A stretch of DNA of 64,000 nucleotides from Methanospirillum hungatei (lineage in GTDB: Archaea; Halobacteriota; Methanomicrobia; Methanomicrobiales; Methanospirillaceae), in contig NZ_CP077107.1 of the NCBI RefSeq assembly GCF_019263745.1, positions 2,232,001 through 2,296,000 of the forward strand. The letters are read 5' to 3'. Below, one piece after another: positions 1 through 64,000 of this stretch (position 1 is its first letter; each line of letters starts with the position of its first letter). The position numbers were made by a program, and so were the translations under genes. Under the pieces are notes generated by a model. The model was not told the DNA's origin and did not search any database. It was given only the letters and a program-made list of their open reading frames with translations.

Positions 1-1
1 G

Positions 2-622
2 AAGTACCTCAAGGACCATGATGTCGGATTTGGAATATCGTGCACGCGAAAACTTGTTGAAAAAGAGCATATTCAGTCCGTTCTTCTGGAAGATACCTGG
101 GCTACTGCGGGAGATATGCAGGAATGCATGCGTGTAATCTGGTCAGAAGTAAAAGAGAACGAAGTGGTTGCATTAAATAACGGGCTCATCGTTCACATGG
201 GTAAAGAATGTATTGAATTTACCGTAACCGCTGGGGGAACCCCTTTTTTCGGGGCTCTGGAAACCATTACTACTCTCCATGATCGCGGTGTATGTACATA
301 TATTGCCTCCGGGGATCGGGAAGCGAAACTGGAACGGATGGCTGATTATCTGGGCATTCCGAAGGACCGGGTTTTTGGTGTTGCCACACCATCGGTAAAA
401 GAACAAATTGTTCGTGATTTACAAAAAAACCATGACCTGGTTGTGATGGTCGGCGATTCAATCAATGATCTCAGGGCAATGCGAGCTGCTGATATAGCAG
501 TTCTCAGTGATCAGCAGTCATCAGTCAAACCTGCCGAGCTTGCAGATGTAGCAGACCATCGGATACGAGATATTCGCGAGGTTTTGAAAATCATCCCCCT
601 GGTGGGAAAAAAGGCCCGATAA
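2..622 (+). CDS. HAD-superfamily phosphatase, 5' end outside the window
   Basis: The frame is open from base 2, so the gene starts upstream of the window; an internal ATG at 116 would be too late. The visible 206 codons end with the C-terminal half of a haloacid-dehalogenase fold. Motif II is the Ser of YIASGDRE, a Lys follows in the usual motif III region (SVKEQI), and motif IV is GDSINDLRAM, the metal-binding acidic loop of HAD and soluble P-type-ATPase-like phosphatases. The motif I aspartate (DxDxT) is not visible and probably lies in the missing part. The gene stops 94 bp before atwA on the same strand, so a link to methyl-coenzyme M reductase activation is possible but unproven. Substrate unknown. 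Confidence 0.75.
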   Translation, partial: KYLKDHDVGFGISCTRKLVEKEHIQSVLLEDTWATAGDMQECMRVIWSEVKENEVVALNNGLIVHMGKECIEFTVTAGGTPFFGALETITTLHDRGVCTYIASGDREAKLERMADYLGIPKDRVFGVATPSVKEQIVRDLQKNHDLVVMVGDSINDLRAMRAADIAVLSDQQSSVKPAELADVADHRIRDIREVLKIIPLVGKKAR

Positions 623-716
623 ATCACGCTATTTGCCGATCGTGAAATTTGGCATGCAGAAATAAAGATGTAATAGGCATCAGCGATAACAATACCTTAC
701 GAAAGGTGTTTGCAAG

Positions 717-2321
717 ATGAGACCCCTGATCACGGTTGATAACCTTACCATGGCCTTCGACGGAAAGGAGGTCCTGAAAAATATATCCTTTACACTTGAG
801 GAAGGAGAAATACTCGGCATAATTGGACGGAGCGGTGCAGGAAAAACAGTGCTGATGCACCTTCTTCGGGGTGTCGATCAGCCTCCTTCATCAGGAACAA
901 TTACATACCACATGGCTGTCTGTGATTCATGTGAGTATGTTACCGTGCAGAGCCATGCAGGGCAGACTTGTCCGGTTTGTGGAGCTGTACTGAAACCACA
1001 GGATATTGATTTCTGGAGTTCGGAAAACGAGGTCTTGAAAAGACGGATCATGAAGCGAAATGCCATCATGTTCCAGCGGACCTTTGCATTGTATGGAAAT
1101 GACCGGGTCATTGATAATGTCCTTCACGCCCTGGATGATGTCGGGTATCCTCCAGGTAAAGCAGTAGGTCGTGCAGCAGATCTGATAGATCAGGTCCATC
1201 TTTCACACCGGATGATGCACATTGCACGGGATCTATCCGGAGGTGAAAAACAGCGTGTGGTGCTTGCACGTCAGCTCGCAAAAGAGCCGTTCTGTCTGTT
1301 TGCTGACGAGCCTACTGGGACTCTTGATCCCAAAACAGCGAGCCTCGTACATAATATGCTTGAAAACGCAGCAAAGAGCAATGGTATGTCGATGGTTGTC
1401 ACCTCGCACTTCACCCAGATTCTTGAGGATGTGGTGACCAGGGCAATCCTTCTTGAAGATGGACACATTAAGAAGATTGGGGCTCCGGATGAGGTTGTTC
1501 AGGTCTTTATGGAAGGATTTTCTGACCTTGAAACATTTTGTGAAATTGAACTTGGAAAAGATATCCTTCGGGCCAGAGAGTTATCAAAGCGATACATATC
1601 AGTGGACCGGGGCCTTATCAAGGCTGTCGACGGAGTCCAGTTTGAAGTCTATCATAAGGAGGTATTTGGAATAATCGGGACCTCCGGGGCTGGAAAAACA
1701 ACCCTTTCAAAGATGATTGCCGGTATAATTGAACCAACCAGTGGAGATCTGGGTGTGCTTGTTGGTGAAGACTGGGTGGATATGACAAAACCCGGTTTTG
1801 ATCTTCGGGGTCGGGCAAAACAGTACATTGGTCTTTTACATCAGGAGTATGATCTCTTCCCCCACCGGACAATCCTAGATAACCTGACTGATGCCATTGG
1901 CCTTGAGTTTCCCAAAGAACTGGCCATGCGTAAGGCGATCATTACCCTGAAGATGGCTGGTTTTACCCAGGAGAAGGCTCGCGAAATTCTTGAACGACTG
2001 CCCTCAACATTAAGTGAAGGAGAACGTCACCGGGTTGCCCTTGCCCAGGTTCTTATCCGAGAACCACATATTGTTGTATTAGATGAACCAACCGGTACAA
2101 TGGATCCGATAACCAAGGTCGATGTCAAACATTCCATCATGCATGCACGTGAAGAGATGGAAGAGACATTTATCGTGGTTTCCCATGACATGGATTTTGT
2201 CAGGGACATTTGTGACAGGTGTGCCCTGATGCGGTTTGGAAAGATTGTAAAAATCGGGCCTACTGCGGAGGTGCTCGACGAAGTTACCGAGCAGGAACGG
2301 GAACGAATGGCAAATGAATAA
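717..2321 (+). CDS. atwA: Methyl-coenzyme M reductase activation component A2 (tandem ABC ATPase)
   Basis: Soluble protein of 534 residues with two complete ABC nucleotide-binding domains and no membrane segments. NBD1 has Walker A GRSGAGKT (about 37-44), signature LSGGEKQR and Walker B FADEPTGTLD. NBD2 has GTSGAGKT, a variant signature LSEGERHR and VLDEPTGTMD. Between Walker A and the signature of NBD1 lies a CxxC-x12-CxxC element (C69, C72, C85, C88) that looks like a zinc or Fe-S knuckle. Component A2 is the ATPase that drives reduction of the nickel of cofactor F430 in methyl-CoM reductase. The ATG at 717 follows a GAAAGGTG ribosome site. It is followed 12 bp later by mmp3 and heads the marker-gene run, which supports the assignment. 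Confidence 0.95.
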   Translation: MRPLITVDNLTMAFDGKEVLKNISFTLEEGEILGIIGRSGAGKTVLMHLLRGVDQPPSSGTITYHMAVCDSCEYVTVQSHAGQTCPVCGAVLKPQDIDFWSSENEVLKRRIMKRNAIMFQRTFALYGNDRVIDNVLHALDDVGYPPGKAVGRAADLIDQVHLSHRMMHIARDLSGGEKQRVVLARQLAKEPFCLFADEPTGTLDPKTASLVHNMLENAAKSNGMSMVVTSHFTQILEDVVTRAILLEDGHIKKIGAPDEVVQVFMEGFSDLETFCEIELGKDILRARELSKRYISVDRGLIKAVDGVQFEVYHKEVFGIIGTSGAGKTTLSKMIAGIIEPTSGDLGVLVGEDWVDMTKPGFDLRGRAKQYIGLLHQEYDLFPHRTILDNLTDAIGLEFPKELAMRKAIITLKMAGFTQEKAREILERLPSTLSEGERHRVALAQVLIREPHIVVLDEPTGTMDPITKVDVKHSIMHAREEMEETFIVVSHDMDFVRDICDRCALMRFGKIVKIGPTAEVLDEVTEQERERMANE

Positions 2322-2333
2322 AAAGGGGTGGCA

Positions 2334-3857
2334 ATGCCCACAGTCCATATTGATGGAAAAATAACAACAATTCAGGAAGGTTCGACGGTTGATGACGTTC
2401 TTTTGGGTCGTGATCCAGAACTTTGTTTTGGCATTATCCGCCCGGTCACCATCAGCCGGGCAGAGACGAAAGAGTTTCTGATTAAGACAACTGCCGGGGA
2501 AGTGGTTGTTGAGACGGTCCAGGGGACAAATGCCGGTGAGATTCTCTCCGGTCTTTCAGGTGCAAAATCCGGCTGGCAGGACCTTCAGGTTGCTAGTTTT
2601 GGACCGTTTTCTTCTTCTTTTACACCATCACGAAAACCCACACGATATGAACGGGGAGATCTTGCCCTTGGTTCCGGAGGTTATGACCCTGGCAGATCAT
2701 TCCTGGTCTTCTGCAGAAAAACCCATGCAGCCGATCATGGAGGTCCTTTAGAGGGTGGTATAATTGCACGGGTAATCTCCGGAATGGGAGTGATGGATCG
2801 GTTATCTGAACATGATACCATTCTCTCTGTTGAACCGGTGATCTCGTTTGCAGAATCATCTGATGCCAAGACCTCGACTGATGGTTCAATAGTCCTTGAA
2901 GAGGGGATGCACCTTATTACTCATCTCCGTGTTCAGGCAGAAGGAATGAATGCGGACGGGTATGATCCGAAGACGGCATACAGCGTTGACAGGATGCTTC
3001 TTGCTCTGAAAGATGCTGTCTTTACGGTTGACAAGCGGCTTTCAACTCATGTCAGATGCGATCTTCTTGCTGGAACAGATGTGCCATGTGAGGATTGTTC
3101 TGCAAGACGGGAAGGAACCGTATTAATGCGGACTTCCGGAAAAAACCGGGGGTCGATATATATTTATACGCAGGATCTTCCCCGAAGTCTTGCTCATACC
3201 GTTATTGGCCACGTCATTCATGGAATTGAACTCTGCAGAATTGCGCAGGAAGGTGACCGGATTCAGATCCGGGTAGATCCTCATCAGTTTGATCTTGTTG
3301 GAATGACTCTTGCAGATGCTGAAGCATATGCTCTATCGAGAAATATCACCCTTACTTCTGATATCAGGGGACCGGATCGGGTGGTAACAAGTCAAAAACC
3401 AGTCACCACTCTTGAAGTTCTTTCGGGTGGGACTGTTGAAGTACATACTATCCCTGACAAGCAGGTCATTGCTATTACTCTTGATGACGCAAAAGCACCA
3501 ATGACATGCAAAATTTTCAGGGAATATACCGGCCTGAAATATCATACGATCGGGAAGCTCCCGATGCTCTTTTCCTTTGAAGAAGTGACCCTCTTTAAAG
3601 CAAAAATCCCAAAAACGATCAATGTCATCCCTGAAAATGTTCCCGTCTCGACGGTTGATGCAGGGGTTTTTGCTATGACAAATGATTCCTGTAAAGGGGT
3701 TGGAATTGTCGGGGTACGGTCTGTTCCTTCATCTGAGTTTGGTCCGACATCCGAACCTTTCTCCGGGACAAACATCATTGGAACTGTGATTGATATGGAC
3801 AAAATTGCAGGACTTGAGGAAGGAGAGGTTGTATTTTTCAGGGAGGTCAGTAAATGA
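2334..3857 (+). CDS. mmp3: Methanogenesis marker protein 3 (Mmp3)
   Basis: Member of the methanogen-specific marker family 3, 507 residues from the ATG at 2334. A GTG at 2328 is in frame, but the AAAAGGGG ribosome site (2321-2328) sits 5 nt before the ATG and overlaps that GTG, so the ATG is preferred. The N-terminus resembles a small ubiquitin-like or TGS-like beta fold (TVHIDGKITTIQEG). The stretch around residues 130-170 (GGPLEGGIIARVISGMGVMD) resembles a cyclophilin-like core, in line with the old annotation of this family as a peptidyl-prolyl isomerase. Three clustered cysteines (PCEDCSARR near 250) could bind metal. Mmp3 has been reported with McrC, A2, Mmp7 and Mmp17 in the MCR activation complex. 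Its stop overlaps the start of mmp6 (ATGA). Confidence 0.88.
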   Translation: MPTVHIDGKITTIQEGSTVDDVLLGRDPELCFGIIRPVTISRAETKEFLIKTTAGEVVVETVQGTNAGEILSGLSGAKSGWQDLQVASFGPFSSSFTPSRKPTRYERGDLALGSGGYDPGRSFLVFCRKTHAADHGGPLEGGIIARVISGMGVMDRLSEHDTILSVEPVISFAESSDAKTSTDGSIVLEEGMHLITHLRVQAEGMNADGYDPKTAYSVDRMLLALKDAVFTVDKRLSTHVRCDLLAGTDVPCEDCSARREGTVLMRTSGKNRGSIYIYTQDLPRSLAHTVIGHVIHGIELCRIAQEGDRIQIRVDPHQFDLVGMTLADAEAYALSRNITLTSDIRGPDRVVTSQKPVTTLEVLSGGTVEVHTIPDKQVIAITLDDAKAPMTCKIFREYTGLKYHTIGKLPMLFSFEEVTLFKAKIPKTINVIPENVPVSTVDAGVFAMTNDSCKGVGIVGVRSVPSSEFGPTSEPFSGTNIIGTVIDMDKIAGLEEGEVVFFREVSK

Positions 3858-4309
3858 AGGATCAAATCCCGCCTCTGTATGCCGGAACGGTAACGAAATA
3901 TGTGTTCATTGAGTCATATAAGGCAACACCTGATGATATCGCTGCCCGTGCGTATGAGGTCTCAGGTGGAGTTATGATCAAAGAGACCTGTTTCGGCCTG
4001 CAGGTGACCGGACCTGAAGATGAGGTCGAGCGGGTGATCGCTCACATCAGGGCATTTGACCCGGCCCACATCTATGTGAAGGACCGGGGTTTTCCACCGG
4101 GTGATCCCCGCCGGTGCCGGGCAAATCTCGGGGGAGCACGACCAGGGTATTTTGGACATGAATATGAGATGGGTTTTATCAGGAGAATTGCGGTCGGACT
4201 TGAGAAACTGGATGAATCCCCAATTCAGTCTGACAAAATGGAAGTTAGCGCGGCTCCGGAGGGACTATCGGTGAAACGACTGGTAGAACTGATTGAGCAG
4301 GAGGCCTGA
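3854..4309 (+). CDS. mmp6: Methanogenesis marker protein 6 (Mmp6)
   Basis: Protein of 151 residues without signal peptide or membrane segment, matching marker family 6 in size, in sequence style (FIESYKATPDDIAARAYEV, then a VKDRGFPPGDPRRCRANLGG block) and in position between mmp3 and mmp5. The start ATG overlaps the mmp3 stop as ATGA and the stop abuts the mmp5 ATG, so translation is probably coupled. The strongly basic, glycine-rich block around residues 76-95 and its single Cys are the most distinctive part. Its exact role is unknown; restriction of the family to methanogens and this operon point to MCR maturation or activation. Confidence 0.85.
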   Translation: MKDQIPPLYAGTVTKYVFIESYKATPDDIAARAYEVSGGVMIKETCFGLQVTGPEDEVERVIAHIRAFDPAHIYVKDRGFPPGDPRRCRANLGGARPGYFGHEYEMGFIRRIAVGLEKLDESPIQSDKMEVSAAPEGLSVKRLVELIEQEA

Positions 4310-4756
4310 ATGGCACAGGTGTTTATATACCCAGCTACCAGCCTTATCCTTTCGGATCTTGTGGCACGGTTCGGGCATAAACCACTCGGGACAGCTCTTT
4401 CTATCAGGGAACGGATTCAGACTGCTGGTCTTGACTCACCCCCTCTTCAGATGACTCCTGATGATGCAAAAAAGGGATTGAAGTGGGCTGCAGTTGAAGT
4501 CCCCTCTGGTGTCAGGGGAAGAATGTCACTGTTTGGTCCCCTGATCGATCAGGCAGAAGCTGCTATCATTGTCAGAAATCCTGATTTTGCCTTTGGGTGT
4601 ATGGGATGTGCACGTACTGATGAGTTGGTTGAGTTCCTTGTCAAACAAAAAGATATCCCGATTCTGGAACTTGATTATCCTGCAGACGAAGAGGAAGGAA
4701 TTATCTTTGTCCGCAGAGTCCGTGATTTCCTCAAAGACCTCGGGAGTGCAGCATGA
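4310..4756 (+). CDS. mmp5: Methanogenesis marker protein 5 (Mmp5)
   Basis: Protein of 148 residues of marker family 5. It starts directly after the mmp6 stop and its own stop overlaps the mmp15 start by 4 nt. A CxxC motif ([12 protein letters not shown], near residue 101) is followed by the segment [17 protein letters not shown], giving an alpha/beta core with a possible metal or disulphide site. The last part of mmp5 and the N-terminal part of Mmp15 both have the look of Rossmann-like partners for Fe-S proteins, but that is inference. Function in methanogens is not established; the operon argues for a part in MCR activation. Confidence 0.85.
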
Positions 4757-5994
4757 AAGAAGAAACCGTCCGGATAGCCCAGTTGTCTTGTGGCCCGGAG
4801 TACTCTGGTGTTCAAAAGGAGATTTATGCTGCAGCAGAAGCTGTTGGTGCAGAAGTTTTCTTCCCCGATCTCTCTCTTCGGGATATCCGGAGAAATTTTA
4901 AGGATTTCGGACTTGATGTCAAATCAGGTGATCTGAAACTTGCAATTGCCAGGGCTGTAGCACTGGTTGAGGGATCAGCGGAGGCCGATGCCGTCTTTAT
5001 CGCATCATGTTTCAGGTGTGCAGAGGCTGCCATTGTAAGAAATGAACTCCGGCGATATATTCATGAGCACTCCAAGCTTCCGGTGGTAAGTTATTCCTTC
5101 ACTGAGCGAACGACGTCCGGAACACTTCTGACCAGAATGGAAGCCCTTACCACTATTGCCCGACGACGTGCCCTTCTTGCTAGGGAACGACAGACTGGGC
5201 TTACCATGGGGGTGGACTCTGGATCCTCCACAACAAAGGCGATCATCATGCAGGATAATGAGATCATCGGAACCGGTTGGCGACCGACGACTGAGGTTCT
5301 AAACAGTGCAGATGAGGTAATCGCTCTTGCACTTGAGGAAGCCGGAGTTAAACGGGACGATCTTGATGCTATCGGAACAACCGGGTATGGCAGGTTCCTG
5401 ATTGGTGAACGTATCAAAGCCGATCTTATCCAGGAAGAATTGACCGTAAATAGTAAAGGTGCAGTTTTTCTGGCAGATTGTCAGCATGGTCCGTCAACTG
5501 TCATAGATATCGGTGGAATGGATAACAAAGCAATATCTGTTCTTGATGGTATTCCGGGAACCTTTACTATGGGGGGTATCTGTGCAGGTGCATCTGGCCG
5601 GTTTTTAGAGATGACCGCAAAGCGTCTTGGGGTGGATATCACCGAACTCGGCCCTCTTGCGATGAAAGGTATGGGTGAGGATGTTCCAATGAACAGTTAT
5701 TGTATCGTCTTTGGAACACAGAGCCTTGTAAATGCCCTCGCTGAAGGTCATTCAAAAGAAAATGTTGCAGCAGCTGCCTGTCATTCTGTTGCAGAACAGG
5801 TCTTTGAACAACAGCTCCAGGAGATAGACATTAAAGAGCCGGTTGTGATGGTGGGAGGGACGTCACTTATTCAGGGTCTTGTCCGTGCCATGGGAAATCT
5901 GCTCCAGACAGAAATCGTTGTTCCGCATCACTCTCAGTATATCGGTTCTGTGGGTGCTGCTCTCCTGTCGTCAGGATTTGTGGAGAAGAACTGA
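4753..5994 (+). CDS. mmp15: Methanogenesis marker protein 15, ASKHA-type ATPase
   Basis: Protein of 413 residues with two parts. Residues 1 to about 145 form an alpha/beta domain carrying an SCFRC cysteine pair. From about residue 150 there is an actin/hexokinase-fold ATPase of the BadF/BcrA/HgdC type: phosphate-1 loop [11 protein letters not shown], a DIGGMD phosphate-2 loop, and the two cysteines that in 2-hydroxyacyl-CoA dehydratase activators bridge a [4Fe-4S] cluster between subunits ([11 protein letters not shown] and [10 protein letters not shown]). Such activators use ATP to push an electron to very low potential, which suits reduction of F430 nickel. That role is inferred by analogy. 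ATGA overlap with mmp5. Confidence 0.9.
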
Positions 5995-6000
5995 GGAATC

Positions 6001-6585
6001 ATGTCAACTCTTGAGTATTTTGAAGTTGACTCAACCGAGCCGGTCGGAGGGGCTCTCTACCGACGGATAGCCTCAACGGTAATCACTGATCATAATCTTC
6101 TCAAAGTCCTGGAAAAACTTCGGATATTTGTCGATCCGAAAGTTCCAATTTTTGTTGCAGTCGGAATTACCAGGACCGTCCCTCGTACTATTACGGTATC
6201 AGACCTTGCCGGTGTAACGTTTGATGAACAGAAAATTACTCTTGCAATTGCCGATGAGACATATCTTGCCGATCTCCTTCAAATCCTCTGGACCAGGTAC
6301 GGGAAAGATCGGATTAGTCAGCCTGACCGGTTTACTATAGAGATTCAGGTTTCTGCAGAAACAAACCAGCAGGATATTGAAATCCTGGCAGTTGCTGATC
6401 CCACGGAGGGCCTTTTTAAGGATCTTATCTATTCAATGCAGGTCATCTGTCCAGAAGGGTTCAGAATTAAAAAACAATTCTTTCATGAAGGAAAGTTCTG
6501 GTTTGTTGCAAGTGAAAATACCCTGCCAGAAGATGTGGCTCCTCTCGTAGATGAGCAGTTTCGTATCATGGAGGCCGCTTCATGA
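6001..6585 (+). CDS. mmp17: Methanogenesis marker protein 17 (Mmp17)
   Basis: Protein of 194 residues of marker family 17, six bases after mmp15 and overlapping mmp7 by 4 nt. It is soluble and rich in beta-strand-forming segments, with no cysteine pair that would by itself bind a cluster. Mmp17 has been described together with Mmp7, Mmp3, McrC and A2 in the purified activation complex of methyl-CoM reductase, which contains nitrogenase-type iron-sulphur clusters. Identity rests on length, operon position and the methanogen context rather than on a motif. Confidence 0.82.
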   Translation: MSTLEYFEVDSTEPVGGALYRRIASTVITDHNLLKVLEKLRIFVDPKVPIFVAVGITRTVPRTITVSDLAGVTFDEQKITLAIADETYLADLLQILWTRYGKDRISQPDRFTIEIQVSAETNQQDIEILAVADPTEGLFKDLIYSMQVICPEGFRIKKQFFHEGKFWFVASENTLPEDVAPLVDEQFRIMEAAS

Positions 6586-7520
6586 TCCTGGTCCCGATTA
6601 CATATAAGGGCGGTGTCTTTCGTCATGATGAAATCCTGGATCTCATCGAGGATATGGGCGGATACATCATCCAGAAACATATGATTGCCCAGGAAGTGGT
6701 CCTTCAGGCACTCATTCCAAAAGAAGATATCGAAATCCTCCGGGTGGTTTCACGACCTCTTGCCGGAGAAGTAATCCCTGCACCCCTTGTAGGGACAGAG
6801 ATAGCAATCGTCTCAATGTCACTTGAGATTCATCATCTTCCTCATGCATCCTGCGATGTTGCGGAATATCTTAGGACAGCCGGAGCAAAAACCAATATGA
6901 TAGGTCTTGCTCGGGGATTTGGGAAAAGAATTGGTCTTTTGTCAGATGAGGAACGTGACATCATCAATGAGCATGATCTTGCCATTTATCTTTATGGTAA
7001 TTTTGAAACCTGTATCCAGGAGAAGATGCCGACATTCAGACGGGGGATTCGTGTTCCGATCATCGTTTGTGGCGGGCCAACAAAAGAAACTCTGATGAAA
7101 ATCATAGATCCGCCAGTATCCGGTTATGTCGGTGGCCTTGGCAGGTTTATGCATCGGACCAAGGAACCGGAAGATCTCGCCAGGCTTGATGACATTGTCG
7201 CAGAAGTGTCACGGGTTGTTGATGCGAAGCGATCCAGTATCGCAAAAGATCCCCTGTCTATTGCCCCTGCTCGTCTCATGGATGTCATACTCGAGACGGT
7301 TCCGGACATTCATGATGTTACATCCCCGATTCCCGTCGTTGTGCAGATGGATGGGGTCAGAGTAAAATTACCCTATGATCCGTATGCTGCACAGATTCGG
7401 ACCATTGAAGTTGAAGCTGGTGTCCGGATATCAGATATCTGTGATATCAGACCTTCACGGATGCGTGATTATATTCTGATGAAGGTCAAGCCCTTCTCGG
7501 AAACCGGAATGCTCGTATAA
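6582..7520 (+). CDS. mmp7: Methanogenesis marker protein 7 (Mmp7)
   Basis: Protein of 312 residues, last gene of the marker operon, starting inside the mmp17 stop (ATGA). Notable segments are HHLPHASCDVAEYLRTAG (near residue 85-100), YGNFETCIQEK and IIVCGGPTKETLMKII, which supply cysteines of the sort that could hold clusters, and a short beta-rich C-terminal domain (VVQMDGVRVKLPYDPY). Family 7 is confined to methanogens and MCR-bearing relatives and has been reported as part of the MCR activation complex with Mmp17. Downstream there is no gene for about 500 bp, so the operon ends here. Confidence 0.87.
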   Translation: MILVPITYKGGVFRHDEILDLIEDMGGYIIQKHMIAQEVVLQALIPKEDIEILRVVSRPLAGEVIPAPLVGTEIAIVSMSLEIHHLPHASCDVAEYLRTAGAKTNMIGLARGFGKRIGLLSDEERDIINEHDLAIYLYGNFETCIQEKMPTFRRGIRVPIIVCGGPTKETLMKIIDPPVSGYVGGLGRFMHRTKEPEDLARLDDIVAEVSRVVDAKRSSIAKDPLSIAPARLMDVILETVPDIHDVTSPIPVVVQMDGVRVKLPYDPYAAQIRTIEVEAGVRISDICDIRPSRMRDYILMKVKPFSETGMLV

Positions 7521-8014
7521 CCTTCATCTTTTTTCCTATCACTCTTCAGCAGTATTGATTGTAGCCCCTTCTTCTGCGTCATGGGATCAGAACTCACCCG
7601 AATGTGCTTCACAGACGACCATTTCCTCTCTCAAAATAAAGTGTTGCAACCAGTTGCAACTAGTTTTTGAAGGTTTTGCTCCGGGATTTACTCAATACAT
7701 TTCTTTATCTCTTAAGAACGTTGTAACATGAGGCATCCATGTTTCAGGTATTCTGAACTGTATCTTTTTGGCCTGTTTATGATTTTGTTCAAGGAAGATG
7801 AACAGACAATCAAATAGTGGTTTTATCTGGAATACAATTAGTCTGAACGAATTCCGTTCTATTTCTGCTTCAACCCTTATCTGCAGTTTCACCTAACACT
7901 GTGATGTCACAGGAAGACCTGTGAACAGGACACATCCGTGTACCTTAAACACGGAGTATATCCACGAAACCTCCATGTAAATCCTGAAAAAACAGACAAC
8001 ACAGGAATAATATC
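7521..8014. other. Non-coding spacer after the marker operon
   Basis: No convincing gene. The frames that stay open (for example 7692-7892 on the minus strand) lack a ribosome site and family character. It holds the tandem palindrome at 7643-7660, an imperfect pyrimidine-rich stretch after the mmp7 stop that may end transcription (7521-7545), and a 6-bp hairpin (7936-7941 with 7949-7954). Confidence 0.5.
7643..7660. promoter_or_regulatory. Tandem palindromic octamer, operator-like
   Basis: The self-complementary octamer GTTGCAAC occurs twice, at 7643-7650 and 7653-7660, separated by two bases, so the centres are exactly 10 bp (one helical turn) apart. Two phased palindromes of this sort are the usual shape of a site for a pair of dimeric regulators. 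It lies 122 bp after mmp7 and 355 bp before the next weak ORF, so the target gene is unclear. Confidence 0.4.
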
Positions 8015-8347
8015 ATGCATTCACACATGTCCTCCTACACCAATGCACCATATCATCCCCTCGTCTGGTATCCTTCATCCTCATCATGTGTCCTGTCCTC
8101 ATCAGATGTGCAGGTAATACCACACAATCCTGCATCATTAGATCTTTTTCCATTCGGTATTGAAAATCCGGATCAGGAGACCTCCGGTCTTTCCTGTAAC
8201 ATCCTCCTACCTATCATGACAAAAGAACACCCTGCTTTCGGTTCATCTGAAATACCAAGGAACAGTATTGCTGATCTTGTTAAGTCAGACGATCAGTTTC
8301 TGGATCAACTGGAAGTCATGCATTATCTGAACTTTTCTGACTACTAA
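8015..8347 (+). CDS. Doubtful hypothetical protein, 110 residues
   Basis: An open frame of 110 codons with an AGGA about 12 nt before the ATG. The composition is odd: the first 40 residues are dominated by Ser, His, Pro and Tyr with no predicted fold, while the second half (NSIADLVKSDDQFLDQLEVM) looks more protein-like. No family is recognised. Codon choice in the first half is unlike the neighbours, so this may be a chance frame, a decayed gene or an acquired orphan. Confidence 0.25.
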   Translation: MHSHMSSYTNAPYHPLVWYPSSSSCVLSSSDVQVIPHNPASLDLFPFGIENPDQETSGLSCNILLPIMTKEHPAFGSSEIPRNSIADLVKSDDQFLDQLEVMHYLNFSDY

Positions 8348-8460
8348 ACTCTCAAAATTCACATTTCTTCATCCTGTTTTCCAGCTTGTCCTCTTGATAT
8401 ATTCCAAAGGATTATGAGAGTTCATAGCCCATTCTCACATATAAGGGGTTGATGTGAAGT

Positions 8461-9288
8461 ATGAACAGGCATATCATACTGATGGGTCTGGTGGTATTAC
8501 TCACCATGCTGTGCAGTCAGGTAATAGCGGATGAAAAAACCTTTTCTTCGCCTGGAATCGGATACATAGAGATCCGTTCAGAGATTGAAGGAGCTCGTGT
8601 TTATTTTGATACCTTATATATGGGGTATGTATCCGGAGGATCATTGACCATTCCGGTCGACACCAGTGTTGCACCTTCATGGCAGAATGTCAGAGTAGAA
8701 TATAGCGGATATGCTCCATATGCAGGTCCTTTTATCCAGACAGAACCTACAAAGACCATTGCATACCTGGTAAACCTTAGTAAAACCACGTATGATAACT
8801 TCGGGATTGTCAAGTTTGTTAGTGATCCAGTGGGTGCAGAATTTTTCTTAAACAACGTGAGTATGGGCGCGACTCCAGATTCGGGTGTCCTGATCGCATA
8901 CACTGTTCCACGCGGTCTTTATGCGGTTTCTGCGCGCAGGCCGGGAGATAAGCCGGTTTCTGATCAACTCTATGTCGATGATAATGCCCTTACGACATAT
9001 CGTGTTGAGATGGTTCCTTCTCCATTTGGTGAACTGCAGGTAAACTCCAGCCCAGAGGGTGGTGATATCTATCTTGACAACCGGGTAGTAGGTCTCACGC
9101 CGCTCAAGCTTACCGGTATTTCTGTCGGAGAACATGGTGTTCAGGTCAGAAAAGCAGGATATCAGGACTGGGTAGCGAATGTGTCAATTACTGGTGGGAG
9201 TATGGGATCAATCGAAGCGGTACTGGTATCAACCCCTCAGCCTGAATCTCTTCCCTCATGCAGTCCTGTGGAGCCTGGAAAGCAATGA
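8461..9288 (+). CDS. Secreted PEGA-domain protein without C-terminal anchor
   Basis: Protein of 275 residues with a Sec signal peptide (residues 1-23, hydrophobic LMGLVVLLTMLCSQVIA). Three PEGA-type beta modules follow, each with the X-V-Y-[FL]-D-x-x-x-x-G core: GARVYFDTLYMGYVSG, GAEFFLNNVSMGATPD and GGDIYLDNRVVGLTPL, the last ending in GYQDWVANV. PEGA modules are surface domains, common in Methanomicrobiales, thought to bind envelope polymers. Unlike the two genes downstream it lacks a C-terminal membrane helix and ends in a short Pro/Ser tail, so it is either released or has lost its anchor. Its stop overlaps the next start (ATGA), showing an operon. Possible TATA (GATATATT) near 8396. Confidence 0.82.
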   Translation: MNRHIILMGLVVLLTMLCSQVIADEKTFSSPGIGYIEIRSEIEGARVYFDTLYMGYVSGGSLTIPVDTSVAPSWQNVRVEYSGYAPYAGPFIQTEPTKTIAYLVNLSKTTYDNFGIVKFVSDPVGAEFFLNNVSMGATPDSGVLIAYTVPRGLYAVSARRPGDKPVSDQLYVDDNALTTYRVEMVPSPFGELQVNSSPEGGDIYLDNRVVGLTPLKLTGISVGEHGVQVRKAGYQDWVANVSITGGSMGSIEAVLVSTPQPESLPSCSPVEPGKQ

Positions 9289-9938
9289 GAGAAATATCAA
9301 AATCTTCAGTTGCATTCCTTTCAATCTCTCTCCTTCTGGTCTTCGGGAGTGGGCTGGTTTGTGGAGATGGATCTTTGGATGCCGGAACAGTATACCCGAC
9401 GACTGGGACTTTGCATATCGACGGGGATCCGGTAGGCATGGAAATAACTCTTGATGGGAAAAATGTGGGAACAGTCCCTGAATCCGGTGTCCTTATTTTG
9501 GAAAACATTCCGGTGGGAGAACATTCACTGAATGCTTCATACTCCGGGTATATGAGCCAGGATATGTGGGTTAATGTCCCTGATGGTCTGCCTGCTGAAA
9601 TTCGGGTAACTCTTCAGGAGGAAACAAGTGGTTCTCTTGATCTCTCATCAACGCCTCCGGGAGCCCAGATATATGTGGATGATCTTTACACCGGATTAAC
9701 CCCGGCAGTGGTTAATGCCACAGTTGGTTCTCATAGGGTTCTTTTGAGGCAGGAAGGGTACCAGGACTGGTCAACTGAAGTAACTGTTTCTGGTGGTCAG
9801 ATGGTTTCAGTTTCTGGATCCCTGATCCCGGTATCCAGCACTCCTGTCTCTCCTCCAGCGGGAGGTCCCGGATTTCTTGCAACGATGATTCTTGTTGGGA
9901 TTGGCAGTGTGATTGCTTTTGGGATATGGAAAAAGTGA
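9285..9938 (+). CDS. Membrane-anchored PEGA-domain protein
   Basis: Protein of 217 residues from the ATG at 9285, which overlaps the preceding stop as ATGA and gives a normal signal peptide (SSVAFLSISLLLVFGSGLVC). An in-frame ATG at 9258 would add nine polar residues and is less likely. Two PEGA modules are visible (GMEITLDGKNVGTVPESG; GAQIYVDDLYTGLTPAV ending in GYQDWSTEV), then a Ser/Pro linker and a C-terminal membrane helix (FLATMILVGIGSVIAFGIW) with a basic KK end. It is expected on the outside of the cytoplasmic membrane. Homologous to the neighbours on both sides, so the three arose by tandem duplication. Confidence 0.82.
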   Translation: MREISKSSVAFLSISLLLVFGSGLVCGDGSLDAGTVYPTTGTLHIDGDPVGMEITLDGKNVGTVPESGVLILENIPVGEHSLNASYSGYMSQDMWVNVPDGLPAEIRVTLQEETSGSLDLSSTPPGAQIYVDDLYTGLTPAVVNATVGSHRVLLRQEGYQDWSTEVTVSGGQMVSVSGSLIPVSSTPVSPPAGGPGFLATMILVGIGSVIAFGIWKK

Positions 9939-9987
9939 GAATATCAAAAAAAACTGATTTATACGAACAAAAGGATTGCTGGTTGTT

Positions 9988-10905
9988 ATGATAAAAAAAT
10001 CACTTCTCTTTTCAGGTTATGTTTTTTGTTTAATCGGGATTCTCCTTCTTATTTCGGGTTTTGTAGCCTTTGGAGATGAACAGGTTGAAACTGCTTTTTA
10101 TGAAGTCAGGTCAAATGTTGAAAACGCTTCTGTCTATTTTAATGGGGAGTTTGTGGGCAATATTGAGAAAGGATCCGTACTCGTTCCGGCAGCAACAAGC
10201 AGCCGGCCGGTTCATCATCAATTGATGATACAAGCGCCAGGTTATACAACCTATAACGAAACCATTGTTCAGGCACCAAAACCTGGTAAAAATAATGTCC
10301 TCAGAGGAATCCTGACCCTGCTTCCACCACAGCGAACCGGAACCCTTTCACTTGCTGTCACTCCTCCTGGTGGTGAAGTATTTGTTGATGGAGTCAGTTC
10401 AGGTGTAATCAGTCAGTCTGGTATTCATGTCCTCCGGGATATTTCTGCGGGGTACAGAACCGTTCAAATCAGGCTTGCAGGATACCAGGACTGGGTTGAA
10501 CGAGTTTATGTTGAATCAAATCTGGACACCAAGATACGGGTAACTCTGACGCCGGTAACGACCGGATCAGTTCAGGTCTCATCTGTCCCCGCTGGAGCAA
10601 ATGTTCTGATAAACGGTTCTCCGGTTGGCATCACTCCGGTTACTATTCCTGAACTTCCTGCTGGTCAGGTGGAGATGAGATTAACACTTCCCGGATACCA
10701 GGATTGGACTGCGGTCACTTCTATCATACCCGGACAGACTGTTCCGGTATTTGGGACACTTGTTCCGGTTGTAGTGCAGACTCCTGAACCTGTAAATACA
10801 ACTCCTGTGGAGACACCAATACCTGAACCCACACAAAGTCCGATTAGCCTATTTACCGCTGCAGGTGCTCTGGCTCTGACGTCGCTCTGGCTGAAAAAAA
10901 GATAA
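9988..10905 (+). CDS. Membrane-anchored PEGA-domain protein
   Basis: Protein of 305 residues from the ATG at 9988; a TTG at 9976 is in frame but lies directly on the AAGGA ribosome site. Signal peptide about residues 1-30, then three PEGA modules (NASVYFNGEFVGNIEKG; GGEVFVDGVSSGVISQSG with GYQDWVERV; GANVLINGSPVGITPV with GYQDWTAVT), a Thr/Pro-rich stalk (VNTTPVETPIPEPTQSP) and a C-terminal hydrophobic helix ending LKKR. The first module pairs with the first module of the 8461 gene rather than with its own siblings, indicating ordered module types. Convergent with the next gene, 4 bp apart. Confidence 0.82.
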   Translation: MIKKSLLFSGYVFCLIGILLLISGFVAFGDEQVETAFYEVRSNVENASVYFNGEFVGNIEKGSVLVPAATSSRPVHHQLMIQAPGYTTYNETIVQAPKPGKNNVLRGILTLLPPQRTGTLSLAVTPPGGEVFVDGVSSGVISQSGIHVLRDISAGYRTVQIRLAGYQDWVERVYVESNLDTKIRVTLTPVTTGSVQVSSVPAGANVLINGSPVGITPVTIPELPAGQVEMRLTLPGYQDWTAVTSIIPGQTVPVFGTLVPVVVQTPEPVNTTPVETPIPEPTQSPISLFTAAGALALTSLWLKKR

Positions 10906-10909
10906 GGGT

Positions 10910-11782
10910 TCAGCCTCTCGGGCCGAATACCTTTTCACTTATTTTATACTGCTCACCATTTTTGTAAAACACAATAACCTGGACTTTATCATTTCCGGAT
11001 GTTCCCTGAATTTCAGCAATACTGCCTGTATTACTTGCAAGATCCTTGGTCACTTCTGAACCGTCGGAAAGCAGAGCATGCACCTGGATTGTCTTAACTA
11101 ATTGCTGACCATGCCCTCCTCTGAATGTTGCGGTGATGACCCGGTATACTGGATCTTTGATGATATCAACAAGGACAACCAGGTTTTGTGGCGGCTGTGT
11201 AACCGGACCTTCATACAATCCGCCAGATGACTGTTCTGGAGCGCTGGCGATTGTCGGTGTCGCTGTGGCAATAATTCCCCTTGTCTGACCTACTTTCTGA
11301 TCAAGAATGAGATATGATGCCCCGTTTTTGTAATACACTGCGGCCTGTACTCTGTCAGCTCCTTTTGAACCGTCAAACATAACCTCAGCACCACGGTTTG
11401 GTGGGAGTGGCTGCTCTGATGTCACTCCATCTGCAGTGGTTACCCTGACCATGATGGACTGGAGAAGTTGTTGGCCTTTCCCACCATCAAACACTGCGGT
11501 GATCTTGTTGTATACCGGATCTTTCTGAGCTGAAACAGATACATCAAGTTCTGCCGGAGGTTCTGTGACTGGTCCGTCAAAGATTGTTAGTTCCTCTCCT
11601 GGTTCTGGTGCCATTGTCTCTTCTGGTGTTGGGGGAAGAGTGGTCGGAGAAGGAGTAGGCATAGGAGTTTTTGGTGCTTCAGATGGCCCTGAACTGGTAC
11701 AACCGGCAAGCAGAATACAACCGGCAAGAACCAGCACCAAAAGGATGCTGCTCTTTTGTGCGATCATAGTACATAGATCCAC
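10910..11782 (-). CDS. Surface lipoprotein with two tandem domains
   Basis: Protein of 290 residues with a lipobox (CILLAGC, Cys28) and a Pro/Thr/Ser linker (about 30-60). Two copies of one domain of roughly 90 residues follow: each starts with GPVTxPPxxLxV, runs through KDPVYxxITAxFxGGxGQQL and ends with a strand containing YYKNG or FYKNG. The family is unnamed to me; it looks like a beta-sandwich presented on the outer face of the membrane. An AGGTGG ribosome site 5 nt before the ATG at 11782 supports this start over the ATG at 11767. Function unknown. Confidence 0.75.
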   Translation of the reverse strand: MDLCTMIAQKSSILLVLVLAGCILLAGCTSSGPSEAPKTPMPTPSPTTLPPTPEETMAPEPGEELTIFDGPVTEPPAELDVSVSAQKDPVYNKITAVFDGGKGQQLLQSIMVRVTTADGVTSEQPLPPNRGAEVMFDGSKGADRVQAAVYYKNGASYLILDQKVGQTRGIIATATPTIASAPEQSSGGLYEGPVTQPPQNLVVLVDIIKDPVYRVITATFRGGHGQQLVKTIQVHALLSDGSEVTKDLASNTGSIAEIQGTSGNDKVQVIVFYKNGEQYKISEKVFGPRG

Positions 11783-11869
11783 CTGCAGTCATGAAAGGAT
11801 TATCCTGCCCTAATACCTGACCGGTAAGTATGACTCTCTTCAGGACAGATTTCTGGTCAGGGTGATAAT

Positions 11870-12349
11870 ATGGGTAAACCAAAAAATGGCTTTGAAAATA
11901 TAATAAAAGAGGTATTAGAACACGGAGCTGCCGAAACCGCACAGGAATGGGTTGAAGCTATTCGGAAAGACTATGGAAGGGCCCCGCTTATTTTTGAGCG
12001 GATGTCTGAACGCCCTGAGGTTTTGATATCCCATTTGCTCTACAAAAATTCCGTCCTTAAAACTGGAACCCTGGATCCGAAGATCGTTGAGCTTATCAGT
12101 CTTGCGGTGTCTGCGGCACTTCGATGTAATCACTGTACTGATTATCATGTTCAGGCAGCCCTTCGCAAAGGTGCAAATCCGGACGAAATACTCGAGGCTA
12201 TAATGATTGCCGGCCTGACTTCCCAGTCAACGGTTCTGGCAGATGCATACCGGACATACTCTGATACTATCGAGGAATGTATTAGTTGTGGGATGAAGAT
12301 ACCTGAATCAATCAACGAGGACTCTGATTCTTCTTCCGGGAAGCCTTGA
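11870..12349 (+). CDS. Carboxymuconolactone decarboxylase / AhpD-like protein
   Basis: Protein of 159 residues. The core LISLAVSAALRCNHCTDYH carries the CxxCxxxH motif of AhpD-type peroxidase helpers, followed by the typical helix GANPDEILEAIMIAG. Such proteins use the Cys pair for thiol-disulphide chemistry, for instance peroxide removal, a plausible need in an anaerobe. The C-terminal 15 residues (EDSDSSSGK) are encoded in a 38-bp stretch that overlaps the 3' end of the convergent radical SAM gene. Substrate not predictable. Confidence 0.8.
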   Translation: MGKPKNGFENIIKEVLEHGAAETAQEWVEAIRKDYGRAPLIFERMSERPEVLISHLLYKNSVLKTGTLDPKIVELISLAVSAALRCNHCTDYHVQAALRKGANPDEILEAIMIAGLTSQSTVLADAYRTYSDTIEECISCGMKIPESINEDSDSSSGKP

Positions 12350-14147
12350 TCACAACACCTTTTCTCGGAGAGATGAGACAGTGTTCCTGTGTTCCGATAA
12401 GATCTTCCCGTCCTGCTTTTCGGAGTCCTTCAAAAATAAGATGATAATGTGCAGGATTTTTCCAGTGCAACATTGCCCGCTGTATTTTTTTCTCTTCTCC
12501 TCTTGGTACATGAACCGGTCTGTTTGTTCTGGGATCGAAGCCTGTTGCATACATACAGGTTGATGTAGTCAGGGGGGTCGGAGTAAAATCCTGTACCTGT
12601 TCGGTATACAGATGATGATCACGAAGATACTCTGCCAGGTTTATCATGTCTGCAAGAGTACAGCCCGGATGACCTGACATCAGGTAGGGTATGAGATATT
12701 GTCTGGACTTTTTTCCAACCTGTGAGGTTTCAAACTCTTCTTTGAATGCTTCAAAGCACTCTTTATCCGGCTTATTCAGGTATTCTGTCACACTTCTGAC
12801 GATATGTTCTGGTGCGACTTTCATCTGCCCGGAAATATGCCTTGATATTCGTTTCATGATATCAGGATCATGCGGAATCAGGTCATACCGAAGGCCCGAA
12901 CCTATGTATACATGTGAAATACCTGGCAACCGTTCGGCATCATCAAGAAGATCAAGATACCGTTCTATACCAGATTGTATGGATGAGCAGCGAATACATT
13001 CCCGGTCCTGACAAGCACCTCTCTTTTCCCAGTTTATGCATCTGTCACCGTACATATTTGCACTTGGCCCGCCCACATCACTTACCACGCCTGAAAAACC
13101 GGGTATTTTCTGAAATGATGCAATCTCCTTTATTATGGAATCATAACTCCGACTCTGGATAATCGTTCCCTGATGCATTCCAAGAGCACAGAAATTACAA
13201 CCCCCATAACAGCCACGGTGAGAAATTACGGAAAATCGAACCGGGCGTAATGCTGGAATCTCTTCTTTATAGGACGGATGCTGGGCTCTTACGTAAGGGA
13301 GACCATAAATCCTGTCCATTTCAGGAGTAGAAAGGGGTGGGGCGGGCGGATTTTGCATGATTACTGTCTTTGGATGTCGCTGTACAAGGATCTTACCAGT
13401 AAATGGATTCTGATTCTCAGTTATCCGGGTATGGGCAAGACAAAACGCCTCTGGTGATTCTTTAACTTCTATGTAGGAAGGAAGGATGCAGGTATTATGA
13501 AGAGCAAGGCCTTCGAATTGTTTTGGGGGTATCTTCCATACCGTGCCTGGGATGTCCTGCATCTCTTTAGGTTTTTCCCCACTGTCAGCCAGTCTGGCTA
13601 TTGTGGATAAGGCATGTTCGCCCATTCCATACACAAGCAGATCTGCCGGAGCATCAGCAAGAATGGATTGCCTGATCTGATCTGACCAGTAGTCATAATG
13701 GGCAAACCGACGGAGTGATGCCTCTATTCCTCCTATAACAATGGGACTCTCTGGAAACAACCGGTGGACAAGATCTGTATATACAAGGATGGCACGATCA
13801 GGGCGCCTGGGTATCCCTCCGGGGGAGTATGCATCATCAGATCGTTTTTTTCGGGCAGCAGTGTAATTGCTGACCATCGAATCAACGCTTCCTCCGGATA
13901 TCGCAAAAAACAGCCTGGGCTCTCCGAGATTTTGAAAACTCTTCGGATCTTTCGGGTCTGGCTGTGGGAGAATTGCCACAGAAAATCCAGCATCCCAGAG
14001 TACTCTCCCTAAAAGAGCAGCAGCAAATGAGGGGTGGTCAACATAGGCATCCCCGGAGACAATGATTATATCCGGCTTGTCAATTCCAAGCAGCTGAAGT
14101 TCCTTTTGGCTGACTGGTAAAAATTTCGGCTGCTTTGCATGAACCAT
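12312..14147 (-). CDS. YgiQ-family radical SAM protein (UPF0313)
   Basis: Protein of 611 residues, the usual length for the family. The N-terminal third is a cobalamin-binding-like Rossmann region (IIVSGDAYVDHPSFAAALLGR). The radical SAM cluster motif CYGGCNFCALG lies near residue 312, and the family-typical additional motifs ERLPGISHVYIGSGLRYD and PYLMSGHPGC follow. C-terminal basic tail KASRKKNQ. The reaction of YgiQ proteins is not known. Five bases downstream of the translation-factor-like gene on the same strand, so the two may be cotranscribed. The 3' end overlaps the convergent AhpD-like gene by 38 bp, an unusual amount of shared coding sequence. Confidence 0.9.
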   Translation of the reverse strand: MVHAKQPKFLPVSQKELQLLGIDKPDIIIVSGDAYVDHPSFAAALLGRVLWDAGFSVAILPQPDPKDPKSFQNLGEPRLFFAISGGSVDSMVSNYTAARKKRSDDAYSPGGIPRRPDRAILVYTDLVHRLFPESPIVIGGIEASLRRFAHYDYWSDQIRQSILADAPADLLVYGMGEHALSTIARLADSGEKPKEMQDIPGTVWKIPPKQFEGLALHNTCILPSYIEVKESPEAFCLAHTRITENQNPFTGKILVQRHPKTVIMQNPPAPPLSTPEMDRIYGLPYVRAQHPSYKEEIPALRPVRFSVISHRGCYGGCNFCALGMHQGTIIQSRSYDSIIKEIASFQKIPGFSGVVSDVGGPSANMYGDRCINWEKRGACQDRECIRCSSIQSGIERYLDLLDDAERLPGISHVYIGSGLRYDLIPHDPDIMKRISRHISGQMKVAPEHIVRSVTEYLNKPDKECFEAFKEEFETSQVGKKSRQYLIPYLMSGHPGCTLADMINLAEYLRDHHLYTEQVQDFTPTPLTTSTCMYATGFDPRTNRPVHVPRGEEKKIQRAMLHWKNPAHYHLIFEGLRKAGREDLIGTQEHCLISPRKGVVIKASRKKNQSPR

Positions 14148-14152
14148 AAAAA

Positions 14153-15115
14153 TTATGAAATGGTAATTGTTCCGACGATTCGTAACTTTTCGCTTTCCAG
14201 GTAATGTAGGATTATGACAGAACCTGGGAGATAGATGAGTTCACGTTCAAATTCCAAGGTAAGTACAGGTTTTCTAAAATCCCCGTCATCATGAACGCTG
14301 GTTACCCGACACGGAATAAACTGCATCCAGTGGCCGGCATACAAAACCATCTGCTCTTTTAGTGGCTGTGGCCAGTATGGAATGATATCCGCTGTTCCGG
14401 AGATTTTCAGGGATGAAATAATGCGAGAATCTGCTGAGAGGACAAATCCCCGATCTAGGTCATCTGACTCTATCCCTTTGAGGGCAAGGCCAACCCGGTC
14501 TCCTGCATCAGCTTCTTCTGCATCATCATCATGCATCTGGATGGACCGGATCTGTGCTGTTTTTCCAAGAGGATGCACCGTAAGCTGGTCATGGCGGTGT
14601 ATTGCTCCTTCATAGACACATCCGAGAATAACTGTTCCGATACCTTTGACATTGAAGTGATGATCAATAGGGACACTCCCTTTCTCACTACTCCGCGCAG
14701 GTTTCTTTTCTGCAGTTTTTGCCCAGAGCCATTCACGCAGCATAACTGGATCATCAGGCAGATCCTCATATTTCTCAAGGACTGTTCCCTTTATAAGTGG
14801 TGCAATTTGTCCTTTATCGATATAATTCCTGAGAATAATTGCTCCGTCTGATATTCGTGCAGCATTGAGCATCAGAATAATCTCACCCAGCTTTGCGCTC
14901 AGTGCATCGATCACCAGAATTGCAAGATCTGCAAGGGATACGGTATAAAAGAGAGAAGATAATTTTTCAGGATATCGTGATGGCTCGATAACTGTCAGGG
15001 TATTATCCCCTTTTTTCAGATTATAGAATGTAATATCGGTCGAAGTGCCTTTTTTTCCAAGCTCTTTAACAAGGTCTTCAGGGCCGAGAAAGGCAATATT
15101 GAGATTTGGCATCAT
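14153..15115 (-). CDS. EF-Tu/SelB-like protein with degenerate GTPase domain
   Basis: Protein of 320 residues with the architecture of a translational GTPase (G domain, then domain 2 and a domain-3-like end). Domain 2 is well kept at about 145-225 (IDHHFNVKGIGTVILGCVYEG, then DRVGLALKGIESDDLDRGFVL). In the G domain the P-loop GxxxxGK[ST] is not present (FLGPEDLVKELGKKGTSTD instead), the DxxG switch is replaced by VIEPSRYPEKL, and the NKxD base-recognition motif is missing. Archaeal EF-1A/SelB paralogues of this type occur in methanogens. It probably no longer hydrolyses GTP and may bind a tRNA or act as a regulator; this is inference. Confidence 0.75.
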   Translation of the reverse strand: MMPNLNIAFLGPEDLVKELGKKGTSTDITFYNLKKGDNTLTVIEPSRYPEKLSSLFYTVSLADLAILVIDALSAKLGEIILMLNAARISDGAIILRNYIDKGQIAPLIKGTVLEKYEDLPDDPVMLREWLWAKTAEKKPARSSEKGSVPIDHHFNVKGIGTVILGCVYEGAIHRHDQLTVHPLGKTAQIRSIQMHDDDAEEADAGDRVGLALKGIESDDLDRGFVLSADSRIISSLKISGTADIIPYWPQPLKEQMVLYAGHWMQFIPCRVTSVHDDGDFRKPVLTLEFERELIYLPGSVIILHYLESEKLRIVGTITIS

Positions 15116-15199
15116 TATCTAAGAGTTGTTTGTGAATTTGATTCTTTCAGCCGGCTGATTCAATATGGTTAATACTCTTCTGAGAACAGTGATAATGAT

Positions 15200-15766
15200 A
15201 TGAAGGTACTCATCGCGATTCCTCCTGAAAAGTTCAGAGATGAGGAGCTCCTGATACCGGTAAAAAAATTTCAGGAGGCCGGGGTGATGTATGAGCTGGC
15301 ATCAACACACGTCGGGGTGGTCATGGGTGTGTATGGCAAAAAGGCAAAGGTGAATCGGACCTTTGAAGATATATTGCTCAAGGGAATTGACGATTATTAT
15401 GCCCTGATGATCGTTGGAGGTCCAGGAACCCAGGTTCATCTTTGGAATAATCGTCACCTGATGGAATTGATTAATGTATTCAACACAAAGCAGAAGGTTG
15501 TTGCCGGGATCGATAATGCACCGATTGTCATCGCAAAAACAGGTATCTTAAAAAAGAAACAAGCTACCGTAGTTCCCGGACAAACTGTCCGTGAGATGAT
15601 GAAGGAAGATGCAATTATTGTCAACAAACCGGTAGTCTATAAAGATAAAATTGTCACTGCATCAGGGCCTGAAGCAGCGGAAGAGTTTGCATCTATTATT
15701 ATCAAATACGAAAAATCAGATCCTGAATTTGTCCCGACCAGTGGAAAAGCAGGCTTTGCATTCTAA
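15200..15766 (+). CDS. DJ-1/PfpI-family protein lacking the nucleophilic cysteine
   Basis: Protein of 188 residues with the class I glutamine-amidotransferase-like fold of DJ-1/PfpI: MKVLIAIPPEKFRDEEL (strand 1 and the conserved acidic residue), VGGPGT near residue 75 and the C-terminal VTASGPEAAEEFA. At the nucleophile elbow, where the family has A-x-C-[HR]-G-P, this protein has AGIDNAP, so Asp replaces Cys. Classical glyoxalase or protease chemistry is therefore unlikely. The rest of the fold is intact and the gene shows no decay, which suggests a changed or binding-only function. Followed by a T-rich terminator-like stretch. Confidence 0.8.
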   Translation: MKVLIAIPPEKFRDEELLIPVKKFQEAGVMYELASTHVGVVMGVYGKKAKVNRTFEDILLKGIDDYYALMIVGGPGTQVHLWNNRHLMELINVFNTKQKVVAGIDNAPIVIAKTGILKKKQATVVPGQTVREMMKEDAIIVNKPVVYKDKIVTASGPEAAEEFASIIIKYEKSDPEFVPTSGKAGFAF

Positions 15767-15855
15767 TTTCCCTTGGCCTATCTTTTTTAAAAAAGGAGAG
15801 TTGATCTCCAGAACGGTATGTTGATGATTTTTCCCACGAAACTATCCACTCATTC

Positions 15856-16797
15856 ATGATAACTGATGTGGGGAAAAAATCTCGGATACATGCGGGGCAG
15901 ATGGTGTTTGTCCCGTTTTTTTTTCTTTTTCTGGTGCTATTTTTCATCTGCCCGGGTGTGGCAGCAGATAAGCAGGAAACCAGAATCTCTATTTCACTTT
16001 CACCCGAAAACCCGACAGAGGGTCAGGCCTTTACCATATCAGGAGTTCTGACTGATATTGGAGGTTCTCCGCTTGGAAACAAGCGGGTAAGTCTTGAGTC
16101 ATCCCCAGATGGTGATACGGCGTTTCCTTTTGAGCGGGTTGCTGTTGATGCAACTGATAGAGCGGGAAAATTCTCCTTTTTCAGGGGAAATCATACCCCG
16201 GCAGAATATATTCGTGTTTCGTATCTTGGAAATGCACAATATCAGGGGAGTGTAAGTCAGGCGGTTCCGGTTCATGATGCTGGTTCATATGTTTCAGGGA
16301 CTCATCCTGCCAGAACAACCGGCGGCCTGATGGTAACAGGAAATCCGGATAACTCCTTTGTTATGCTGGATGGTGAGGTGCGCGGGGTAACTCCTCTGGC
16401 CCTCAATGGTATTGCTGAAGGACCACATATTCTTGATATTGGAAAACCAGGGTATCAGAATCAGACCATGGAGGTGTTTGTTGCTCCTGACCGGAAGACG
16501 ACATTTAGTTTTTCTCTGCCTCCTGCAGGATTACATCTTGAAAAAGCTGGAATTTCAAGTGCAACCGGGCTTAATGTATATAGTAACACAAGTTATAGCG
16601 ATGAGATGGATATACCACTAGGCGATCCGGTATATTCATTCAGTAAATCTGGTGTTTCGGTGGATATTTACGGAAACAACACCTCAGTGAACGGGACAAA
16701 TAAGGCTCAGATCACAACACTCTATGATGAACATCCGTTTGGTGATGGATTTTCTCTCTCTGTCATTATTACAAGTGATGATACTCCATTCCGGTGA
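15856..16797 (+). CDS. Secreted protein with Ig-like and PEGA domains
   Basis: Protein of 313 residues. A basic N-terminus and hydrophobic stretch (VFVPFFFLFLVLFFICPGVAA) form a signal peptide or anchor. Residues about 40-145 resemble a bacterial Ig-like domain (ISLSPENPTEGQAFTISG and the later YIRVSYLGNAQYQGS). A PEGA module follows at about 155-225 (NSFVMLDGEVRGVTPLALNG, GYQNQTMEV). The last 90 residues are unassigned and contain several N-x-S/T glycosylation sites (NTSYS, NNTSVNGT). It belongs with the PEGA surface proteins 5 kb upstream but stands alone. Function likely envelope or adhesion. Confidence 0.72.
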   Translation: MITDVGKKSRIHAGQMVFVPFFFLFLVLFFICPGVAADKQETRISISLSPENPTEGQAFTISGVLTDIGGSPLGNKRVSLESSPDGDTAFPFERVAVDATDRAGKFSFFRGNHTPAEYIRVSYLGNAQYQGSVSQAVPVHDAGSYVSGTHPARTTGGLMVTGNPDNSFVMLDGEVRGVTPLALNGIAEGPHILDIGKPGYQNQTMEVFVAPDRKTTFSFSLPPAGLHLEKAGISSATGLNVYSNTSYSDEMDIPLGDPVYSFSKSGVSVDIYGNNTSVNGTNKAQITTLYDEHPFGDGFSLSVIITSDDTPFR

Positions 16798-16839
16798 AAG
16801 AATGCAAAGAATAATTGAGGATATACTGGGAGGAAGAAT

Positions 16840-17337
16840 ATGCAGGTCTCGATGAAGCTGGAGATCCGGGACACTCCCGGCCAGTTGGTTGCGGCCCTGA
16901 TGCCGATCTCCGAGGCAGGGGGCAATATTAAGACAGTCATTCATGAGCATGATTTTTCATCTGACAAAGGATCCTTAGGTGTTGAGGTTGTCATAGAAAT
17001 CCCGCCTGAACGACTGGAAGTGCTCTTAAAACTATTTCAGGATCGAGGCATCACAGTCATCAGGTTTGGCGAAGAGCGGATGCATTATCAGCAGTCTGTC
17101 ATTCTTATCGGACATCTCATTCATACAAATCTCGGGGACACCGTGGATCGGATTGATAAGACCGGATTTGCTGAAGTAACCAGAATGAGCCTTGCAATGC
17201 CAGCTATTCATGAACGTAGTTCTGCAAAATGTACAATTAAGGCGCTTAGTCGTGAACATATGGACCAGGCAATCGGGATACTTCGTGATGTCGCAAGACA
17301 AAAGGAAATTCTGATGATTGAACCACTGGAGTTCTGA
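16840..17337 (+). CDS. ACT-domain amino-acid-binding regulatory protein
   Basis: Protein of 165 residues. The N-terminal ACT fold is clear (MKLEIRDTPGQLVAALMPIS, then GGNIKTVIHEHD), with a second ACT-like half in the C-terminal part (TRMSLAMPAIHERSSAKCTIKA). This is the ACT protein commonly found directly upstream of homoserine dehydrogenase in methanogens. The hom ATG begins one base after this stop, so the two are translationally coupled. It probably senses an aspartate-family amino acid such as threonine and regulates the dehydrogenase, which itself lacks an ACT domain here. The effector is an inference. Confidence 0.85.
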   Translation: MQVSMKLEIRDTPGQLVAALMPISEAGGNIKTVIHEHDFSSDKGSLGVEVVIEIPPERLEVLLKLFQDRGITVIRFGEERMHYQQSVILIGHLIHTNLGDTVDRIDKTGFAEVTRMSLAMPAIHERSSAKCTIKALSREHMDQAIGILRDVARQKEILMIEPLEF

Positions 17338-17338
17338 A

Positions 17339-18331
17339 ATGACACTTCGTATCGCTCTTATCGGGACTGGTGCCGTTGGCAGGGGCATCCTTGAAGCATT
17401 ATCCAGAAAAGATCTTGGTGTCATCCTGACCGGGGTTGCAGATTCACGATCCGGAGATATCTGTGAGGATGGTATTCCTCCTTTATCCCTCCTTAAGAGA
17501 AAAAAAGAAACCGGATTATGTGGAGATCCTTCGGTAAAGGCAGAAGATGTTGTCAAAACTGCTCCATATGATGTTCTTGTTGAAGTGTCACCAACTGATG
17601 CAGGAACAGGAGAGCCCGCAACATCATATATCCGGACCGCATTGTCCAGAGGTTGTCATGTGGTTACCTCGAACAAAGGTCCGATTGCTCTCTATTATCA
17701 TGAGTTGAAGAAACAGGCTGATGATGCAGGAGTGTCACTTCGGTTTGAGGCAACAGTCGCCGGAGCTATTCCAATTCTTCACACCCTTCATGAATCTCTT
17801 GGGGGTAATGAGGTTCATGCTCTCTATGGTGTACTGAATGGCACCTGTAACTATATTTTGACGCGAATGGCAGAAGAAGGACTGTCATATAAGCAGGCTC
17901 TTGACGAGGCAAGAGCATTAGGGTATGCGGAGGCTGATCCCACCTATGATGTGAAAGGGATAGATGCCGCAATAAAATTAGTCATTCTCGCAAATACGGT
18001 CTGGAACCGAGATATAACGTTGAGTGATATCGACATCACCGGAATTGATCTTTTAACTGAAGAGGCGATTCGATTAGCAGAAGAGCAGGATGCAACGATT
18101 CGGCTCATAGGAGAGATTATTCCTGCAAAAAACCTGTATCGGCTCTCACCCAGGATAATTCAAAGACAACATCCGCTTGTCGTACATGGGTCTCTCAATG
18201 CAATTATTATCAGGACTGATTTAGCAGGAGATCTAGTTTTTTCAGGAAAAGGTGCCGGATCACTTGAAACAGCCAGTGCGGTTCTGGGGGATATCCTTTC
18301 AATTCGTGACAGGTATGCAGGGGGTAATTGA
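17339..18331 (+). CDS. hom: Homoserine dehydrogenase
   Basis: Protein of 330 residues from the ATG at 17339 (GGAG eight bases before it). N-terminal Rossmann nucleotide motif GTGAVGRGIL, then VEVSPTDAGTGEP and the family signature region SNKGPIALYYHEL. The catalytic segment includes GVLNGTCNYILTRM and ALGYAEADPTYDVKGIDAA, where the conserved Glu/Asp and Lys of homoserine dehydrogenases lie. It reduces aspartate semialdehyde to homoserine on the way to threonine and methionine. No C-terminal ACT domain; the separate ACT protein upstream likely supplies regulation. The 3' end overlaps the next gene by 17 bp. Confidence 0.93.
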   Translation: MTLRIALIGTGAVGRGILEALSRKDLGVILTGVADSRSGDICEDGIPPLSLLKRKKETGLCGDPSVKAEDVVKTAPYDVLVEVSPTDAGTGEPATSYIRTALSRGCHVVTSNKGPIALYYHELKKQADDAGVSLRFEATVAGAIPILHTLHESLGGNEVHALYGVLNGTCNYILTRMAEEGLSYKQALDEARALGYAEADPTYDVKGIDAAIKLVILANTVWNRDITLSDIDITGIDLLTEEAIRLAEEQDATIRLIGEIIPAKNLYRLSPRIIQRQHPLVVHGSLNAIIIRTDLAGDLVFSGKGAGSLETASAVLGDILSIRDRYAGGN

Positions 18332-19409
18332 GCGTAGACGTTCGTATCTGCAGTTGATGCGAAAGATGACCTTACGAAAAGGCTCATTTACTGTCGATGA
18401 TCTTGCACAGATCGCCGGCATTCCGAGAAGTACTGCCCGTGACTGGATTGCACGGCTTTTTGATGAAGGATGTCTGACAGTCATGAAGCAACCGCATGGT
18501 CGTGCTCCAAGTCGGTACGCAGCGACGAGTGTCATACCTCGGACTGCCTGCCGGAAGATCTTCACCGCTGTTGATGGAGAGATAGTGGAGGTTGTGCATG
18601 AATGTTTGTCAAGTGCCTGTGCAGCATTTTGTGCTCGTCATCATGCAACTGCCCACCCTGCTATCAAGGTCATTCGTGAAGGAACAATCCTTCGGGAATT
18701 TGTCAGGATGGGCAGGTATGATATTAATGTCGGACTCTGGCCAGAACCAGCAGTAGCAGTGACCGGCATATGGCAGGAGGGAGACGAGATTGTTCAGAGG
18801 ATACGCTCTGTCGGAGGACCGGCATACTCGCTTACCGGGATGATGGGGCGGGCTGAGGGTGTCATCCGGGTTGATACAGTCAGGCATGAACATTCAACAG
18901 AAGGATGTATCAGGACTCAGGCATTGCAGCATATCATCATCGGGATAGATAACACAGACAGTCTTGAGGAGGGAGCTACATTTGCTCTTGCCATAGCTCT
19001 TTTGGACTATTTATCTGAGTTATCCGGTACATTTCCAATAGGACATCATATTGCCATGTTATGGCAGGATCTCCCCGAAAAAACTGCTGGGAATTCCTGT
19101 AGTGCAATTGAACTTGCAGTGGTCCCGGAAAAAGCAGATCTTATCCGCAGAGCTGCGGTTAGGTTTGTGGGTGATGAGAGTGTATCCGATTCCTGGGGAA
19201 TTGCAATGAAAACTGGTTTTATCATTCCTAAGTCCTTGCATCAGTTTGGCATGAAAGCCAGGACAAGTCTGGTAACCTGTGCAGAGGCGCGTCAGTGTGC
19301 CCGGGAGTGTGACATCTACATCTATGGGGGAGCAGGGATAATCGGTTCTCTCGCTGCGATCGGGCTTGCACATGAGCCGGAAGATGTTATTAATACTCCT
19401 GCCTTTTAA
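18315..19409 (+). CDS. HTH protein with TiaS-like 'GIDNTDS' C-terminal domain
   Basis: Protein of 364 residues from the ATG at 18315, inside the 3' end of hom. The N-terminal 70 residues are a winged-helix-like DNA-binding region (GSFTVDDLAQIAGIPRSTAR, DWIARLFDEGCLTV). The C-terminal 150 residues start with IIIGIDNTDSLEEGATFALA, the signature seen in tRNA-Ile2 agmatinylcytidine synthetase (TiaS) and in methanogenesis marker protein 11. They end with YIYGGAGIIGSLAAIGLAHEPE. The middle contains a Cys pair (CLSSACAAFC). It could be a marker-11-like protein with an added DNA-binding domain. Its actual role is unknown; it shares an operon with hom. Confidence 0.7.
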   Translation: MQGVIERRRSYLQLMRKMTLRKGSFTVDDLAQIAGIPRSTARDWIARLFDEGCLTVMKQPHGRAPSRYAATSVIPRTACRKIFTAVDGEIVEVVHECLSSACAAFCARHHATAHPAIKVIREGTILREFVRMGRYDINVGLWPEPAVAVTGIWQEGDEIVQRIRSVGGPAYSLTGMMGRAEGVIRVDTVRHEHSTEGCIRTQALQHIIIGIDNTDSLEEGATFALAIALLDYLSELSGTFPIGHHIAMLWQDLPEKTAGNSCSAIELAVVPEKADLIRRAAVRFVGDESVSDSWGIAMKTGFIIPKSLHQFGMKARTSLVTCAEARQCARECDIYIYGGAGIIGSLAAIGLAHEPEDVINTPAF

Positions 19410-19457
19410 GTCTGAATATCAGAGAAGTATTTCCCGGCATTCTTCCAAGAACTGAGT

Positions 19458-20087
19458 ATGGAGAAACGTTTCACCATCATCGGATGTAGTACCTGTCTTG
19501 GTATTGCAGGCGCAATTCTTCTTATTGTAGCAGCACTCCTCTGCGGATGCACCAGTACTGAGCCGCAGCAGGCAGCAATTACACCGGTTCCAACAGGAGA
19601 AACAGCCACCTGTACCGGTGGTGCCCAGGATGGGGACATGATTGAGGTTGATTATATTGGAACCTTTGATAATGGAACCGAGTTTGACAGTTCATACAAG
19701 AGTGGACAGCCATTCAGCCTGATACTTGGTTCAGGAGGAGCAATTCCTGGATTTGACAAAGCACTTCATTGTATGGAAGTTGGTGAGACCAAGAAGTTCA
19801 CCCTCTCTCCGGAAGATGCTTATGGTGAGTTTGATCCGGCAAAAATTGTATCAATGCCGATAGAATTCATTCCAGCAGGTGAAAATGCAACCATTGGTGA
19901 CCGTGTTACCCTTTTTGACGGTGGCCAGCTCTTCCAGGCAACCATCCAGGATATGAATGTAACCAATGTCACCTTTGACCTGAACAGCCCGCTAGCAGGT
20001 AAAGCCCTGACATTTGAAGTCACGGTTAGAAACATTACTCCGCTGGCCCTTGAAGAAGGATCAAACGATACAGAAAAGAAAGAATAA
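19458..20087 (+). CDS. FKBP-type peptidyl-prolyl isomerase, lipoprotein
   Basis: Protein of 209 residues. A hydrophobic N-terminus with a lipobox (ALLCGC, Cys31) would anchor it to the outer face of the membrane. The FKBP core is plain: DMIEVDYIGTFDNGTEFDSS, SGGAIPGFDKALHCMEVGE and FTLSPEDAYGEFDP. An insert-in-flap domain like that of SlyD-type archaeal FKBPs follows (NATIGDRVTLFDGGQLFQA). It should assist folding of secreted proteins, of which this region encodes many. One base separates its stop from that of the convergent beta-helix gene. Confidence 0.9.
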   Translation: MEKRFTIIGCSTCLGIAGAILLIVAALLCGCTSTEPQQAAITPVPTGETATCTGGAQDGDMIEVDYIGTFDNGTEFDSSYKSGQPFSLILGSGGAIPGFDKALHCMEVGETKKFTLSPEDAYGEFDPAKIVSMPIEFIPAGENATIGDRVTLFDGGQLFQATIQDMNVTNVTFDLNSPLAGKALTFEVTVRNITPLALEEGSNDTEKKE

Positions 20088-20088
20088 T

Positions 20089-21954
20089 TTAACACTCCCG
20101 GATTGCCATCCTGACAGATGAATATCCGGTATTGTTATCATTTTTGTCTTCAAAGACTGAATTGTCAGTATTTGTTACCACAGCTACGAAATAATTTTTC
20201 AACCCGATTAACTGAGGAATGTTAAACGTTTCATTTATTGTCTGTTCACTACCTGAAAGAAGGTTTTTTACAGATTCTTCTCCAAGAAAGATATCTTGCG
20301 GATCAACTTGTTTGTCTTCAGTCAGGTAGTATCTGACCTGGAATGAGTCAGCATCATACCCGCCGGAGTTCTCGAGAATGGTTGAGAATGAAAATTCTGT
20401 TCCTGGACATCCGGATTGTGGACCAGTTACTTCTTTCACACTGATGTCTGCATAGGGCGATAGAGAACTCTTCGTAGATTCAGGCTCTGGTATTTCTGAA
20501 ACAATAGTGGAAGATTCTTCAGGTACACCGTCTGTTTCATCGGGGATTTCTGGTTCTGGTTCAGTGATTGTCTCACTTTCATTTATTTCAGGAAGGATTT
20601 CAGAAAGGGTTTCACCGTCTGAAACAGTTTTGTTTTCTTCATCTGTTCCATTTGACAAAGTCAGATCAGTGATATTTGGTAAAATGGTTGGTTCTGGAAC
20701 AGGCGTGATGGAGGGCACTGTTTTAGAAGGAGATGTTGAGAGGGGATACAGATCGATATTATTTGGATTGAGAGAGTATGGGGCGTCAGATATCCCATCA
20801 AGAGTATAATCTTCGGCGGTTTTGGAAAACCCACCTTCACCGGATTCATCGAACCAGGCATTTCCTCCCACCATACTTCCGCCGATGATATTGGTACCGG
20901 CTTTGAGATCAGTATTCCATTTATTTCGTTGATCTTCGTTTACAACTGCATTATGTTTGTTTTTAAAGAGGTTATTGTATATCACGTTATCTTTGGATTG
21001 AAACACTCCAATCCCTATGGAATTTTGTTCAAAGATATTGTTGTACACCTGGTTCTGGTTCGACTGATCGAGTCGTGCTCCCATATTCACAATATCTTTG
21101 AATGTACAATCTGTAATAATTCCATTACTGACTTTGTACATCCAGATGCCTGCATCAACTCCCTCAACTTTGAGGTTTTTAATGACAACATCATTAATTG
21201 CTGTTCCGGCATCGACATATATTCCTGTGGTAAACCCGGAAGAATCTCCTCGAATTGTGTTTCCTCCACCATCAAATGTTACTCCTGAACTTTTTATATG
21301 GAAGATATTGACCTTTCTTCCTCCGTCGATATCCCGCTTTAATACATAATAACCAGGTGCTGTAATCTCTGTAGCAGAGTAAACAGGAATAGAGCCTTCT
21401 GGTCCGGTTAATGCCCCTGGAACAATAGACTGTGGGCCGATTATCCGGTTGTTATCAGTGTCCGGTTCAATAAAGTAGTTACTGGTGTCAAGGACTATCA
21501 TCACCCGATATTCTCCTTTTTTCAGGTGTGAGGGCAATGACCAGCTCTTTGTATAGGTTCTGGTTTCACCAGCAGCAAGACGTGTATCAGTAATGTCACC
21601 GCCGATCTGAGTTCCTATCTCATCTTCTCTTCCTACACGCACAAGGTATGCTCGAAGTTTGAATCCTGGTGCTTCACGGTTTCCGGTATTTTGCACTGTT
21701 ATTGTAACGACTAAACGTTCATCCGGAATGGTGCCGAGTGGAATCTCTCCCATCTCTGAGATGTCCATTTTGACTGAAGCATCGAGTATTGCAACATCAG
21801 GACCAGATTCAAGTTTTTCATCTGAAATATTTTCTGCATAAACTCCACTAATACCACACCAGCAGATGATACCAATAAAGAACATCGTGGAAAGGAAAAT
21901 CCTTTCAATATGATATTTCTTCTGACAAATATCAGGTTCTCTTTTATATTTCAT
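20089..21954 (-). CDS. Secreted CARDB / parallel beta-helix surface protein
   Basis: Protein of 621 residues from the ATG at 21954, which has a GGGGGA ribosome site 6 nt before it; the longer frame begins at a TTG on that site. Signal peptide (IFLSTMFFIGIICWCGISGVYA). Domain order: a CARDB adhesion domain (about 50-165), a NosD-type right-handed beta-helix (about 200-380, with repeats such as DVVIKNLKVEGVDAGIWMYK, NQVYNNIFEQNSIGIG, DNVIYNNLFKNKHNAV), a long acidic Ser/Thr/Pro/Glu linker, and a second CARDB domain at the end. No C-terminal anchor is seen. Probably a cell-surface or sheath-associated carbohydrate-binding protein. Confidence 0.82.
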   Translation of the reverse strand: MKYKREPDICQKKYHIERIFLSTMFFIGIICWCGISGVYAENISDEKLESGPDVAILDASVKMDISEMGEIPLGTIPDERLVVTITVQNTGNREAPGFKLRAYLVRVGREDEIGTQIGGDITDTRLAAGETRTYTKSWSLPSHLKKGEYRVMIVLDTSNYFIEPDTDNNRIIGPQSIVPGALTGPEGSIPVYSATEITAPGYYVLKRDIDGGRKVNIFHIKSSGVTFDGGGNTIRGDSSGFTTGIYVDAGTAINDVVIKNLKVEGVDAGIWMYKVSNGIITDCTFKDIVNMGARLDQSNQNQVYNNIFEQNSIGIGVFQSKDNVIYNNLFKNKHNAVVNEDQRNKWNTDLKAGTNIIGGSMVGGNAWFDESGEGGFSKTAEDYTLDGISDAPYSLNPNNIDLYPLSTSPSKTVPSITPVPEPTILPNITDLTLSNGTDEENKTVSDGETLSEILPEINESETITEPEPEIPDETDGVPEESSTIVSEIPEPESTKSSLSPYADISVKEVTGPQSGCPGTEFSFSTILENSGGYDADSFQVRYYLTEDKQVDPQDIFLGEESVKNLLSGSEQTINETFNIPQLIGLKNYFVAVVTNTDNSVFEDKNDNNTGYSSVRMAIREC

Positions 21955-22091
21955 CACAATCCCCCACAACCGCTAAACCCACAACTAGCAGTAGCAGAGG
22001 TATTGATTCCTGTAAATAAAAAACGTAGTGATACGTGTACGAGGGTAATTTTAGAAGAATGCGATATTATGATTTAAACATACTGTTATAA

Positions 22092-22176
22092 TGCGAGGAG
22101 AGTGATTTGAACACTCGGACCCCTTCGGGAACGGACCCTAAATCCGTCGCCTTTGACCTGGCTCGGCAATCCTCGC
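22092..22176 (-). tRNA. tRNA-Leu (anticodon UAG)
   Basis: Read on the minus strand, a 7-bp acceptor stem (GCGAGGA with TCCTCGC) closes an 85-nt cloverleaf. The D arm holds GAGCCAGGTCAAAGGC. The anticodon stem ACGGA/TCCGT holds the loop TTTAGGG, giving anticodon UAG (Leu, CUA codons). A long class II variable arm (TCCCGAAGGGGT) precedes the T arm GAGTGTTCAAATCACTC. The discriminator is A, as expected for Leu. The 3' CCA is not encoded. It lies 16 bp before the prefoldin gene's stop on the same strand. Confidence 0.96.
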
Positions 22177-22192
22177 TCAAAAATAAAGAAGA

Positions 22193-22555
22193 TCAGGCTG
22201 CTTCAGGAGATTTCTTTCCTTCAATCTCTGCGCGGACCTGAGTCTGAAGTTTCTCAAACTTTTCCTGAAGCATCTTCTCCTGTTTTTCTATTGATCTGAT
22301 CCTGATCTCAAGGGTTTCTATCTTCTCAGATACTTTCGCAATGACTTCTGATTTTGGTTTCTGCATAACGACTGTTCCCACATTCATATATACAGCAGCA
22401 GAATCATCAGTATCGTTCAGTTCCTCTACGGCTTTTCGTGCTTCCTGCGCAACCAGTTCGTATTGACTCTTCTGCGAAAGTATGGTCTGCATCTGCTGTT
22501 GCATCTGCTGAAGCATATTGATCTGGTTCTGCACCTTTGGCGAAATATTCTGCAT
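22193..22555 (-). CDS. pfdB: Prefoldin subunit beta
   Basis: Protein of 120 residues, the family's normal length. Two long coiled-coil helices flank a short beta-hairpin: residues 1-50 (QNQINMLQQMQQQMQTILSQ), the hairpin region VYMNVGTVVMQKPKSEV, and a second helix from about 75 to 115. Prefoldin alpha2-beta4 hexamers catch unfolded chains and pass them to the thermosome. Last gene of the superoperon, 12 bp after pcc1. The stop lies just ahead of tRNA-Leu. Confidence 0.93.
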   Translation of the reverse strand: MQNISPKVQNQINMLQQMQQQMQTILSQKSQYELVAQEARKAVEELNDTDDSAAVYMNVGTVVMQKPKSEVIAKVSEKIETLEIRIRSIEKQEKMLQEKFEKLQTQVRAEIEGKKSPEAA

Positions 22556-22567
22556 CCTTAACTCCTC

Positions 22568-22828
22568 CTACTCATTTGTCGTTCCCGCCTTTTTAGTTGT
22601 CTGTACCATCTCTTCTGCTATCTGAACCAATCGCAACCACGTGTTCAGTGCAGCCCGGAGCGCGATTAAATCCTGTGCCTGAATGTGAATTTCGAATGCA
22701 GTGTCTGATATCTTTGTGCATTCACCATACGATCTTCCCATCTCTTCAGTATCAGATTCCGGAATGAGTGATGCCGCAATGATTCCCGCATCTTTTGTTT
22801 GAAAGGTGAAGACGGCTTCATGCATCAT
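22568..22828 (-). CDS. pcc1: KEOPS complex subunit Pcc1
   Basis: Protein of 86 residues with the small alpha/beta Pcc1 fold: strand FTFQTKDAGIIAASLIPESD, then helix-rich QAQDLIALRAALNTWLRLV. Pcc1 is the dimerising subunit of the KEOPS complex that makes the t6A modification of ANN-decoding tRNAs, together with Kae1, Bud32 and Cgi121. In archaea it usually sits between the Brix gene and pfdB, as here. The start overlaps the end of the Brix gene by 11 bp; Met1 or Met2 could be used. Confidence 0.85.
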   Translation of the reverse strand: MMHEAVFTFQTKDAGIIAASLIPESDTEEMGRSYGECTKISDTAFEIHIQAQDLIALRAALNTWLRLVQIAEEMVQTTKKAGTTNE

Positions 22829-23234
22829 GGAGTGTTCCGGGTACCAAAGAAAGTTTTATGCACCGTCTTTGTGGTCCGTCATAGATTAGGATCATGGAAT
22901 CATCATCAATGGACTGGACCGGGCAGGAATTCTTCAGTGCTGATGCAAGTTCCTTGTCTGAGGTACGTATGCCCCGGAAAAGAACACCTTCTCTCACATC
23001 TGATTCATTAGATCTGACAATCCTGCATAATACTTGTTCGCTATTACCATAGACCGTCATCAGGATTTCTGAGTTTTGCTGCTCAAATACAATGAAAAGA
23101 TCATGGTCTGTTGCGATTTCGCGAAGTCCATGTTTTCCCCGTGCAAGATATCTGGCTCCGGTAGCAAAAGCGAGATCCTTTGCTATAGCTCTGATAACAG
23201 GTGTAGAACGACGGGAAGTAGTGACCAGTGTCAT
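22818..23234 (-). CDS. Brix-domain ribosome biogenesis protein
   Basis: Protein of 138 residues, the short archaeal Imp4-like form that consists of little more than the Brix domain. Conserved N-terminal elements are [20 protein letters not shown] and the Gly/Arg-rich [11 protein letters not shown]. The family binds pre-rRNA during large-subunit assembly. ATGA overlap with the rpoP stop (23231-23234) and overlap with pcc1 show tight cotranscription. Confidence 0.87.
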
Positions 23235-23365
23235 CTGGCCTTAAGATCTTTAATTGCTGCTCCCCGCTCTTTAAAAAGAATCCGATGCCCACAGAACGGA
23301 CACCGGACATTTATATCGATCTCGACCTTTTGTTTACACCGGGCACACTTATACGAGCCTGGCAT
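23231..23365 (-). CDS. rpoP: DNA-directed RNA polymerase subunit P
   Basis: A 44-residue gene. The minus-strand frame from the ATG at 23365 reads [16 protein letters not shown] and then [15 protein letters not shown], the zinc-ribbon CxxC...CPxCG pattern of archaeal RpoP (Rpb12). The family is 44-50 residues long, so it is complete. RpoP helps hold the RpoD/RpoL/RpoN platform of RNA polymerase. A GGAGG ribosome site precedes it, L37Ae ends 7 bp upstream, and its stop shares four bases with the Brix ATG. This gene order (L37Ae-RpoP-Brix-Pcc1-prefoldin) is the standard archaeal one. Confidence 0.95.
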
Positions 23366-23372
23366 GGGGGTT

Positions 23373-23666
23373 TTACGCCTCCTTAATGGTCCGCTCAATC
23401 GTACGCAGGGCTACCTTCAGGTTCGGGGTGACCGGGACATATGCGCCGCCGGCAAATTTAAACGAGCACTTTCTGCATTCCCAGATACCTGTTCCTATCC
23501 GCTTAACTGACACGGTATCACAGCGGGGACAGGTGTGAATTGCTTTAGAAATAACTTCTACATCACGCACTCGTTTTCTGATAAACCGACCATATCTTGG
23601 ACCAAATCTGCCCGTAGAGCCGGATACCCTCCCCTTCGCTTTTACCATTTTTCTGGCCATATTCAA
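23373..23666 (-). CDS. rpl37ae: Ribosomal protein L37Ae (eL43)
   Basis: Protein of 97 residues; the second Met (23660, [10 protein letters not shown]) is the more usual start. Basic N-terminus rich in Gly/Arg ([20 protein letters not shown]), then a C4 zinc ribbon ([22 protein letters not shown]) and the typical KFAGGAYVP. Component of the large ribosomal subunit. Transcribed with rpoP just downstream. The gap to SBDS upstream is only 46 bp, exactly where rrp4, rrp41 and rrp42 sit in many other archaea. Confidence 0.95.
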
Positions 23667-23712
23667 AACCTACCTAGATGTCCTTTTTTATTTGCTTCAA
23701 ATGCACTTATAG

Positions 23713-24408
23713 TTACTTGATGATTTTTGTATCTGCGTTTCCGTGACTAATCCGGTTGATCAGATCGTAAAAATCATTCTGAATTCCGGCCGGGATGATA
23801 ACCACACATATCCATGACCCGTCTTTTTGCCATTCTTCTTTTTCAATAGTTGCAACGGTTGATATCTCTCCATATGCCCGAGGTGCATAGTCCGATGGTA
23901 CCCTGACTGCGATCCTTATCTCCTCAAATTTAATCGGTATGAGCGGGCGGAGAGCTTTCATAGTGTCCTTGACCAGTTCCTCAAGGCTTCTGAATGGATC
24001 AATGTGCACCTTTGCTTCTTCCATTGCCAAATCGATCCGCTGCGGAGGATGAGGATGCCCGGTCTGGGGATTAACTGCATTACGCGCGATGAAGGTAATG
24101 ACCTGCCTGCGCTTTTCAGCAGTCATGACCTTTCGTTGCTCTGCAGTAAGGTGGATCTCTCCTTTTTTGATGATATGTAATGCAATTGGTTCAAAATCAG
24201 TCGTTTTGAACACTTTTTTCAGAGACTCTTCTGATGCACGCTCTGCCTGGGATGCATTCTCAAAGACATGAAGAGCTGCAACAGCATCCTCGACCGAAAT
24301 CTCCTCTCCTTGCCTTATTTTAGCTGCAATATCCGGATCAACGAGGATCTCAAACCGCTCCCCATGGCTCTCAAGTTTTGCAACGACTGCATCGTCGAGT
24401 GATATCAC
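23713..24408 (-). CDS. SBDS/SDO1 ribosome maturation protein
   Basis: Protein of 231 residues with the three SBDS domains: the N-terminal FYSH domain (KLESHGERFEILVDPDIA), the helical middle (EIHLTAEQRKVMTAEKRRQV) and the C-terminal ferredoxin-like domain (PLIPIKFEEIRIAVRVP). The family-specific IARNAVNPQTGHPHPPQRI is intact. SBDS helps remove aIF6 from the 50S subunit. Lies between psmA and L37Ae in the superoperon, 21 bp after psmA. Confidence 0.94.
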   Translation of the reverse strand: MISLDDAVVAKLESHGERFEILVDPDIAAKIRQGEEISVEDAVAALHVFENASQAERASEESLKKVFKTTDFEPIALHIIKKGEIHLTAEQRKVMTAEKRRQVITFIARNAVNPQTGHPHPPQRIDLAMEEAKVHIDPFRSLEELVKDTMKALRPLIPIKFEEIRIAVRVPSDYAPRAYGEISTVATIEKEEWQKDGSWICVVIIPAGIQNDFYDLINRISHGNADTKIIK

Positions 24409-24429
24409 TGGTCTGCCTCCGATTTTTCG

Positions 24430-25149
24430 TTACTGTGGCTGCTCAATATATGATGCAACTTCTTCCCGTGACATCTTCCGGAACTCTTCCTGTTCCCTTG
24501 TAATCACACCGATTTCAACGGTATTTACATCGAACTTGCCTTCGGTTGCCTCATGCAAGGCTTTCAGTCCTAAGGTGATTGCTTCCCGGATGGTACATTC
24601 ATGGGTGTATTCCTCTTCGAAGAGTTTCATTACCGCAGGTCTGCCGGTTCCGATTCCGGTTGCTTTGTACTCAAGTAATGTTCCACTTGGGTCTGTCTCA
24701 AACAGACGGAACTGCCCATCAGAAATACCAGTAATCAGGAGTGCAGTACCATAGGGCCGGGCTCCACCAAACTGAGTGTACGTCTGCATGTGATCGCCCA
24801 ACTTCTTCGCAAGCGTCTCTACGTCGATAGGTTCATCATAGGTCACCCGGTTGATTTGTGCCTCAATCCTGGCCCGATCAACAAGAGCGCGTGCATCTCC
24901 TACCAGACCTGACGATGCAACACCGATGTGTTCATCAATTCTGAATATCTTTTCGATTGAATTTGCTTCAAGAAGGCGTGAATTAATCCGTTTGTCAACA
25001 ATTAGGACAACACCCTCCTGACATTTAATTCCTACTGCCGTTGTGCCGCGTTTGACTGCTTCACGTGCATATTCAACCTGATATAACCTTCCGTCCGGGC
25101 TGAATACAGTGATGGCACGATCATATGCGGCCTGATTATTATTCATCAT
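24430..25149 (-). CDS. psmA: Proteasome subunit alpha
   Basis: Protein of 239 residues. The N-terminal alpha-type signature YDRAITVFSPDGRLYQVEYA is followed by AREAVKRGTTAVGIKC, and the later GARPYGTALLITGISDG is typical. The N-terminal gate residues precede a standard NTN-hydrolase fold without catalytic Thr, as expected for alpha. It forms the outer heptameric rings of the 20S proteasome. The ATG at 25149 is followed by a second ATG; the gene overlaps rnp2 by 11 bp. The beta subunit is not in this window. Confidence 0.96.
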   Translation of the reverse strand: MMNNNQAAYDRAITVFSPDGRLYQVEYAREAVKRGTTAVGIKCQEGVVLIVDKRINSRLLEANSIEKIFRIDEHIGVASSGLVGDARALVDRARIEAQINRVTYDEPIDVETLAKKLGDHMQTYTQFGGARPYGTALLITGISDGQFRLFETDPSGTLLEYKATGIGTGRPAVMKLFEEEYTHECTIREAITLGLKALHEATEGKFDVNTVEIGVITREQEEFRKMSREEVASYIEQPQ

Positions 25150-25624
25150 AGTACAGGTCCTCAGTATCTTCTTCTGTTATGTACCGTGGTATCTCATGAT
25201 AAATCCCCTTTTCTTTGAGATCTATTCTCCCCCGCTTGGAAATCCACACACCACATTGTGTTCCGGATATCACGGCTTTTCCACTTCTTTTATCAGGGTT
25301 TTTCGGAATTTTTTCAACAAGTGTGCGGATTGTTCCTGATGTTCTGAGTGGATGTATTCCTGCAGGCACGCCCTGAATTTGGGTGACTGCGCAAAGAGCG
25401 GTTTCGAGATTTTTTTCAAGCCCACGTCTGCATCTGATAATTCCATAGGATCCATATACCTGCATAACCGAAGGCCACAGTAGTGCTGCGATATGATCAC
25501 CATACAGACTAACGACCGATTCAGCAACTGCCCGGTATATGTCTCGAGATTCGTATGTCGTGTCAGGAACTATATGGACTAATATATATCTGAAATTCTC
25601 ACGCATGGACGGACGTAGACGCAT
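25139..25624 (-). CDS. rnp2: RNase P protein component 2 (Pop5)
   Basis: Protein of 161 residues. The first 105 residues match Pop5/Rnp2: RPSMRENFRYILVHIVPD, YRAVAESVVSLYGDHIAA and IIRCRRGLEKNLETALCAV. A C-terminal extension of about 50 residues (from KNPDKRSGKAV to the acidic EEDTEDLYYDE end) is longer than in many family members and has no clear fold. Together with Rnp3 it forms the heterotetramer that activates the catalytic domain of RNase P RNA. Four bases after rnp3. Confidence 0.9.
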   Translation of the reverse strand: MRLRPSMRENFRYILVHIVPDTTYESRDIYRAVAESVVSLYGDHIAALLWPSVMQVYGSYGIIRCRRGLEKNLETALCAVTQIQGVPAGIHPLRTSGTIRTLVEKIPKNPDKRSGKAVISGTQCGVWISKRGRIDLKEKGIYHEIPRYITEEDTEDLYYDE

Positions 25625-25627
25625 GAA

Positions 25628-26269
25628 TCACACCTCTACAACCGGTCCGCTCCGGTTTTTTATCTGATGAATGGTTCCTAATGATGATTTCAACAGATTC
25701 TCATCATCGCAGATCAGAGAAAAAAGCCTGATTATTTCACGCGGGCTTTTCAGATGTGTAATATCCGTTGCATGGCTGGAGAGGACAAGGGGGAATTCAT
25801 ACCGGTTTTGTAATGTGAAAATTTCCTCATACTTGCGGATGACCTTTTGTCTTCCTCCGCCCTGCAGTTCTATCAGGGGCTGTGTACAAAGTCCAATTCC
25901 AACCTCTCTTTCTGCTGCGAGTTGTGCACAATACCGATCAAATCCATCTTTTGGTGTATTATGGACATCCATCAGGACATGCACTCCCGGAGTAGTAAGA
26001 ACTGTTCGGTTAAAACTTGCATCTCCTGCCTGAATATACACCACTTCATCTTCTCTGGCTGGTTTTCCTGCCTCTCTGGTAAGCAGGCGTGCAGGGATAT
26101 CGGTAAGATATCTGGCAGTCCAGACTGGAATGTCATACGATCCAAAAGGAGGGCATTGTCCACTCACAATACACCCGGTATAACCCAGGTCATGCAGTTC
26201 TCTCGCATACCGGGAGATACTCACAGTTCCAAGAGGATAAGGAAAAACGCAACCGTCAAAGAGGTGCAT
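25628..26269 (-). CDS. rnp3: RNase P protein component 3 (Rpp30)
   Basis: Protein of 213 residues with a PHP-like TIM-barrel fold as in Rpp30: FDGCVFPYPLGTVSISRYA, strand GCIVSGQCPP and LVLSSHATDITHLKSPREI. Partner of Rnp2 in tRNA 5' processing. Ten bases downstream of L15e. The order L15e-Rnp3-Rnp2-PsmA is the standard archaeal arrangement, which strengthens this assignment beyond the sequence itself. Confidence 0.9.
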   Translation of the reverse strand: MHLFDGCVFPYPLGTVSISRYARELHDLGYTGCIVSGQCPPFGSYDIPVWTARYLTDIPARLLTREAGKPAREDEVVYIQAGDASFNRTVLTTPGVHVLMDVHNTPKDGFDRYCAQLAAEREVGIGLCTQPLIELQGGGRQKVIRKYEEIFTLQNRYEFPLVLSSHATDITHLKSPREIIRLFSLICDDENLLKSSLGTIHQIKNRSGPVVEV

Positions 26270-26279
26270 TCAAAAAAAA

Positions 26280-26879
26280 TTATTTAGCCCGGTTAGCATT
26301 AGCCCGGACAGATGGACGACACTTTTCGGTACCTATCCCACGTCTGCGCATGCCACGGCCCTTAACACCAGCACTTGTCAATCCACGCTCACTTCGGCCT
26401 CGGTGACCTGGTTTGGAGATCCAACCAAGAGTGTCATCGTTCACGATAGATGGGTGATGTGGATCGAGCAGAATGACTTCATACCATTTCTGGCGTCCGT
26501 CTTCACCAACCCAGTATGAGTTGAGAACTTCCATGTTTGGATATTTCCTACAGGCGCGCTCCTCTGCAATCCGCTGGATACTCTTACCCATGGTCTTGCG
26601 GTTCACACCCATCCGGGCGGTCCGACGCCCACGAACGTATCTGCCAGTCCGGCGTCCACCACGTCGTACTTTGACACGGACTACTACGACACCCTGTTTT
26701 GCCTTATATCCGAGGGCGCGTGCACGGTCGATACGAGTTGGTCTGCGGACACGGACTACACTTCCTTCCCGGCGCCATACCTGCATCCGCTCCCAAAGGA
26801 GGGCCTTGACTCCGGTCTCATCAGGGACTTTCCATGCATCCCTGACATATGCATACATCGATTTTGTCATGCGGTTCAC
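26280..26879 (-). CDS. rpl15e: Ribosomal protein L15e
   Basis: Protein of 199 residues, very basic, with the L15e hallmarks [34 protein letters not shown] and the C-terminal [20 protein letters not shown]. Large-subunit protein. First gene of the superoperon; a TATA-like element lies at 26953-26961 and two hairpins sit in the presumed leader, the closer one 8 nt from the start codon (26879). Confidence 0.97.
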
Positions 26880-26886
26880 CAGGTTC

Positions 26887-26927
26887 AGCCTGAAATCAGG
26901 CTACATTCCTAACGGGACGGATCCCGA
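26887..26927 (-). promoter_or_regulatory. Two hairpins in the L15e leader
   Basis: A perfect 7-bp inverted repeat (AGCCTGA/TCAGGCT, 26887-26902) lies just upstream of the L15e start codon, and a second hairpin (CGGGA/TCCCG, 26913-26927) lies further upstream. Both fall inside the presumed 5' leader of the ribosomal-protein-led superoperon. Such paired structures could serve feedback control of translation by L15e. This is inferred from position and symmetry only. Confidence 0.4.
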
Positions 26928-26952
26928 AAGTCCATTACAGGTCTATCAGACA

Positions 26953-26961
26953 GAATATATA
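26953..26961 (-). promoter_or_regulatory. TATA-like element of the L15e superoperon
   Basis: On the minus strand the A/T run GGTATATATTC lies about 75 bp before the L15e start codon, between the moaC stop and L15e. A purine-rich stretch just upstream could be the BRE. A start of transcription about 25 bp downstream would give a leader of roughly 50 nt that includes both hairpins. Confidence 0.5.
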
Positions 26962-26980
26962 CCTGCCTTAAGCAGGGTGA

Positions 26981-27451
26981 TTATAATTCATGCTTGACTT
27001 TTTCCAAAACTCTGATATCAGTGATACCGGTCACCGGGTACTGGCCTTTTTCATCCTTTTCTGCAGATTTTACCATGTCCCAAATGGTAAGCAGGGCAGT
27101 GCTGACCCCGACAAGTGCTTCCATTTCAACACCGGTTTTCCCTGCTGATATCACAGTAACAATAGCTGAAATTCCGGATTCTGTATAATCAAACGTGATA
27201 TCTATGCCGTGAACAGGTATAGCATGACACATGGGTATGATCCGGGGAGTATCTTTAATAGCCAGCGTTGCAGCAACCCGTGCGGTAGCCAGCACATTTC
27301 CTTTGACAACCGTCCCATCTCGTATCGCAGCCAGAGTGTCCGGCCGGAGATTAATTGTTCCGGTTGCAATTGCTTTTCTATATACCTCTCCTTTTGAGGA
27401 AACATCCACCATTCTGGCACGGTCGTCATCAAGATGTGTAAAGACTGGCAT
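26981..27451 (-). CDS. moaC: Cyclic pyranopterin monophosphate synthase MoaC
   Basis: Protein of 156 residues. Family motifs KGNVLATARVAATLAIKDT, the PMCHAIPVHGIDI segment with the conserved Cys-His, and GKTGVEMEALVGVSTALLT are intact, including the active-site region around the MDD/Lys residues near the end. It makes the precursor of molybdopterin, required here for formylmethanofuran dehydrogenase and formate dehydrogenase of a methanogen. The start ATG overlaps the stop of nnr (TAATG). A small hairpin (26963-26977) just beyond the stop may end its transcript. Confidence 0.95.
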   Translation of the reverse strand: MPVFTHLDDDRARMVDVSSKGEVYRKAIATGTINLRPDTLAAIRDGTVVKGNVLATARVAATLAIKDTPRIIPMCHAIPVHGIDITFDYTESGISAIVTVISAGKTGVEMEALVGVSTALLTIWDMVKSAEKDEKGQYPVTGITDIRVLEKVKHEL

Positions 27452-28890
27452 TATTCTCCCTCAAGGGTTCTCCTGAACAATACTTGAGGTATTGCCGTAA
27501 TGAGATCACGTGCGGTCATCCCATATCCATGGGTGTTTGTTATCATCTCACCAGCGCACCCGGTTGCATATGCTCCAATACATGCTGCATCAAAGGCGGA
27601 AAGATGTACCATAAGAGCAGCACAGACTCCTGCGAGGACATCCCCGGTTCCTCCTGTAGTCATGGCCGGAGTTCCGGTCTGGTTAAATCGAATCCGTTTT
27701 GTATCACTGATAACGTCAACCGGCCCCTTGAGAAGGACTGTTCCGGGTATGTCTGAATTTCTGACTGCATGAGCCCGATCATAAGGAGTCAATCCCGGAT
27801 CTCTTCCGGTTATCCGGGTGAATTCTCCCGCGTGGGGAGTATAGAGTGATTCATGTGCATGCGGGAGTGGTGTTCGGAGGCTATCAGCATCAAATACTCC
27901 TTTTTTCACATGTTCAGAACATGTGAGAATCACCTCGTGAGCGTCTGGACCAAGTCCCGGACCACAGAGCACAACATTGGAACGGTCGCACAGGGGGATA
28001 ATGGTGTCAAGATCGATCTGTGTAATTGTGTCTCCAGAAGTGGGAATATGGATGAGATCTGGTTCTGGCAGATAATGAGGGGTTACGATTCTGACGATAT
28101 CGGCACCTGCCCGGAGTGCAGCTAGACCAGAAAGCCATGGTGCTCCCTGGTAGGGGCCACCCCCGATGACGAGTATCTCACCTCCAACCCCTTTGTGAAC
28201 ATTCTGTTTCCGTCCCTGCATAAGCAGAAGATCTCCGGATCCCGTTCCAATTTCTGCAAGAATGGGGATTCCGATATCATACACCTCTGAATCCTTTACT
28301 TTCGGACGATGAAATGCACAAATCCGGTCTGGTATTATTCCCGTGGAGGGCAGATCTGCACAGAGAACTGGAGCCTGTGACTGATTTGTAAGATCAATAC
28401 ATGTTTTCAGAGGTTCTCTGACAGTACCGGTCCCTCCGGTTCCTAGTAATGCATCAACGATCAGATCAGCCTTAGAAAATATATCGAGATGATGGAGTAG
28501 ATCTTCTCTGCACCGAAACCTGATGCTTCGGACATTACAATGGTTTAATCGCTCAAGCTGACACCTGGTCGATCTGGTCTGGTTCCCGGAGTCATACCAG
28601 AGGACGGTCACTTCTGCTTCCCTGCTCAGGTGACGGGCTGCAACTAGGCCATCTCCTCCATTATTTCCACTTCCACAAAGGATCAGAACTATTCCGGCAT
28701 GATACTCCTGTGCAACCAGGGAGAGAGCGGTCCCGGCTGATTCCATAAGTTCAAGCCCCGAGATGCCAAGAGATTGCGCGTTGTGGTCAATTCGTCGCAT
28801 CTCTTCTGGGATTATGAGATCCAGGCAGGCAAATTCTGAATATCGGGTCAAATCGTCAGGAAATGGCTGATGTTGCATATGGATCGTCAT
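27451..28890 (-). CDS. nnr: Bifunctional NAD(P)H-hydrate epimerase/dehydratase
   Basis: Protein of 479 residues from the ATG at 28890, which has a strong AAGGAG ribosome site 6 nt before it; the longer frame to 28935 is therefore not used. The N-terminal YjeF/NnrE domain (LCGSGNNGGDGLVAARHLS) epimerises damaged NAD(P)H hydrate. The C-terminal ribokinase-like NnrD domain (LVIGGGPYQGAPWLSG, later TTGGTGDVLAGVCAALM) dehydrates the S form using ATP or ADP. Repair of nicotinamide cofactors. Divergent from the recJ-like gene with 78 bp between the start codons. Confidence 0.93.
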   Translation of the reverse strand: MTIHMQHQPFPDDLTRYSEFACLDLIIPEEMRRIDHNAQSLGISGLELMESAGTALSLVAQEYHAGIVLILCGSGNNGGDGLVAARHLSREAEVTVLWYDSGNQTRSTRCQLERLNHCNVRSIRFRCREDLLHHLDIFSKADLIVDALLGTGGTGTVREPLKTCIDLTNQSQAPVLCADLPSTGIIPDRICAFHRPKVKDSEVYDIGIPILAEIGTGSGDLLLMQGRKQNVHKGVGGEILVIGGGPYQGAPWLSGLAALRAGADIVRIVTPHYLPEPDLIHIPTSGDTITQIDLDTIIPLCDRSNVVLCGPGLGPDAHEVILTCSEHVKKGVFDADSLRTPLPHAHESLYTPHAGEFTRITGRDPGLTPYDRAHAVRNSDIPGTVLLKGPVDVISDTKRIRFNQTGTPAMTTGGTGDVLAGVCAALMVHLSAFDAACIGAYATGCAGEMITNTHGYGMTARDLITAIPQVLFRRTLEGE

Positions 28891-28968
28891 CGAATCTCCT
28901 TCTGCACAATAATATATGTGTCCCATGATACACATCCCTCTTCTTCTGGAGCAGGCAATAGTACCTGA

Positions 28969-30354
28969 ATGAGTTTAGAGGAGGATATCAGGGCAGCTGC
29001 AGATGCAATCCGCTCTTGTGAGGAGGTTACCATCATCTCACATATTGATGCGGATGGTATCAGCAGTGAGGCCATTCTGGCCCAGGCTCTCAGTCGTGAG
29101 GGAATCCATGTATCCACGACATTTGTCCGTCAGCTTGATCCCCTGACTCTTGATCAGATCCCAAATAACTCCTCACTGAAGATATTTTCCGACCTTGGTT
29201 CTGGTCAACAGCAGATGCTCATCGAAAAAGGGCTGGATCCTTCAAAGACAATTATAATCGATCACCATGTCAGCCAACCGGCAGAAGGAGGCGATCCATT
29301 TATTGAAGTGAATTGTCTCAATCATGGTCATGAGAAGATGAGTGCAGCCGGGGTATCATATCTGCTGGCCAGGGAATTGGATCCAATATACCGTGACCTT
29401 GCAAAGCTGGCAATTATTGGGAATATTGGTGATATGATGGACAGGGAACATCTGTGTCTTATCGGTCCGGCTCGGGAAATATTACATGATGGTATCCATC
29501 ATGGAACTGTTGAACTGTGGGAACGTGATCTCAACATTTATGGTATTTCCACACGGCCTCTCCCCCAGTCCTTAGCATATTCTGATGATATGGAAATACC
29601 TGGCGTGAGCAGGGATCCGGATGGTGCAGGAAAATTCCTGGAACGAATTGGGATTAAACCCCTGCAGCCAAACAGATGGCCGGTCTGGGAAGAACTCTCA
29701 TTTGATCAGAAACAACAGGTCTGTTCAGCAGTTATTGAGCAGATGATGGCACATGGGAAAGATACCAGCCGCCTGTTTGCTGATCATTATATCTTTCCGG
29801 ATGAGGATCGTCATCAGGCATCACTTCGGAATGCATCAGAGTTTGCGACCATGCTCAACTCCTGTGGGAGATGGCAGCGGCCAGAGCTCGGTGGTTCGAT
29901 CTGTCGTGGAGACCGGGTGGTAGCATACCGGGAAGCTGAACATATGCTCCGGAACCACCGAAGTAAAATCAGGGAGGTTATGCTTTATATCACCGAGACG
30001 GGTGTTACTGAGCTATCTCATATGCTCTATCTTCATGTTGGCGGGAGGTTTCCTGATACGATTGTTGGAATTGGTGCAGGGATGGCATTATCAAGGCTCA
30101 ATCCAGAAAAGCCAATCCTCATAATGTGTGAGGATTCTCTTGATCCTTCCATGACGAAGATCTCAATGAGGACCAGGCCTGAAGTGGTGAGTAAAGGAGT
30201 TGATCTCCAGCAGGCACTTACCCTGGCATGCGAGGGTAGGGAAGGATGTTCCGGAGGGGGTCACCGGATTGCTGCTGGAGCTTTTATCCCCCGTGAGCTT
30301 GAGCGTGCATTTATCGAAGATGTCAACCGAATATTAGCGCAGCAATATGCTTAG
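28969..30354 (+). CDS. RecJ-like DHH-family exonuclease
   Basis: Protein of 461 residues of the archaeal RecJ/GAN type. DHH motifs: ISHIDADGI (about 24-32), NIGDMMDR and IIDHHVSQP (the DHH triad, near 97-103). The C-terminal DHHA1 substrate-binding domain ends with the GGGHRIAAGAFI signature. Members are single-strand-specific exonucleases that can associate with the GINS/MCM replication complex. It divides a 78-bp intergenic region with nnr. Its 3' end overlaps the PUA gene by 8 bp. Confidence 0.9.
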   Translation: MSLEEDIRAAADAIRSCEEVTIISHIDADGISSEAILAQALSREGIHVSTTFVRQLDPLTLDQIPNNSSLKIFSDLGSGQQQMLIEKGLDPSKTIIIDHHVSQPAEGGDPFIEVNCLNHGHEKMSAAGVSYLLARELDPIYRDLAKLAIIGNIGDMMDREHLCLIGPAREILHDGIHHGTVELWERDLNIYGISTRPLPQSLAYSDDMEIPGVSRDPDGAGKFLERIGIKPLQPNRWPVWEELSFDQKQQVCSAVIEQMMAHGKDTSRLFADHYIFPDEDRHQASLRNASEFATMLNSCGRWQRPELGGSICRGDRVVAYREAEHMLRNHRSKIREVMLYITETGVTELSHMLYLHVGGRFPDTIVGIGAGMALSRLNPEKPILIMCEDSLDPSMTKISMRTRPEVVSKGVDLQQALTLACEGREGCSGGGHRIAAGAFIPRELERAFIEDVNRILAQQYA

Positions 30355-30805
30355 TCGTGTCAGGACCATCGCTGATCTTCAGTTTGGCAGGGGAATCGGG
30401 GGACAGTTGTTCCCTGATTCCTGCAGGTTTATCACTTCCCGAAGAGGCGGAGTCCGTCAGGTTCTCCTTGAGGGCAAACGGCTCGCAACTCTCCGGGCCC
30501 ATGACGGACGTCTCACACTTGGATTAGCCGGTGCGAAACGCCTGCATGATGCCCTCCCCGGACAAACCGGACGAGTGGAGGTCAGGGCTGATGTGCTCTC
30601 GTTCATTGCCTCCGGAAAGAATCTTTTCAGTCGCCACGTGGTCAGGGTGGATCCGGGAATCCATGCTGGTGATGAGGTAGTGATAACAGATGGAGAAGGT
30701 CGGTTTGTTGCTATTGGAGAAGCTATTCTCTCCGGGCCTGAGATGATGGCCTCTGAAACCGGGATGGCAGTATCGGTCAGACACGGCATACAAAAAGAGG
30801 AATAA
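30347..30805 (+). CDS. PUA-domain RNA-binding protein
   Basis: Protein of 152 residues. The C-terminal 75 residues form a PUA domain (GRVEVRADVLSFIASGKNLF, VRVDPGIHAGDEVVITDGEG, AIGEAILSGPEM). The N-terminal half is a small basic domain found in the archaeal PUA proteins related to the C-terminal part of archaeosine tRNA-guanine transglycosylase. Probably binds tRNA or rRNA; no catalytic domain is present. Same operon as RecJ-like and NAC, two bases ahead of the latter. Confidence 0.85.
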   Translation: MLSRVRTIADLQFGRGIGGQLFPDSCRFITSRRGGVRQVLLEGKRLATLRAHDGRLTLGLAGAKRLHDALPGQTGRVEVRADVLSFIASGKNLFSRHVVRVDPGIHAGDEVVITDGEGRFVAIGEAILSGPEMMASETGMAVSVRHGIQKEE

Positions 30806-30807
30806 TC

Positions 30808-31143
30808 ATGTTACCTGGAATGAATCCCCGCAAAATGAAACAGATGATGAAACAACTCGGAATGGATATCAAACCTATCGAGGATGTGCAGGAGATTGTA
30901 ATTACTACCCCGACCGGACGATATGTGTTTGACCAGGCCGAGGTAGCGGTCATGAAGATGCAGGGGGTTGTAACCTGGCAGATCACTGGAGAGCCACGGT
31001 TTGAAGAGGCGGACGCTGTGATTCCTGAGGAAGATGTTGCCCTTGTTGCAGAACAGGCAAATGTTCCTTCAGAAGCAGCAAAAGCAGCCCTTGTCGAGAC
31101 GAAAGGAGATATTGCAGAAGCGATCCTTCGTCTGTCTTCATGA
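30808..31143 (+). CDS. nac: Nascent polypeptide-associated complex protein (aNAC)
   Basis: Protein of 111 residues. The NAC beta-barrel strand region is IEDVQEIVITTPTGRYVFDQ with VAVMKMQGVVTWQITGEP, and the C-terminal UBA domain is ALVAEQANVPSEAAKAALVE followed by GDIAEAILRL. The N-terminus (MNPRKMKQMMKQLGMDI) is the usual ribosome-binding segment. Homodimeric chaperone at the ribosomal exit tunnel. ATGA overlap with trmI. Confidence 0.95.
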   Translation: MLPGMNPRKMKQMMKQLGMDIKPIEDVQEIVITTPTGRYVFDQAEVAVMKMQGVVTWQITGEPRFEEADAVIPEEDVALVAEQANVPSEAAKAALVETKGDIAEAILRLSS

Positions 31144-31865
31144 TTTCCGCTGGGGACCGGGTCATCCTGTCAGGAAAAGGGAAAACCTATCTTGTTCGAG
31201 CAGGGGATGGGAGTCTTGGAACCGATCTTGGGATGGTGGAGCTCTCCCTTCTCATCGGGAAAGAGCCCGGAGATGTGATTGCAACTCGGTCCGGAAAAGA
31301 ACTTGTATTACGCCTTCCCAGGGCTACAGACTTTTTTGAACAGGCAAAACGGAGCGGAGCTCCCATGCTCCCCCGTGATATCGGGCTTGTGATAGGCCTT
31401 ACGGGAATGAATAAGCAGGATCATGTTCTTGATGCGGGAACCGGGAGTGGTGTTGCTGCTGTATTTTTTGCCGGAGTGGCAGGGAAAGTAACAACCTGTG
31501 AGCGTCGTGAGGAATTCTTTCGGATAGCTTTTGATAATATTCATGAAACGGGGCTTACAAATATTGACGTGGTTAACCAGGATGTCCTGGAGGTGGATGG
31601 GATTTTTGATATTGTCCATCTTGACCTTGGTATAACCGGGGAACATGTACGTCATGCGTATTCCCTAATTCGTCCTGGTGGGTACCTGGTCTGTTATACT
31701 CCGTTCTTTGAACAGATGGGTGTGGTGTATGACACCGCTTCCGAAATGTTTTCAGATGTCTGTGCGTATGAAAGCATTATGCGGGATATGGATCGAAGTG
31801 ATCGGGGAACACGGCCTTCGACGAAAGTGTGTCATAGCGGATATCTGACGGTTGCAAGAAAATAA
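31140..31865 (+). CDS. trmI: tRNA (adenine-N1)-methyltransferase TrmI
   Basis: Protein of 241 residues: an N-terminal small beta domain (ISAGDRVILSGKGKTYLVRA), the SAM-binding motif VLDAGTGSGVAAVFFAGV and the catalytic HLDLGI region, which together match archaeal TrmI that makes m1A at positions 57/58. A decayed copy of its last 48 codons lies 258 bp downstream (32123-32263). A product of a short duplication is therefore visible next to the intact gene. Confidence 0.92.
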   Translation: MISAGDRVILSGKGKTYLVRAGDGSLGTDLGMVELSLLIGKEPGDVIATRSGKELVLRLPRATDFFEQAKRSGAPMLPRDIGLVIGLTGMNKQDHVLDAGTGSGVAAVFFAGVAGKVTTCERREEFFRIAFDNIHETGLTNIDVVNQDVLEVDGIFDIVHLDLGITGEHVRHAYSLIRPGGYLVCYTPFFEQMGVVYDTASEMFSDVCAYESIMRDMDRSDRGTRPSTKVCHSGYLTVARK

Positions 31866-31901
31866 ACGAACACTAAAAAAGAGCAATTATTGGATATTTT
31901 C

Positions 31902-32111
31902 CTAGACCTTTTTTAGAGGAAATGCGTCATTATTCATTATAGATGCACAGTTTCCAGTTGCTCGTATGACAAGAAGCCCGCAGTTTTGAGCATGGGTAAT
32001 TACATTTTCTTTTTTATGAATAAAGACACCAGTTCTGTAAATTTTTTTATCATAATATCCAGCAACCATTCCTTGAGATGACTGAGCCTTGATATGAAAT
32101 GAGCGGTATTC
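31902..32111 (-). pseudogene. 3' remnant of a protein gene, family unknown
   Basis: On the minus strand an open frame of 69 codons with no start codon near its 5' limit runs from 32111 to a TAG at 31902-31904. The deduced peptide is protein-like: QSSQGMVAGYYDKKIYRTGV, KENVITHAQNCGLLVIRATG, CASIMNNDAFPLKKV. The upstream limit is a stop codon only 9 bp from the edge of the trmI copy, so the gene seems cut there. It looks like the C-terminal end of a larger enzyme, but I cannot name the family. Confidence 0.45.
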
Positions 32112-32122
32112 TCAGTTTTTAA

Positions 32123-32263
32123 GATGGGTGTGGTCTATGGACCCAAACCTTGGATTATTCCATAGATTTCTGCGTATGGGGTCATAATGCAGGACATGGA
32201 CCGGTTATTCGATGAACACCTTTTGAAGACGGTGTGTCACAGAAAGCATCAATTGGTTGCGAG
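32123..32263 (+). pseudogene. Degenerate copy of the trmI 3' end
   Basis: Translating from 32124 gives MGVVY, then a TAG in place of one codon, AYGVIMQDMDR, and TVCHRKHQLVAR, matching trmI residues MGVVYDT...AYESIMRDMDR...KVCHSGYLTVAR (nucleotides 31715-31859) in order and spacing. DNA identity is clear but reduced to roughly two thirds by eye. The copy has no start region and carries an in-frame stop, so it is dead. Confidence 0.75.
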
Positions 32264-32432
32264 GGGGTATTGTTTGGTTCCCGGATAGCTCGTTCATTAA
32301 CGATGATCTGTTGGATGTGCGATATTCTTGTGAAGGGGCTATTGAGGGATAGTATAAGAGAGATAACAAAAATCTCCCTCAAAGATGATATATCCAAAAA
32401 AGTACGTATAATTAGATTGGTTCTTGGTTATT

Positions 32433-33002
32433 ATGTCAGATTCAGATAAGAAACAATATCATATTTGTGTTAAAGGAAAAGTCCAAAGGGTTTGGTTTCG
32501 TGATAAAATTGAGGATCTTGCAGATGATCTTGGATTAACCGGGTATGTTCAAAACCAGTCCGCGAAAGATGGGGTCATTGTCGTTGAGAGCGAGGATGAA
32601 ATAATCACCCATTTTGTATCGTTTATCCGGAATATTCCTCCCCCTATAAAAATAAAATCCATTGATGTTTCTGAGCGACCATATTCTGGAACGTTCTCAG
32701 AGTTTACTATCATTCGAGGAGAGATGATGGAAGAACTTTCAGAAAGGTTTGATTCTGCAATATATTACTTAAATAATATCGATATAAAGCAGGATAAGAT
32801 GCTTGGTAAGCAGGATCAAATGGTCGAGAAGCAGAATACTGTTATTGGACTTCAAATAGAGACATTAAATGAGATTAAAGGGGTACGTAAAGATTTTCAG
32901 AAAACATTTACCGAAGAGTTGATTGAGATCCGTGGCGAGATCCGGGAACTACGGACAGCCATGATACAAGCCGGGTACCTGAAGAAAGCAGATGTACAAT
33001 AA
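32433..33002 (+). CDS. Acylphosphatase-domain protein with C-terminal coiled coil
   Basis: Protein of 189 residues from the ATG at 32433 (the longer frame starts at a TTG). Residues 8-95 are an acylphosphatase domain with the phosphate loop GKVQRVWFR and the catalytic Arg23 and Asn41 (GYVQNQSAKDGV). The usual GVGFR or GVWFR loop here has Arg before Val (VQRVWFR). Residues 100-185 form a long charged coiled coil with quasi-repeats (KQDKMLGKQDQMVEKQNTVI). Ordinary acylphosphatases are about 90 residues, so the coiled coil is an added module, perhaps for oligomerisation. Confidence 0.8.
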   Translation: MSDSDKKQYHICVKGKVQRVWFRDKIEDLADDLGLTGYVQNQSAKDGVIVVESEDEIITHFVSFIRNIPPPIKIKSIDVSERPYSGTFSEFTIIRGEMMEELSERFDSAIYYLNNIDIKQDKMLGKQDQMVEKQNTVIGLQIETLNEIKGVRKDFQKTFTEELIEIRGEIRELRTAMIQAGYLKKADVQ

Positions 33003-33165
33003 TATGCCTTAATATCACGAATAATCGATTTATGTTTTTTTAATCATTCGCGTCTTTTTTTCTGGTTTTCATTGTGATGCATAAGAGAAATTGGTATTTC
33101 CTAATGAGAGATTCGATCAGACAATTAGATCAGATATCGACATTTGCCGAATTTTTCTCTGGGAA

Positions 33166-33241
33166 ACTATTTATTAGGATACTCACAACCTTGTTTTGTT
33201 GATGCTGAGAGTATCAGCATGAAATGTAGGAGGAAATTTAC
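33166..33241 (+). promoter_or_regulatory. Promoter, 5' stem-loop and ribosome site of the envelope protein gene
   Basis: A TATA-like ACTATTTATTA (33166-33176) predicts transcription starting near 33198. A perfect 7-bp stem with a 5-nt loop (ATGCTGA/TCAGCAT, 33202-33220) would then lie almost at the mRNA 5' end. AGGAGG (33228-33233) follows, 8 nt before a GTG start. The combination of strong ribosome site and terminal stem-loop is what one expects of a stable, abundant mRNA. Confidence 0.6.
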
Positions 33242-34324
33242 GTGAAGTTCGGATACGCAATTGTTCTTGCACTGGTTGCACTTGTTGCGGTCAGCGGGTT
33301 TGCATCAGCAGACCGTCTCCCGTCTCAGGTCCCAGAAAACCAGATTTTTACCATTGACACCCTTATCGATGTCACTGGTGCAGTCAGCGAAGAAAGCGAA
33401 ATGCAGTGGACCCTTGATGACCAGAGCTGGAAGAAGACCACTCTGACACAGGACACAACTCAGGCTGGATGGACTCCAAACGCATGGGTAGCAACAGCAC
33501 TTAACAATGCAAAGGCAACAGACGTTACTGTTTCCTATAATGCAGATGGGACTATTTCAAAACTTGTTGTCTCTGACTGGATGCTTACCAAGGTAGTTAA
33601 CCCAGCACAGGATGAGGACTACACTTACGCAGACCTTATCGCTGAAATTGAGGATGAATCTGATGCATACAGTGAGTCTACCTCAACCGATAAGGGTTAT
33701 ATTCACAACAGCAAGCTCAACCCAACCGAAGAGATCATGATCCTGACCTGGACCGACTCTCTCCGCACCAACGGTGGCAAGTTGTCACTCAACAAGAACA
33801 TTGACTTTGACTCACAGAACAAGGGCAAGGGCCTTTCCAACCTCGAAGTTGAGAAAGTTCTGACCTATGCAAGCACCGAAGGTGCACACCTTGTCGGAGC
33901 AGAGGAATGGACTCTTGATGTCGCAGGCAACTGGGAAACCTCAGCTGACACCATCCGCTGTGTCTTTGCATCCTCTGCAAGCGAGTACTTCCCGGCATTC
34001 TGTAATGTCGTCAAGGCAAAGAGCGAACTTGTTAACATCAACAGTGCACAGATCTCCACCAAGGGAGCTGTCCGCAGTGTTGCAAACGAAGGCACTATTC
34101 CAGCAATGCTGAACTACCAGATCGCAGTCACCCCTGACAGCAACTCTGGCAGTGGATTTGCAGACGGTACTGTCAAGACCATGTTCGGCGGCTCCATCAT
34201 GGAAGCACGTGACAAGAACGACCAGACCTCAGCAACCAACAACTGGAAGGACTCTGCATCCGTCACTGGCGGAATCAAGAACTTCCAGAAGACCTTCAAC
34301 TACGAATCAGGATTTAAGTTCTAA
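33242..34324 (+). CDS. Abundant secreted envelope protein, candidate sheath-type protein
   Basis: Protein of 360 residues with a GTG start and a classical signal peptide (IVLALVALVAVSGFASA, cleavage before DRLPS). The mature part is rich in Thr, Ser, Asn and Asp with alternating beta-strand patterns and no membrane helix. Two cysteines (RCVF...AFCN) are spaced 15 residues apart and conserved in the paralogue at 36986. Codon use is strongly skewed to C-ending codons (AAC, GAC, ATC, AAG), unlike its neighbours, indicating very high expression. Size, secretion, abundance and paralogy fit the major sheath protein of Methanospirillum (MspA/SH type), but I cannot verify this by search; an S-layer-like protein is the alternative. 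It has no N-x-S/T sequon except N-P-T. Confidence 0.5.
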   Translation: MKFGYAIVLALVALVAVSGFASADRLPSQVPENQIFTIDTLIDVTGAVSEESEMQWTLDDQSWKKTTLTQDTTQAGWTPNAWVATALNNAKATDVTVSYNADGTISKLVVSDWMLTKVVNPAQDEDYTYADLIAEIEDESDAYSESTSTDKGYIHNSKLNPTEEIMILTWTDSLRTNGGKLSLNKNIDFDSQNKGKGLSNLEVEKVLTYASTEGAHLVGAEEWTLDVAGNWETSADTIRCVFASSASEYFPAFCNVVKAKSELVNINSAQISTKGAVRSVANEGTIPAMLNYQIAVTPDSNSGSGFADGTVKTMFGGSIMEARDKNDQTSATNNWKDSASVTGGIKNFQKTFNYESGFKF

Positions 34325-34339
34325 TACTTAAATCTCTGA

Positions 34340-34352
34340 TTTTAACTTTTTT
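34340..34352 (+). terminator. T-rich terminator of the envelope protein gene
   Basis: About 15 bp after the TAA, the run GATTTTAACTTTTTT gives two T tracts (T4 and T6), the usual intrinsic stop signal for archaeal RNA polymerase. No stable hairpin precedes it. Confidence 0.35.
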
Positions 34353-34484
34353 AATTCCTGGCTTTTCGCTCGAAGTTTTTATCTTTTACAGAATTATTTC
34401 AGGTTTGTGCCTAAAACCGTTTTTCAAACCTTCGCACTCTGAAGAAAAATTGATATGTGGTTTTAAGGATACGTATTGGGTAGT

Positions 34485-36905
34485 ATGATCATTACCCGAA
34501 AGAAGCTTACTGTTGTTCTTTTCTGTCTCATTTTTTCTGCTATTGTTGGGTTATTTTTCCGATTACAAACCCTGTTGGATTTCTCTTCTGGAATTATTCC
34601 TATCGTCATGCATGAGGATCCCTGGTATACTGTCAGACAGATAGAACAGATGGTACATAATTACCCATCTTATGCATGGTTTGATCCAATGCTGAATTAT
34701 CCGGATGGGAAAACCATCCAGTGGGGTCCTTTCTTTCCCTTTCTTGGGGCCACTCTTGCATTAGTTTTTGGTGCAACAACACAAGGAGATGTTATCAGGA
34801 TTGCTTCCTGGGTACCTCCATTGTTGTTTTTAGTGATGATTCCGATTAGTTTTTTGATCGGTAAAAAAATCTGGAATTTACGGGTAGGGGTGCTCTCTGC
34901 AATTCTGGTGAGTGTTGTGAATGGTGAATTTTTATATCGCTCCATGTACAGTAACCTTGATCACCATATTGCAGAGACGGTTTTATCGTTTGCCTTCATT
35001 TTAGGATATTTGTACATCCTTCAGTTTCTAAAAAATAAAAATCACTCAGAAAAATCAACATATCTTTACCTCTTGAGTCTTTTCTGCGGGGTGGTTTTTT
35101 ATATGGGATATATGAACATCCCGACAATAATGCTTGTAGCATTAACTATTCCGATATTTTTTGTTGTGTATGCTTTTCTTGAAGATGATGCAAGTTCGGT
35201 TTTTAAACTTTTTTTAGCGAACGCCATAATATTTGGGACATTTATTCTACTCTATCTTCTATCGGGAGTTCCCTATCATGGACTGGATATCCAAGGGTAT
35301 AATTATGGAGTTATTGCTGCTTCTATTGCGATAATACTGTTTTCACTCTTTGTTAGTGTATTAAAACAACATTTCGCAATACAGTCTGGAAAAGCAAATC
35401 CAAAATTTTTTATAATCTCTAGCGTCCTTACAGTTCTGATAATAATCTTGGGGTATTATTTTGGCATTATATACTCATTTTATAATTCATTTATCCGGTT
35501 TTTCTTTGCTTCATTTAGTAGTACTGGTATTGATGAATTAAGCCCTATATCATTAATGAGGGCCGTTTTAAGTTATAATGTTGCAATAGCCTTTTCAATA
35601 ATCGGGTTTTTCATTGTTGTTTATGCAATTATCAGGAATAAAAACCGGATTTTGATCTATTTTTTTATCTGGGCAACCTTACTTTCCATTGTATCAATAT
35701 CACAGGTTCGGTACCAATACTACGAAGGACCGATTGTTTGCATACTCATGGCGATCTGTCTTGATCAGATATATTTAAAATTGTCAGAACAATTAGATAA
35801 GAAAAAGAAGGTTACTAATTCTAGTCTGAATTCGAAAAATATCGCACTAATTTTTATTACTCTCATAGTCGTTGTGTATTATATTCTTTCTTTATCAATT
35901 GGATTATATGTTCTCCCAACTTTTTATGGAAAATCAATAAAAAGTGAATGGGTTGACACTACTCTGTGGCTCAAAAATAACACCCCTGCGCCATCATTAG
36001 ACTATTATGCTATCTATGAGCATGACTTATTTCAATATCCATCCAATACACATACTATTTTATCCTGGTGGGATTATGGGCATTATATCCTCACAATTGG
36101 AAACCGGCTCCCATTAGCGACTCCTCTACAAGATCGGGGTGCACATATAGCAGCATCATTTTTTTTAACAACGAATGAGACCAAAGCAAATCAGGTCATT
36201 TCACCATTTCATGCCAGGTATATCGTAACAAACTATGACCTCAGCCAAATCTATAACACTGTATCTCTATGGGCAGGCCAAAAATTCTCATATGAATCAT
36301 ATATTCATAATTTTATAAGAAAAAATAATGATAATGTGGCCCAATTGAAAGGACTTCGGGATCCATTCTTTTTGTCCATGTTTACACGAATGCATTATTT
36401 CGATGGTTCATTCATGAAAGCATCAGAAGGACATGAGATTTCATATGCAGATATTCCTTCTGATGGTGTGAATATATCATATATTGTTCATGATTTGGAT
36501 CCATCAACTCTGGATCTTAATCCAGCTTTCATAAAAAAAGAAATAATTTCATTTAACTATACACGTTCGACAGTCGACGTTCCGGCTCTGACATCATACC
36601 GGTTAATTTATGAATCACCAAAAGTGGTCTCGAATCTTACAGACTTCGAGATTCATCCGGTAAAGGTTTTCGAACATGTCAAGGGACACACCATCCCCGG
36701 AACCGGAACGGTAGAACTCCCTCTTGTTACAAACCAGGGCCGAAATTTTACCTACCGGCAACAGAGTGTCAACAACACATTCACTCTTCCCTATTCAACG
36801 ACGAATTCACCTTATGATGTTCATGCAACCGGACCATATCGGATTATTGAAACGAATGAGACTTTTGAGGTAGATGAGTCCCAAATAGAAAAGTACTATA
36901 TATAA
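34485..36905 (+). CDS. aglB: Oligosaccharyltransferase AglB (STT3 family)
   Basis: Protein of 806 residues from the ATG at 34485. About 12-13 membrane helices occupy the first 480 residues. The first external loop carries the catalytic acidic motif MHEDPWYTVRQIE, and a DHH follows in the second (NLDHHIAETV). The soluble C-terminal domain has the family signature WWDYGHY (SWWDYGHYILTIGNRLP). This is the single-subunit enzyme that moves glycan from dolichol phosphate to Asn of N-x-S/T. It lies between two homologous envelope genes, suggesting that at least one is its substrate. Confidence 0.93.
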   Translation: MIITRKKLTVVLFCLIFSAIVGLFFRLQTLLDFSSGIIPIVMHEDPWYTVRQIEQMVHNYPSYAWFDPMLNYPDGKTIQWGPFFPFLGATLALVFGATTQGDVIRIASWVPPLLFLVMIPISFLIGKKIWNLRVGVLSAILVSVVNGEFLYRSMYSNLDHHIAETVLSFAFILGYLYILQFLKNKNHSEKSTYLYLLSLFCGVVFYMGYMNIPTIMLVALTIPIFFVVYAFLEDDASSVFKLFLANAIIFGTFILLYLLSGVPYHGLDIQGYNYGVIAASIAIILFSLFVSVLKQHFAIQSGKANPKFFIISSVLTVLIIILGYYFGIIYSFYNSFIRFFFASFSSTGIDELSPISLMRAVLSYNVAIAFSIIGFFIVVYAIIRNKNRILIYFFIWATLLSIVSISQVRYQYYEGPIVCILMAICLDQIYLKLSEQLDKKKKVTNSSLNSKNIALIFITLIVVVYYILSLSIGLYVLPTFYGKSIKSEWVDTTLWLKNNTPAPSLDYYAIYEHDLFQYPSNTHTILSWWDYGHYILTIGNRLPLATPLQDRGAHIAASFFLTTNETKANQVISPFHARYIVTNYDLSQIYNTVSLWAGQKFSYESYIHNFIRKNNDNVAQLKGLRDPFFLSMFTRMHYFDGSFMKASEGHEISYADIPSDGVNISYIVHDLDPSTLDLNPAFIKKEIISFNYTRSTVDVPALTSYRLIYESPKVVSNLTDFEIHPVKVFEHVKGHTIPGTGTVELPLVTNQGRNFTYRQQSVNNTFTLPYSTTNSPYDVHATGPYRIIETNETFEVDESQIEKYYI

Positions 36906-36985
36906 TCATCTCTTTTCTCTAATTTTTACTCTACATAACTATCAAATACTCTCCTCGTGAGTATACATTTGCACTGGGGTGGGGT

Positions 36986-37807
36986 ATGTATTGGATACGT
37001 CTATATGTAGTTGCCATTATGGCATTATTTTTAATACCTGTTCCGATTTGGGGAGACTTTTTGCCAAACGCGACTCCGGAGAATCAGGTATTCTCAATCA
37101 CAACTTTGATCGATGTGATAGGATTTGTGAGAACTGATACAGAGATGAGCTGGACAATATCTGGAGGGACATTAGAGAGTAAAAAATTTGGATCTGATGA
37201 GACACTCGCCTCGCTATTATACAAGGACTCGATGATGACCAATGGCGGACATTTGTTACTGAGTAGTTCTCTTGATTTTGATTCACGAAACAAGTCCAGT
37301 GGGCTGTATAATTTCGAGACTGACAAGGTATTTACCTACGAGAGTATGGAAGGTAGTCACCTGGTTGCAGATGAGTACCTGGTGATGAGCACCGGAGGTA
37401 ATTATTCTGATTCTGGCAACATTGGTCGGTGTGTTTTTGCATCTGACTCTTCAGCTTCAGCGCCGGCGTTCTGTAACACGGTCCGTGCACGTAGTTCCCT
37501 ATTGAATGTAAATAGTGCACAGGTTTCAACATCTGCTAAATCCAGAATTGTGGCTGCTGATGGTTCAGTTCCGTCAGCTCTATCTTACCGGATTGATTTA
37601 ACTCCGAATCCTGCGTCCAGTCTTGGATATGCTGTGGGATCGGTAACAACAGAATTTTCTGCAGATATCATGGAGGCAAGGAGTGATGGGAGCTCATGGA
37701 ATAAGACTTCGGCAACAAATACCATGAAAGATAAAGCATCGGTCTCTGGGGGGATAATTACCTTCTCGAAAGCATTTGATTATCAGTCAGGTCTTCGGAT
37801 CACCTGA
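36986..37807 (+). CDS. Secreted paralogue of the candidate sheath-type protein
   Basis: Protein of 273 residues, signal peptide included (VVAIMALFLIPVPIWG). It aligns with the 33242 protein from PENQVFSITTLIDV onward and shares the Cys pair (GRCVF...AFCN), NSAQVST and the end region MEARSDG, SVSGGI, FDYQSG. A block of about 90 residues present near positions 70-165 of the larger protein is missing. It has four N-x-S/T sequons (NATP, NKSS, NYSD, NKTS), while the larger paralogue has none. Codon use is ordinary, so it is less expressed. Probably a minor component or variant of the same layer. Confidence 0.6.
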   Translation: MYWIRLYVVAIMALFLIPVPIWGDFLPNATPENQVFSITTLIDVIGFVRTDTEMSWTISGGTLESKKFGSDETLASLLYKDSMMTNGGHLLLSSSLDFDSRNKSSGLYNFETDKVFTYESMEGSHLVADEYLVMSTGGNYSDSGNIGRCVFASDSSASAPAFCNTVRARSSLLNVNSAQVSTSAKSRIVAADGSVPSALSYRIDLTPNPASSLGYAVGSVTTEFSADIMEARSDGSSWNKTSATNTMKDKASVSGGIITFSKAFDYQSGLRIT

Positions 37808-37882
37808 CCTTTTTTGGGCAGGTATAAACCTTCAGTTTTTGTTGCCTAAATATTTTTTATTTTTTATATTTTCCATCCCCTA

Positions 37883-38224
37883 ATGAAGAGTGCTGAGTCG
37901 GCAGGAACATTACTCCGGAAAACAATAGAACTTGAAAAGAATCTTCCGGATGAGAGTCTTCGAAACAAGGTTCGTGAGCTTACTCTTATCTTGTCCAACC
38001 AAATTGTTAATAAAACCATACTCGATGAACTTTGGGAGGAACTTCAAATGCTGAAAGTGATAAAATACGCCGAAGAGAAAGGGATGAAAAAAGGGATAGA
38101 AAAAGGGACGATCGAAGTTGCCAAAAACCTCCTTTCTTTAGGAATGGATGCTGAGTTTGTTATGAAAGCGACTGGTTTAGATCTCCCTACAATCCGGTCC
38201 CTTGAGAAACTAACTCGTCAGTAG
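37883..38224 (+). pseudogene. 5'-truncated copy of the Rpn-family nuclease gene
   Basis: The 113 codons from the ATG at 37883 match residues 160-288 of the intact gene at 39032 (MKSAESAGTLLRKTIELEKN, ESLRNKVRELTLIL, LPTIRSLEKL), with a shorter KGIEKG stretch. The nuclease half is missing and no frame continues upstream. That internal Met is not a natural start, so the reading frame is a leftover of the segmental duplication, though a short coiled-coil product remains possible. Confidence 0.75.
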
Positions 38225-38240
38225 CCTCATCCCTTTTCTC

Positions 38241-38466
38241 CTTTCCGGATGAGAATCTTCGAAACAAGGTTCGTGAGCTAACTCTTATCTTATCAAACCG
38301 GATTGTGGATAAAAAGATACTTGATGAACTTTGGGACACATATTCGTCTTTCACAAAGATTCAATATACCTTTCCTGTAAAGCAGGGTTATGACGATCCC
38401 AATAGGTTGAAGTTTTCCTATCGTAACGAAGGCTTTTTCATGATCTATTTTGGGGTTATTTTCTGA
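38241..38466 (+). pseudogene. Second Rpn-gene fragment with conserved tail
   Basis: Directly after the truncated gene, the sequence again matches the Rpn segment for PDESLRNKVRELTLILSNRI and following codons to DELWD, then continues into a tail reading YTFPVK...YRNEGFFMIYFGVIF and a TGA. The same arrangement occurs after the intact copy (39913-40144). Fragment without start codon. Confidence 0.6.
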
Positions 38467-38601
38467 TTTGGGGGGTAATTTGGGAGATTTAATACTGTGT
38501 TTATATGTGGAGCCAGAATATTGTCGAATTGGCCTTTATTTTGCCTATATCCAAAGAAAATCGACTCTGTAGAGGGCCGGTATTTGTTCCGGATATGGGG
38601 G

Positions 38602-38612
38602 TATATAAATAG
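38602..38612 (+). promoter_or_regulatory. TATA-like element in repeat copy A
   Basis: The run TATATAAATAG in copy A matches the one in copy B at 40280-40290 upstream of the pilin-like gene. It lies about 195 bp before the truncated pilin ORF. Presumably a duplicated, possibly still active promoter. Confidence 0.4.
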
Positions 38613-38804
38613 TGGGGTACATGGAAAAAGGCTGTCTCCGGCCGTCTGTACGTGTATTTTAAAATTTGCTAATTGAGGTTATATGGTAAAATAAAACCTT
38701 ATAGGAGTATATTTGGAATTTATTTGGATTAATCCGTATTTTCTGCTTGTGTTTTTCTGCTGAAATGTATATCCCTTAAGAGGTTGATTACTCATGCAAT
38801 AGCC

Positions 38805-38951
38805 ATGTCTGGTCGGGTTAGTGAAGACGGTCTTTCCGAGGTAATCGGATTCATTCTGATTCTTGGTTTGTTAGTCGTTGTGTTATCTCTGTATGTTACC
38901 TATGTAGTTCCATCTGAAGGCCGGACACATGAGATCGAACAGATTGGTTAA
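38805..38951 (+). pseudogene. Truncated pilin-like gene, 48 codons
   Basis: Starts with the same MSGRVSEDGLSEVIGF as the pilin-like gene at 40483 and is nearly identical over 45 codons, then a 52-bp deletion brings in GGT TAA. The product would be just a class III signal peptide plus the hydrophobic pilin helix (ILILGLLVVVLSLYVTYVV). Created by the segmental duplication; whether it is expressed is unknown. Confidence 0.65.
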
Positions 38952-39031
38952 ATAAATTATTCATCGATAATCCAATCCTGTGAAAAACCGAATAATACTA
39001 ATCTCATGATCTCCAGAGTTTTTGGGCCTTC

Positions 39032-39898
39032 ATGAAAAAAATTCACCACAATAATTATGATCTGGTCCTGAAAGAGGCATTCTCTCTTTTCCATAACAAA
39101 TCTCTGGATTTTCTCGGTCTTGATCTCCCTCCCATTGTCAGTTTTATGGAGACCGAAATTGCCGAAGTTGAGACAACCGACGACATGATGGATCTCAACT
39201 TTCTCCTTCAGGACGGTTCAATCCTTCATCTCGAAGAGGAGACTTATCTCTCTATTGGGGACCTGATCCGGTTTGCTCATTATGATCTCCGGTTATACAA
39301 GCGGTATAAGAAAAGGATCCATACGGTGGTCCTTACTCCATCTGATGGATTACCAGGAACAAAGGTATTAGATACTGGTAATCTACAGTATAGTGTACTA
39401 CAGATTGTCTTTCAAGATAGGGATGGAGACTCACTCCTTGAAGAAATTCAATCCGCTCTGGGTAGAGGAGAACCGGTGAATGAACTGGAGATGATTTTCC
39501 TTCCTCTAATGAAGAGTGCTGAGTCGGCAGGAACATTACTCCGGAAAACAATAGAACTTGAAAAGAATCTTCCTGATGAGAGTCTTCGAAACAAGGTTCG
39601 AGAGCTAACTCTTATCTTATCAAACCGGATCGTGGATAAAAAGATACTTGATGAACTTTGGGAGGAGCTTCAAATGCTGAAAGTGATAAAATACGCCGAA
39701 GAGAAAGGGATGAAAAAGGGGATTGAAAAAGGAATAGAAAAAGGAATAGAAAAAGGGATAATGAAAGGTAAAGAGGAAGGGACTATCGAAGTTGCCAAAA
39801 ACCTCCTTTCTCTAGGAATGGATGATGATTTTGTTATGAAAGCAACTGGTTTAGATCTCCCTACAATCCGTTCCCTTGAGAAACTAGTTCATCAGTAG
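39032..39898 (+). CDS. Rpn-family PD-(D/E)XK nuclease
   Basis: Protein of 288 residues. The N-terminal 110 residues form the nuclease-like core found in Rpn/transposase-associated families: acidic DLNFLLQDGSILHLEEET (Asp and Glu of the PD-ExK type) and LIRFAHYDLRLYKRYKK. Residues 165-225 are helical. Then a run of repeats (KGMKKGIEKGIEKGIEKGIM) and a short C-terminal helix-turn-helix-like end (LGMDDDFVMKATGLDLPT). Rpn proteins promote recombination or DNA cleavage. The repeat run varies in length between this and the truncated copy. Two decayed fragments flank it, so the locus has been unstable. Confidence 0.75.
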   Translation: MKKIHHNNYDLVLKEAFSLFHNKSLDFLGLDLPPIVSFMETEIAEVETTDDMMDLNFLLQDGSILHLEEETYLSIGDLIRFAHYDLRLYKRYKKRIHTVVLTPSDGLPGTKVLDTGNLQYSVLQIVFQDRDGDSLLEEIQSALGRGEPVNELEMIFLPLMKSAESAGTLLRKTIELEKNLPDESLRNKVRELTLILSNRIVDKKILDELWEELQMLKVIKYAEEKGMKKGIEKGIEKGIEKGIMKGKEEGTIEVAKNLLSLGMDDDFVMKATGLDLPTIRSLEKLVHQ

Positions 39899-39912
39899 CC
39901 TCATCCCTTTTT

Positions 39913-40144
39913 TCCTTTCCTGATGAGAGTCTTCGAAACAAGGTTCGAGAGCTTACTCTTATCTTATCAAACCGGATCGTGGATAAAAAGATACTTGATG
40001 AACTCTGGGATACATATTCGTCTATTTCAAATCGATATTCAATATACCTTTCCTGTAAAGCGGAGTTATGACGTTCCCAATAGGTTGGAGTATTCCTATC
40101 GGAACGAAGGCTTTTTCATGATCTATTTTGGGGTTATTTTCTGA
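39913..40144 (+). pseudogene. Rpn-gene fragment after the intact copy
   Basis: Twelve bases past the Rpn stop the sequence repeats the codons for PDESLRNKVRELTLILSNRIVDKKILDELWD and runs into the tail YTFPVKRSYDVPNRLEYSYR ... FGVIF before TGA, as in copy A. The five amino-acid differences between the tails of the two copies and the shared stop show that both descend from one ancestor. Confidence 0.55.
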
Positions 40145-40279
40145 TTTAGGGGTTAATTTGGGAGATTTAATACTGTGTTTATATGTGGTGCCAGAATATT
40201 TTCGAATTGGCCTTTATTTTGCCTACATCCAAAGGAAACCGATTCTGTAGAGGGCCGGTATTTGTTCCGGATATGGGGG

Positions 40280-40290
40280 TATATAAATAG
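40280..40290 (+). promoter_or_regulatory. TATA-like element upstream of the pilin cluster
   Basis: TATATAAATAG preceded by G-rich sequence (GGGGG) forms the best archaeal promoter candidate before the six pilin-like genes. It is 193 bp ahead of the first ATG, so the mRNA would carry a long leader of about 165 nt. The 180 bp between holds no gene. Confidence 0.45.
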
Positions 40291-40482
40291 TGGGGTACAT
40301 GGAAACAGGGTGTCTCCGGCCGTCTGTACGTGTATTTTAAAATGTGCTAATTGAGGTTATATGGTAAAATAAAACAATATAGGAGTATATTTGGAATTTA
40401 TTTGGATTAATCCGTATTTTCTGCTTGTGTTTTTCTGCTGAAATGTATATCCCTTAAGAGGTTGATAACTCATGCAATAGCC

Positions 40483-42957
40483 ATGTCTGGTCGGGTCAGT
40501 GAAGACGGTCTTTCCGAGGTAATCGGATTCATTCTGATTCTTGGTTTGTTAGTCGTTGTGTTATCTCTGTATGTTACCTATGTAGTTCCATCTGAAGGCC
40601 GGACACATGAGATCGAACAGATGGATTACATCAAACAACAGTTCCTTGATTATAAATTGAGCACGGATGCTCTTTGGTTAAATAATCAAATCGGTGCATC
40701 AATCAGTCAGTCACTAAGAATGGGAACTGGTGGAGCGACAACTTCAGGTATGTTTGGTGGGTTCTCGTTGGTTTCTCCGGTTGGCTCATCTGGTTCGGTA
40801 ATGGTGAATCCGATGGAGAGATCGGAGCGGATGCATATTACTGCAACCGGTGTTACTCAGAACAATCCAGCAGTGTTCAGAGTGATAGATGGTCCGATAA
40901 TTGATAGTGTTAGTCCAAAATCTGTTGCTATGGGAGTACCAACTACAGTTATAATCGAGGGATCTGGGTTTAGTGATGGGATTGATAAAGTAGAGATTTT
41001 TTTTAACAATAAAAGATTAGTGGATCTTGATGATGATGATGAGGACGATAAAATTCTCATTAACAATAATCAGATAACGATTGAGGATTATTCATCCATA
41101 GAATCAGGGATAGTACATATCTATCTAAGAAAACCCGGTGGTGTCAGTTCGAATAATGCTTATATTTTGATAGAGTCTCATTCTAGCAGCATTCCTACTC
41201 CCAAAATTGACACATTCGTCAGTACTAGATACCTATTAGATTCAGATCCTATTGCTTCGTCTAGAATTATTGTAATAGGAACAGGAATATCAGAAGACTA
41301 CACTAAATTTTTTGTAAATAATAACTTTGTTGATAAAAGTGATTTAATTTTTAATTCTGGCTCCAGTCCCGTAAATATCATTAATTTACAGAAATATCTC
41401 GTTACAGAGGGATCGATACCAACTATTACCCCATGTGTTATTCCTATTACTATTGTAAATCCTCCTGGCATAACGACTCCGGGGGGTGGAAGTTCGAGTT
41501 ATGAATTCTATGTTCTCCCAAAAAAAACCGGTTTTCCAGAAATCTGGGGTATTTCGCTAAAACAAACATCTGTGACTAATCTTGGTTTGAATGAAGATCT
41601 GATTATCTATGGAGCAGGATTTGTTCCTCCTATTCATGTGATGTGGGGAGATGAACTCATTAACTCTTATTCCATTATTAATTCCAATGAAATTCATATT
41701 CCAAAAGAGTGGTTTAATGACCATTTGAATGAAGAAAAGACTGTGGAGATATCAGTTCGTAATGGTGGGTCATCAGGTTCGATTGAAAAGTCTAGCGGTT
41801 CATTGTACCCGGCTTATCAAATTATTGCTAGCCTTTATCCTATTGAACATATTTTTATCCGATTTGTTGATCTTGGTTACATACCATTTAATGTGATCCT
41901 CGACAGTGATGATAATCCTAGATCTATTACATTACACGAATTTTTTAGATATTATTATGGAGTCATATTAAAAGACTCATATAACGATCTTTCGATTGAA
42001 ATCAAGGCGAATCCAAGGATTATTAGTTCTGATTGGAATTATTTAAAAAATGCGAATCCTAATTCAAACCCTAATTTAAATTATTATAATATAACTTACC
42101 AGACGGATCTAGTTTTAAATGTCACTCAAAATAAAACCCATATAATGGGAAATTACGTGATAAAATCTAACATAAGCCAAAATGAAGAAATCTGGTTTGA
42201 TTTGATGAATCCAGCATATGGTATATGTGATTTCATTAAAGCCCCCTTTGAATTCAATCCTCAGGTAGTTTCGGGTTCTAATCCACCACTAGATCCAAAA
42301 TTCACTGGTGCCCATCGATTTAGCGTTGATTATGTGATTTTGTCTAACTTAAAAAATGGAACAATAATTATTGATAACGCTCTTGGCGGCCTCGAATATA
42401 ACTCTAAGAATTATTATTATCGCTCTCAGCAGGATTTCATCTATCAGAACGGAGGTGTTTTCGTAGAACAACCAGATGGCTCATACCCCTTAGTTCTCCC
42501 TCCCATATCGATCTCAAGAGATGGAGATAATCTCGTGGTTGGCATAACAAATATCCCTGTATCCGGATATGATACCGTTGGCGGTAGTTCACAGGTTCAG
42601 GTCTCGTCCACTTTGGATTCGGTAAATACCTTTGGCCTCACTCCTGGTTTACCGAATGCAAAATCAGTATTGTTACATATTGATCCAACAACAGAGAGTA
42701 ATTGGGTAAAATGGATTACTACATTAAAGGCTATTTGCGAAAATGCCCGAAGTAATGGTGTCCCTGTTGCGTTTTCTAGAGATGATGACAATTATGATTC
42801 TGCATGGGTAAGAATAGAGGACGATGTTTCTGGGGTTCCAATGTTGAATATAAGGGGTGGCGGTGATGAAAACGATCAGGATATTATTCTGGATCTAAAA
42901 ACATCGGAATTCTCTGTATCATTAAATCCGGTTGGCAAAGCAGTGAGTATTCGATGA
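40483..42957 (+). CDS. Large type IV pilin-like surface protein
   Basis: Protein of 824 residues from the ATG at 40483 (the longer frame begins at a TTG). N-terminus GRVSEDGLSEVIGF followed by about 20 hydrophobic residues is an archaeal class III signal: prepilin peptidase should cut between Gly and Leu. The ectodomain of some 780 residues is beta-rich, with two IPT/TIG-like Ig segments (PIIDSVSPKSVAMGVPTTVI, FPEIWGISLKQTSVTNLGLN), an acidic DDDDEDDK patch near residue 187 and no other recognised domain. Overlaps the next gene by 4 nt. Likely a minor pilin or adhesin; far larger than a structural pilin. Confidence 0.7.
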   Translation: MSGRVSEDGLSEVIGFILILGLLVVVLSLYVTYVVPSEGRTHEIEQMDYIKQQFLDYKLSTDALWLNNQIGASISQSLRMGTGGATTSGMFGGFSLVSPVGSSGSVMVNPMERSERMHITATGVTQNNPAVFRVIDGPIIDSVSPKSVAMGVPTTVIIEGSGFSDGIDKVEIFFNNKRLVDLDDDDEDDKILINNNQITIEDYSSIESGIVHIYLRKPGGVSSNNAYILIESHSSSIPTPKIDTFVSTRYLLDSDPIASSRIIVIGTGISEDYTKFFVNNNFVDKSDLIFNSGSSPVNIINLQKYLVTEGSIPTITPCVIPITIVNPPGITTPGGGSSSYEFYVLPKKTGFPEIWGISLKQTSVTNLGLNEDLIIYGAGFVPPIHVMWGDELINSYSIINSNEIHIPKEWFNDHLNEEKTVEISVRNGGSSGSIEKSSGSLYPAYQIIASLYPIEHIFIRFVDLGYIPFNVILDSDDNPRSITLHEFFRYYYGVILKDSYNDLSIEIKANPRIISSDWNYLKNANPNSNPNLNYYNITYQTDLVLNVTQNKTHIMGNYVIKSNISQNEEIWFDLMNPAYGICDFIKAPFEFNPQVVSGSNPPLDPKFTGAHRFSVDYVILSNLKNGTIIIDNALGGLEYNSKNYYYRSQQDFIYQNGGVFVEQPDGSYPLVLPPISISRDGDNLVVGITNIPVSGYDTVGGSSQVQVSSTLDSVNTFGLTPGLPNAKSVLLHIDPTTESNWVKWITTLKAICENARSNGVPVAFSRDDDNYDSAWVRIEDDVSGVPMLNIRGGGDENDQDIILDLKTSEFSVSLNPVGKAVSIR

Positions 42958-43430
42958 TTTCACGAAGAGAAGAAGGAGTATCGGATTTAATTGGAGTTAT
43001 TATTCTCGTCGCTATTGCTGCATTAGCAGTGGGTATTATTGGTTCAACATTTTTTTCGTATGTTTCAGTTGTAAGTATCCCTCGAGCTGAATTGTCAATA
43101 ATCTGGCAGAATGGACCAGAAGATGGTTCTGATATTAAAAAACCCTATATCGTTTTTGAGCGTGGAGAATCATTATGGTATAATTCTACTCGCGTAAAAA
43201 TCAACGATGAAGGTGTGGATTTATCTAGTATATGGATTAAAAAAAGTGGCAATAATCAATACTTTTTATGGAATAAAACAATTAGCGATGATGGGGTGAT
43301 CGTTCCTTTTTCGATTGGAGATACCTTGAAATGGGATGGGCATGATCAAGCTGATAATATTTCGATAACGTATATTCAGGCCGGAAATGAGATTCTCTTG
43401 ATGACCGGAGACAGAATTCCAGAAAAATAA
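42954..43430 (+). CDS. Type IV pilin-like protein
   Basis: Protein of 158 residues with N-terminus RREEGVSDLIGVIILVAIAA, the classical archaeal type IV pilin start (cut after Gly, then VSDLIGV and a hydrophobic helix). The ectodomain of about 120 residues has beta patterns and two N-x-S/T sequons (NSTR, NKTI) plus NISI near the end. Its size is that of a true pilin, so it could be the main subunit of whatever this cluster builds. ATGA overlap with the gene before it. Confidence 0.8.
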   Translation: MISRREEGVSDLIGVIILVAIAALAVGIIGSTFFSYVSVVSIPRAELSIIWQNGPEDGSDIKKPYIVFERGESLWYNSTRVKINDEGVDLSSIWIKKSGNNQYFLWNKTISDDGVIVPFSIGDTLKWDGHDQADNISITYIQAGNEILLMTGDRIPEK

Positions 43431-43452
43431 ACCATTCCGTGTTTGATGATAA

Positions 43453-46400
43453 ATGAGAAATAATAACGCAGTAAGTGAGTTAATCGGTGCACTTCTCATA
43501 ACTGGCGTCATCGCTGGAGGAATTGGTTTAATCGCTGTGATTCTTATCTCTCAACCTCCTCCGGTTGATCTCCCCGCTGCGGATTTTAAACTCGTGATTG
43601 ATGATAATGAAAAAATAATTCGTATCTCCCATGTACGGGGCGATTCCCTTCGGGTTTTTGATGAATCTGGTTCAAATTATTGGTCAAGTATTCATGTGAA
43701 TGTGGATGGGCAGCCATATGAAATAGTGGGAGAGGGTTCTCCTTATGGAAGTTCTCAGTTCAAATTAATAAAAAATTCTCCAAATCCCGATTATCTCTAC
43801 TACGCAGTTGGTGATGTGCTAGAGGCCTCATTTCCTGATATGAATAAAAGACCTGAAAATGTTCAGTTTATTTACAAAGATAATAGAGGTGGGGAATATG
43901 TTCTTTGGGGATATGGAGGTTCAGAAAAGTATACTCCCGGAAAAGTTTCATTTTCGTATACCCCAGCGAATCCATATCCTTGTGATCTAATCCAATTCCG
44001 GGATACTTCGTCAGTTACAGCTACATCATGGTCTTGGGATTTTAACGGTGATGGTGTAGAAGATAGTCGAGATCAAAACCCACTCCCTTATCAATACGAA
44101 AGTCCTGGTACCAAGACCGTAACTCTGACCGTTAGCAATGGGATCGATACATGGAAAACAAGTCGGATAGTTACGGTTCATTCGTTTATTGCTGATTTTA
44201 GTTTTGTTCCCTCAACACCCACTACAGGTACAGCGATCAAATTTTCTGATTCTTCAAAAGGAAATCCAGAAATCTGGGAATGGAATTTTGGTGATGGAAC
44301 ATCTTCAACTGATCCAAATCCAACTCATTCCTATACCATTCCTGGTAACTATATTGTTCAGCATAGAATCGGAAAAACCAGTTCTTCATGTAGTAATTGG
44401 AGTGAATGGGAACGGAAAACTATTGAAATAACTGAGTGTACTCCAATTAGTGGCTTGTCTTTTAGTTACACACCTGATACAATATGTATTAACTCCCGGA
44501 TTTTATTTAGATCAACGCTCTCTGAAGGTTCTGAACCAATATCATATACCTGGATAATTGATGGTATTCAATATAACGAGCAGAACCATTACCATGTGTT
44601 CACCCAACCGGGATCCCATTCGGTAATATTACGAGCTTCGAATTGCGCTGGTTCGGTAGAAACCCCTCCACGTGACGTTCTGGCGGTGGATTGTAGTTGT
44701 TCAGTGAAAATTACCTCTACTTCAACTGCAGGTGGCTCAATATCACCATCAGGTGAGATAACTCTGTCTTGTGGAAGTGATCAGATTTATACGATTACTC
44801 CTGATCCCTGTTATGCGATCTCTGATGTTTTGGTTGATGATGTCTCACAGGGTCCTATTAGTTCCTATACATTTGAAAAAGTAGCTGCTAATCATAAAAT
44901 CGAAGTTCAGTTTGAAAATCCCGGGAATTCTTACCAGATCGAATCAATTTCTGGTCCTGGTGGTTCCATAACCCCTTCAGGCATTACCTCAATTACTTGT
45001 GGAAATAATCAGGCTTTTACGATCACTGCCGATCCTTGTTATGTGATCTCTGATGTTTTGGTTGATGATGTCTCACAAGGTCCTATTAGTTCCTATACGT
45101 TTGAAAGTGTGCAATCCAACCATAAAATTGAGGTTCATTTTGAACACTCCGGAACAACATACCAGATCGAATCGATTTCTGGTCCTGGTGGTTCCATAAG
45201 CCCTTCAGGTATTGTCTCTATTCCTTGTGGAAATGATCAGGCTTTTACGATTAATCCTGATCCCTGTTATAAAATCTCTGATGTTTTGGTTGACGGTGTC
45301 TCGATCCCCGGTTCTTTCTCGAATCCCTATGTATATTCCGGGTTCACAAATGTTCAAAAAGACTACATTCTGGAAGCTGTTTTTACGGAAATACCCTATA
45401 ACATAACTATTAGTGTTACGGGGAATGGAGTGATTTCTCCAGGGACTGGCACCGTTCTTTGTGGTTCAAGTCCCATGTATACCATCACTGCTGATCCCTG
45501 TAATTATATTTCCTCCATACTGATAGATGGTGTTCCGCTTTCGGGTCCTTTCTCAAATCCGTATGTGTATTCGGGATTCACGAATGTTCAGCAAGATCAT
45601 ACTCTTTCGGCTGTTTTCACTGGAATCTCCTATAATATTACAACAAGTACAACCGGTAGTGGTACAATAACTCCTGGAAGTGGTCCTGTTCTCTGTGGTT
45701 CAAGTCCGGTGTATACTATCACTGCTGATCCCTGTAACCGAATTTCTTCTATCATTGTTGATGGAAACGCCCCTACTGGCCCATTTGAAAGCCCCTATAA
45801 TTACTCTGGTTTCTCGAATGTCCAGGAAGATCACACAATAGAAGCAGTATTTATTGAAAGTCCTTTAACAATCACGACAATAATAACGGGGAATGGAGTG
45901 ATTTCTCCAGGGACTGGCCCCGTTCTTTGTGGTTCAAGTCCCATATATACCATCACTGCCGGTTCCTGCAATCGTATTTCCTCCATATTGGTTGATGGGA
46001 TTCCGCTTTCGGGTCCTTTCTCAAATCCTTACGTGTATTCTGGATTCGCAAATATTCAGGAAGATCACATAATTGAAGCGGTATTTACTCCTGATACATT
46101 TAATATTACAGCTACAGCCGGGACCGGTGGATCAATATCACCATCAGGTGTCGTCCCGGTAACCTGCGGTGGCAGCCAGACCTTCACCTTCACACCAGAT
46201 TCAGGATACGAAATCGACGGAGTTATCGTTGATGGCCAGTCAATTGGTGTTGTAAACAGTTATACGTTCACTAATATTCAAGAAAACCATACGATCCACG
46301 TAGATTTTGGTAATACTGGTTACTGCCTTATTGCAGGATATATCACCGATGAAACAACCGGATTGGGTGTCCCTGGAATCAAGGTAGATGTATGGAATGA

Positions 46401-47469
46401 AGATAGGACTATGATCCTACGATCCGGAATTAGTCAATCAAATGGTTATTATGCTATAAAACACCCGAAGCCTAAGAAAAGTTACTGGGTCGATGTAAAC
46501 TGCCCGGATCAAGGAAATTGGCGAACAAATAACCCTGTTTCAAGATGGTATAATAATGTACATCTGAATCCTGCTGCATATTGTGATCAGACAAATATTA
46601 ATTTCAGTGGCAGACTTTATTCAAACATTGTTGAAAACGTTTTCATCCACGGCCAAAGATTGAGTTTTGCCGGTGACACCATCATGGGTCATGGGTCAAC
46701 TGTTATCATCACCGGAGGACTCAATACAGCAAGTACAAATCTCGGTGCTCAAATCGGAGCAACGACGATTTACATTAATGGTGATGTTGACCTGGCAACA
46801 GGAAGTGCCGGTCTTGGTTCATCAACAAAACCCGGAAATATCTACATAAATGGAGATTTAAGATTATGGAATGGTCAGCGGGAAATTTATGGTGATGTAT
46901 ACGTAAATGGAAATTTTGACTTGAAGGATGCCAGAATACATGGGATGGTATTCGTAGATGGTGATCTCACATTAGACTGGACCCCATACCTGGCAACTGA
47001 TGCCCGTATCTTTTACACTGGCCAGATCCATCATCCAAATAATTACGATCAAAATATTCTTGCAAAATGCATTAAATGGGATATCGTGCCAGGATTTACC
47101 ATTCCGGATGGATTGCCCTCGTTAAAACCTGATGACTGGTATTCATCCAATGGGTATGGAACAGGGGGACTATTAACCAGTGGAATGAAAGTATTTGCTG
47201 CTAGTTACTCTTCAACAGGATATCGGCCATCAGCAACAAATGTCATCATAGTGGCGAAAACCGGAGATATCACGATAACCGGTCTTGGGGGAAGCAGCCT
47301 GACCGGAATATTCTTTGCACCATATGGAAAAGTCACATTTGGTGGCGGATCCTTGCAAGGATTAATTCTCACTCGGGATGGTTTTTTTGTTACCAGTGGA
47401 GGAACAGATGTCACATTTTTACCCATTCATCACTACATCTCCAATCCCTCTGAGTATCCATTCCAATAA
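43453..47469 (+). CDS. Giant modular pilin-like surface protein (1338 residues)
   Basis: N-terminus NNNAVSELIGALLITGVIAG is a pilin-type signal and helix. A pilin-like domain follows to about 155, then three PKD domains (about 160-415; WSWDFNGDG and WEWNFGDG cores), seven InlB-like B-repeat units of about 75 residues (about 417-955), a carboxypeptidase-regulatory-like domain (about 957-1050, TDETTGLGVPGIKVDVW) and a C-terminal beta-helix domain (about 1058-1338; IYINGDVDL, IYINGDLRL, VYVNGNFDL). B-repeats 1-6 share a cysteine pair (CG...DPC) likely to form one disulphide each; repeat 7 has lost the second Cys. Some repeats are near-identical in DNA. Probably an adhesin or tip protein. Confidence 0.75.
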   Translation: MRNNNAVSELIGALLITGVIAGGIGLIAVILISQPPPVDLPAADFKLVIDDNEKIIRISHVRGDSLRVFDESGSNYWSSIHVNVDGQPYEIVGEGSPYGSSQFKLIKNSPNPDYLYYAVGDVLEASFPDMNKRPENVQFIYKDNRGGEYVLWGYGGSEKYTPGKVSFSYTPANPYPCDLIQFRDTSSVTATSWSWDFNGDGVEDSRDQNPLPYQYESPGTKTVTLTVSNGIDTWKTSRIVTVHSFIADFSFVPSTPTTGTAIKFSDSSKGNPEIWEWNFGDGTSSTDPNPTHSYTIPGNYIVQHRIGKTSSSCSNWSEWERKTIEITECTPISGLSFSYTPDTICINSRILFRSTLSEGSEPISYTWIIDGIQYNEQNHYHVFTQPGSHSVILRASNCAGSVETPPRDVLAVDCSCSVKITSTSTAGGSISPSGEITLSCGSDQIYTITPDPCYAISDVLVDDVSQGPISSYTFEKVAANHKIEVQFENPGNSYQIESISGPGGSITPSGITSITCGNNQAFTITADPCYVISDVLVDDVSQGPISSYTFESVQSNHKIEVHFEHSGTTYQIESISGPGGSISPSGIVSIPCGNDQAFTINPDPCYKISDVLVDGVSIPGSFSNPYVYSGFTNVQKDYILEAVFTEIPYNITISVTGNGVISPGTGTVLCGSSPMYTITADPCNYISSILIDGVPLSGPFSNPYVYSGFTNVQQDHTLSAVFTGISYNITTSTTGSGTITPGSGPVLCGSSPVYTITADPCNRISSIIVDGNAPTGPFESPYNYSGFSNVQEDHTIEAVFIESPLTITTIITGNGVISPGTGPVLCGSSPIYTITAGSCNRISSILVDGIPLSGPFSNPYVYSGFANIQEDHIIEAVFTPDTFNITATAGTGGSISPSGVVPVTCGGSQTFTFTPDSGYEIDGVIVDGQSIGVVNSYTFTNIQENHTIHVDFGNTGYCLIAGYITDETTGLGVPGIKVDVWNEDRTMILRSGISQSNGYYAIKHPKPKKSYWVDVNCPDQGNWRTNNPVSRWYNNVHLNPAAYCDQTNINFSGRLYSNIVENVFIHGQRLSFAGDTIMGHGSTVIITGGLNTASTNLGAQIGATTIYINGDVDLATGSAGLGSSTKPGNIYINGDLRLWNGQREIYGDVYVNGNFDLKDARIHGMVFVDGDLTLDWTPYLATDARIFYTGQIHHPNNYDQNILAKCIKWDIVPGFTIPDGLPSLKPDDWYSSNGYGTGGLLTSGMKVFAASYSSTGYRPSATNVIIVAKTGDITITGLGGSSLTGIFFAPYGKVTFGGGSLQGLILTRDGFFVTSGGTDVTFLPIHHYISNPSEYPFQ

Positions 47470-47645
47470 CCCATTTTTGAACCGGAAAACTCATATTCAC
47501 GACTCAATGCCATAAGAAAAAGAGATAAAAAAATTTGATTTTTATTCCAATTACTCTAAATATCAAAAACAAATCTCAATATGGCTGCGTTTCATAAGGT
47601 TAAAAGAAAGTAGTAAAAGAAAACTTTTAATATGAATTCGGGTTT

Positions 47646-48731
47646 ATGATTCTTTACAGTATCCTCCGACAAATGACATCCATGACCCCGATGCAGGTTC
47701 GAGAAAAACCTCCGGAATCCTCTCCATTTGAGCATGCAGTGAGCCAGTTAATATCATCAATTCTTATTGTCTCACTCGCGGTAGCTCTGGGAGCCATAAC
47801 ACTTGTCGTCTATTCTGATCTTATCCTAAAACCGATTGAAAAATCTGCATATATCGCAGTTGAAGGGAATGTCTCAAAACCAGCAGAATATGAGGTCTTC
47901 ACATTAAGGCATCTTCAGGGTGATGTCGGGTACTTCGGAAATCATGGAGAAGGGTATCCATTGTATATACAAGCCTCATCCGGATCATTATCTGCAAAGG
48001 CAGTACCTGATCCAGCTGAGATAACATGGAAACCCGGAATGATTCTTTATGTCTACAGAAACACCACTGATTTTGTAGTAACGGATGATCTGTCCACGAT
48101 AGCAGGTGCCCAAAAATTCGACGGATCAGAGATTCAGGTCTCGGTTGTCGATTCAACAAATGATATACTTATCTATAGCAAAAGTCAGGGCATAGGCGGA
48201 CCAGTGGAAGAAGAATTTGCCCGGGGACCAGGATTTACAATATATGGCTGGGAGAGATTTACCTCCCCACCTGCCCCGACATCATCAGATCAACATTGGG
48301 CAACCATGGTAGTGGATGGAAATCGCGATAATAACCGCAGGTTCCATCTTCAACACAATCAACTGAACAACAGGTTTGAGTTTGCTTTGAGGACTACACA
48401 GATGGCTACGACAAATCAACAAGCCCGCTGGATACAATCCCCATCTGGACCCCAGCAGGATGTCTGGTATTGTATCACTGGAACATATAATCAGACAGAC
48501 GGGCGGATTCGATTATATATAAACGGGAATGAAGTTTCTTCCAGTACATTAGACTCCAGTGGAATTGCACCCTCTCCGGGATTCTATCAGATCGGCGGTC
48601 CCCAAGGAGTCACCTTTTCCTCTGTCGCAAATCAAAGAAAACTCCTGGGTGATGTCAGGGGCGTTACAACCGTTGAAGAAGTGTTATTGCCTGACGAAAT
48701 CCTGTCAATATATAGTAAAGGAAATCCATAA
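47646..48731 (+). CDS. Pilin-like protein with LamG-type lectin domain
   Basis: Protein of 361 residues. A polar leader of about 30 residues precedes FEHAVSQLISSILIVSLAVA, a pilin-type hydrophobic segment with the likely cut after HA. A domain shared in style with the next two genes follows (EYEVFTLRHLQGDVGYFGNH). Residues 200-350 resemble a LamG/concanavalin-like sandwich (FTIYGWERFTSPP, VWYCITGTYNQTDGRIRLYI). The start codon has no obvious ribosome site and Met at 47673 is an alternative. Likely glycan-binding. Confidence 0.68.
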   Translation: MILYSILRQMTSMTPMQVREKPPESSPFEHAVSQLISSILIVSLAVALGAITLVVYSDLILKPIEKSAYIAVEGNVSKPAEYEVFTLRHLQGDVGYFGNHGEGYPLYIQASSGSLSAKAVPDPAEITWKPGMILYVYRNTTDFVVTDDLSTIAGAQKFDGSEIQVSVVDSTNDILIYSKSQGIGGPVEEEFARGPGFTIYGWERFTSPPAPTSSDQHWATMVVDGNRDNNRRFHLQHNQLNNRFEFALRTTQMATTNQQARWIQSPSGPQQDVWYCITGTYNQTDGRIRLYINGNEVSSSTLDSSGIAPSPGFYQIGGPQGVTFSSVANQRKLLGDVRGVTTVEEVLLPDEILSIYSKGNP

Positions 48732-48802
48732 TCCTGAATAATAGTAGCCAAGATGGCTACAAATGCAATAAATAGACAGATTGATGGGAGATATTTAGAC
48801 CT

Positions 48803-50212
48803 ATGATGCCTGAAAAAGCCTACAATAAGAACTATTTCAAAAACATTACCGAACATGCAGTAACACCAACGGTCAGTGTAATACTCATTCTTTTTCTCGT
48901 TGTTGCTCTCGCTGGAATTATCTATGTCATCATCTTCGGGCTTGCCTCATCAGTAGAAAAAACGGCTTATGTAGCAACTGATGCACAAATCGTTAATATT
49001 ACTCCGGAAATTCAGGCAATTGAAGTTATGCACCGGAACGGAGATGTCATGTATTATGAAGGCCAGGGGGATAATGTACAATATGAGGTCAGGTTCATTG
49101 TTGACACACGTGATAACGCACCCGTTGTAAAAGTCAATCCTTCTTTTCTTACCTCCGATAAAACATGGTCTCCGGGAGATAGGGTTATCATATTTAACCG
49201 GACTGATGGGTACTATCTGACCAATGATATTTCTTTAATAAATGGAGCAATATCTCCCTCTCAAGGACCCTTATCTGTTCGGATTATTGATAACACTCAT
49301 GATCAGCTTATCGCAAATCGGGGTGTTGGCGGCACAACCGGAGGGGGTGGAGGTTCTGAGCCTATTGATGGTATTGAGAAAATCTTCCTTTATGGCCAAA
49401 GATTGAGCTTTGCCGGTGATACCATTAGTGGTCCGGATGCAACAGTAGTAATTACCGGGGGATTGAATACCGCAAATACAAACCTAGGAGCTCAAATTGC
49501 TGTAACGACCATATACATCGATGGTGATGTCGATTTATCAACAGGGAGTGCTGGTCTTGGTTCATCTGTAAAACCTGGAAAAATTTACATAAATGGAGAT
49601 TTGAGGTTATGGGAGGGTGGACGAAATATCTATGGGGATGTATATGTTGATGGAAATTTTGATCTGAAAGATGCCAGAATTCATGGAAATGTATTTGTAA
49701 ATGGTGATCTTACCCTGGGCTGGACACCGTATCTGGCAGAAGACACCCGAATATATTACACCGGCACGATTTCTCATCCGGACTATTATGCCTCAGAGAT
49801 ACTTGCAAAATGCATTCAAACGTCAAGCGTACCTGGTTTTACCATTCCAACCGGATTACCTTCACTAAAACCAGATGACTGGTATACATCAAATGGATAT
49901 GTTTCAGGAGGTCAACTCACCAGTGGGATGAAGGTATATGCTAACAGCTACTCTTCAACAGAATATCGCCCATCAGCAACAAATGTTGTGATAGTAGCAA
50001 AATCCGGTGATATCACAATCACCGACCTTGGAGGAAGCGGCGTGTCTGGTGTGTTCTTTGCTCCAAATGGAAGGGTTACCTTTGGAGGTGGATCCCTACA
50101 GGGATTAATCCTATCTCAGGATGGATTTTTTGTTACCAGTGGGGGGACGGATGTAATTTTTAAAAGTATTCAGGATTTCATCAGTAATCCCAATGATTAC
50201 CCATTCCAGTAA
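48803..50212 (+). CDS. Pilin-like protein with C-terminal beta-helix domain
   Basis: Protein of 469 residues. Leader of 21 residues, then ITEHAVTPTVSVILILFLVV, a pilin-type helix. Residues 45-180 form a small domain (AIEVMHRNGDVMYYEGQG, TWSPGDRVIIFNRTDGYYL). A Gly-rich hinge (GGTTGGGGGS) leads to a beta-helix domain of 280 residues that is close to 75% identical by eye with the end of the 1338-residue protein (FYGQRLSFAGDT-type start, GLPSLKPDDWY, SGGTDV). Same N-terminal module as the next gene, different C-terminal module: a clear case of domain exchange. Confidence 0.72.
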   Translation: MMPEKAYNKNYFKNITEHAVTPTVSVILILFLVVALAGIIYVIIFGLASSVEKTAYVATDAQIVNITPEIQAIEVMHRNGDVMYYEGQGDNVQYEVRFIVDTRDNAPVVKVNPSFLTSDKTWSPGDRVIIFNRTDGYYLTNDISLINGAISPSQGPLSVRIIDNTHDQLIANRGVGGTTGGGGGSEPIDGIEKIFLYGQRLSFAGDTISGPDATVVITGGLNTANTNLGAQIAVTTIYIDGDVDLSTGSAGLGSSVKPGKIYINGDLRLWEGGRNIYGDVYVDGNFDLKDARIHGNVFVNGDLTLGWTPYLAEDTRIYYTGTISHPDYYASEILAKCIQTSSVPGFTIPTGLPSLKPDDWYTSNGYVSGGQLTSGMKVYANSYSSTEYRPSATNVVIVAKSGDITITDLGGSGVSGVFFAPNGRVTFGGGSLQGLILSQDGFFVTSGGTDVIFKSIQDFISNPNDYPFQ

Positions 50213-50341
50213 GTGTTCCGTTATGAAATATAAGGAATTTCTGACTTCGATTTCCGGCACGTGATGGATATATAATCCGGATAATAGAATATATTTTAAT
50301 TATTGCCATTCCTGAAAAACATTCAACACCATGTGACATTC

Positions 50342-51256
50342 ATGAATATTCGACCAACTATAAGATCTCAGAAAATCCATTCAAAGAGAGTCATAGATCA
50401 TGCGGTAACCCCTACAGTCAGTATAATACTCATTCTTTTTCTCGTTGTTGCCCTTGCTGGGATCATCTATGCTCTCATATTCGGCCTTGCCTCTTCGGTT
50501 GAGAAAACTGCATATGTTGCCACTGATGCGAATATTGTAAACATAACTCCTGGCATCCAGGTGATTGAGGTCATGCATCGGAATGGGGATGTCATGTATT
50601 ATGAAAACCAAAGCCGTGATGCTCAGTATGAGGTCAGGTTTATCATAGACTCTGGTGATTCTTCTTCAGTTGTACAGACGGATCCAAGTCTCTTATCAAC
50701 AGGAAGCATATGGTCTCCGGGAAAAAAGGTAATAATATTTAAGAGAATTGATGGTTATTACCTGACTGACGATATCTCCTTAATAGCAAATCCGGAGGCA
50801 TTCCCTCCTGGTCCGGTAGGAATACGGGTAATTGATAACACTCATGATCAACTTATCGCGTATAAGGGGACAGGAAATATTGGTGGAACTCTAACACCGA
50901 CAACCGAACCTACCACAGAGCCAACAACTGAACCCACCACAGTGCCTACGACACCGACTATCAGTCCAACGCCGACTCCGCCACCATCTCAAGGTTGTAT
51001 AAATTGTCCATTAGGTGAATCATTCAGTGTAGCATTTACAACGGAAATCATCGGACCCCGAACCATACGATTCAAAGATGCTTCATCACCACAACCAAAT
51101 ATTCGGGCCTGGACATTTGGAGATGGGGGATCAGATACTGGCGAAATTGTTGTTCATACATACTCGACTTCAGGGCCATACAAAATTACTCTGACCGTAA
51201 AGAAAAACAATAGTCCCTGTACCTGCACATTGACACAGTGGACTACTGTCTCATAA
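50342..51256 (+). CDS. Pilin-like protein with Thr/Pro stalk and PKD domain
   Basis: Protein of 304 residues from the ATG at 50342; the longer frame starts at a TTG. RVIDHAVTPTVSIILILFLV is the pilin-type segment, followed by a module close to that of the preceding gene (IEVMHRNGDVMYYENQ, WSPGKKVIIFKRIDGYYLTD). A stalk of TEPTTEPTTEPTTVPTTP repeats follows, then a C-terminal PKD domain (IRFKDASSPQPNIRAWTFGD, VVHTYSTSGPYKITL). The repetitive Thr stalk is a likely site of heavy glycosylation. Last gene of the cluster; a 267-bp spacer with no gene follows. Confidence 0.72.
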   Translation: MNIRPTIRSQKIHSKRVIDHAVTPTVSIILILFLVVALAGIIYALIFGLASSVEKTAYVATDANIVNITPGIQVIEVMHRNGDVMYYENQSRDAQYEVRFIIDSGDSSSVVQTDPSLLSTGSIWSPGKKVIIFKRIDGYYLTDDISLIANPEAFPPGPVGIRVIDNTHDQLIAYKGTGNIGGTLTPTTEPTTEPTTEPTTVPTTPTISPTPTPPPSQGCINCPLGESFSVAFTTEIIGPRTIRFKDASSPQPNIRAWTFGDGGSDTGEIVVHTYSTSGPYKITLTVKKNNSPCTCTLTQWTTVS

Positions 51257-51523
51257 AATCACCTCTTCCTCTTTTGAAATTTGCATCTGATTAGATATAC
51301 TTAGTCATGTCAGGTTTCAAAACTGCTAGAAAATACCTATAACCAAATCACCTCCGGTTATCATTGGCTGGATACCCAAAAACCCTTGTATGAAATCTCT
51401 AATTCCTGGTGGAGATCAATTCCAGAAGGGAGGCTAATCAGGTGCAATTCCTGTTAATTGACTGAAGATTTGTAGTTAAGAACTGGATAACTATTATTCC
51501 CGTATCTGTCGTTAAGTACAATC

Positions 51524-53134
51524 ATGAGGTTTTTCAATACTGCTGGTCCGGTAAATTGTGTGAAGCATTACTGTCTGGATCCTCTCTCCCGGTTTGTTCT
51601 TGAAGAAATCCTCTCCCTTATCCGTCAGGAAAAATATTTCGTCCTCCATGCTCCTAGGCAGACCGGAAAGACCTCATGTATGCTTGCCCTGATGAAGTAT
51701 CTGAATGATACCGGGGAATACCTGTCATTGTTCACAAATATTGAAAGTGCCCAAGTTGCACGTGAAGATGTAACCCGCGGAATACGTTCAGTCATGAGTT
51801 CCATTGGAATATATGCTCGTGATTTTTTAGGCAATCAGTTTGTCCTTGATAATGATAATGAAATACTGCAGTAAAGAGGGGCATATAATGCACTTGAGGA
51901 GGTCCTAAGTCAATGGTCCAGCCACGAACAATTACCAATCGTGCTCATTATCGATGAGACTGATGCACTGATTGGAGACACTCTCATATCTCTTCTCCGC
52001 CAGCTTCGTTCAGGATATTCCCGCAGACCGGCAAACTTTCCTTCATCCATAATTCTTTGTGGAGTCCGTGATGTCCGTGACTATCGGATTTATTCAAACC
52101 AGGAAAAATCCATCATCACCGGTGGCAGTGCATTTAACATCAAAGCAAAATCCCTTCGCCTTGGCAATTTTTCCCGTGAAGAAACAATAAGCCTCTGTCT
52201 GCAACACACTACTGAAACCGGGCAGAAATTCGAACCAAACGCCCTTGACAAAATCTGGGGAAATTCTCAAGGCCAGCCCTGGCTGGTCAATGCCCTCGCT
52301 TATGATGCCTGTTTTGAACTTCTGGAAACAAAGGATCGCTCCATACCTATCACTGTTGAAATAATTGAAAAGACAAAAATGCGACTGATTCTTCGTCATG
52401 AAACTCACCTCGACCAGCTTGCCGACAAACTTCGGGAAGAACGGGTACGCCGGATTGTGGAACCAATGATCGAAGGAACATCGGTTGACTCCTCCATTAA
52501 CGATGATGATCTCTCGTATGCGATAGACCTTGGCCTTGTAACACGTGGATTAGATGGTCTGCAGATTGCAAACCCTATCTATCGTGAGGTCATCCCTCGT
52601 CAGTTAACAGCAATTACAAGTTATAATCTTGAAGCAACAATTCCTCGTGCTCCTTTTATCCGGCCTGATGGCAGACTTGACACCCGGTACCTGTTTACAG
52701 CGTTCCAGCAGTTTTACCGTGAAAATTCCGGAAGCTGGCTTCAGATTGCCCAGTACCGTGAGGCAGGTCCCCAGCTCCTGCTCATGGCTTTCCTACAGCG
52801 GGTAGTCAACGGCGGTGGGAGAATTGAGCGTGAATATGGTCTTGGCCGGGGCAGACTTGACCTTCTTATTATCTGGCCGGTTCAGTCAGGCGAAATCCAG
52901 CGGATCGTTATTGAATGCAAAGTTTTGCATCATTCACTTGAAAAAACCATTCGTGATAGTCTTTCCCAGACATATCGGTACGCAGACACATGCAGTGCAA
53001 CCGAATCCCACCTGGTCATCTTCGACCGGACTCCGGAAAAACCCTGGGATGAGAAAATTTTCTGCCGGGAGGAAGTATATTCTAAAACAGAGGTTCATCC
53101 GGTGAGGTTCCCTGTCACAGTCTGGGGTTTGTGA
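51524..53134 (+). pseudogene. AAA-ATPase/PD-(D/E)XK nuclease gene interrupted by an in-frame TAA
   Basis: Two open stretches (51524-51874 and from 51875) lie in the same frame and are separated only by TAA at 51872-51874, within an otherwise continuous protein (NEILQ-stop-RGAYNALEEVL). The first half holds Walker A (APRQTGKTS, about 43-51), the second Walker B (VLIIDETD). The end carries a PD-(D/E)XK nuclease-like core (GRLDLLIIWP, RIVIECKV). The family is the AAA-like domain plus nuclease proteins common in Methanomicrobiales. There is no further damage, so the mutation is recent or read through. It is not a UAG, so pyrrolysine is not an explanation. Confidence 0.8.
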
Positions 53135-53304
53135 ACTATATGGGTTTTCATTGTCCTGCCGGATAAAATGCCCTGGGTTTTTGATATCCCGGGTAAACAT
53201 TTAATGCAGCATTGTCCGTGTGGTCGCAATGAAATATCTTCATGTGGTGTATGATCCAATAGTCCCGGAAAACCTCCTTTTCTTTAGAGAAGATTATTCC
53301 CGTA

Positions 53305-53529
53305 GTGATCACGCAACTCTGTTCAAGACTTGATTGCATCAATGTTCATCTGACAAGGCAAGCTGAGGTAAAAGGAGGACTTATCAGGTCACTTGGACCT
53401 TCTCCAGGAAAGATCGGAAAGAATGACGTTGCAGATTTGATTGCAAAAGCGTACGTGATTGCTCCTGAATATATCTCACGGCTTGTACATGGGAACCTGG
53501 AGAAAGAACATCTGGATGAGAAGGATTGA
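53305..53529 (+). CDS. Small hypothetical protein, perhaps frameshifted
   Basis: The 74-codon frame from a GTG at 53305 ends 3 bp into the next annotated frame. The sequence GGLIRSLGPSPGKIGKNDVA and the helix-like YVIAPEYISRLVHGNL look like a real protein. Just upstream in another frame a 34-codon ORF (53229-53333, MKYLHVVYDPIVPENLLFF) runs into it, so the true gene may be about 100 codons with one frameshift near 53310-53333. Family unknown. Confidence 0.35.
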   Translation: MITQLCSRLDCINVHLTRQAEVKGGLIRSLGPSPGKIGKNDVADLIAKAYVIAPEYISRLVHGNLEKEHLDEKD

Positions 53530-53624
53530 TGGGAAATTACATAGTCCCCCATTCTACCAGGAGGTTGGAAAAAGATATCTACTCCCAGGGTGATATTCGG
53601 CATAGAGTAAACCAGGAGGCAATC

Positions 53625-54173
53625 ATGAACACCCGAATGTGTCTATCCCTGATTATTGTACTTCTCCTATTAGTAATTCCGGTTTTTGGTGATGATCTGA
53701 CCAAAATTTATGGCAGTGTTCCAAAGTACGGGGTAAACAAGGTAACCCTGGACAATTCTCAAAATGAAAAGGAGGCTGTTGTTGTTTTTAAGGAGATAAA
53801 CTGGCCGATTCCCTTTGCCGTTTATGTTTCACCGAAAAAGACCGGTGTTTTATCGCTTCCATCTGAATCATACCAGATCTATTACACTTTGGGCTATGGA
53901 TGGAGTAATGCAGAAAAAAGGTTCTTAAAAGACCCTGAATACTTCATGCTTGGCAATGTCCTGAATGCAGGTGAAGATGGGACGATTCATGAGGAAAAGA
54001 CCACTCCGATAAACATCGTTACCGGAACATATGTCGATGAACATAATGTGACCAGAACTCTGACACAAGAAACCGGACCTGCCGAATGGTCTTGGGCAGA
54101 AAGCAGGATCATGTTGTTTCCGGATTCTCAAAACCCGGCAATTTCCATCGATGAGTCAGAATTTCCACTATGA
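53625..54173 (+). CDS. Secreted hypothetical protein
   Basis: Protein of 182 residues from the ATG at 53625, which has an AGGAGG ribosome site 5 nt before it; the longer frame from 53526 adds an unlikely leader. Signal peptide LSLIIVLLLLVIPVFG, then a soluble domain with alternating beta patterns (KYGVNKVTLDNSQNEKEAVV, SESYQIYYTLGYGWSNAEKR). No anchor. No family recognised; the even beta pattern suggests a small extracellular domain. Not linked to its neighbours. Confidence 0.65.
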   Translation: MNTRMCLSLIIVLLLLVIPVFGDDLTKIYGSVPKYGVNKVTLDNSQNEKEAVVVFKEINWPIPFAVYVSPKKTGVLSLPSESYQIYYTLGYGWSNAEKRFLKDPEYFMLGNVLNAGEDGTIHEEKTTPINIVTGTYVDEHNVTRTLTQETGPAEWSWAESRIMLFPDSQNPAISIDESEFPL

Positions 54174-54294
54174 TGAAGAATAATGAATTCAATAAGTCTC
54201 AGTTTGAATAAATCCATATTTCAGGAGAAACGATCCAAAAATTGAAAAAAAGATATCTTTTTCATTGTAATACACGATATAATTGATAATTCCT

Positions 54295-54717
54295 ATGGAT
54301 CTGCTCACTCCCCATTCGCTTTCCCCGGCTGAAAAAGACGTTATTCTGCATAAAATTACCTGTTATTTTTTAAAAAAAAATGAGATTATTGCCGGAGTGC
54401 TATTTGGGTCATTTGCGGAGGGTACATTTCGGGATATTGATATTGGACTAGTATTAGATAATTCCTTTAATCCGCCAAGATACTATGAGCAACGGCTTGA
54501 ACGGGAACTCTCAAATCTTATTCATTTTCCTCTTGATATCAGAGTTCTCAACACTGCACCGTTACGGTTTGTATATCAGGTCTTAAAGAAACAGAAAGTT
54601 ATCTTCTGTTCAAATCAGAATGCATTTTCATCATTTGAATCAAGAATACTCAGGGAATATTTGGATTATTCATATTATCTAAACCGATACAGGAGGGAGC
54701 TGGTTGGTATTATCTGA
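54295..54717 (+). CDS. mntA: MntA-like nucleotidyltransferase antitoxin
   Basis: Protein of 140 residues from the ATG at 54295. Nucleotidyltransferase core with GSFAEGTFRDIDIGLV (Gly38-Ser39, Asp47 and Asp49), the minimal nucleotidyltransferase signature. In known MNT/HEPN pairs the antitoxin neutralises the toxin by adding AMP to it. The end of the gene overlaps the hepT start by 14 bp, and its own coding sequence carries the ribosome site of hepT, giving coupled translation. The stop of the pair is close to the convergent frh operon. Confidence 0.85.
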   Translation: MDLLTPHSLSPAEKDVILHKITCYFLKKNEIIAGVLFGSFAEGTFRDIDIGLVLDNSFNPPRYYEQRLERELSNLIHFPLDIRVLNTAPLRFVYQVLKKQKVIFCSNQNAFSSFESRILREYLDYSYYLNRYRRELVGII

Positions 54718-55129
54718 TAAAGAAGTGGTGAGCACATTATGTTCAGAACTTAATACTGCAATGGATGCTCTTGATGATATTGTCTCATCCGGACAAGAAG
54801 AATTCATGGCAAACAGGCATATACGGGGTAGTGCGAAATATCATCTCCTAGTGGCAATTGAAGCTGTTCTGGATCTTTCAAGCCATCTTATCACTCAAAA
54901 CTCCTGGAGATTTCCTGAAGATTATGCAGATACATTCCTTGTTATGGCTGAGAATGGGTTCATTTCAAGGGATGAAGCTGAGCATCTGGCCGATATGGCA
55001 AGGTTTAGAAATCGGCTGGTACATCAGTATTGGAAAATCGATGACGATGTTATCTGGGATATTCTGATCAAAGATCGGGACGATATTATAAGATATAATG
55101 AAAAAATCCTGTGTGCAGTAAATTCTTAA
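54704..55129 (+). CDS. hepT: HepT-like HEPN ribonuclease toxin
   Basis: Protein of 141 residues starting with TTG at 54704, chosen because AGGAGG (54691-54696) stands 7 nt before it. All-helical HEPN fold with the RNase motif R-x4-H-x-Y intact (Arg102, His107, Tyr109 in FRNRLVHQYW). The order antitoxin-toxin and the 14-bp overlap fit the MntA/HepT family. The motif is complete, so the toxin should be active if released from MntA. Confidence 0.87.
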   Translation: MVLSDKEVVSTLCSELNTAMDALDDIVSSGQEEFMANRHIRGSAKYHLLVAIEAVLDLSSHLITQNSWRFPEDYADTFLVMAENGFISRDEAEHLADMARFRNRLVHQYWKIDDDVIWDILIKDRDDIIRYNEKILCAVNS

Positions 55130-55153
55130 GATATTTTCAAAATTCCTTGTTGG

Positions 55154-55161
55154 AAAAAAAA
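55154..55161 (-). terminator. Poly-T stop signal of the frh operon
   Basis: On the minus strand a run of eight T follows directly after the frhB stop codon, the expected intrinsic terminator for an archaeal operon. It separates frh from the convergent hepT gene by only about 30 bp. Confidence 0.45.
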
Positions 55162-56028
55162 TTAGATATAGGGGTTGCGGAGACCCTTGTTGACACCGAA
55201 TGTTGCACGGTGTTCGAGCTCCTTCTGGTTCTTGGTGATCTTTTCGGTTGCAAGCTTGGTGACGAGTTCAAGACCTGGCTTGACACTCTCAATCGGCTTG
55301 GTCTCAAAGACACCTGCGGCGACTGCCTTGTTCCAGATATTTTCTCCATTGTTGTTCCGGATAAACACAGTGGACCATCCGTCAGGGGATCCGACTGAAC
55401 CGGTGGAGATATCAGCGAGGTTTGCCACGTAGTCAAGACAGACATGGCAGCCTGGCTGTTCGTACTTGTGAGTGAGTTTGAGCGGGATCTGGGAGACTGC
55501 ACCACGGTTGGTGTATGCCCAGTACTTCCCCTTTCCGATATCGGTCTTCTTGAGTGAGTGCAGATCGACATTGCAGTGGTCCTGCACGATCTGGGTCATG
55601 CTCTGGTATGAGAAGTTCTCCATACAGAAGATTCCCATTGCAAGAGCAATCTTGTCACAAACGTCACGAAGTCCGATCGGGTAGAGTTGTGCTTTTCTGA
55701 GTGCCTGGATCTGACAGGGAGTTCCAACAATACCGACCTTGTCAAGACCATACTCGCGTACAGACTTTTTCAGGACAGACATGTTTGGACAGACATTATA
55801 TCTGGTTCCCCGTGAAGACAGAAGCTCTTCCGGAGTTGTTGCCACAATTGGCTTTGGCTGCCATGGCTTTTCTCCCTGGCCTGCAACGATTGCACCATCA
55901 ATGATACCCTCTTCAAGAGCGTAGAGGAACATAGAGGTGACAATCCCGCCATCCTGGGAGCCTTTCAGAACTTCTGAACAGGTGCTACGGGCAGCGACTG
56001 CGGATTTATATTTGCCAAGATAATCCAT
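55162..56028 (-). CDS. frhB: Coenzyme F420 hydrogenase subunit beta
   Basis: Protein of 288 residues. FrhB family motifs KGSQDGGIVTSMFLYALEEG, GTPCQIQALRKA and the Cys-rich GCHVCLDYVANLADISTG region holding the [4Fe-4S] site are present, with FAD and F420 bound at the interface. This subunit transfers hydride from FAD to F420. Third enzyme subunit of frhADGB, two bases after frhG. F420 reduced by H2 supplies the mid steps of methanogenesis. Confidence 0.96.
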   Translation of the reverse strand: MDYLGKYKSAVAARSTCSEVLKGSQDGGIVTSMFLYALEEGIIDGAIVAGQGEKPWQPKPIVATTPEELLSSRGTRYNVCPNMSVLKKSVREYGLDKVGIVGTPCQIQALRKAQLYPIGLRDVCDKIALAMGIFCMENFSYQSMTQIVQDHCNVDLHSLKKTDIGKGKYWAYTNRGAVSQIPLKLTHKYEQPGCHVCLDYVANLADISTGSVGSPDGWSTVFIRNNNGENIWNKAVAAGVFETKPIESVKPGLELVTKLATEKITKNQKELEHRATFGVNKGLRNPYI

Positions 56029-56030
56029 GA

Positions 56031-56945
56031 TTAGTTCCCTCCCGGGTTCATGGCACCATTAATGGCATCGATGATGGTCTCATACTGGTTCACAACATCA
56101 AAGCTGAAGAATGCACGTGGACATGCTGCATAACAGGCTCCACACTTGATACACATATCACGCTCGATGTTTGGTTTGCCTTCTTCCATGGTGATGGCGA
56201 AGACCGGACAGGATGCAGCACAGGTACCGCAGCCCATACACAGACCCTGGTTGATAACCTTGGTCATGATGTCACAGCCACAGGCCTCACTGGACGTTGC
56301 CTTGCTTCCTTCACTGGCAAGTGCCATAAGTGGTGCAAGGTATGCCTTTGCAAGTGCCTGCTGCTCTGCATTTCCTTTCAGAAGCAGGTATGCCATGACA
56401 CAGACATTTCTGATCTGCTGCGGGCATGGTGCACAGCCAGGGATATAGACATCAACATCGATGACGTCACCGATGGGGACAAATCCCTCATGCTGTGGCT
56501 GGTTCCACTGTCCACCACGGCAGAACCGGGTGATGTTTCCATATGCAGCACAGCCACCAAGAGCGACAACAACTGCTGCCCTCTCTCTGGTTTCCTTAAT
56601 CTCTTCTACAGAACATTCATCCTGAAGACAGACTGACCCCTCAACCAGTGCAACATCCATTTTTGGAATGTGACGTGCATCGGCAAGAGTTAAACAATAT
56701 ACGAGGTCAGCGTAATTGTCAAGGATGGTGAATAACCCCTCGTAGTTGTCGGCGAGGGAGACAAGACATCCTGTACACCCACTCATGTGTACATGTCCGA
56801 CTGTTATTTTGTTAGCCACAGGCCTTTCCTCCTTCTTTGGTTCTTCTTTCGCAATCGGTTTAGATACTGGAGCCTTAGGTTCCTGCGACTTTGGAGCAGG
56901 TTCCTTCTTCTCCTTTTTCCCGAAGATCAATGATAGTAGTCCCAT
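56031..56945 (-). CDS. frhG: Coenzyme F420 hydrogenase subunit gamma, with N-terminal extension
   Basis: Protein of 304 residues. Small-subunit fold with the proximal cluster motif SGCTGCLVS (Cys57, Cys60), GCAAYGNITRFC and PGCAPCPQQI, then two ferredoxin [4Fe-4S] motifs at the C-terminus (CMGCGTCAASCPVF and CIKCGACYAACP). Compared with the usual FrhG, residues 1-45 are added: a Lys/Glu/Pro-rich stretch (KKEKKEPAPKSQEPKAP). The start ATG is preceded by GGGG and lies inside the frhD 3' end (71-bp overlap). Passes electrons from the NiFe site to FrhB. Confidence 0.95.
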   Translation of the reverse strand: MGLLSLIFGKKEKKEPAPKSQEPKAPVSKPIAKEEPKKEERPVANKITVGHVHMSGCTGCLVSLADNYEGLFTILDNYADLVYCLTLADARHIPKMDVALVEGSVCLQDECSVEEIKETRERAAVVVALGGCAAYGNITRFCRGGQWNQPQHEGFVPIGDVIDVDVYIPGCAPCPQQIRNVCVMAYLLLKGNAEQQALAKAYLAPLMALASEGSKATSSEACGCDIMTKVINQGLCMGCGTCAASCPVFAITMEEGKPNIERDMCIKCGACYAACPRAFFSFDVVNQYETIIDAINGAMNPGGN

Positions 56946-57411
56946 GATTTACCCCAATCATTTTCAGCACGAGCTGTACTGTCCTTGGGATCGCTTCTGT
57001 TACCTCTTCGGAGAGTCCTATCTCAAATTCTGGTTCAGAAACCCGCTTCGGCTGACACCCGATGATATCAATTTTCACCCGGTGTTTCAGCTGATGAATG
57101 GGTTCAACTAAATCCCAGGAATGAGCATCCCGGTATTTCCCCGGGGGCAGATCATCTGGACTGATGATTGCTATGTCTCCTGGATTTCCTCCGAAATCAG
57201 CAATATCTATGATGAAGAGGTGTTTGACCGGTTCATCCGATTGCGCAAGAAGGGTAAAGAGGAAATGCGGACCGCCAAGGCCGGCATCTATTACCTTTAC
57301 ATTCTCGGGCAGGTCGAGTTTCTGGAGTTCCTCGACTACGGCAGGGCCAAACCCATCATCCGCAAAGAGCGGGTTTCCGCACCCGCAGATTACGATCTCC
57401 TGGAACAGCAT
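56875..57411 (-). CDS. frhD: F420 hydrogenase maturation protease FrhD
   Basis: Protein of 178 residues from the ATG at 57411; upstream Met codons of the frame fall inside frhA. Hydrogenase maturation endopeptidase of the HyaD/HycI type: CGCGNPLFADDGFGPAVVEE with the first conserved acidic residue, the DAGLGGP segment, and DIADFGG. It removes the C-terminal peptide of FrhA after nickel insertion. Thirteen bases after frhA. The last 25 codons overlap the start of frhG. Confidence 0.93.
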   Translation of the reverse strand: MLFQEIVICGCGNPLFADDGFGPAVVEELQKLDLPENVKVIDAGLGGPHFLFTLLAQSDEPVKHLFIIDIADFGGNPGDIAIISPDDLPPGKYRDAHSWDLVEPIHQLKHRVKIDIIGCQPKRVSEPEFEIGLSEEVTEAIPRTVQLVLKMIGVNHGTTIIDLREKGEEGTCSKVAGT

Positions 57412-57424
57412 GCGCAGGGCACTC

Positions 57425-58792
57425 TCACTGGACGAGCTTCTGGGCGACAATCTTCTTGCTCTCGTCAACTACCAGCATGTGGGTAGCGCAGGACACACAG
57501 GGGTCATATGCACGCATGATGACCTCGGCAAGCTGCCATGGTGCTCCCTCGAGAGCCCGACTGCAGGTCGGGAAGTTCCATGTGGTCGGAACAAGAAGGG
57601 TGTACTCCTGAACTTTTCCATCCTTGACACGGGCAAGGTGAACGTCACAACCACGTGGTGCTTCATTTGCATTCCATCCAAGACTGCCGTCACCCTGTGG
57701 GATCTCATCTGCAAGCACTGAACCATTGCAGTCAAGTGCATCAAGAGCCTCCATCATGGTGTAGAGACAGTCTGGATATTCAAGTTGCCGTGCGATCTGC
57801 AGACCCATGGCACCCTTGCGGTCATAGTTCTTGAACTGGACCAGACGGGCACGTGGACCGACTTCGACCGGCTGACCATCATAGAGCGGAACGGAGGTAC
57901 AGGCCTGCATCTGTGGCCAGGTCTTGGTTCCTGCCTTGGTGGTTCCACCGACTGGGTAGTCTGCGTCTTCAAGGCTTACTTCCATTTCTCCCTGGAACCA
58001 GTTGTAGGGTGAGACATCAGTCCACCGGTCTGGATCCCACTTTGGTTCAAAGTCAAGGCTTGAACTGTCAAAGACGGGATCTACTGCCATGTAGCCCTGG
58101 TCGTGGTATCCGAACTTTGCCGGAATCTCGACTTCAGTCTTACCGACAGTAACAGTGCCACGGTTTTCCCAGTTCTTTAAAACTGCAATCATGAACTCCA
58201 TCTGAGCGATGGCAAGGGGAAGAGCTTCCTTGGCAAGGTCGAAGATTTTCTGTTTTGCCTGTGGTGAGATGTTATAGTACATACCACCAACCCGGGGGTT
58301 GCTCGGGTGAATGGCTTCTCCACCGGCTATCTCACCGACGGTCTGCCCGACCTCACGGAGTCGCTGGAGCCGCTTTGCAACGGTTCTGACTGGCTCTTCC
58401 GGAGTGAACGGGTTGATCTTGGTGTCTGTTCCTGGGATGTACATATCCGGCAGAGTCAGAATATTGTGAAGTGCATGGCTGTGCAGCCTGTTTGCACACT
58501 GGAGAATTGTTCTGAGCAGATATGCATCCTGTGGGATTTCACAGCCGACCGATGCTTCCATAGCACCGATGCCTGCGAGGGTGTGGGCGATTGGACAGAT
58601 ACCACAAACACGGGATGAGATCTTGGGTGCCTGGTGCATGGTCTTACCTACACACAGCTTCTCAATACCTCTTACCGGAGTGATACTCAGCCAATCTCCA
58701 CGCTCAATTATTCCCGCATCGTTGACTTTAAGGACAAGCTTGGAGTGTCCTTCATGTCGTGTGGTTGGGGAAACTTCTACTACTTTGGACAA
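57425..58792 (-). CDS. frhA: Coenzyme F420 hydrogenase subunit alpha (NiFe)
   Basis: Protein of 455 residues from a TTG at 58792, chosen because an AAAGGCG ribosome site stands about 6 nt before it; it reads M-SKVVEVSPTTRHEGH as in other FrhA. The nickel ligands are present: RVCGICPIAH near the N-terminus (Cys63, Cys66) and DPCVSCATHM at the end. FrhD should cut after the His of CATH, removing the last 17 residues. FrhA activates H2 for F420 reduction. The upstream region holds an inverted repeat around a TATA-like box. Confidence 0.95.
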   Translation of the reverse strand: MSKVVEVSPTTRHEGHSKLVLKVNDAGIIERGDWLSITPVRGIEKLCVGKTMHQAPKISSRVCGICPIAHTLAGIGAMEASVGCEIPQDAYLLRTILQCANRLHSHALHNILTLPDMYIPGTDTKINPFTPEEPVRTVAKRLQRLREVGQTVGEIAGGEAIHPSNPRVGGMYYNISPQAKQKIFDLAKEALPLAIAQMEFMIAVLKNWENRGTVTVGKTEVEIPAKFGYHDQGYMAVDPVFDSSSLDFEPKWDPDRWTDVSPYNWFQGEMEVSLEDADYPVGGTTKAGTKTWPQMQACTSVPLYDGQPVEVGPRARLVQFKNYDRKGAMGLQIARQLEYPDCLYTMMEALDALDCNGSVLADEIPQGDGSLGWNANEAPRGCDVHLARVKDGKVQEYTLLVPTTWNFPTCSRALEGAPWQLAEVIMRAYDPCVSCATHMLVVDESKKIVAQKLVQ

Positions 58793-58887
58793 GAGAATCG
58801 CCTTTGATATTTGTTTGTTCGCAATGCTGTACAACTCATATCAAGAGCCCTCAGGAGATCTGAGGGTATGACCGTACCATTGTACGA

Positions 58888-58929
58888 CAAATGGCATTTG
58901 GCTATAAGATATATCTAATTTGCCATTTG
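58888..58929 (-). promoter_or_regulatory. Promoter region of frhADGB with straddling inverted repeat
   Basis: The 9-bp arms CAAATGGCA (58888-58896) and TGCCATTTG (58921-58929) are perfect reverse complements, 24 bp apart. Between them on the minus strand lies AGATATATCTTATAG, the best TATA candidate for frhA, itself containing the palindrome AGATATATCT (58907-58916). Transcription would start about 90 nt before the TTG. The arms flank the TATA box, so a bound dimer would compete with TBP; a hydrogen- or F420-responsive repressor is a natural guess but not shown. Confidence 0.5.
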
Positions 58930-59323
58930 AACGAGAATCATGTCACGTTTTTTTCAAATAGATCTCAATATAATAGTACTAAAAATTTAATATTTCATAA
59001 CTGGTAAGAATCAATTTTTCATCATTCTACACGTTCAGAGGTATATGGACTAGGCTTTGCGGATCTCTAAATTCGTTATTTTTGGATGGATGTAGAAACA
59101 GGTTGTGAAAAACCTTCTTCTTCGTAAAGGATCATATTGATGCAAAGTGTTACTAAAAAAATTAGTAAATTATCCTTCTTCTGTTCAGCATCAGGTGCAA
59201 TTATCATTATCTCTGGAATATCCTTTGGAATTAATCAAAAACATCCATAAATATTGGTTCGCGCTCAAAGCCTCTTCTGCTTAAACGTATAGCAATTGAT
59301 ATATCCCGAAAAAAAGACTCATA
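58930..59323. other. Spacer between frh promoter and the HEPN gene
   Basis: AT-rich and without long genes. It may hold the promoters of both divergent units. The only open frame with some support is a 36-codon one at 59140-59250. Confidence 0.4.
59140..59250 (+). CDS. Possible membrane micro-protein, 36 residues
   Basis: ATG at 59140 with AAAGGA 8 nt ahead. The product MQSVTKKISKLSFFCSAS then GAIIIISGISFGINQKHP has a basic N-terminus and one hydrophobic helix, like a small membrane protein. No homology known to me. Could be a chance frame. Confidence 0.28.
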   Translation: MQSVTKKISKLSFFCSASGAIIIISGISFGINQKHP

Positions 59324-59863
59324 ATGAGGTTATTTACCATGCATATGGGCACCAGTCTGTTTCGATCAACTGCTTGCCAGACAATACTCAATGACATCAG
59401 GCAGTATCTGGAGGATGCTGATCGAATATTTAAAAGAAGGGAACGATTTGATCAGGATCGTCGTGATTTTTATGCCCGGGCCATGGTTCTGTTTGCTTTA
59501 TCAAACCGAATCATAGATCTTGCCAGGGAAGTAAGCCTTATCCGGAGGTATATCTCTGATGATGAGCAGGTAAAAAACAAGGTCTATTTTAAAAGACTCA
59601 ACGATCATGGTGTAATCTCCTGGGACATGCGACAAGAGATGATCACACTCGTCAACTTTAGAAACCAGGTTTCACACCATTTCTATGAGATCAATCGAGA
59701 TGAAATAGAAAAGATATATTTGGCTCGACCTGTGATCCTGGAATTTATTACAATCATGGAGAAGGAACTCGCCATAACTACTCAGGAAAAAACGAGAACG
59801 GCAGTGATTGCCGGTGTCGCTTTGGTCGTCCTGATTGTGCTTTTATGCTGGTATTTTAGTTAA
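59324..59863 (+). CDS. Membrane-anchored solo HEPN-domain protein
   Basis: Protein of 179 residues. The helical body fits the HepT/HEPN fold, with FRNQVSHHFYEI holding R-x4-H (Arg113, His118) and Phe120 at the position of the usual Tyr. A linker leads to a C-terminal membrane helix (about 159-178, AVIAGVALVVLIVLLCWYF). No nucleotidyltransferase partner is beside it, unlike the mntA/hepT pair 4.6 kb away. It may be an RNase tethered to the membrane, or a regulator that has lost catalytic power. Convergent with mptA, sharing 8 bp. Confidence 0.72.
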   Translation: MRLFTMHMGTSLFRSTACQTILNDIRQYLEDADRIFKRRERFDQDRRDFYARAMVLFALSNRIIDLAREVSLIRRYISDDEQVKNKVYFKRLNDHGVISWDMRQEMITLVNFRNQVSHHFYEINRDEIEKIYLARPVILEFITIMEKELAITTQEKTRTAVIAGVALVVLIVLLCWYFS

Positions 59864-60842
59864 TATCTAAATTTTCACCGGTAATCTCATCTGCAAGCTC
59901 CGCAATAGTTGCCTGTCGCTCTGCAAATGCATCATGCTGGTGAATACTCTCTTCATTATCCTGTGCGATGGTGACGACTGAGTCCCCGGGAAGATCCCCG
60001 AACTCAGCATGGACACGCCGTGCCATCTCCCGTACACAATCTTCAACAAAGCGGGGATTTTTGTGGGCTGACAGTACCACATGCCCTTCATCGCCCCGTT
60101 TGAGCAGTTCAAAGATCGGAGTGCTCATAGATTGCTTGAGGATCATAATGATCTTCTCAAGCTTGACGTGACTTTCGTCATCAGTTTCAATGGAAAGAAA
60201 ACCCCTGCCTCGCTGGTTGTGGGTAGCCATAGGAACTTCTTTGAAGAAGGAGTCAATTTTTTCTTTACTGATATCAAGGTGTTCCATGACTTCCCGTGCC
60301 CGCTCCTGCATAATATTCTGGGCACAGGGGCAGGCTGTCATTCCGGTCACTTCTGCACCAATGCTTTTTCTAACAATGGCATCTTTGAAGGTCCGCTGAG
60401 CAATTGCACTGGCAAAGACCTTGACTACTTCCTGACAGAGTGTTCCGGTTACTGGAGTTTCGCCGGCAACCATAAATTCAGACCGCATCTGCACCTCGGT
60501 ACGGTCTGCATACTCATGTTTGTCCAGAAGTCTTCGTGCAACCCGGCTACAGAGTTCCTCGATCTCTTTGACTTCACCCTCTATTGCAGACTGCAGGACC
60601 TCATCAATCACCTCAAAGTTTCTGGAGAGATTAGCTCCTTTCAGACTGCCTGGCAGGTCAACAAAGATATCAAAATTGGATATAAAGATGACCGGACGTT
60701 TTCCTGGCCTGGTTACTTCGACCAGTTTTTTTACATTCTTTACGCCTACCCGTGTCAGGTTTATCCTGACATCAGGAAGGGTGGACTGCACATCAGGCAG
60801 TTCACGGGAAAAAGCCCTTTCAGATGTTTTTGACAGAGACAT
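59856..60842 (-). CDS. mptA: GTP cyclohydrolase MptA (type IV)
   Basis: Protein of 328 residues of the archaeal FolE2-like family. Motifs ELPDVQSTLPDVRINLTRVG, GTLCQEVVK, GAEVTGMTACPCAQNIMQE (the conserved Cys is at ACPCAQ) and PMATHNQRGRG with the metal-binding His are intact. It converts GTP to 7,8-dihydroneopterin 2',3'-cyclic phosphate, the first step towards tetrahydromethanopterin, the C1 carrier of this pathway. The gene is monocistronic and divergent from the aIF2-beta-like gene. Confidence 0.95.
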   Translation of the reverse strand: MSLSKTSERAFSRELPDVQSTLPDVRINLTRVGVKNVKKLVEVTRPGKRPVIFISNFDIFVDLPGSLKGANLSRNFEVIDEVLQSAIEGEVKEIEELCSRVARRLLDKHEYADRTEVQMRSEFMVAGETPVTGTLCQEVVKVFASAIAQRTFKDAIVRKSIGAEVTGMTACPCAQNIMQERAREVMEHLDISKEKIDSFFKEVPMATHNQRGRGFLSIETDDESHVKLEKIIMILKQSMSTPIFELLKRGDEGHVVLSAHKNPRFVEDCVREMARRVHAEFGDLPGDSVVTIAQDNEESIHQHDAFAERQATIAELADEITGENLDIN

Positions 60843-60936
60843 TGCGCCCTCGGAGAAAAATATTGAGTGGTTCCCATAAGTGGGATCCGAATTATACTAA
60901 AACTTTGCAGTTGGGATTATGATTCATTGAAGGTTC

Positions 60937-61635
60937 ATGAGCGAGCAACCGACATCATCCAAATCATACCGAGAGGTTAAACGAGGGACATTTAATTGCG
61001 GTTGTGAAAGAAATAATGAACGCATGGTCGAATCATACGAGGCCCTCCTGAATAAGGCATATGAGGAGGTGACTGAACCGTCAGAGGATGGAGAACGGTG
61101 GTCTTATCCCGAACCAAGATCAATAATTGAGGGTAAGACAACAATTCTTGAGAATTTTGCAGATATTGTAAGTGCTCTCCGGCGCGATTCAGATCACCTG
61201 ATGAAGTTCCTGCTTGGGGAACTGGGAACTGCAGGAAAGATAGATGGGTCACGTGCGATTTTCAACGGAAAATTTGAAGACTCTCTCTTTTCTCCTATGA
61301 TCCGCAGTTATGTCGATGATTATGTTATCTGCTCTGAATGCGGAAAACCAGATACCCGGCTCTTTAAGGATGACCGTATACTCATGCTCAAGTGTGAAGC
61401 ATGTGGTAGTCATCGCCCGGTCAGAAAACGCAAGTCAAAGGTTGAATCCGGAGCAGCAGGACTTGAACAGGGGAACATCATCGAAGTATCCATTGAATCA
61501 ACCTCACGCCGTGGTGATGGTGTTGCAAAGATCGGAAAATATATCGTCTACGTTGCAGGCGGACGTCCGGGTCAGAAAGTAAAAGTAAGAATAGCAAAGA
61601 TATCCGGGTCTATTATCTTTACAGAAAAACCCTGA
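60937..61635 (+). CDS. aIF2-beta-like protein with C-terminal TRAM domain
   Basis: Protein of 232 residues. The middle part matches aIF2-beta: [36 protein letters not shown], and the zinc ribbon [11 protein letters not shown]...[18 protein letters not shown]-binding domain follows ([20 protein letters not shown], then [11 protein letters not shown]). The N-terminal 29 residues before the usual start (MVESYE at 61024) are an extension containing CGC. The ATG at 60937 has GAAGGT upstream and is kept, but 61024 is possible. Fused TRAM is unusual for aIF2-beta; it may be a paralogue acting on rRNA or tRNA. Confidence 0.85.
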
Positions 61636-61637
61636 AT

Positions 61638-61916
61638 CTATTTTTTTGCAGATTGTTCAAGCGAGGATAAGAGTTCCTCGCACTGGCCTGAAAGGCGCTT
61701 ACATGCATCCAGGATTGGTTTAACCGGATCAGTCTTGTTATGAGTAGTGACCGTCAGGACCGGGTCGGAAAACTGAAATTCTATGACGTAATTTGCGACA
61801 TCCACCGTTGGATCGGCGAGAATCTCGGTTTTTAATGCATTCATGAACGTATGTCCCTGGCCGGCAAGTGAAATCCTGACCTTATCCTCACCGAGTTCGA
61901 GAACCGTAATATTCAT
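61638..61916 (-). CDS. rpoL: DNA-directed RNA polymerase subunit L
   Basis: Protein of 92 residues, Rpb11-like, with the alpha-like motif GEDKVRISLAGQGHTFMNAL, KTEILADPTVDVANYVIEF and a C-terminal helix. Forms the D/L dimer that starts assembly of RNA polymerase. Its stop lies two bases from that of the convergent aIF2-beta gene. Confidence 0.95.
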   Translation of the reverse strand: MNITVLELGEDKVRISLAGQGHTFMNALKTEILADPTVDVANYVIEFQFSDPVLTVTTHNKTDPVKPILDACKRLSGQCEELLSSLEQSAKK

Positions 61917-61966
61917 TTGTACTTTGTTGGAGTTCAGATCAGATAAAGGTAGAGCGCATAAATGGA

Positions 61967-62689
61967 TTAATATCTGAATACTTCGCCATCATGGCCCTGC
62001 ATAGGAGCATCAAATGGAATGATATGGCTCATATGAACAACACGGAAATCTCTGGCATTCAGAGTTTTCGCAAGATCCAATGCTTCCTCGTAATTGAGAT
62101 GCTTTTCTACCTTTTTAAACGAATTTGGGAAGAGACCATCGATGAAAAGCAGATCTGCATCTTCAAGATGTTTTCTGGTTTCGGGTGGAATATGTTCGTT
62201 TGTATCAGAGGTATATGCGATCCTGGTTTTGCCATCAGATATGACAACGCCCGTTGTGAACATATCAGGATGTGTTACCTTCACGAGAATTATCTCAAGC
62301 CCGCAGGTATGAAATGGAGTGTAGATCTCAACAGGTCGTATTTCTTTGAGGAGAAAACCAAAGACGGGAGTGCATGAATTCAGGACTTCTGGTGCGCCAT
62401 ATACTGGAGGAATCCTTTGCACCCGGTAAAAGTCTCCAAATCCCATGAAATGATCATAGTGCCCATGAGTCCAGATAACGGCATCAATTTTCGGGGATCC
62501 GGCATCCAATAGCTGACGTCTGAGATCGGGGGTAGTATCAATGATCAGGTGTTGGTCATTGTTTTTGATGAGAATGGATGTTCGCAGACGCTCTATTCTG
62601 TTGGTTCGTGCATGTGTGCAGTTTTTACATGAACAACCAACATGGGGTGTTCCAACTGCATCACCGGTCCCAAGAAGTGTAACTTCCAT
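61967..62689 (-). CDS. Metallo-beta-lactamase-fold hydrolase (PhnP-like)
   Basis: Protein of 240 residues. N-terminal GTGDAVGTPHVGCSCKNC carries the Cys cluster typical of PhnP-like members, and THGHYDHFMGF is the metal-binding HxHxDH site, followed by more His ligands further down (VVHMSHIIPFD). Possible substrate is a cyclic phosphodiester such as a cyclic 1,2-phosphate or a tRNA-related ester. Its first base shares the stop of the AAA gene upstream (62689), so the two genes overlap and are cotranscribed. Confidence 0.85.
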   Translation of the reverse strand: MEVTLLGTGDAVGTPHVGCSCKNCTHARTNRIERLRTSILIKNNDQHLIIDTTPDLRRQLLDAGSPKIDAVIWTHGHYDHFMGFGDFYRVQRIPPVYGAPEVLNSCTPVFGFLLKEIRPVEIYTPFHTCGLEIILVKVTHPDMFTTGVVISDGKTRIAYTSDTNEHIPPETRKHLEDADLLFIDGLFPNSFKKVEKHLNYEEALDLAKTLNARDFRVVHMSHIIPFDAPMQGHDGEVFRY

Positions 62690-63966
62690 CAGACCCAGTT
62701 CCTGGCTTTATGCTCGTCCCGTGTTTTTATGAGAAGTTCACCCTTGATAATGTCTTCAACTGTGAGTTCCTGTCTGCCATCGGTTAATGCAGATAGGATT
62801 GCTTCACGAACCAGCATCTTGAGGTCAGCCCCTGAAAATCCTTCAGTTTTCGATGCCACTTCAGATATGTCAACATCCGTTTCTGAATCTGCAAGCAGGC
62901 GACGGAGGATAAGTTCACGGGTTGGGAGATCTGGCAGGTCAAAGGGAATAACCTCATCAAACCGACGCCACGCTGCCTCATCTAAGAGCTGCGGGTGGTT
63001 GGTTGCGCCGATGAGGAGCACCTTGTTCCTGATAAGGCTTATACGATCGATATTTTTGAGAAGTGCATTGACCGCACGTTTCATTGCGCCGTGGTCATCT
63101 CCGATACGACTCTTGGCTAGAAAATCAAACTCGTCGATGAAGAGAATACAGGGAGATAGCAGACGTGCAACATCAAAAATCCGGTCAATGTTCTTGGAGG
63201 TCTCCCCTAAGTACTGGGATGTGACCATTGAGAGCCTGACCTCAAGAATTGGCATGTGTAATACCCGTGTGAGTGCAAATGCCAGGGAAGTCTTACCTGT
63301 TCCTGGAGGACCGATAAAGAGAAGTTTCCCAATTTCATAAACCCGCCTGCTTTTTAGAAATTCAAGGTGTTCAAGAGCCACTTTAAGTTTGACAATCCGG
63401 CTAAGTTGGTCGGCAGAACAGATGATATCATCAATCGTCTGTTCCACTTCTTCCGGAGCACTGATGATGATGAGGTCAAGGCCGGACCTGAGTTTATCAT
63501 CCTCAGACAACATCCGGGAGATACGCCGGTCAAGATAAACCCTGCTGTCTTCAAACCGTGGATTTGAATCCTTGACTTCGTCGTATGATATGCCAATTGA
63601 GGGATCCTGATGATGAGCATACCAGGCGAGGGCCGGGTTTTTCTCTATCCTTGATTTACCACCATTTTTCAAAAACCAGGTGAGACCTGCAGGAAGAGCA
63701 GTAATCCTGAGACGATGACCAAACTCTTCATACAAGGTAAGCGGGTGTTTGTCCAGGCGAAGATGTGCATCCGGGATGCCAAGCACACGTTGTAGTGCAC
63801 TTTCAGCGACAACAACCGGGGCACGCTCACCTTCCAGTCCATGTATGCCAAAAACCTCACGGGCAACCGGTGTCAGGTCATTGACATTCAGGTGGGAATT
63901 CTGGTTGTATATCTCAGCAGTCAGGAGCAGTTCTATCAGGTCCAGGATCTCCTCATCACGGGTCAT
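62689..63966 (-). CDS. AAA-family ATPase
   Basis: Protein of 425 residues. The AAA core has Walker A GPPGTGKTS, Walker B CILFIDEFDFLA, sensor 1 (IGATNHPQLLDEAAWRRFD), an arginine finger and a C-terminal helical lid (LADSETDVDISEVASKTEGF). The N-terminal 210 residues are family-specific with no named domain. It resembles the archaeal AAA proteins of the Cdc48/proteasome-adjacent kind (one AAA module). The gene begins inside the window near its right end; the ATG at 63966 is 34 bp from the border, so an upstream start cannot be excluded. Confidence 0.85.
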   Translation of the reverse strand: MTRDEEILDLIELLLTAEIYNQNSHLNVNDLTPVAREVFGIHGLEGERAPVVVAESALQRVLGIPDAHLRLDKHPLTLYEEFGHRLRITALPAGLTWFLKNGGKSRIEKNPALAWYAHHQDPSIGISYDEVKDSNPRFEDSRVYLDRRISRMLSEDDKLRSGLDLIIISAPEEVEQTIDDIICSADQLSRIVKLKVALEHLEFLKSRRVYEIGKLLFIGPPGTGKTSLAFALTRVLHMPILEVRLSMVTSQYLGETSKNIDRIFDVARLLSPCILFIDEFDFLAKSRIGDDHGAMKRAVNALLKNIDRISLIRNKVLLIGATNHPQLLDEAAWRRFDEVIPFDLPDLPTRELILRRLLADSETDVDISEVASKTEGFSGADLKMLVREAILSALTDGRQELTVEDIIKGELLIKTRDEHKARNWV

Positions 63967-64000
63967 TTCGATAATCCTTATACTACGTTTTCATCACAGA

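Follow-up and report, generated by a model that had tools for sequence, protein, structure and literature searches.

A Methanospirillum hungatei sheath locus with a divergent AglB gene between capped and cap-less sheath protein genes

The sheath of Methanospirillum hungatei JF-1 is the closest described system. Its subunit, SH (MspA), was identified by mass spectrometry (PMC6242892) and has been modelled into tomograms, with the cap placed on the outside and the D43 and K363 turns on the inside (PMC10593813). The JF-1 sequence comprises 377 aa and carries Thr86, Ser144, Asn157, Cys257 and Cys271, matching the published features. Asn157 was proposed as a possible glycosylation site (PMC10593813, citing PMC5695567); it falls outside any sequon. 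Two cysteines (C257 and C271) are present in the JF-1 MspA sequence (L074 12901–14034), in agreement with the 2023 paper; the 2018 paper gives one (C271). The JF-1 S-layer protein stains as a glycoprotein (PMC11641113), which makes envelope glycosylation plausible. A survey of the SH family, in the portion of its text available to us, describes no conserved context beyond the SH genes themselves (PMC11576556).

We analyzed a 64,000-nt stretch (the window) of a Methanospirillum genome of 3.39 Mb in one contig (G000). Relatives are numbered where needed; G002 is taken as JF-1 from the sheath-protein features given above, and M. stamsii is G009. The locus comprises the following features.

28969–31865, + strand: block of genes for a DHH protein, a TGT_C2/PUA protein, NAC and a TrmI-like methyltransferase (Pfam; kept in relatives)
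33160–33241, + strand: SH promoter region and 5' leader, with a near-invariant element at 33200–33233 (hairpin and AGGAGG)
33242–34324, + strand: SH, capped major sheath protein, 360 aa (JF-1 homology, codon adaptation, structural model)
33422–33727, + strand: hypervariable cap domain of SH, about residues 61–162 (identity comparison over 10 species pairs)
34347–34352, + strand: T-run after SH, probable terminator (T6 in a five-species alignment)
34476–36905, + strand: sheath-locus AglB, 809 aa (TIGR04154; own clade)
36066–36080, + strand: AglB codons for WWDYG, residues 531–535 (intact in the window copy, altered in four orthologues)
36940–36955, + strand: promoter-like block before SHs (kept in G011 and G005, where no AglB precedes SHs)
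36986–37807, + strand: SHs, 273-aa minor paralogue of SH lacking the cap (sequons at N28, N102, N139 and N239; Cys149 and Cys163)

The order SH–AglB–SHs is common to five species: the window genome, JF-1, G008, M. stamsii and G010. The DHH–PUA–NAC–TrmI block lies 5' of SH in the window genome, JF-1, M. stamsii and G010, and the G008 contig stops short of it. The same block precedes SH in G007, G003 and G001, each of which has two SH genes in succession. AglB is missing at the equivalent place in these three species and in G011, in which SH adjoins SHs with the SHs promoter block intact; in G005, SHs stands with neither SH nor AglB upstream. We take the promoter blocks to be archaeal TATA elements. 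A T6 run about 20 bases 3' of the SH stop is invariant in all five aligned species, and the JF-1 SH gene has been published as not belonging to an operon (PMC6242892); SH, AglB and SHs therefore seem to be separable units.

The surroundings hold several further genes. Between TrmI and SH, 32424–33002 encodes an acylphosphatase domain with an extra C-terminal part of about 90 aa, and a 125-aa relative stands at this place in G008. Two Rpn-type genes, TIGR01784-like and below the cut-off, lie at 37883–38224 and 39032–39898, and the former encodes a 113-aa fragment that matches the C-terminal portion of the latter's product at about 82% identity. A cluster of surface protein genes (type IV pilin-like Pilin_N, PKD, TIG and lectin-like) occupies 40462–51253 beside the sheath locus. 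In JF-1, an 873-aa probable secreted protein is encoded about 5 kb from SHs (L074 1374–3995); judged by distance alone, this is perhaps the S-layer protein gene. TruB and UroS are presumptive names of JF-1 neighbours.

By sequence criteria, the gene for the 360-aa protein is orthologous to that for SH/MspA, the main sheath subunit of M. hungatei. Its product is 68% identical to the 377-aa JF-1 protein over 378 columns and has a signal peptide, Cys240 and Cys254. An AF2 model of moderate confidence (pLDDT 70.9) has 12 strands in the core, with the cap spanning approximately residues 61–162, in agreement with a 12-strand, two-sheet beta core bearing the cap between strands 2 and 3. A sequence search of the PDB gave one match, at E 0.25, which is not meaningful. 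Codon adaptation was computed against the mcrBDCGA genes. The CAI of SH (0.720) was the highest among the 76 ORFs of at least 150 aa, SH itself included, compared with the weak bias of SHs (0.416), and the large protein is probably the abundant form. The first-pass annotation had described a strongly biased 360-residue gene and a homologous 273-residue one with AglB encoded between them. All of this holds: the flanking genes are both of the sheath family (47% identity over 211 aa), and the product of the intervening gene matches TIGR04154 over its full length at 587 bits, above the cut-off of 450. No match to SHs was found among phage records.

A conserved 34-nt leader precedes SH. Within three mismatches, it was found in 31 of 81 family genomes and 10 of 17 genera, and the reversed control sequence gave zero matches in the same search. 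Of the 12 genus genomes, 8 carry it as a single copy with zero mismatches. We checked 34 copies, a subset of those in the family; an SH gene begins 5–8 bases downstream in 33, and the remaining copy is cut by a contig end. The leader folds into a hairpin (z −3.5). No Rfam family reached its gathering threshold within 31000–39000, and viral contigs contained no exact match to the leader core. We found no mention of the element in the searched literature on Methanospirillum, sheaths or 5' UTRs, including the promoter and UTR text of three sheath papers. Where a genome has many SH copies, the leader offers a way to single out the one that is probably the main sheath gene; it is also a target for work on sheath regulation.

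The two sheath proteins differ in sequon content as the first-pass annotation stated. SH has zero N-x-S/T sequons, its sole candidate being N160-P-T, whereas SHs has four. Sequence shuffling (4000 shuffles, on the first 24 of 50 rows) gave a mean of 4.97 sequons for SH, with P(≤0) = 0.003. The corresponding value for JF-1 SH was 0.0027, although the orthologues are not independent of each other. The four sequons of SHs are close to the chance expectation of 3.3. Two of them, N139-Y-S/T and N239-[KRQ]-T, are kept in 7/7 orthologues and in one more distant row. The SHs model itself was too weak for mapping these sites (pLDDT 46); their predicted loop exposure was judged by strand parity on the usable SH model.

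The annotation had further suggested that the abundant protein may have been purged of sequons, perhaps so that a tight, amyloid-like or disulphide-linked sheath can form, with the minor form glycosylated; as assessed here, the adjacent AglB would act on the minor form. This would fit zero sequons in SH where about five are expected, and the adjacency of AglB in five species. It would also fit a second capped paralogue (SH2), which is sequon-free in 4/5 rows and has a probable JF-1 member that ranks second in transcription among the SH genes of that strain (PMC11576556). The asymmetry is indeed kept in relatives, but the leader-marked sheath genes of the sister species G001, G003 and G007 retain 2–3 sequons each, including an N-terminal N-A-T and a C-terminal N-K-T. 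In G007, for which alone of these three codon bias was computed, the leader-marked gene has a CAI of 0.679 and is among the two most codon-biased SH copies. These data do not support abundance as the cause of sequon loss. Across the family, 21 of 32 leader-bearing SH proteins of at least 200 aa carry one sequon or more. The 11 sequon-free proteins comprise four capped members of the window lineage and seven from four other genomes.

Sequon position also speaks against purging. Among 47 of the 50 genus SH rows (G000_L085, G000_L086 and the truncated G011_SHp were dropped), 125/128 sequon occurrences fell in predicted outward loops, compared with 301/770 of other Asn residues. Counted by distinct columns, the figures are 22/24 and 80/138. 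Outward assignment combines strand parity on the moderate-confidence SH model with the published orientation. On this basis, the sequon loops would point to the outside, away from the beta core that forms the rings. The sheaths of M. lacunae and M. stamsii withstood a dissolution that worked for M. hungatei (PMC6242892), giving no sign that sequons weaken the sheath, with the caveat that the sequon state of the main M. lacunae protein is not tied to a genome. As the locus AglB has moreover a broken acceptor motif in 4/5 species (below), we consider purging for tight stacking quite unlikely.

As judged from these alignments, sequon loss within the genus instead follows the capped lineage rather than abundance. 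Among the 50 genus SH proteins, with the truncated G011_SHp dropped, a single core sequon was counted in all 12 complete capped rows together, whereas each of the 37 rows with a short S2–S3 loop (≤29 aa) has at least one. A further capped protein, from G006, has none. The cap size linked to sequon loss in the genus is about 105–130 aa. The capped proteins of the genus make up what is essentially a single clade, and one coincidence may account for the joint occurrence of cap gain and sequon loss. As a family-wide rule the relation was rejected: outside the genus, the G035 and G023 proteins each have a cap as well as 2 core sequons, and those of G024, G025, G032, G020 and G021 have a short loop (15–35 aa) and zero core sequons.

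The AglB is the odd part of the locus and is distinct from the ordinary AglB. The window copy has Pfam matches to STT3, AglB_core-like and AglB_L1, a CAI of 0.419, and a start listed as TTG with a possible ATG 9 bases downstream; its four orthologues score 558–576 bits against TIGR04154, all above the cut-off. In a 45-row tree, built, like the SH family tree, at a quick setting, the five sheath-locus AglBs group in a single clade (SH-aLRT 99.9), separate from the remaining AglBs of their genomes. A swap in place by an unrelated paralogue, hinted at by the 37% identity to the JF-1 copy, was thereby ruled out; replacement by related AglB alleles remains a candidate for the JF-1/G008 pair. Titles and abstract openings of the literature on AglB or oligosaccharyltransferase with Methanospirillum or sheath, and on sheath glycosylation, revealed nothing on the locus AglB.

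The acceptor motif separates these copies from other AglBs. WWD[YF]G is present in 39/40 other AglB rows and in 1/5 sheath-locus rows. The window copy has an intact WWDYG; the motif reads WWGFG in G010, WWNFG in M. stamsii, WWTSG in JF-1 and SWEYG in G008. The EL1 Asp, DHH..E and IxE Glu are retained in 5/5. Among 58 positions invariant in 36 other AglBs (G002_3425, G004, G001_C192 and G012 left out), changes in the locus copies cluster at residues 526–568, with 9/13 positions changed there against 8/45 elsewhere (p = 0.0008, a flattering value as the stretch was picked post hoc). The window AglB is itself altered just N-terminal to its WWDYG.

In oligosaccharyltransferases, WWD and the DK/MI residue form the pocket for the +2 Ser/Thr (PMC3703281). 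The C. jejuni PglB variants W457S, W458R/C, D459V, Y460N and G461D are inactive, as is D459N in combination with S492C (PMC3527161). Loss of this Ser/Thr-reading motif in 4/5 locus AglBs, and the further intact AglBs encoded in these genomes, weaken the idea that the locus enzyme glycosylates SHs. An ordinary glycosylation locus, in which an AglB with a tolerant pocket modifies SHs and S-layer proteins and the motif changes are neutral, would suit the window copy with its WWDYG and the scores of 558–587 bits in all five. The window AglB may be an ordinary enzyme. As an account of the locus this is very unlikely, given the conservation of WWDxG in 39/40 other AglBs and its essential role in PglB (PMC3527161).

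Alternatively, the locus AglB could be an evolving pseudo-enzyme or a hitchhiking duplicate, placed by chance and with no role in the sheath. The four different ways in which WWDxG has been lost, the inactivation of bacterial PglB by similar changes (PMC3527161) and the absence of AglB at this place in G011 and in the sister species G001, G003 and G007 are consistent with this, as is a low CAI in 4/5 species (G010 near the median; G008 left out). We nonetheless regard it as rather unlikely. All five reading frames are full-length, the catalytic acidic residues are kept in every copy and the gene is retained in place across five species. In the closest pair, dN/dS of the sheath-locus AglB is 0.24, indicating constraint, although less than for other AglBs (0.05–0.14).

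Over 10 species pairs the SH cap is 25–41% identical, compared with 86–93% for the core and with 64–96% for SH2 caps over the same pairs. The comparison of the close relatives JF-1 and G008, a single pair that includes one fragmented draft genome, has a mosaic pattern. Amino-acid identity is 97% for AglB3, 91% for AglB2, 90% for SHs and 93% for the SH core (dS 0.27–0.43), and SH2 caps reach 96% identity in this pair. In contrast, identity falls to 41% in the SH cap (dS 2.4) and to 48–53% over AglB codons 1 to ~720 (dS about 2), before the last 110 AglB columns return to 95% (dS 0.57). Third bases give the same picture: at fourfold sites of residues shared by both species, identity was 0.21–0.64 in the diverged AglB blocks, 0.45 in the cap and 0.69–0.84 in flanking segments. 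The simplest reading of saturated divergence in the SH cap and AglB codons 1–~720 only is that two segments were exchanged with diverged relatives. Pressure from viruses or partners may lie behind this variation. We also considered that the locus AglB has abandoned the Asn-x-Ser/Thr rule and modifies non-canonical sites on the SH cap, with enzyme and cap swapped as a matched pair in a manner resembling surface variation; this is highly doubtful.

The reading we favor, at a probability of about 50%, is a major sheath locus with sequon loss in the capped lineage, outward sugar sites on the cap-less forms and an exchangeable AglB cassette. SH would be the abundant beta-arch subunit, exported via its signal peptide and polymerized into rings, with an outer end bearing a protein cap and lacking a canonical N-glycan acceptor. 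SHs would be a low-level, cap-less subunit with conserved sequons in outward loops. N-glycosylation of SHs is probable, with one of the general AglBs of the genome as the likeliest enzyme, and SHs could be incorporated as a minor, sugar-coated subunit. The core-sequon form is widespread in the family, and the capped lineage may have lost its core sequons upon or after cap gain, so that the protein cap would occupy the place where relatives carry predicted sugars. The locus AglB would be a dedicated paralogue with relaxed acceptor reading, carried as a lineage-specific exchangeable cassette. It may vary together with the SH cap, probably because the two determine the outermost surface that viruses and partners encounter.

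This reading links an oligosaccharyltransferase paralogue with the gene for a protein polymer that ranks among the largest known. In that paralogue, the motif taken to govern acceptor choice is being lost, and whether an oligosaccharyltransferase can work without WWDxG is directly testable. The sequon positions likewise provide a testable map of the sugar-bearing side of the sheath.

Compared with JF-1 SH/MspA (Mhun_2271, WP_011449234.1), the window protein shares the stated identity, the signal peptide, two Cys positions, the same locus and a cap between strands 2 and 3. It differs in that the caps are only 31% identical, and its assembly into an amyloid-like sheath is predicted from sequence. 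The locus AglBs resemble AglB/STT3 oligosaccharyltransferases (TIGR04154) in their full-length domain match and retained catalytic acidic residues, but form a fast-diverging clade of their own within the sheath locus, with WWDxG lost in 4/5 orthologues. The multicopy SH proteins and diverse caps agree with the family survey of Medvedeva 2024 (PMC11576556, as far as its available text goes); relative to that survey, the present locus adds a gene context at genus level, a leader element in common and, in one lineage, a dedicated AglB.

What the first reader, a model, noticed from the sequence alone, without database searches (positions are those of the whole stretch)
40483..51256. Six-gene cluster of large pilin-like proteins, a possible undescribed surface system
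Six consecutive genes each start with an archaeal pilin-type segment (VSDLIGV, VSELIGA, LSEVIGF, AVSQLIS, AVTPTVS) but carry ectodomains of 120 to 1300 residues built from Ig-like, PKD, InlB-like, LamG-like and beta-helix modules. No assembly ATPase or platform gene is present, so they use machinery elsewhere. The first two overlap by 4 nt and share a promoter candidate. They could form a pseudopilus decorated with adhesins, or a surface fringe.
Basis: partly seen in the sequence, partly recalled or inferred. Interest (0 to 1): 0.75.

Follow-up and report, generated by a model that had tools for sequence, protein, structure and literature searches.

The report
Pilus-tip adhesin operon of a methanogen
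Six neighbouring genes in a Methanospirillum-like methanogen encode pilin-type proteins carrying large sticky domains; they most likely form the adhesive tip of a type IV pilus whose assembly motor lies about a megabase away, and two of them end in a domain that bacteria also put on their own pilins.

Summary
In detail: six consecutive + strand genes, each with an archaeal class III (prepilin) signal, have ectodomains of up to 1,300 residues (TIG, PKD, InlB-like, LamG, beta-helix). They are not an isolated system.

Gene 1 belongs to a DUF7289 pilin family; with genes 2 and 3 it matches an A-B-C operon found in most Methanomicrobiales. Methanocalculus has a comparable six- to seven-gene version. 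The operon tracks one pilus motor: in 159 genomes, gene A and the platform type encoded at 3.365 Mb agree in 147 (109 both, 38 neither); 0 of 20,000 within-genus shuffles reach that. In Methanocorpusculum-like genomes and one other genome both parts lie within about 6-12 kb. A second platform of the same genome shows no such link.

The last ~279 residues of genes 3 and 5 form a DUF7305-like domain. In 20 of 23 bacterial loci it ends a canonical bacterial type IV prepilin.

Best reading: minor (tip) pilins with swappable adhesive modules, built by a PilB3-like pilus machine. The pilus class and a minor pilin of variable length were known (Makarova 2016); the giant modular operon, its pairing with this motor and the shared cap appear new. 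Assembly, tip location and adhesion are inferred, not shown.

The parts
40483..42957 (+). Gene 1 (A): DUF7289 pilin-like protein with TIG insert; prepilin site EDG|LSEVIGF
   Evidence: order-wide relatives
40861..42378 (+). Lineage-specific insert of about 500 residues (TIG/Ig-like) between the conserved N-terminus and the DUF7289 core of gene 1
   Evidence: alignment with compact relatives; TIG; low-confidence model
42954..43430 (+). Gene 2 (B): short pilin, EEG|VSDLIGV; overlaps gene 1 by 4 nt
   Evidence: Pilin_N over cut-off; 50% identical relative in G010
43453..47469 (+). Gene 3 (C): 1338-aa pilin-like protein, NNA|VSELIGA, with PKD domains, InlB-like repeats and a C-terminal cap
44702..46308 (+). 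InlB-like (Flg_new_2) repeats of gene 3, period about 228-234 nt
   Evidence: direct repeats; Pfam
46630..47466 (+). C-terminal DUF7305-like cap of gene 3
   Evidence: 77% identical to that of gene 5; Pfam weak matches in all members
47646..48731 (+). Gene 4: pilin-like N-terminus (EHA|VSQLISS) with a LamG lectin-like domain (about 48234-48701)
   Evidence: LamG relative inside gene C of Methanocalculus
48803..50212 (+). Gene 5: pilin-like N-terminus (EHA|VTPTVSV) and C-terminal cap
   Evidence: Pilin_N over cut-off; model
49373..50209 (+). C-terminal DUF7305-like cap of gene 5, shared with bacterial type IV prepilins
50303..51256 (+). Gene 6: pilin-like N-terminus (DHA|VTPTVSI), Thr/Pro-rich linker, PKD domain
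38784..38960 (+). Truncated duplicate of the 5' end of gene 1 (90% identical, in-frame stop), part of a tandem duplication

Best explanation
The six genes encode minor, modular pilins of a PilB3-like archaeal type IV pilus. The A24 prepilin peptidase (G000:1717951-1718775) would cut the leaders after G or A. Gene 1 (A), with a long N-terminal helix and a conserved DUF7289 core, would be the constant adaptor; genes 2 and 3 (B, C) and genes 4-6 would dock beside it. The ATPase and platform at G000:3365355-3369199, possibly regulated by the two KaiC-like ATPases beside them, would push this set out first, so that PKD, LamG, InlB-like and beta-helix ectodomains sit at the pilus tip and bind cells, sheath or particles. 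Shown here: prepilin signals, domain content, a conserved A-B-C core, co-occurrence and in some relatives linkage with that motor class, and the same cap on bacterial prepilins. Inferred: processing, assembly by that motor, tip position, adhesion and ligands.
For: Prepilin signals on all six and Pilin_N over cut-off on four. A-B-C core across the order. Gene A and the 3.37-Mb platform type agree in 147 of 159 genomes; no within-genus shuffle of 20,000 reaches this; the 1.95-Mb platform shows no such pattern. One-locus arrangement in Methanocorpusculum-like genomes and close linkage in G127, with the linked ATPases grouping with the 3.37-Mb one and a linked DUF7289 protein over cut-off. ATPase matches PilB3_C over cut-off. 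The cap of genes 3 and 5 ends canonical bacterial prepilins in 20 of 23 bacterial loci. Lectin-like and Ig-like modules vary between species. A24 peptidase with expected motifs.
Against: No linkage in this genome. Twelve discordant genomes, two with gene A but no such platform. Presence calls were set by hand from E-values, and the test controls for genus only. The 1.95-Mb ATPase also matches PilB3_C, and motors may share pilin sets (PMC4858521). No expression, processing or localisation data. No PDB fold match for either model.
Confidence: 0.72

Rival explanations
1. Surface fringe: the prepilin helix serves only as a membrane anchor and the proteins never join a filament.
For: Ectodomains of over 1,000 residues are hard to pack along a filament; no motor gene is adjacent.
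Against: Joint loss with one motor class, linkage to it in relatives, and the cap's use on bacterial prepilins.
Confidence: 0.13
2. They are pilins, but assembled mainly by another motor of this genome (1.95 Mb or 1.05 Mb) or by several interchangeably.
For: The 1.95-Mb ATPase is also PilB3-like; Makarova et al. argue that motors share pilins (PMC4858521); 10 genomes have the 3.37-Mb type without gene A.
Against: The 1.95-Mb platform is present in genomes lacking gene A and missing from some that have it; the 1.05-Mb set has its own pilins.
Confidence: 0.1
3. Ordinary secreted surface proteins with Sec signal peptides, unrelated to pili.
For: PKD, Ig-like and InlB-like modules are common in secreted archaeal proteins (general knowledge).
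Against: The hydrophobic stretch follows the G/A site in all six; four exceed the Pilin_N cut-off; the pattern recurs in relatives.
Confidence: 0.04

Closest known systems
PilB3-type (Clade 2) euryarchaeal type IV pili with the minor pilin arCOG02911 (Makarova et al. 2016, PMC4858521)
   Same: Motor class (PilB3_C match), pilins encoded away from the motor, one-locus version in Methanocorpusculum, a prepilin of variable length that tends to duplicate
   Different: Giant modular partners (B, C and genes 4-6) and the C-terminal cap were not described in the text read; identity of gene A with arCOG02911 was not verified
Streptococcus sanguinis PilABC tip pilins (PMC9934059)
   Same: Prepilins with grafted modules, one of them a concanavalin A-like lectin, as in gene 4
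   Different: Bacterial scaffold; tip complex supported by structures and models there; ectodomains here are larger and more varied
Myxococcus Kil pilus with four exchangeable tips (PMC12075869)
   Same: Paralogous clusters of large minor pilins with added domains; this genome also has two gene-A clusters
   Different: Bacterial Tad pilus that kills prey; exchange of tips is not shown here
Bacterial DUF7305-type minor pilins of Bacillota
   Same: The same C-terminal domain, up to about 51% identical to that of gene 5, ending a prepilin, often near pilus genes
   Different: Bacterial N_methyl prepilin scaffold (GITLIEL) instead of the archaeal one

Membership tests
Archaeal type IV pilins | Class III signal: G/A cleavage site before an uncharged hydrophobic stretch | tested here: met
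   All six
Archaeal type IV pilins | Pilin_N (PF07790) over cut-off | tested here: inconclusive
   Met by genes 2, 3, 5, 6; not by genes 1 and 4
Archaeal type IV pilins | Cleavage by prepilin peptidase and incorporation in a filament | not testable with these tools
   Peptidase gene is present
PilB3-type type IV pilus | PilB3-like ATPase and platform in the genome | tested here: met
   L088: T2SSE, PilB3_C, T2SSF over cut-offs
PilB3-type type IV pilus | Pilin set associated with that motor across genomes | tested here: met
   147 of 159 concordant; linkage in relatives
arCOG02911 minor pilin | Membership of gene A in this cluster | not tested
   arCOG models not available; DUF7289 also found in Haloferax volcanii and Methanosarcina acetivorans
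Tip-located minor pilin complex | Position at the filament tip and priming of assembly | not testable with these tools
   Inferred from size, operon form and bacterial analogues
DUF7305 domain | PF23981 over cut-off | tested here: inconclusive
   Gene 5: 16.9 bits, below 27; all 22 members match at E up to 1, best 8.4e-8; bacterial L219 is over cut-off

The most novel reading that the evidence does not exclude
Methanogens carry exchangeable adhesive pilus tips: a constant DUF7289 adaptor with swappable giant modular pilins, two such sets in one Methanospirillum genome, some capped by a module that has passed between archaeal and bacterial prepilin scaffolds.
Probability: 0.3. Interest if true: 0.72.

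Novelty: new variant of a known kind. Interest (0 to 1): 0.5.

Why it matters
It names a candidate motor and a conserved adaptor for an order-wide set of uncharacterised methanogen surface proteins, so that pilus-borne attachment in syntrophic and granule-forming methanogens becomes directly testable. It also points to one C-terminal module used on prepilins of both domains of life.

Tried and rejected
Six-gene order as a fixed unit: rejected, since within the genus only the A-B(-C) core recurs. The 1.95-Mb platform as the specific partner: not favoured, because its presence does not follow gene A. Linkage in this genome: none; the pilus and archaellum motor loci lie elsewhere. Fold identity by Foldseek against PDB: no match at E <= 0.001 for either model; the best for gene 5 was 4wa0, a possible adhesin domain, at E 2.1e-3 with TM about 0.2, too weak to use. 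The insert of gene 1 was predicted at low confidence. A sequence search of solved structures with the cap profile gave nothing convincing. Direction of transfer of the cap between archaea and bacteria: not resolved by the tree. Literature searches for DUF7289 and for tapirin with type IV pili found no paper.

Full report
What is there. Six + strand genes fill 40483-51256. Each begins with a polar leader, a G or A, S or T at +2 and an uncharged hydrophobic stretch, the archaeal prepilin pattern; in a scan of the window's ORFs these six alone reach the top score. Genes 2, 3, 5 and 6 exceed Pfam's cut-off for Pilin_N; gene 1 carries DUF7289 and a TIG domain, gene 3 PKD domains and an InlB-like repeat, gene 4 LamG, gene 6 PKD. 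Genes 1 and 2 overlap by 4 nt, genes 2 and 3 are 22 nt apart, and 176 nt separate gene 3 from gene 4. Two transcription units, 1-3 and 4-6, are therefore possible. Promoters and expression were not tested.

The organism. The window lies in a 3.39-Mb single-contig genome. A genome of the same genus has a contig of 3,544,738 bases, which from memory is the size of Methanospirillum hungatei JF-1, so the genus is probably Methanospirillum.

A conserved core. Gene 1 has matches in 47 of 61 genomes, most of them in the same order; some of the weakest matches may be other pilins. The N-terminal part of the family is strongly conserved: LSEVIGF, then YVVPxxGRxxEIxHM and a DYKxxxDSLW region. Compact members are about 300 aa; the window protein has the same two ends with an insert of about 500 residues that carries TIG. 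In most relatives gene A is followed by a VSEVIGA pilin (B) and often a third large pilin (C). Methanocalculus taiwanensis has A-B-C plus four more pilins, close to the window's layout (L094). In G002 the core is 505, 2185 and 1823 aa. Modules differ between species: PKD, LamG, PA14, InlB-like repeats. The LamG domain of gene 4 has a 42% identical relative inside gene C of Methanocalculus, so modules appear to move between these pilins.

The machine. The genome has one A24 peptidase hit, with the DxRxR and GMAD motifs expected around the catalytic aspartates, and four ATPase/platform sets: the archaellum (1.28 Mb), one at 1.05 Mb with its own pilins, and ones at 1.95 Mb and 3.37 Mb without nearby pilins. 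Two platforms were searched across relatives. The 3.37-Mb type follows gene A; the 1.95-Mb type does not. In 159 genomes at least 85% complete, both gene A and the 3.37-Mb type are present in 109, both absent in 38, A alone in 2, platform alone in 10. Presence was set by hand from E-values and coverage. Fisher's p is 6e-25, and 0 of 20,000 shuffles within genera reach the 147 agreements, the highest being 137. This respects genus but is not a full phylogenetic test. Eight genera lack both in every genome searched, and several genera hold both states, which suggests repeated joint loss.

Linkage in relatives. In Methanocorpusculum-like genomes (L145-L149; one contig is 1,804,962 bases, from memory M. 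labreanum) the ATPase and platform, PilA-type pilins and A-like pilins lie in one region, in L145 and L146 with the two KaiC-like genes as well; in L144 the A-B-C genes lie about 6 kb from the platform. A linked A-like protein is over the DUF7289 cut-off. The linked ATPases group with the 3.37-Mb ATPase, apart from the other three of this genome, with support 91/93 and long branches noted. The 3.37-Mb ATPase matches PilB3_C over cut-off; so does the 1.95-Mb one.

The cap. The last 279 residues of genes 3 and 5 are 77% identical to each other. All 22 aligned members match DUF7305 at E up to 1, gene 5 itself below the cut-off. A model of gene 5 is confident over this part and shows many short strands, read here as a beta-helix; Foldseek found no significant PDB match. 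Of 57 loci in named genomes, 23 are bacterial, mostly Bacillota. In 20 of these 23 the domain ends a protein that starts with a canonical bacterial prepilin motif such as GITLIEL, and pilus ATPase or prepilin peptidase genes are often nearby; Pfam finds the N_methyl motif in all five scanned. The cap is therefore used on two different prepilin scaffolds. The tree does not settle the direction of transfer.

Mechanism. In bacterial systems minor pilins can form the filament tip, start assembly and carry adhesive modules (PMC9934059, PMC10191384, PMC12075869). By analogy gene A would be the constant adaptor; its model has one helix over residues 6-64, longer than the 24-residue helix modelled in gene 5. 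B, C and genes 4-6 would carry the binding modules. This is inference: no assembly, position or ligand is shown.

Known and new. Makarova and colleagues described PilB3-type pili with pilins in trans, a one-locus version in Methanocorpusculum labreanum, and a minor pilin of variable length, arCOG02911 (PMC4858521). Gene A may belong to that family, which was not verified. What I did not find described there are the statistical pairing with one of two PilB3-like motors, the giant modular partners and the shared cap; supplements of that paper were not available.

Noticed in passing
window 37868-38960 and 39494-40638: A tandem duplication (spacing about 1.63-1.68 kb, 88-95% identical) carries the 3' half of an Rpn-type gene, the intergenic region and the first codons of gene 1, leaving a truncated upstream copy. 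G010 contig C71 has a similar fragment in the same neighbourhood.
   Followed up: partly
window 34476-36905: An AglB-type oligosaccharyltransferase lies about 3.6 kb upstream of gene 1; an STT3-like gene is also near the gene-1 fragment in G010.
   Followed up: no
L084 5951-11102 (G000:1539950-1545101): Second gene-A cluster of the same genome: 587, 221, 285 and 148-aa pilins and a 394-aa protein with DUF4114; the same five-gene order is in L107, L109 and L112.
   Followed up: partly
L091 3910-6624 and 6794-7914: Two near-identical copies of a pair of PilA-type pilin genes with the same flanking 431-aa gene.
   Followed up: no
L131 6421-7014: An archaellin-like gene lies next to the platform in three relatives (family F20).
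   Followed up: no
window 51524-53134: Two adjacent ORFs look like one ATPase-type gene broken in two; a 526-aa relative with a very similar start lies in L159.
   Followed up: no
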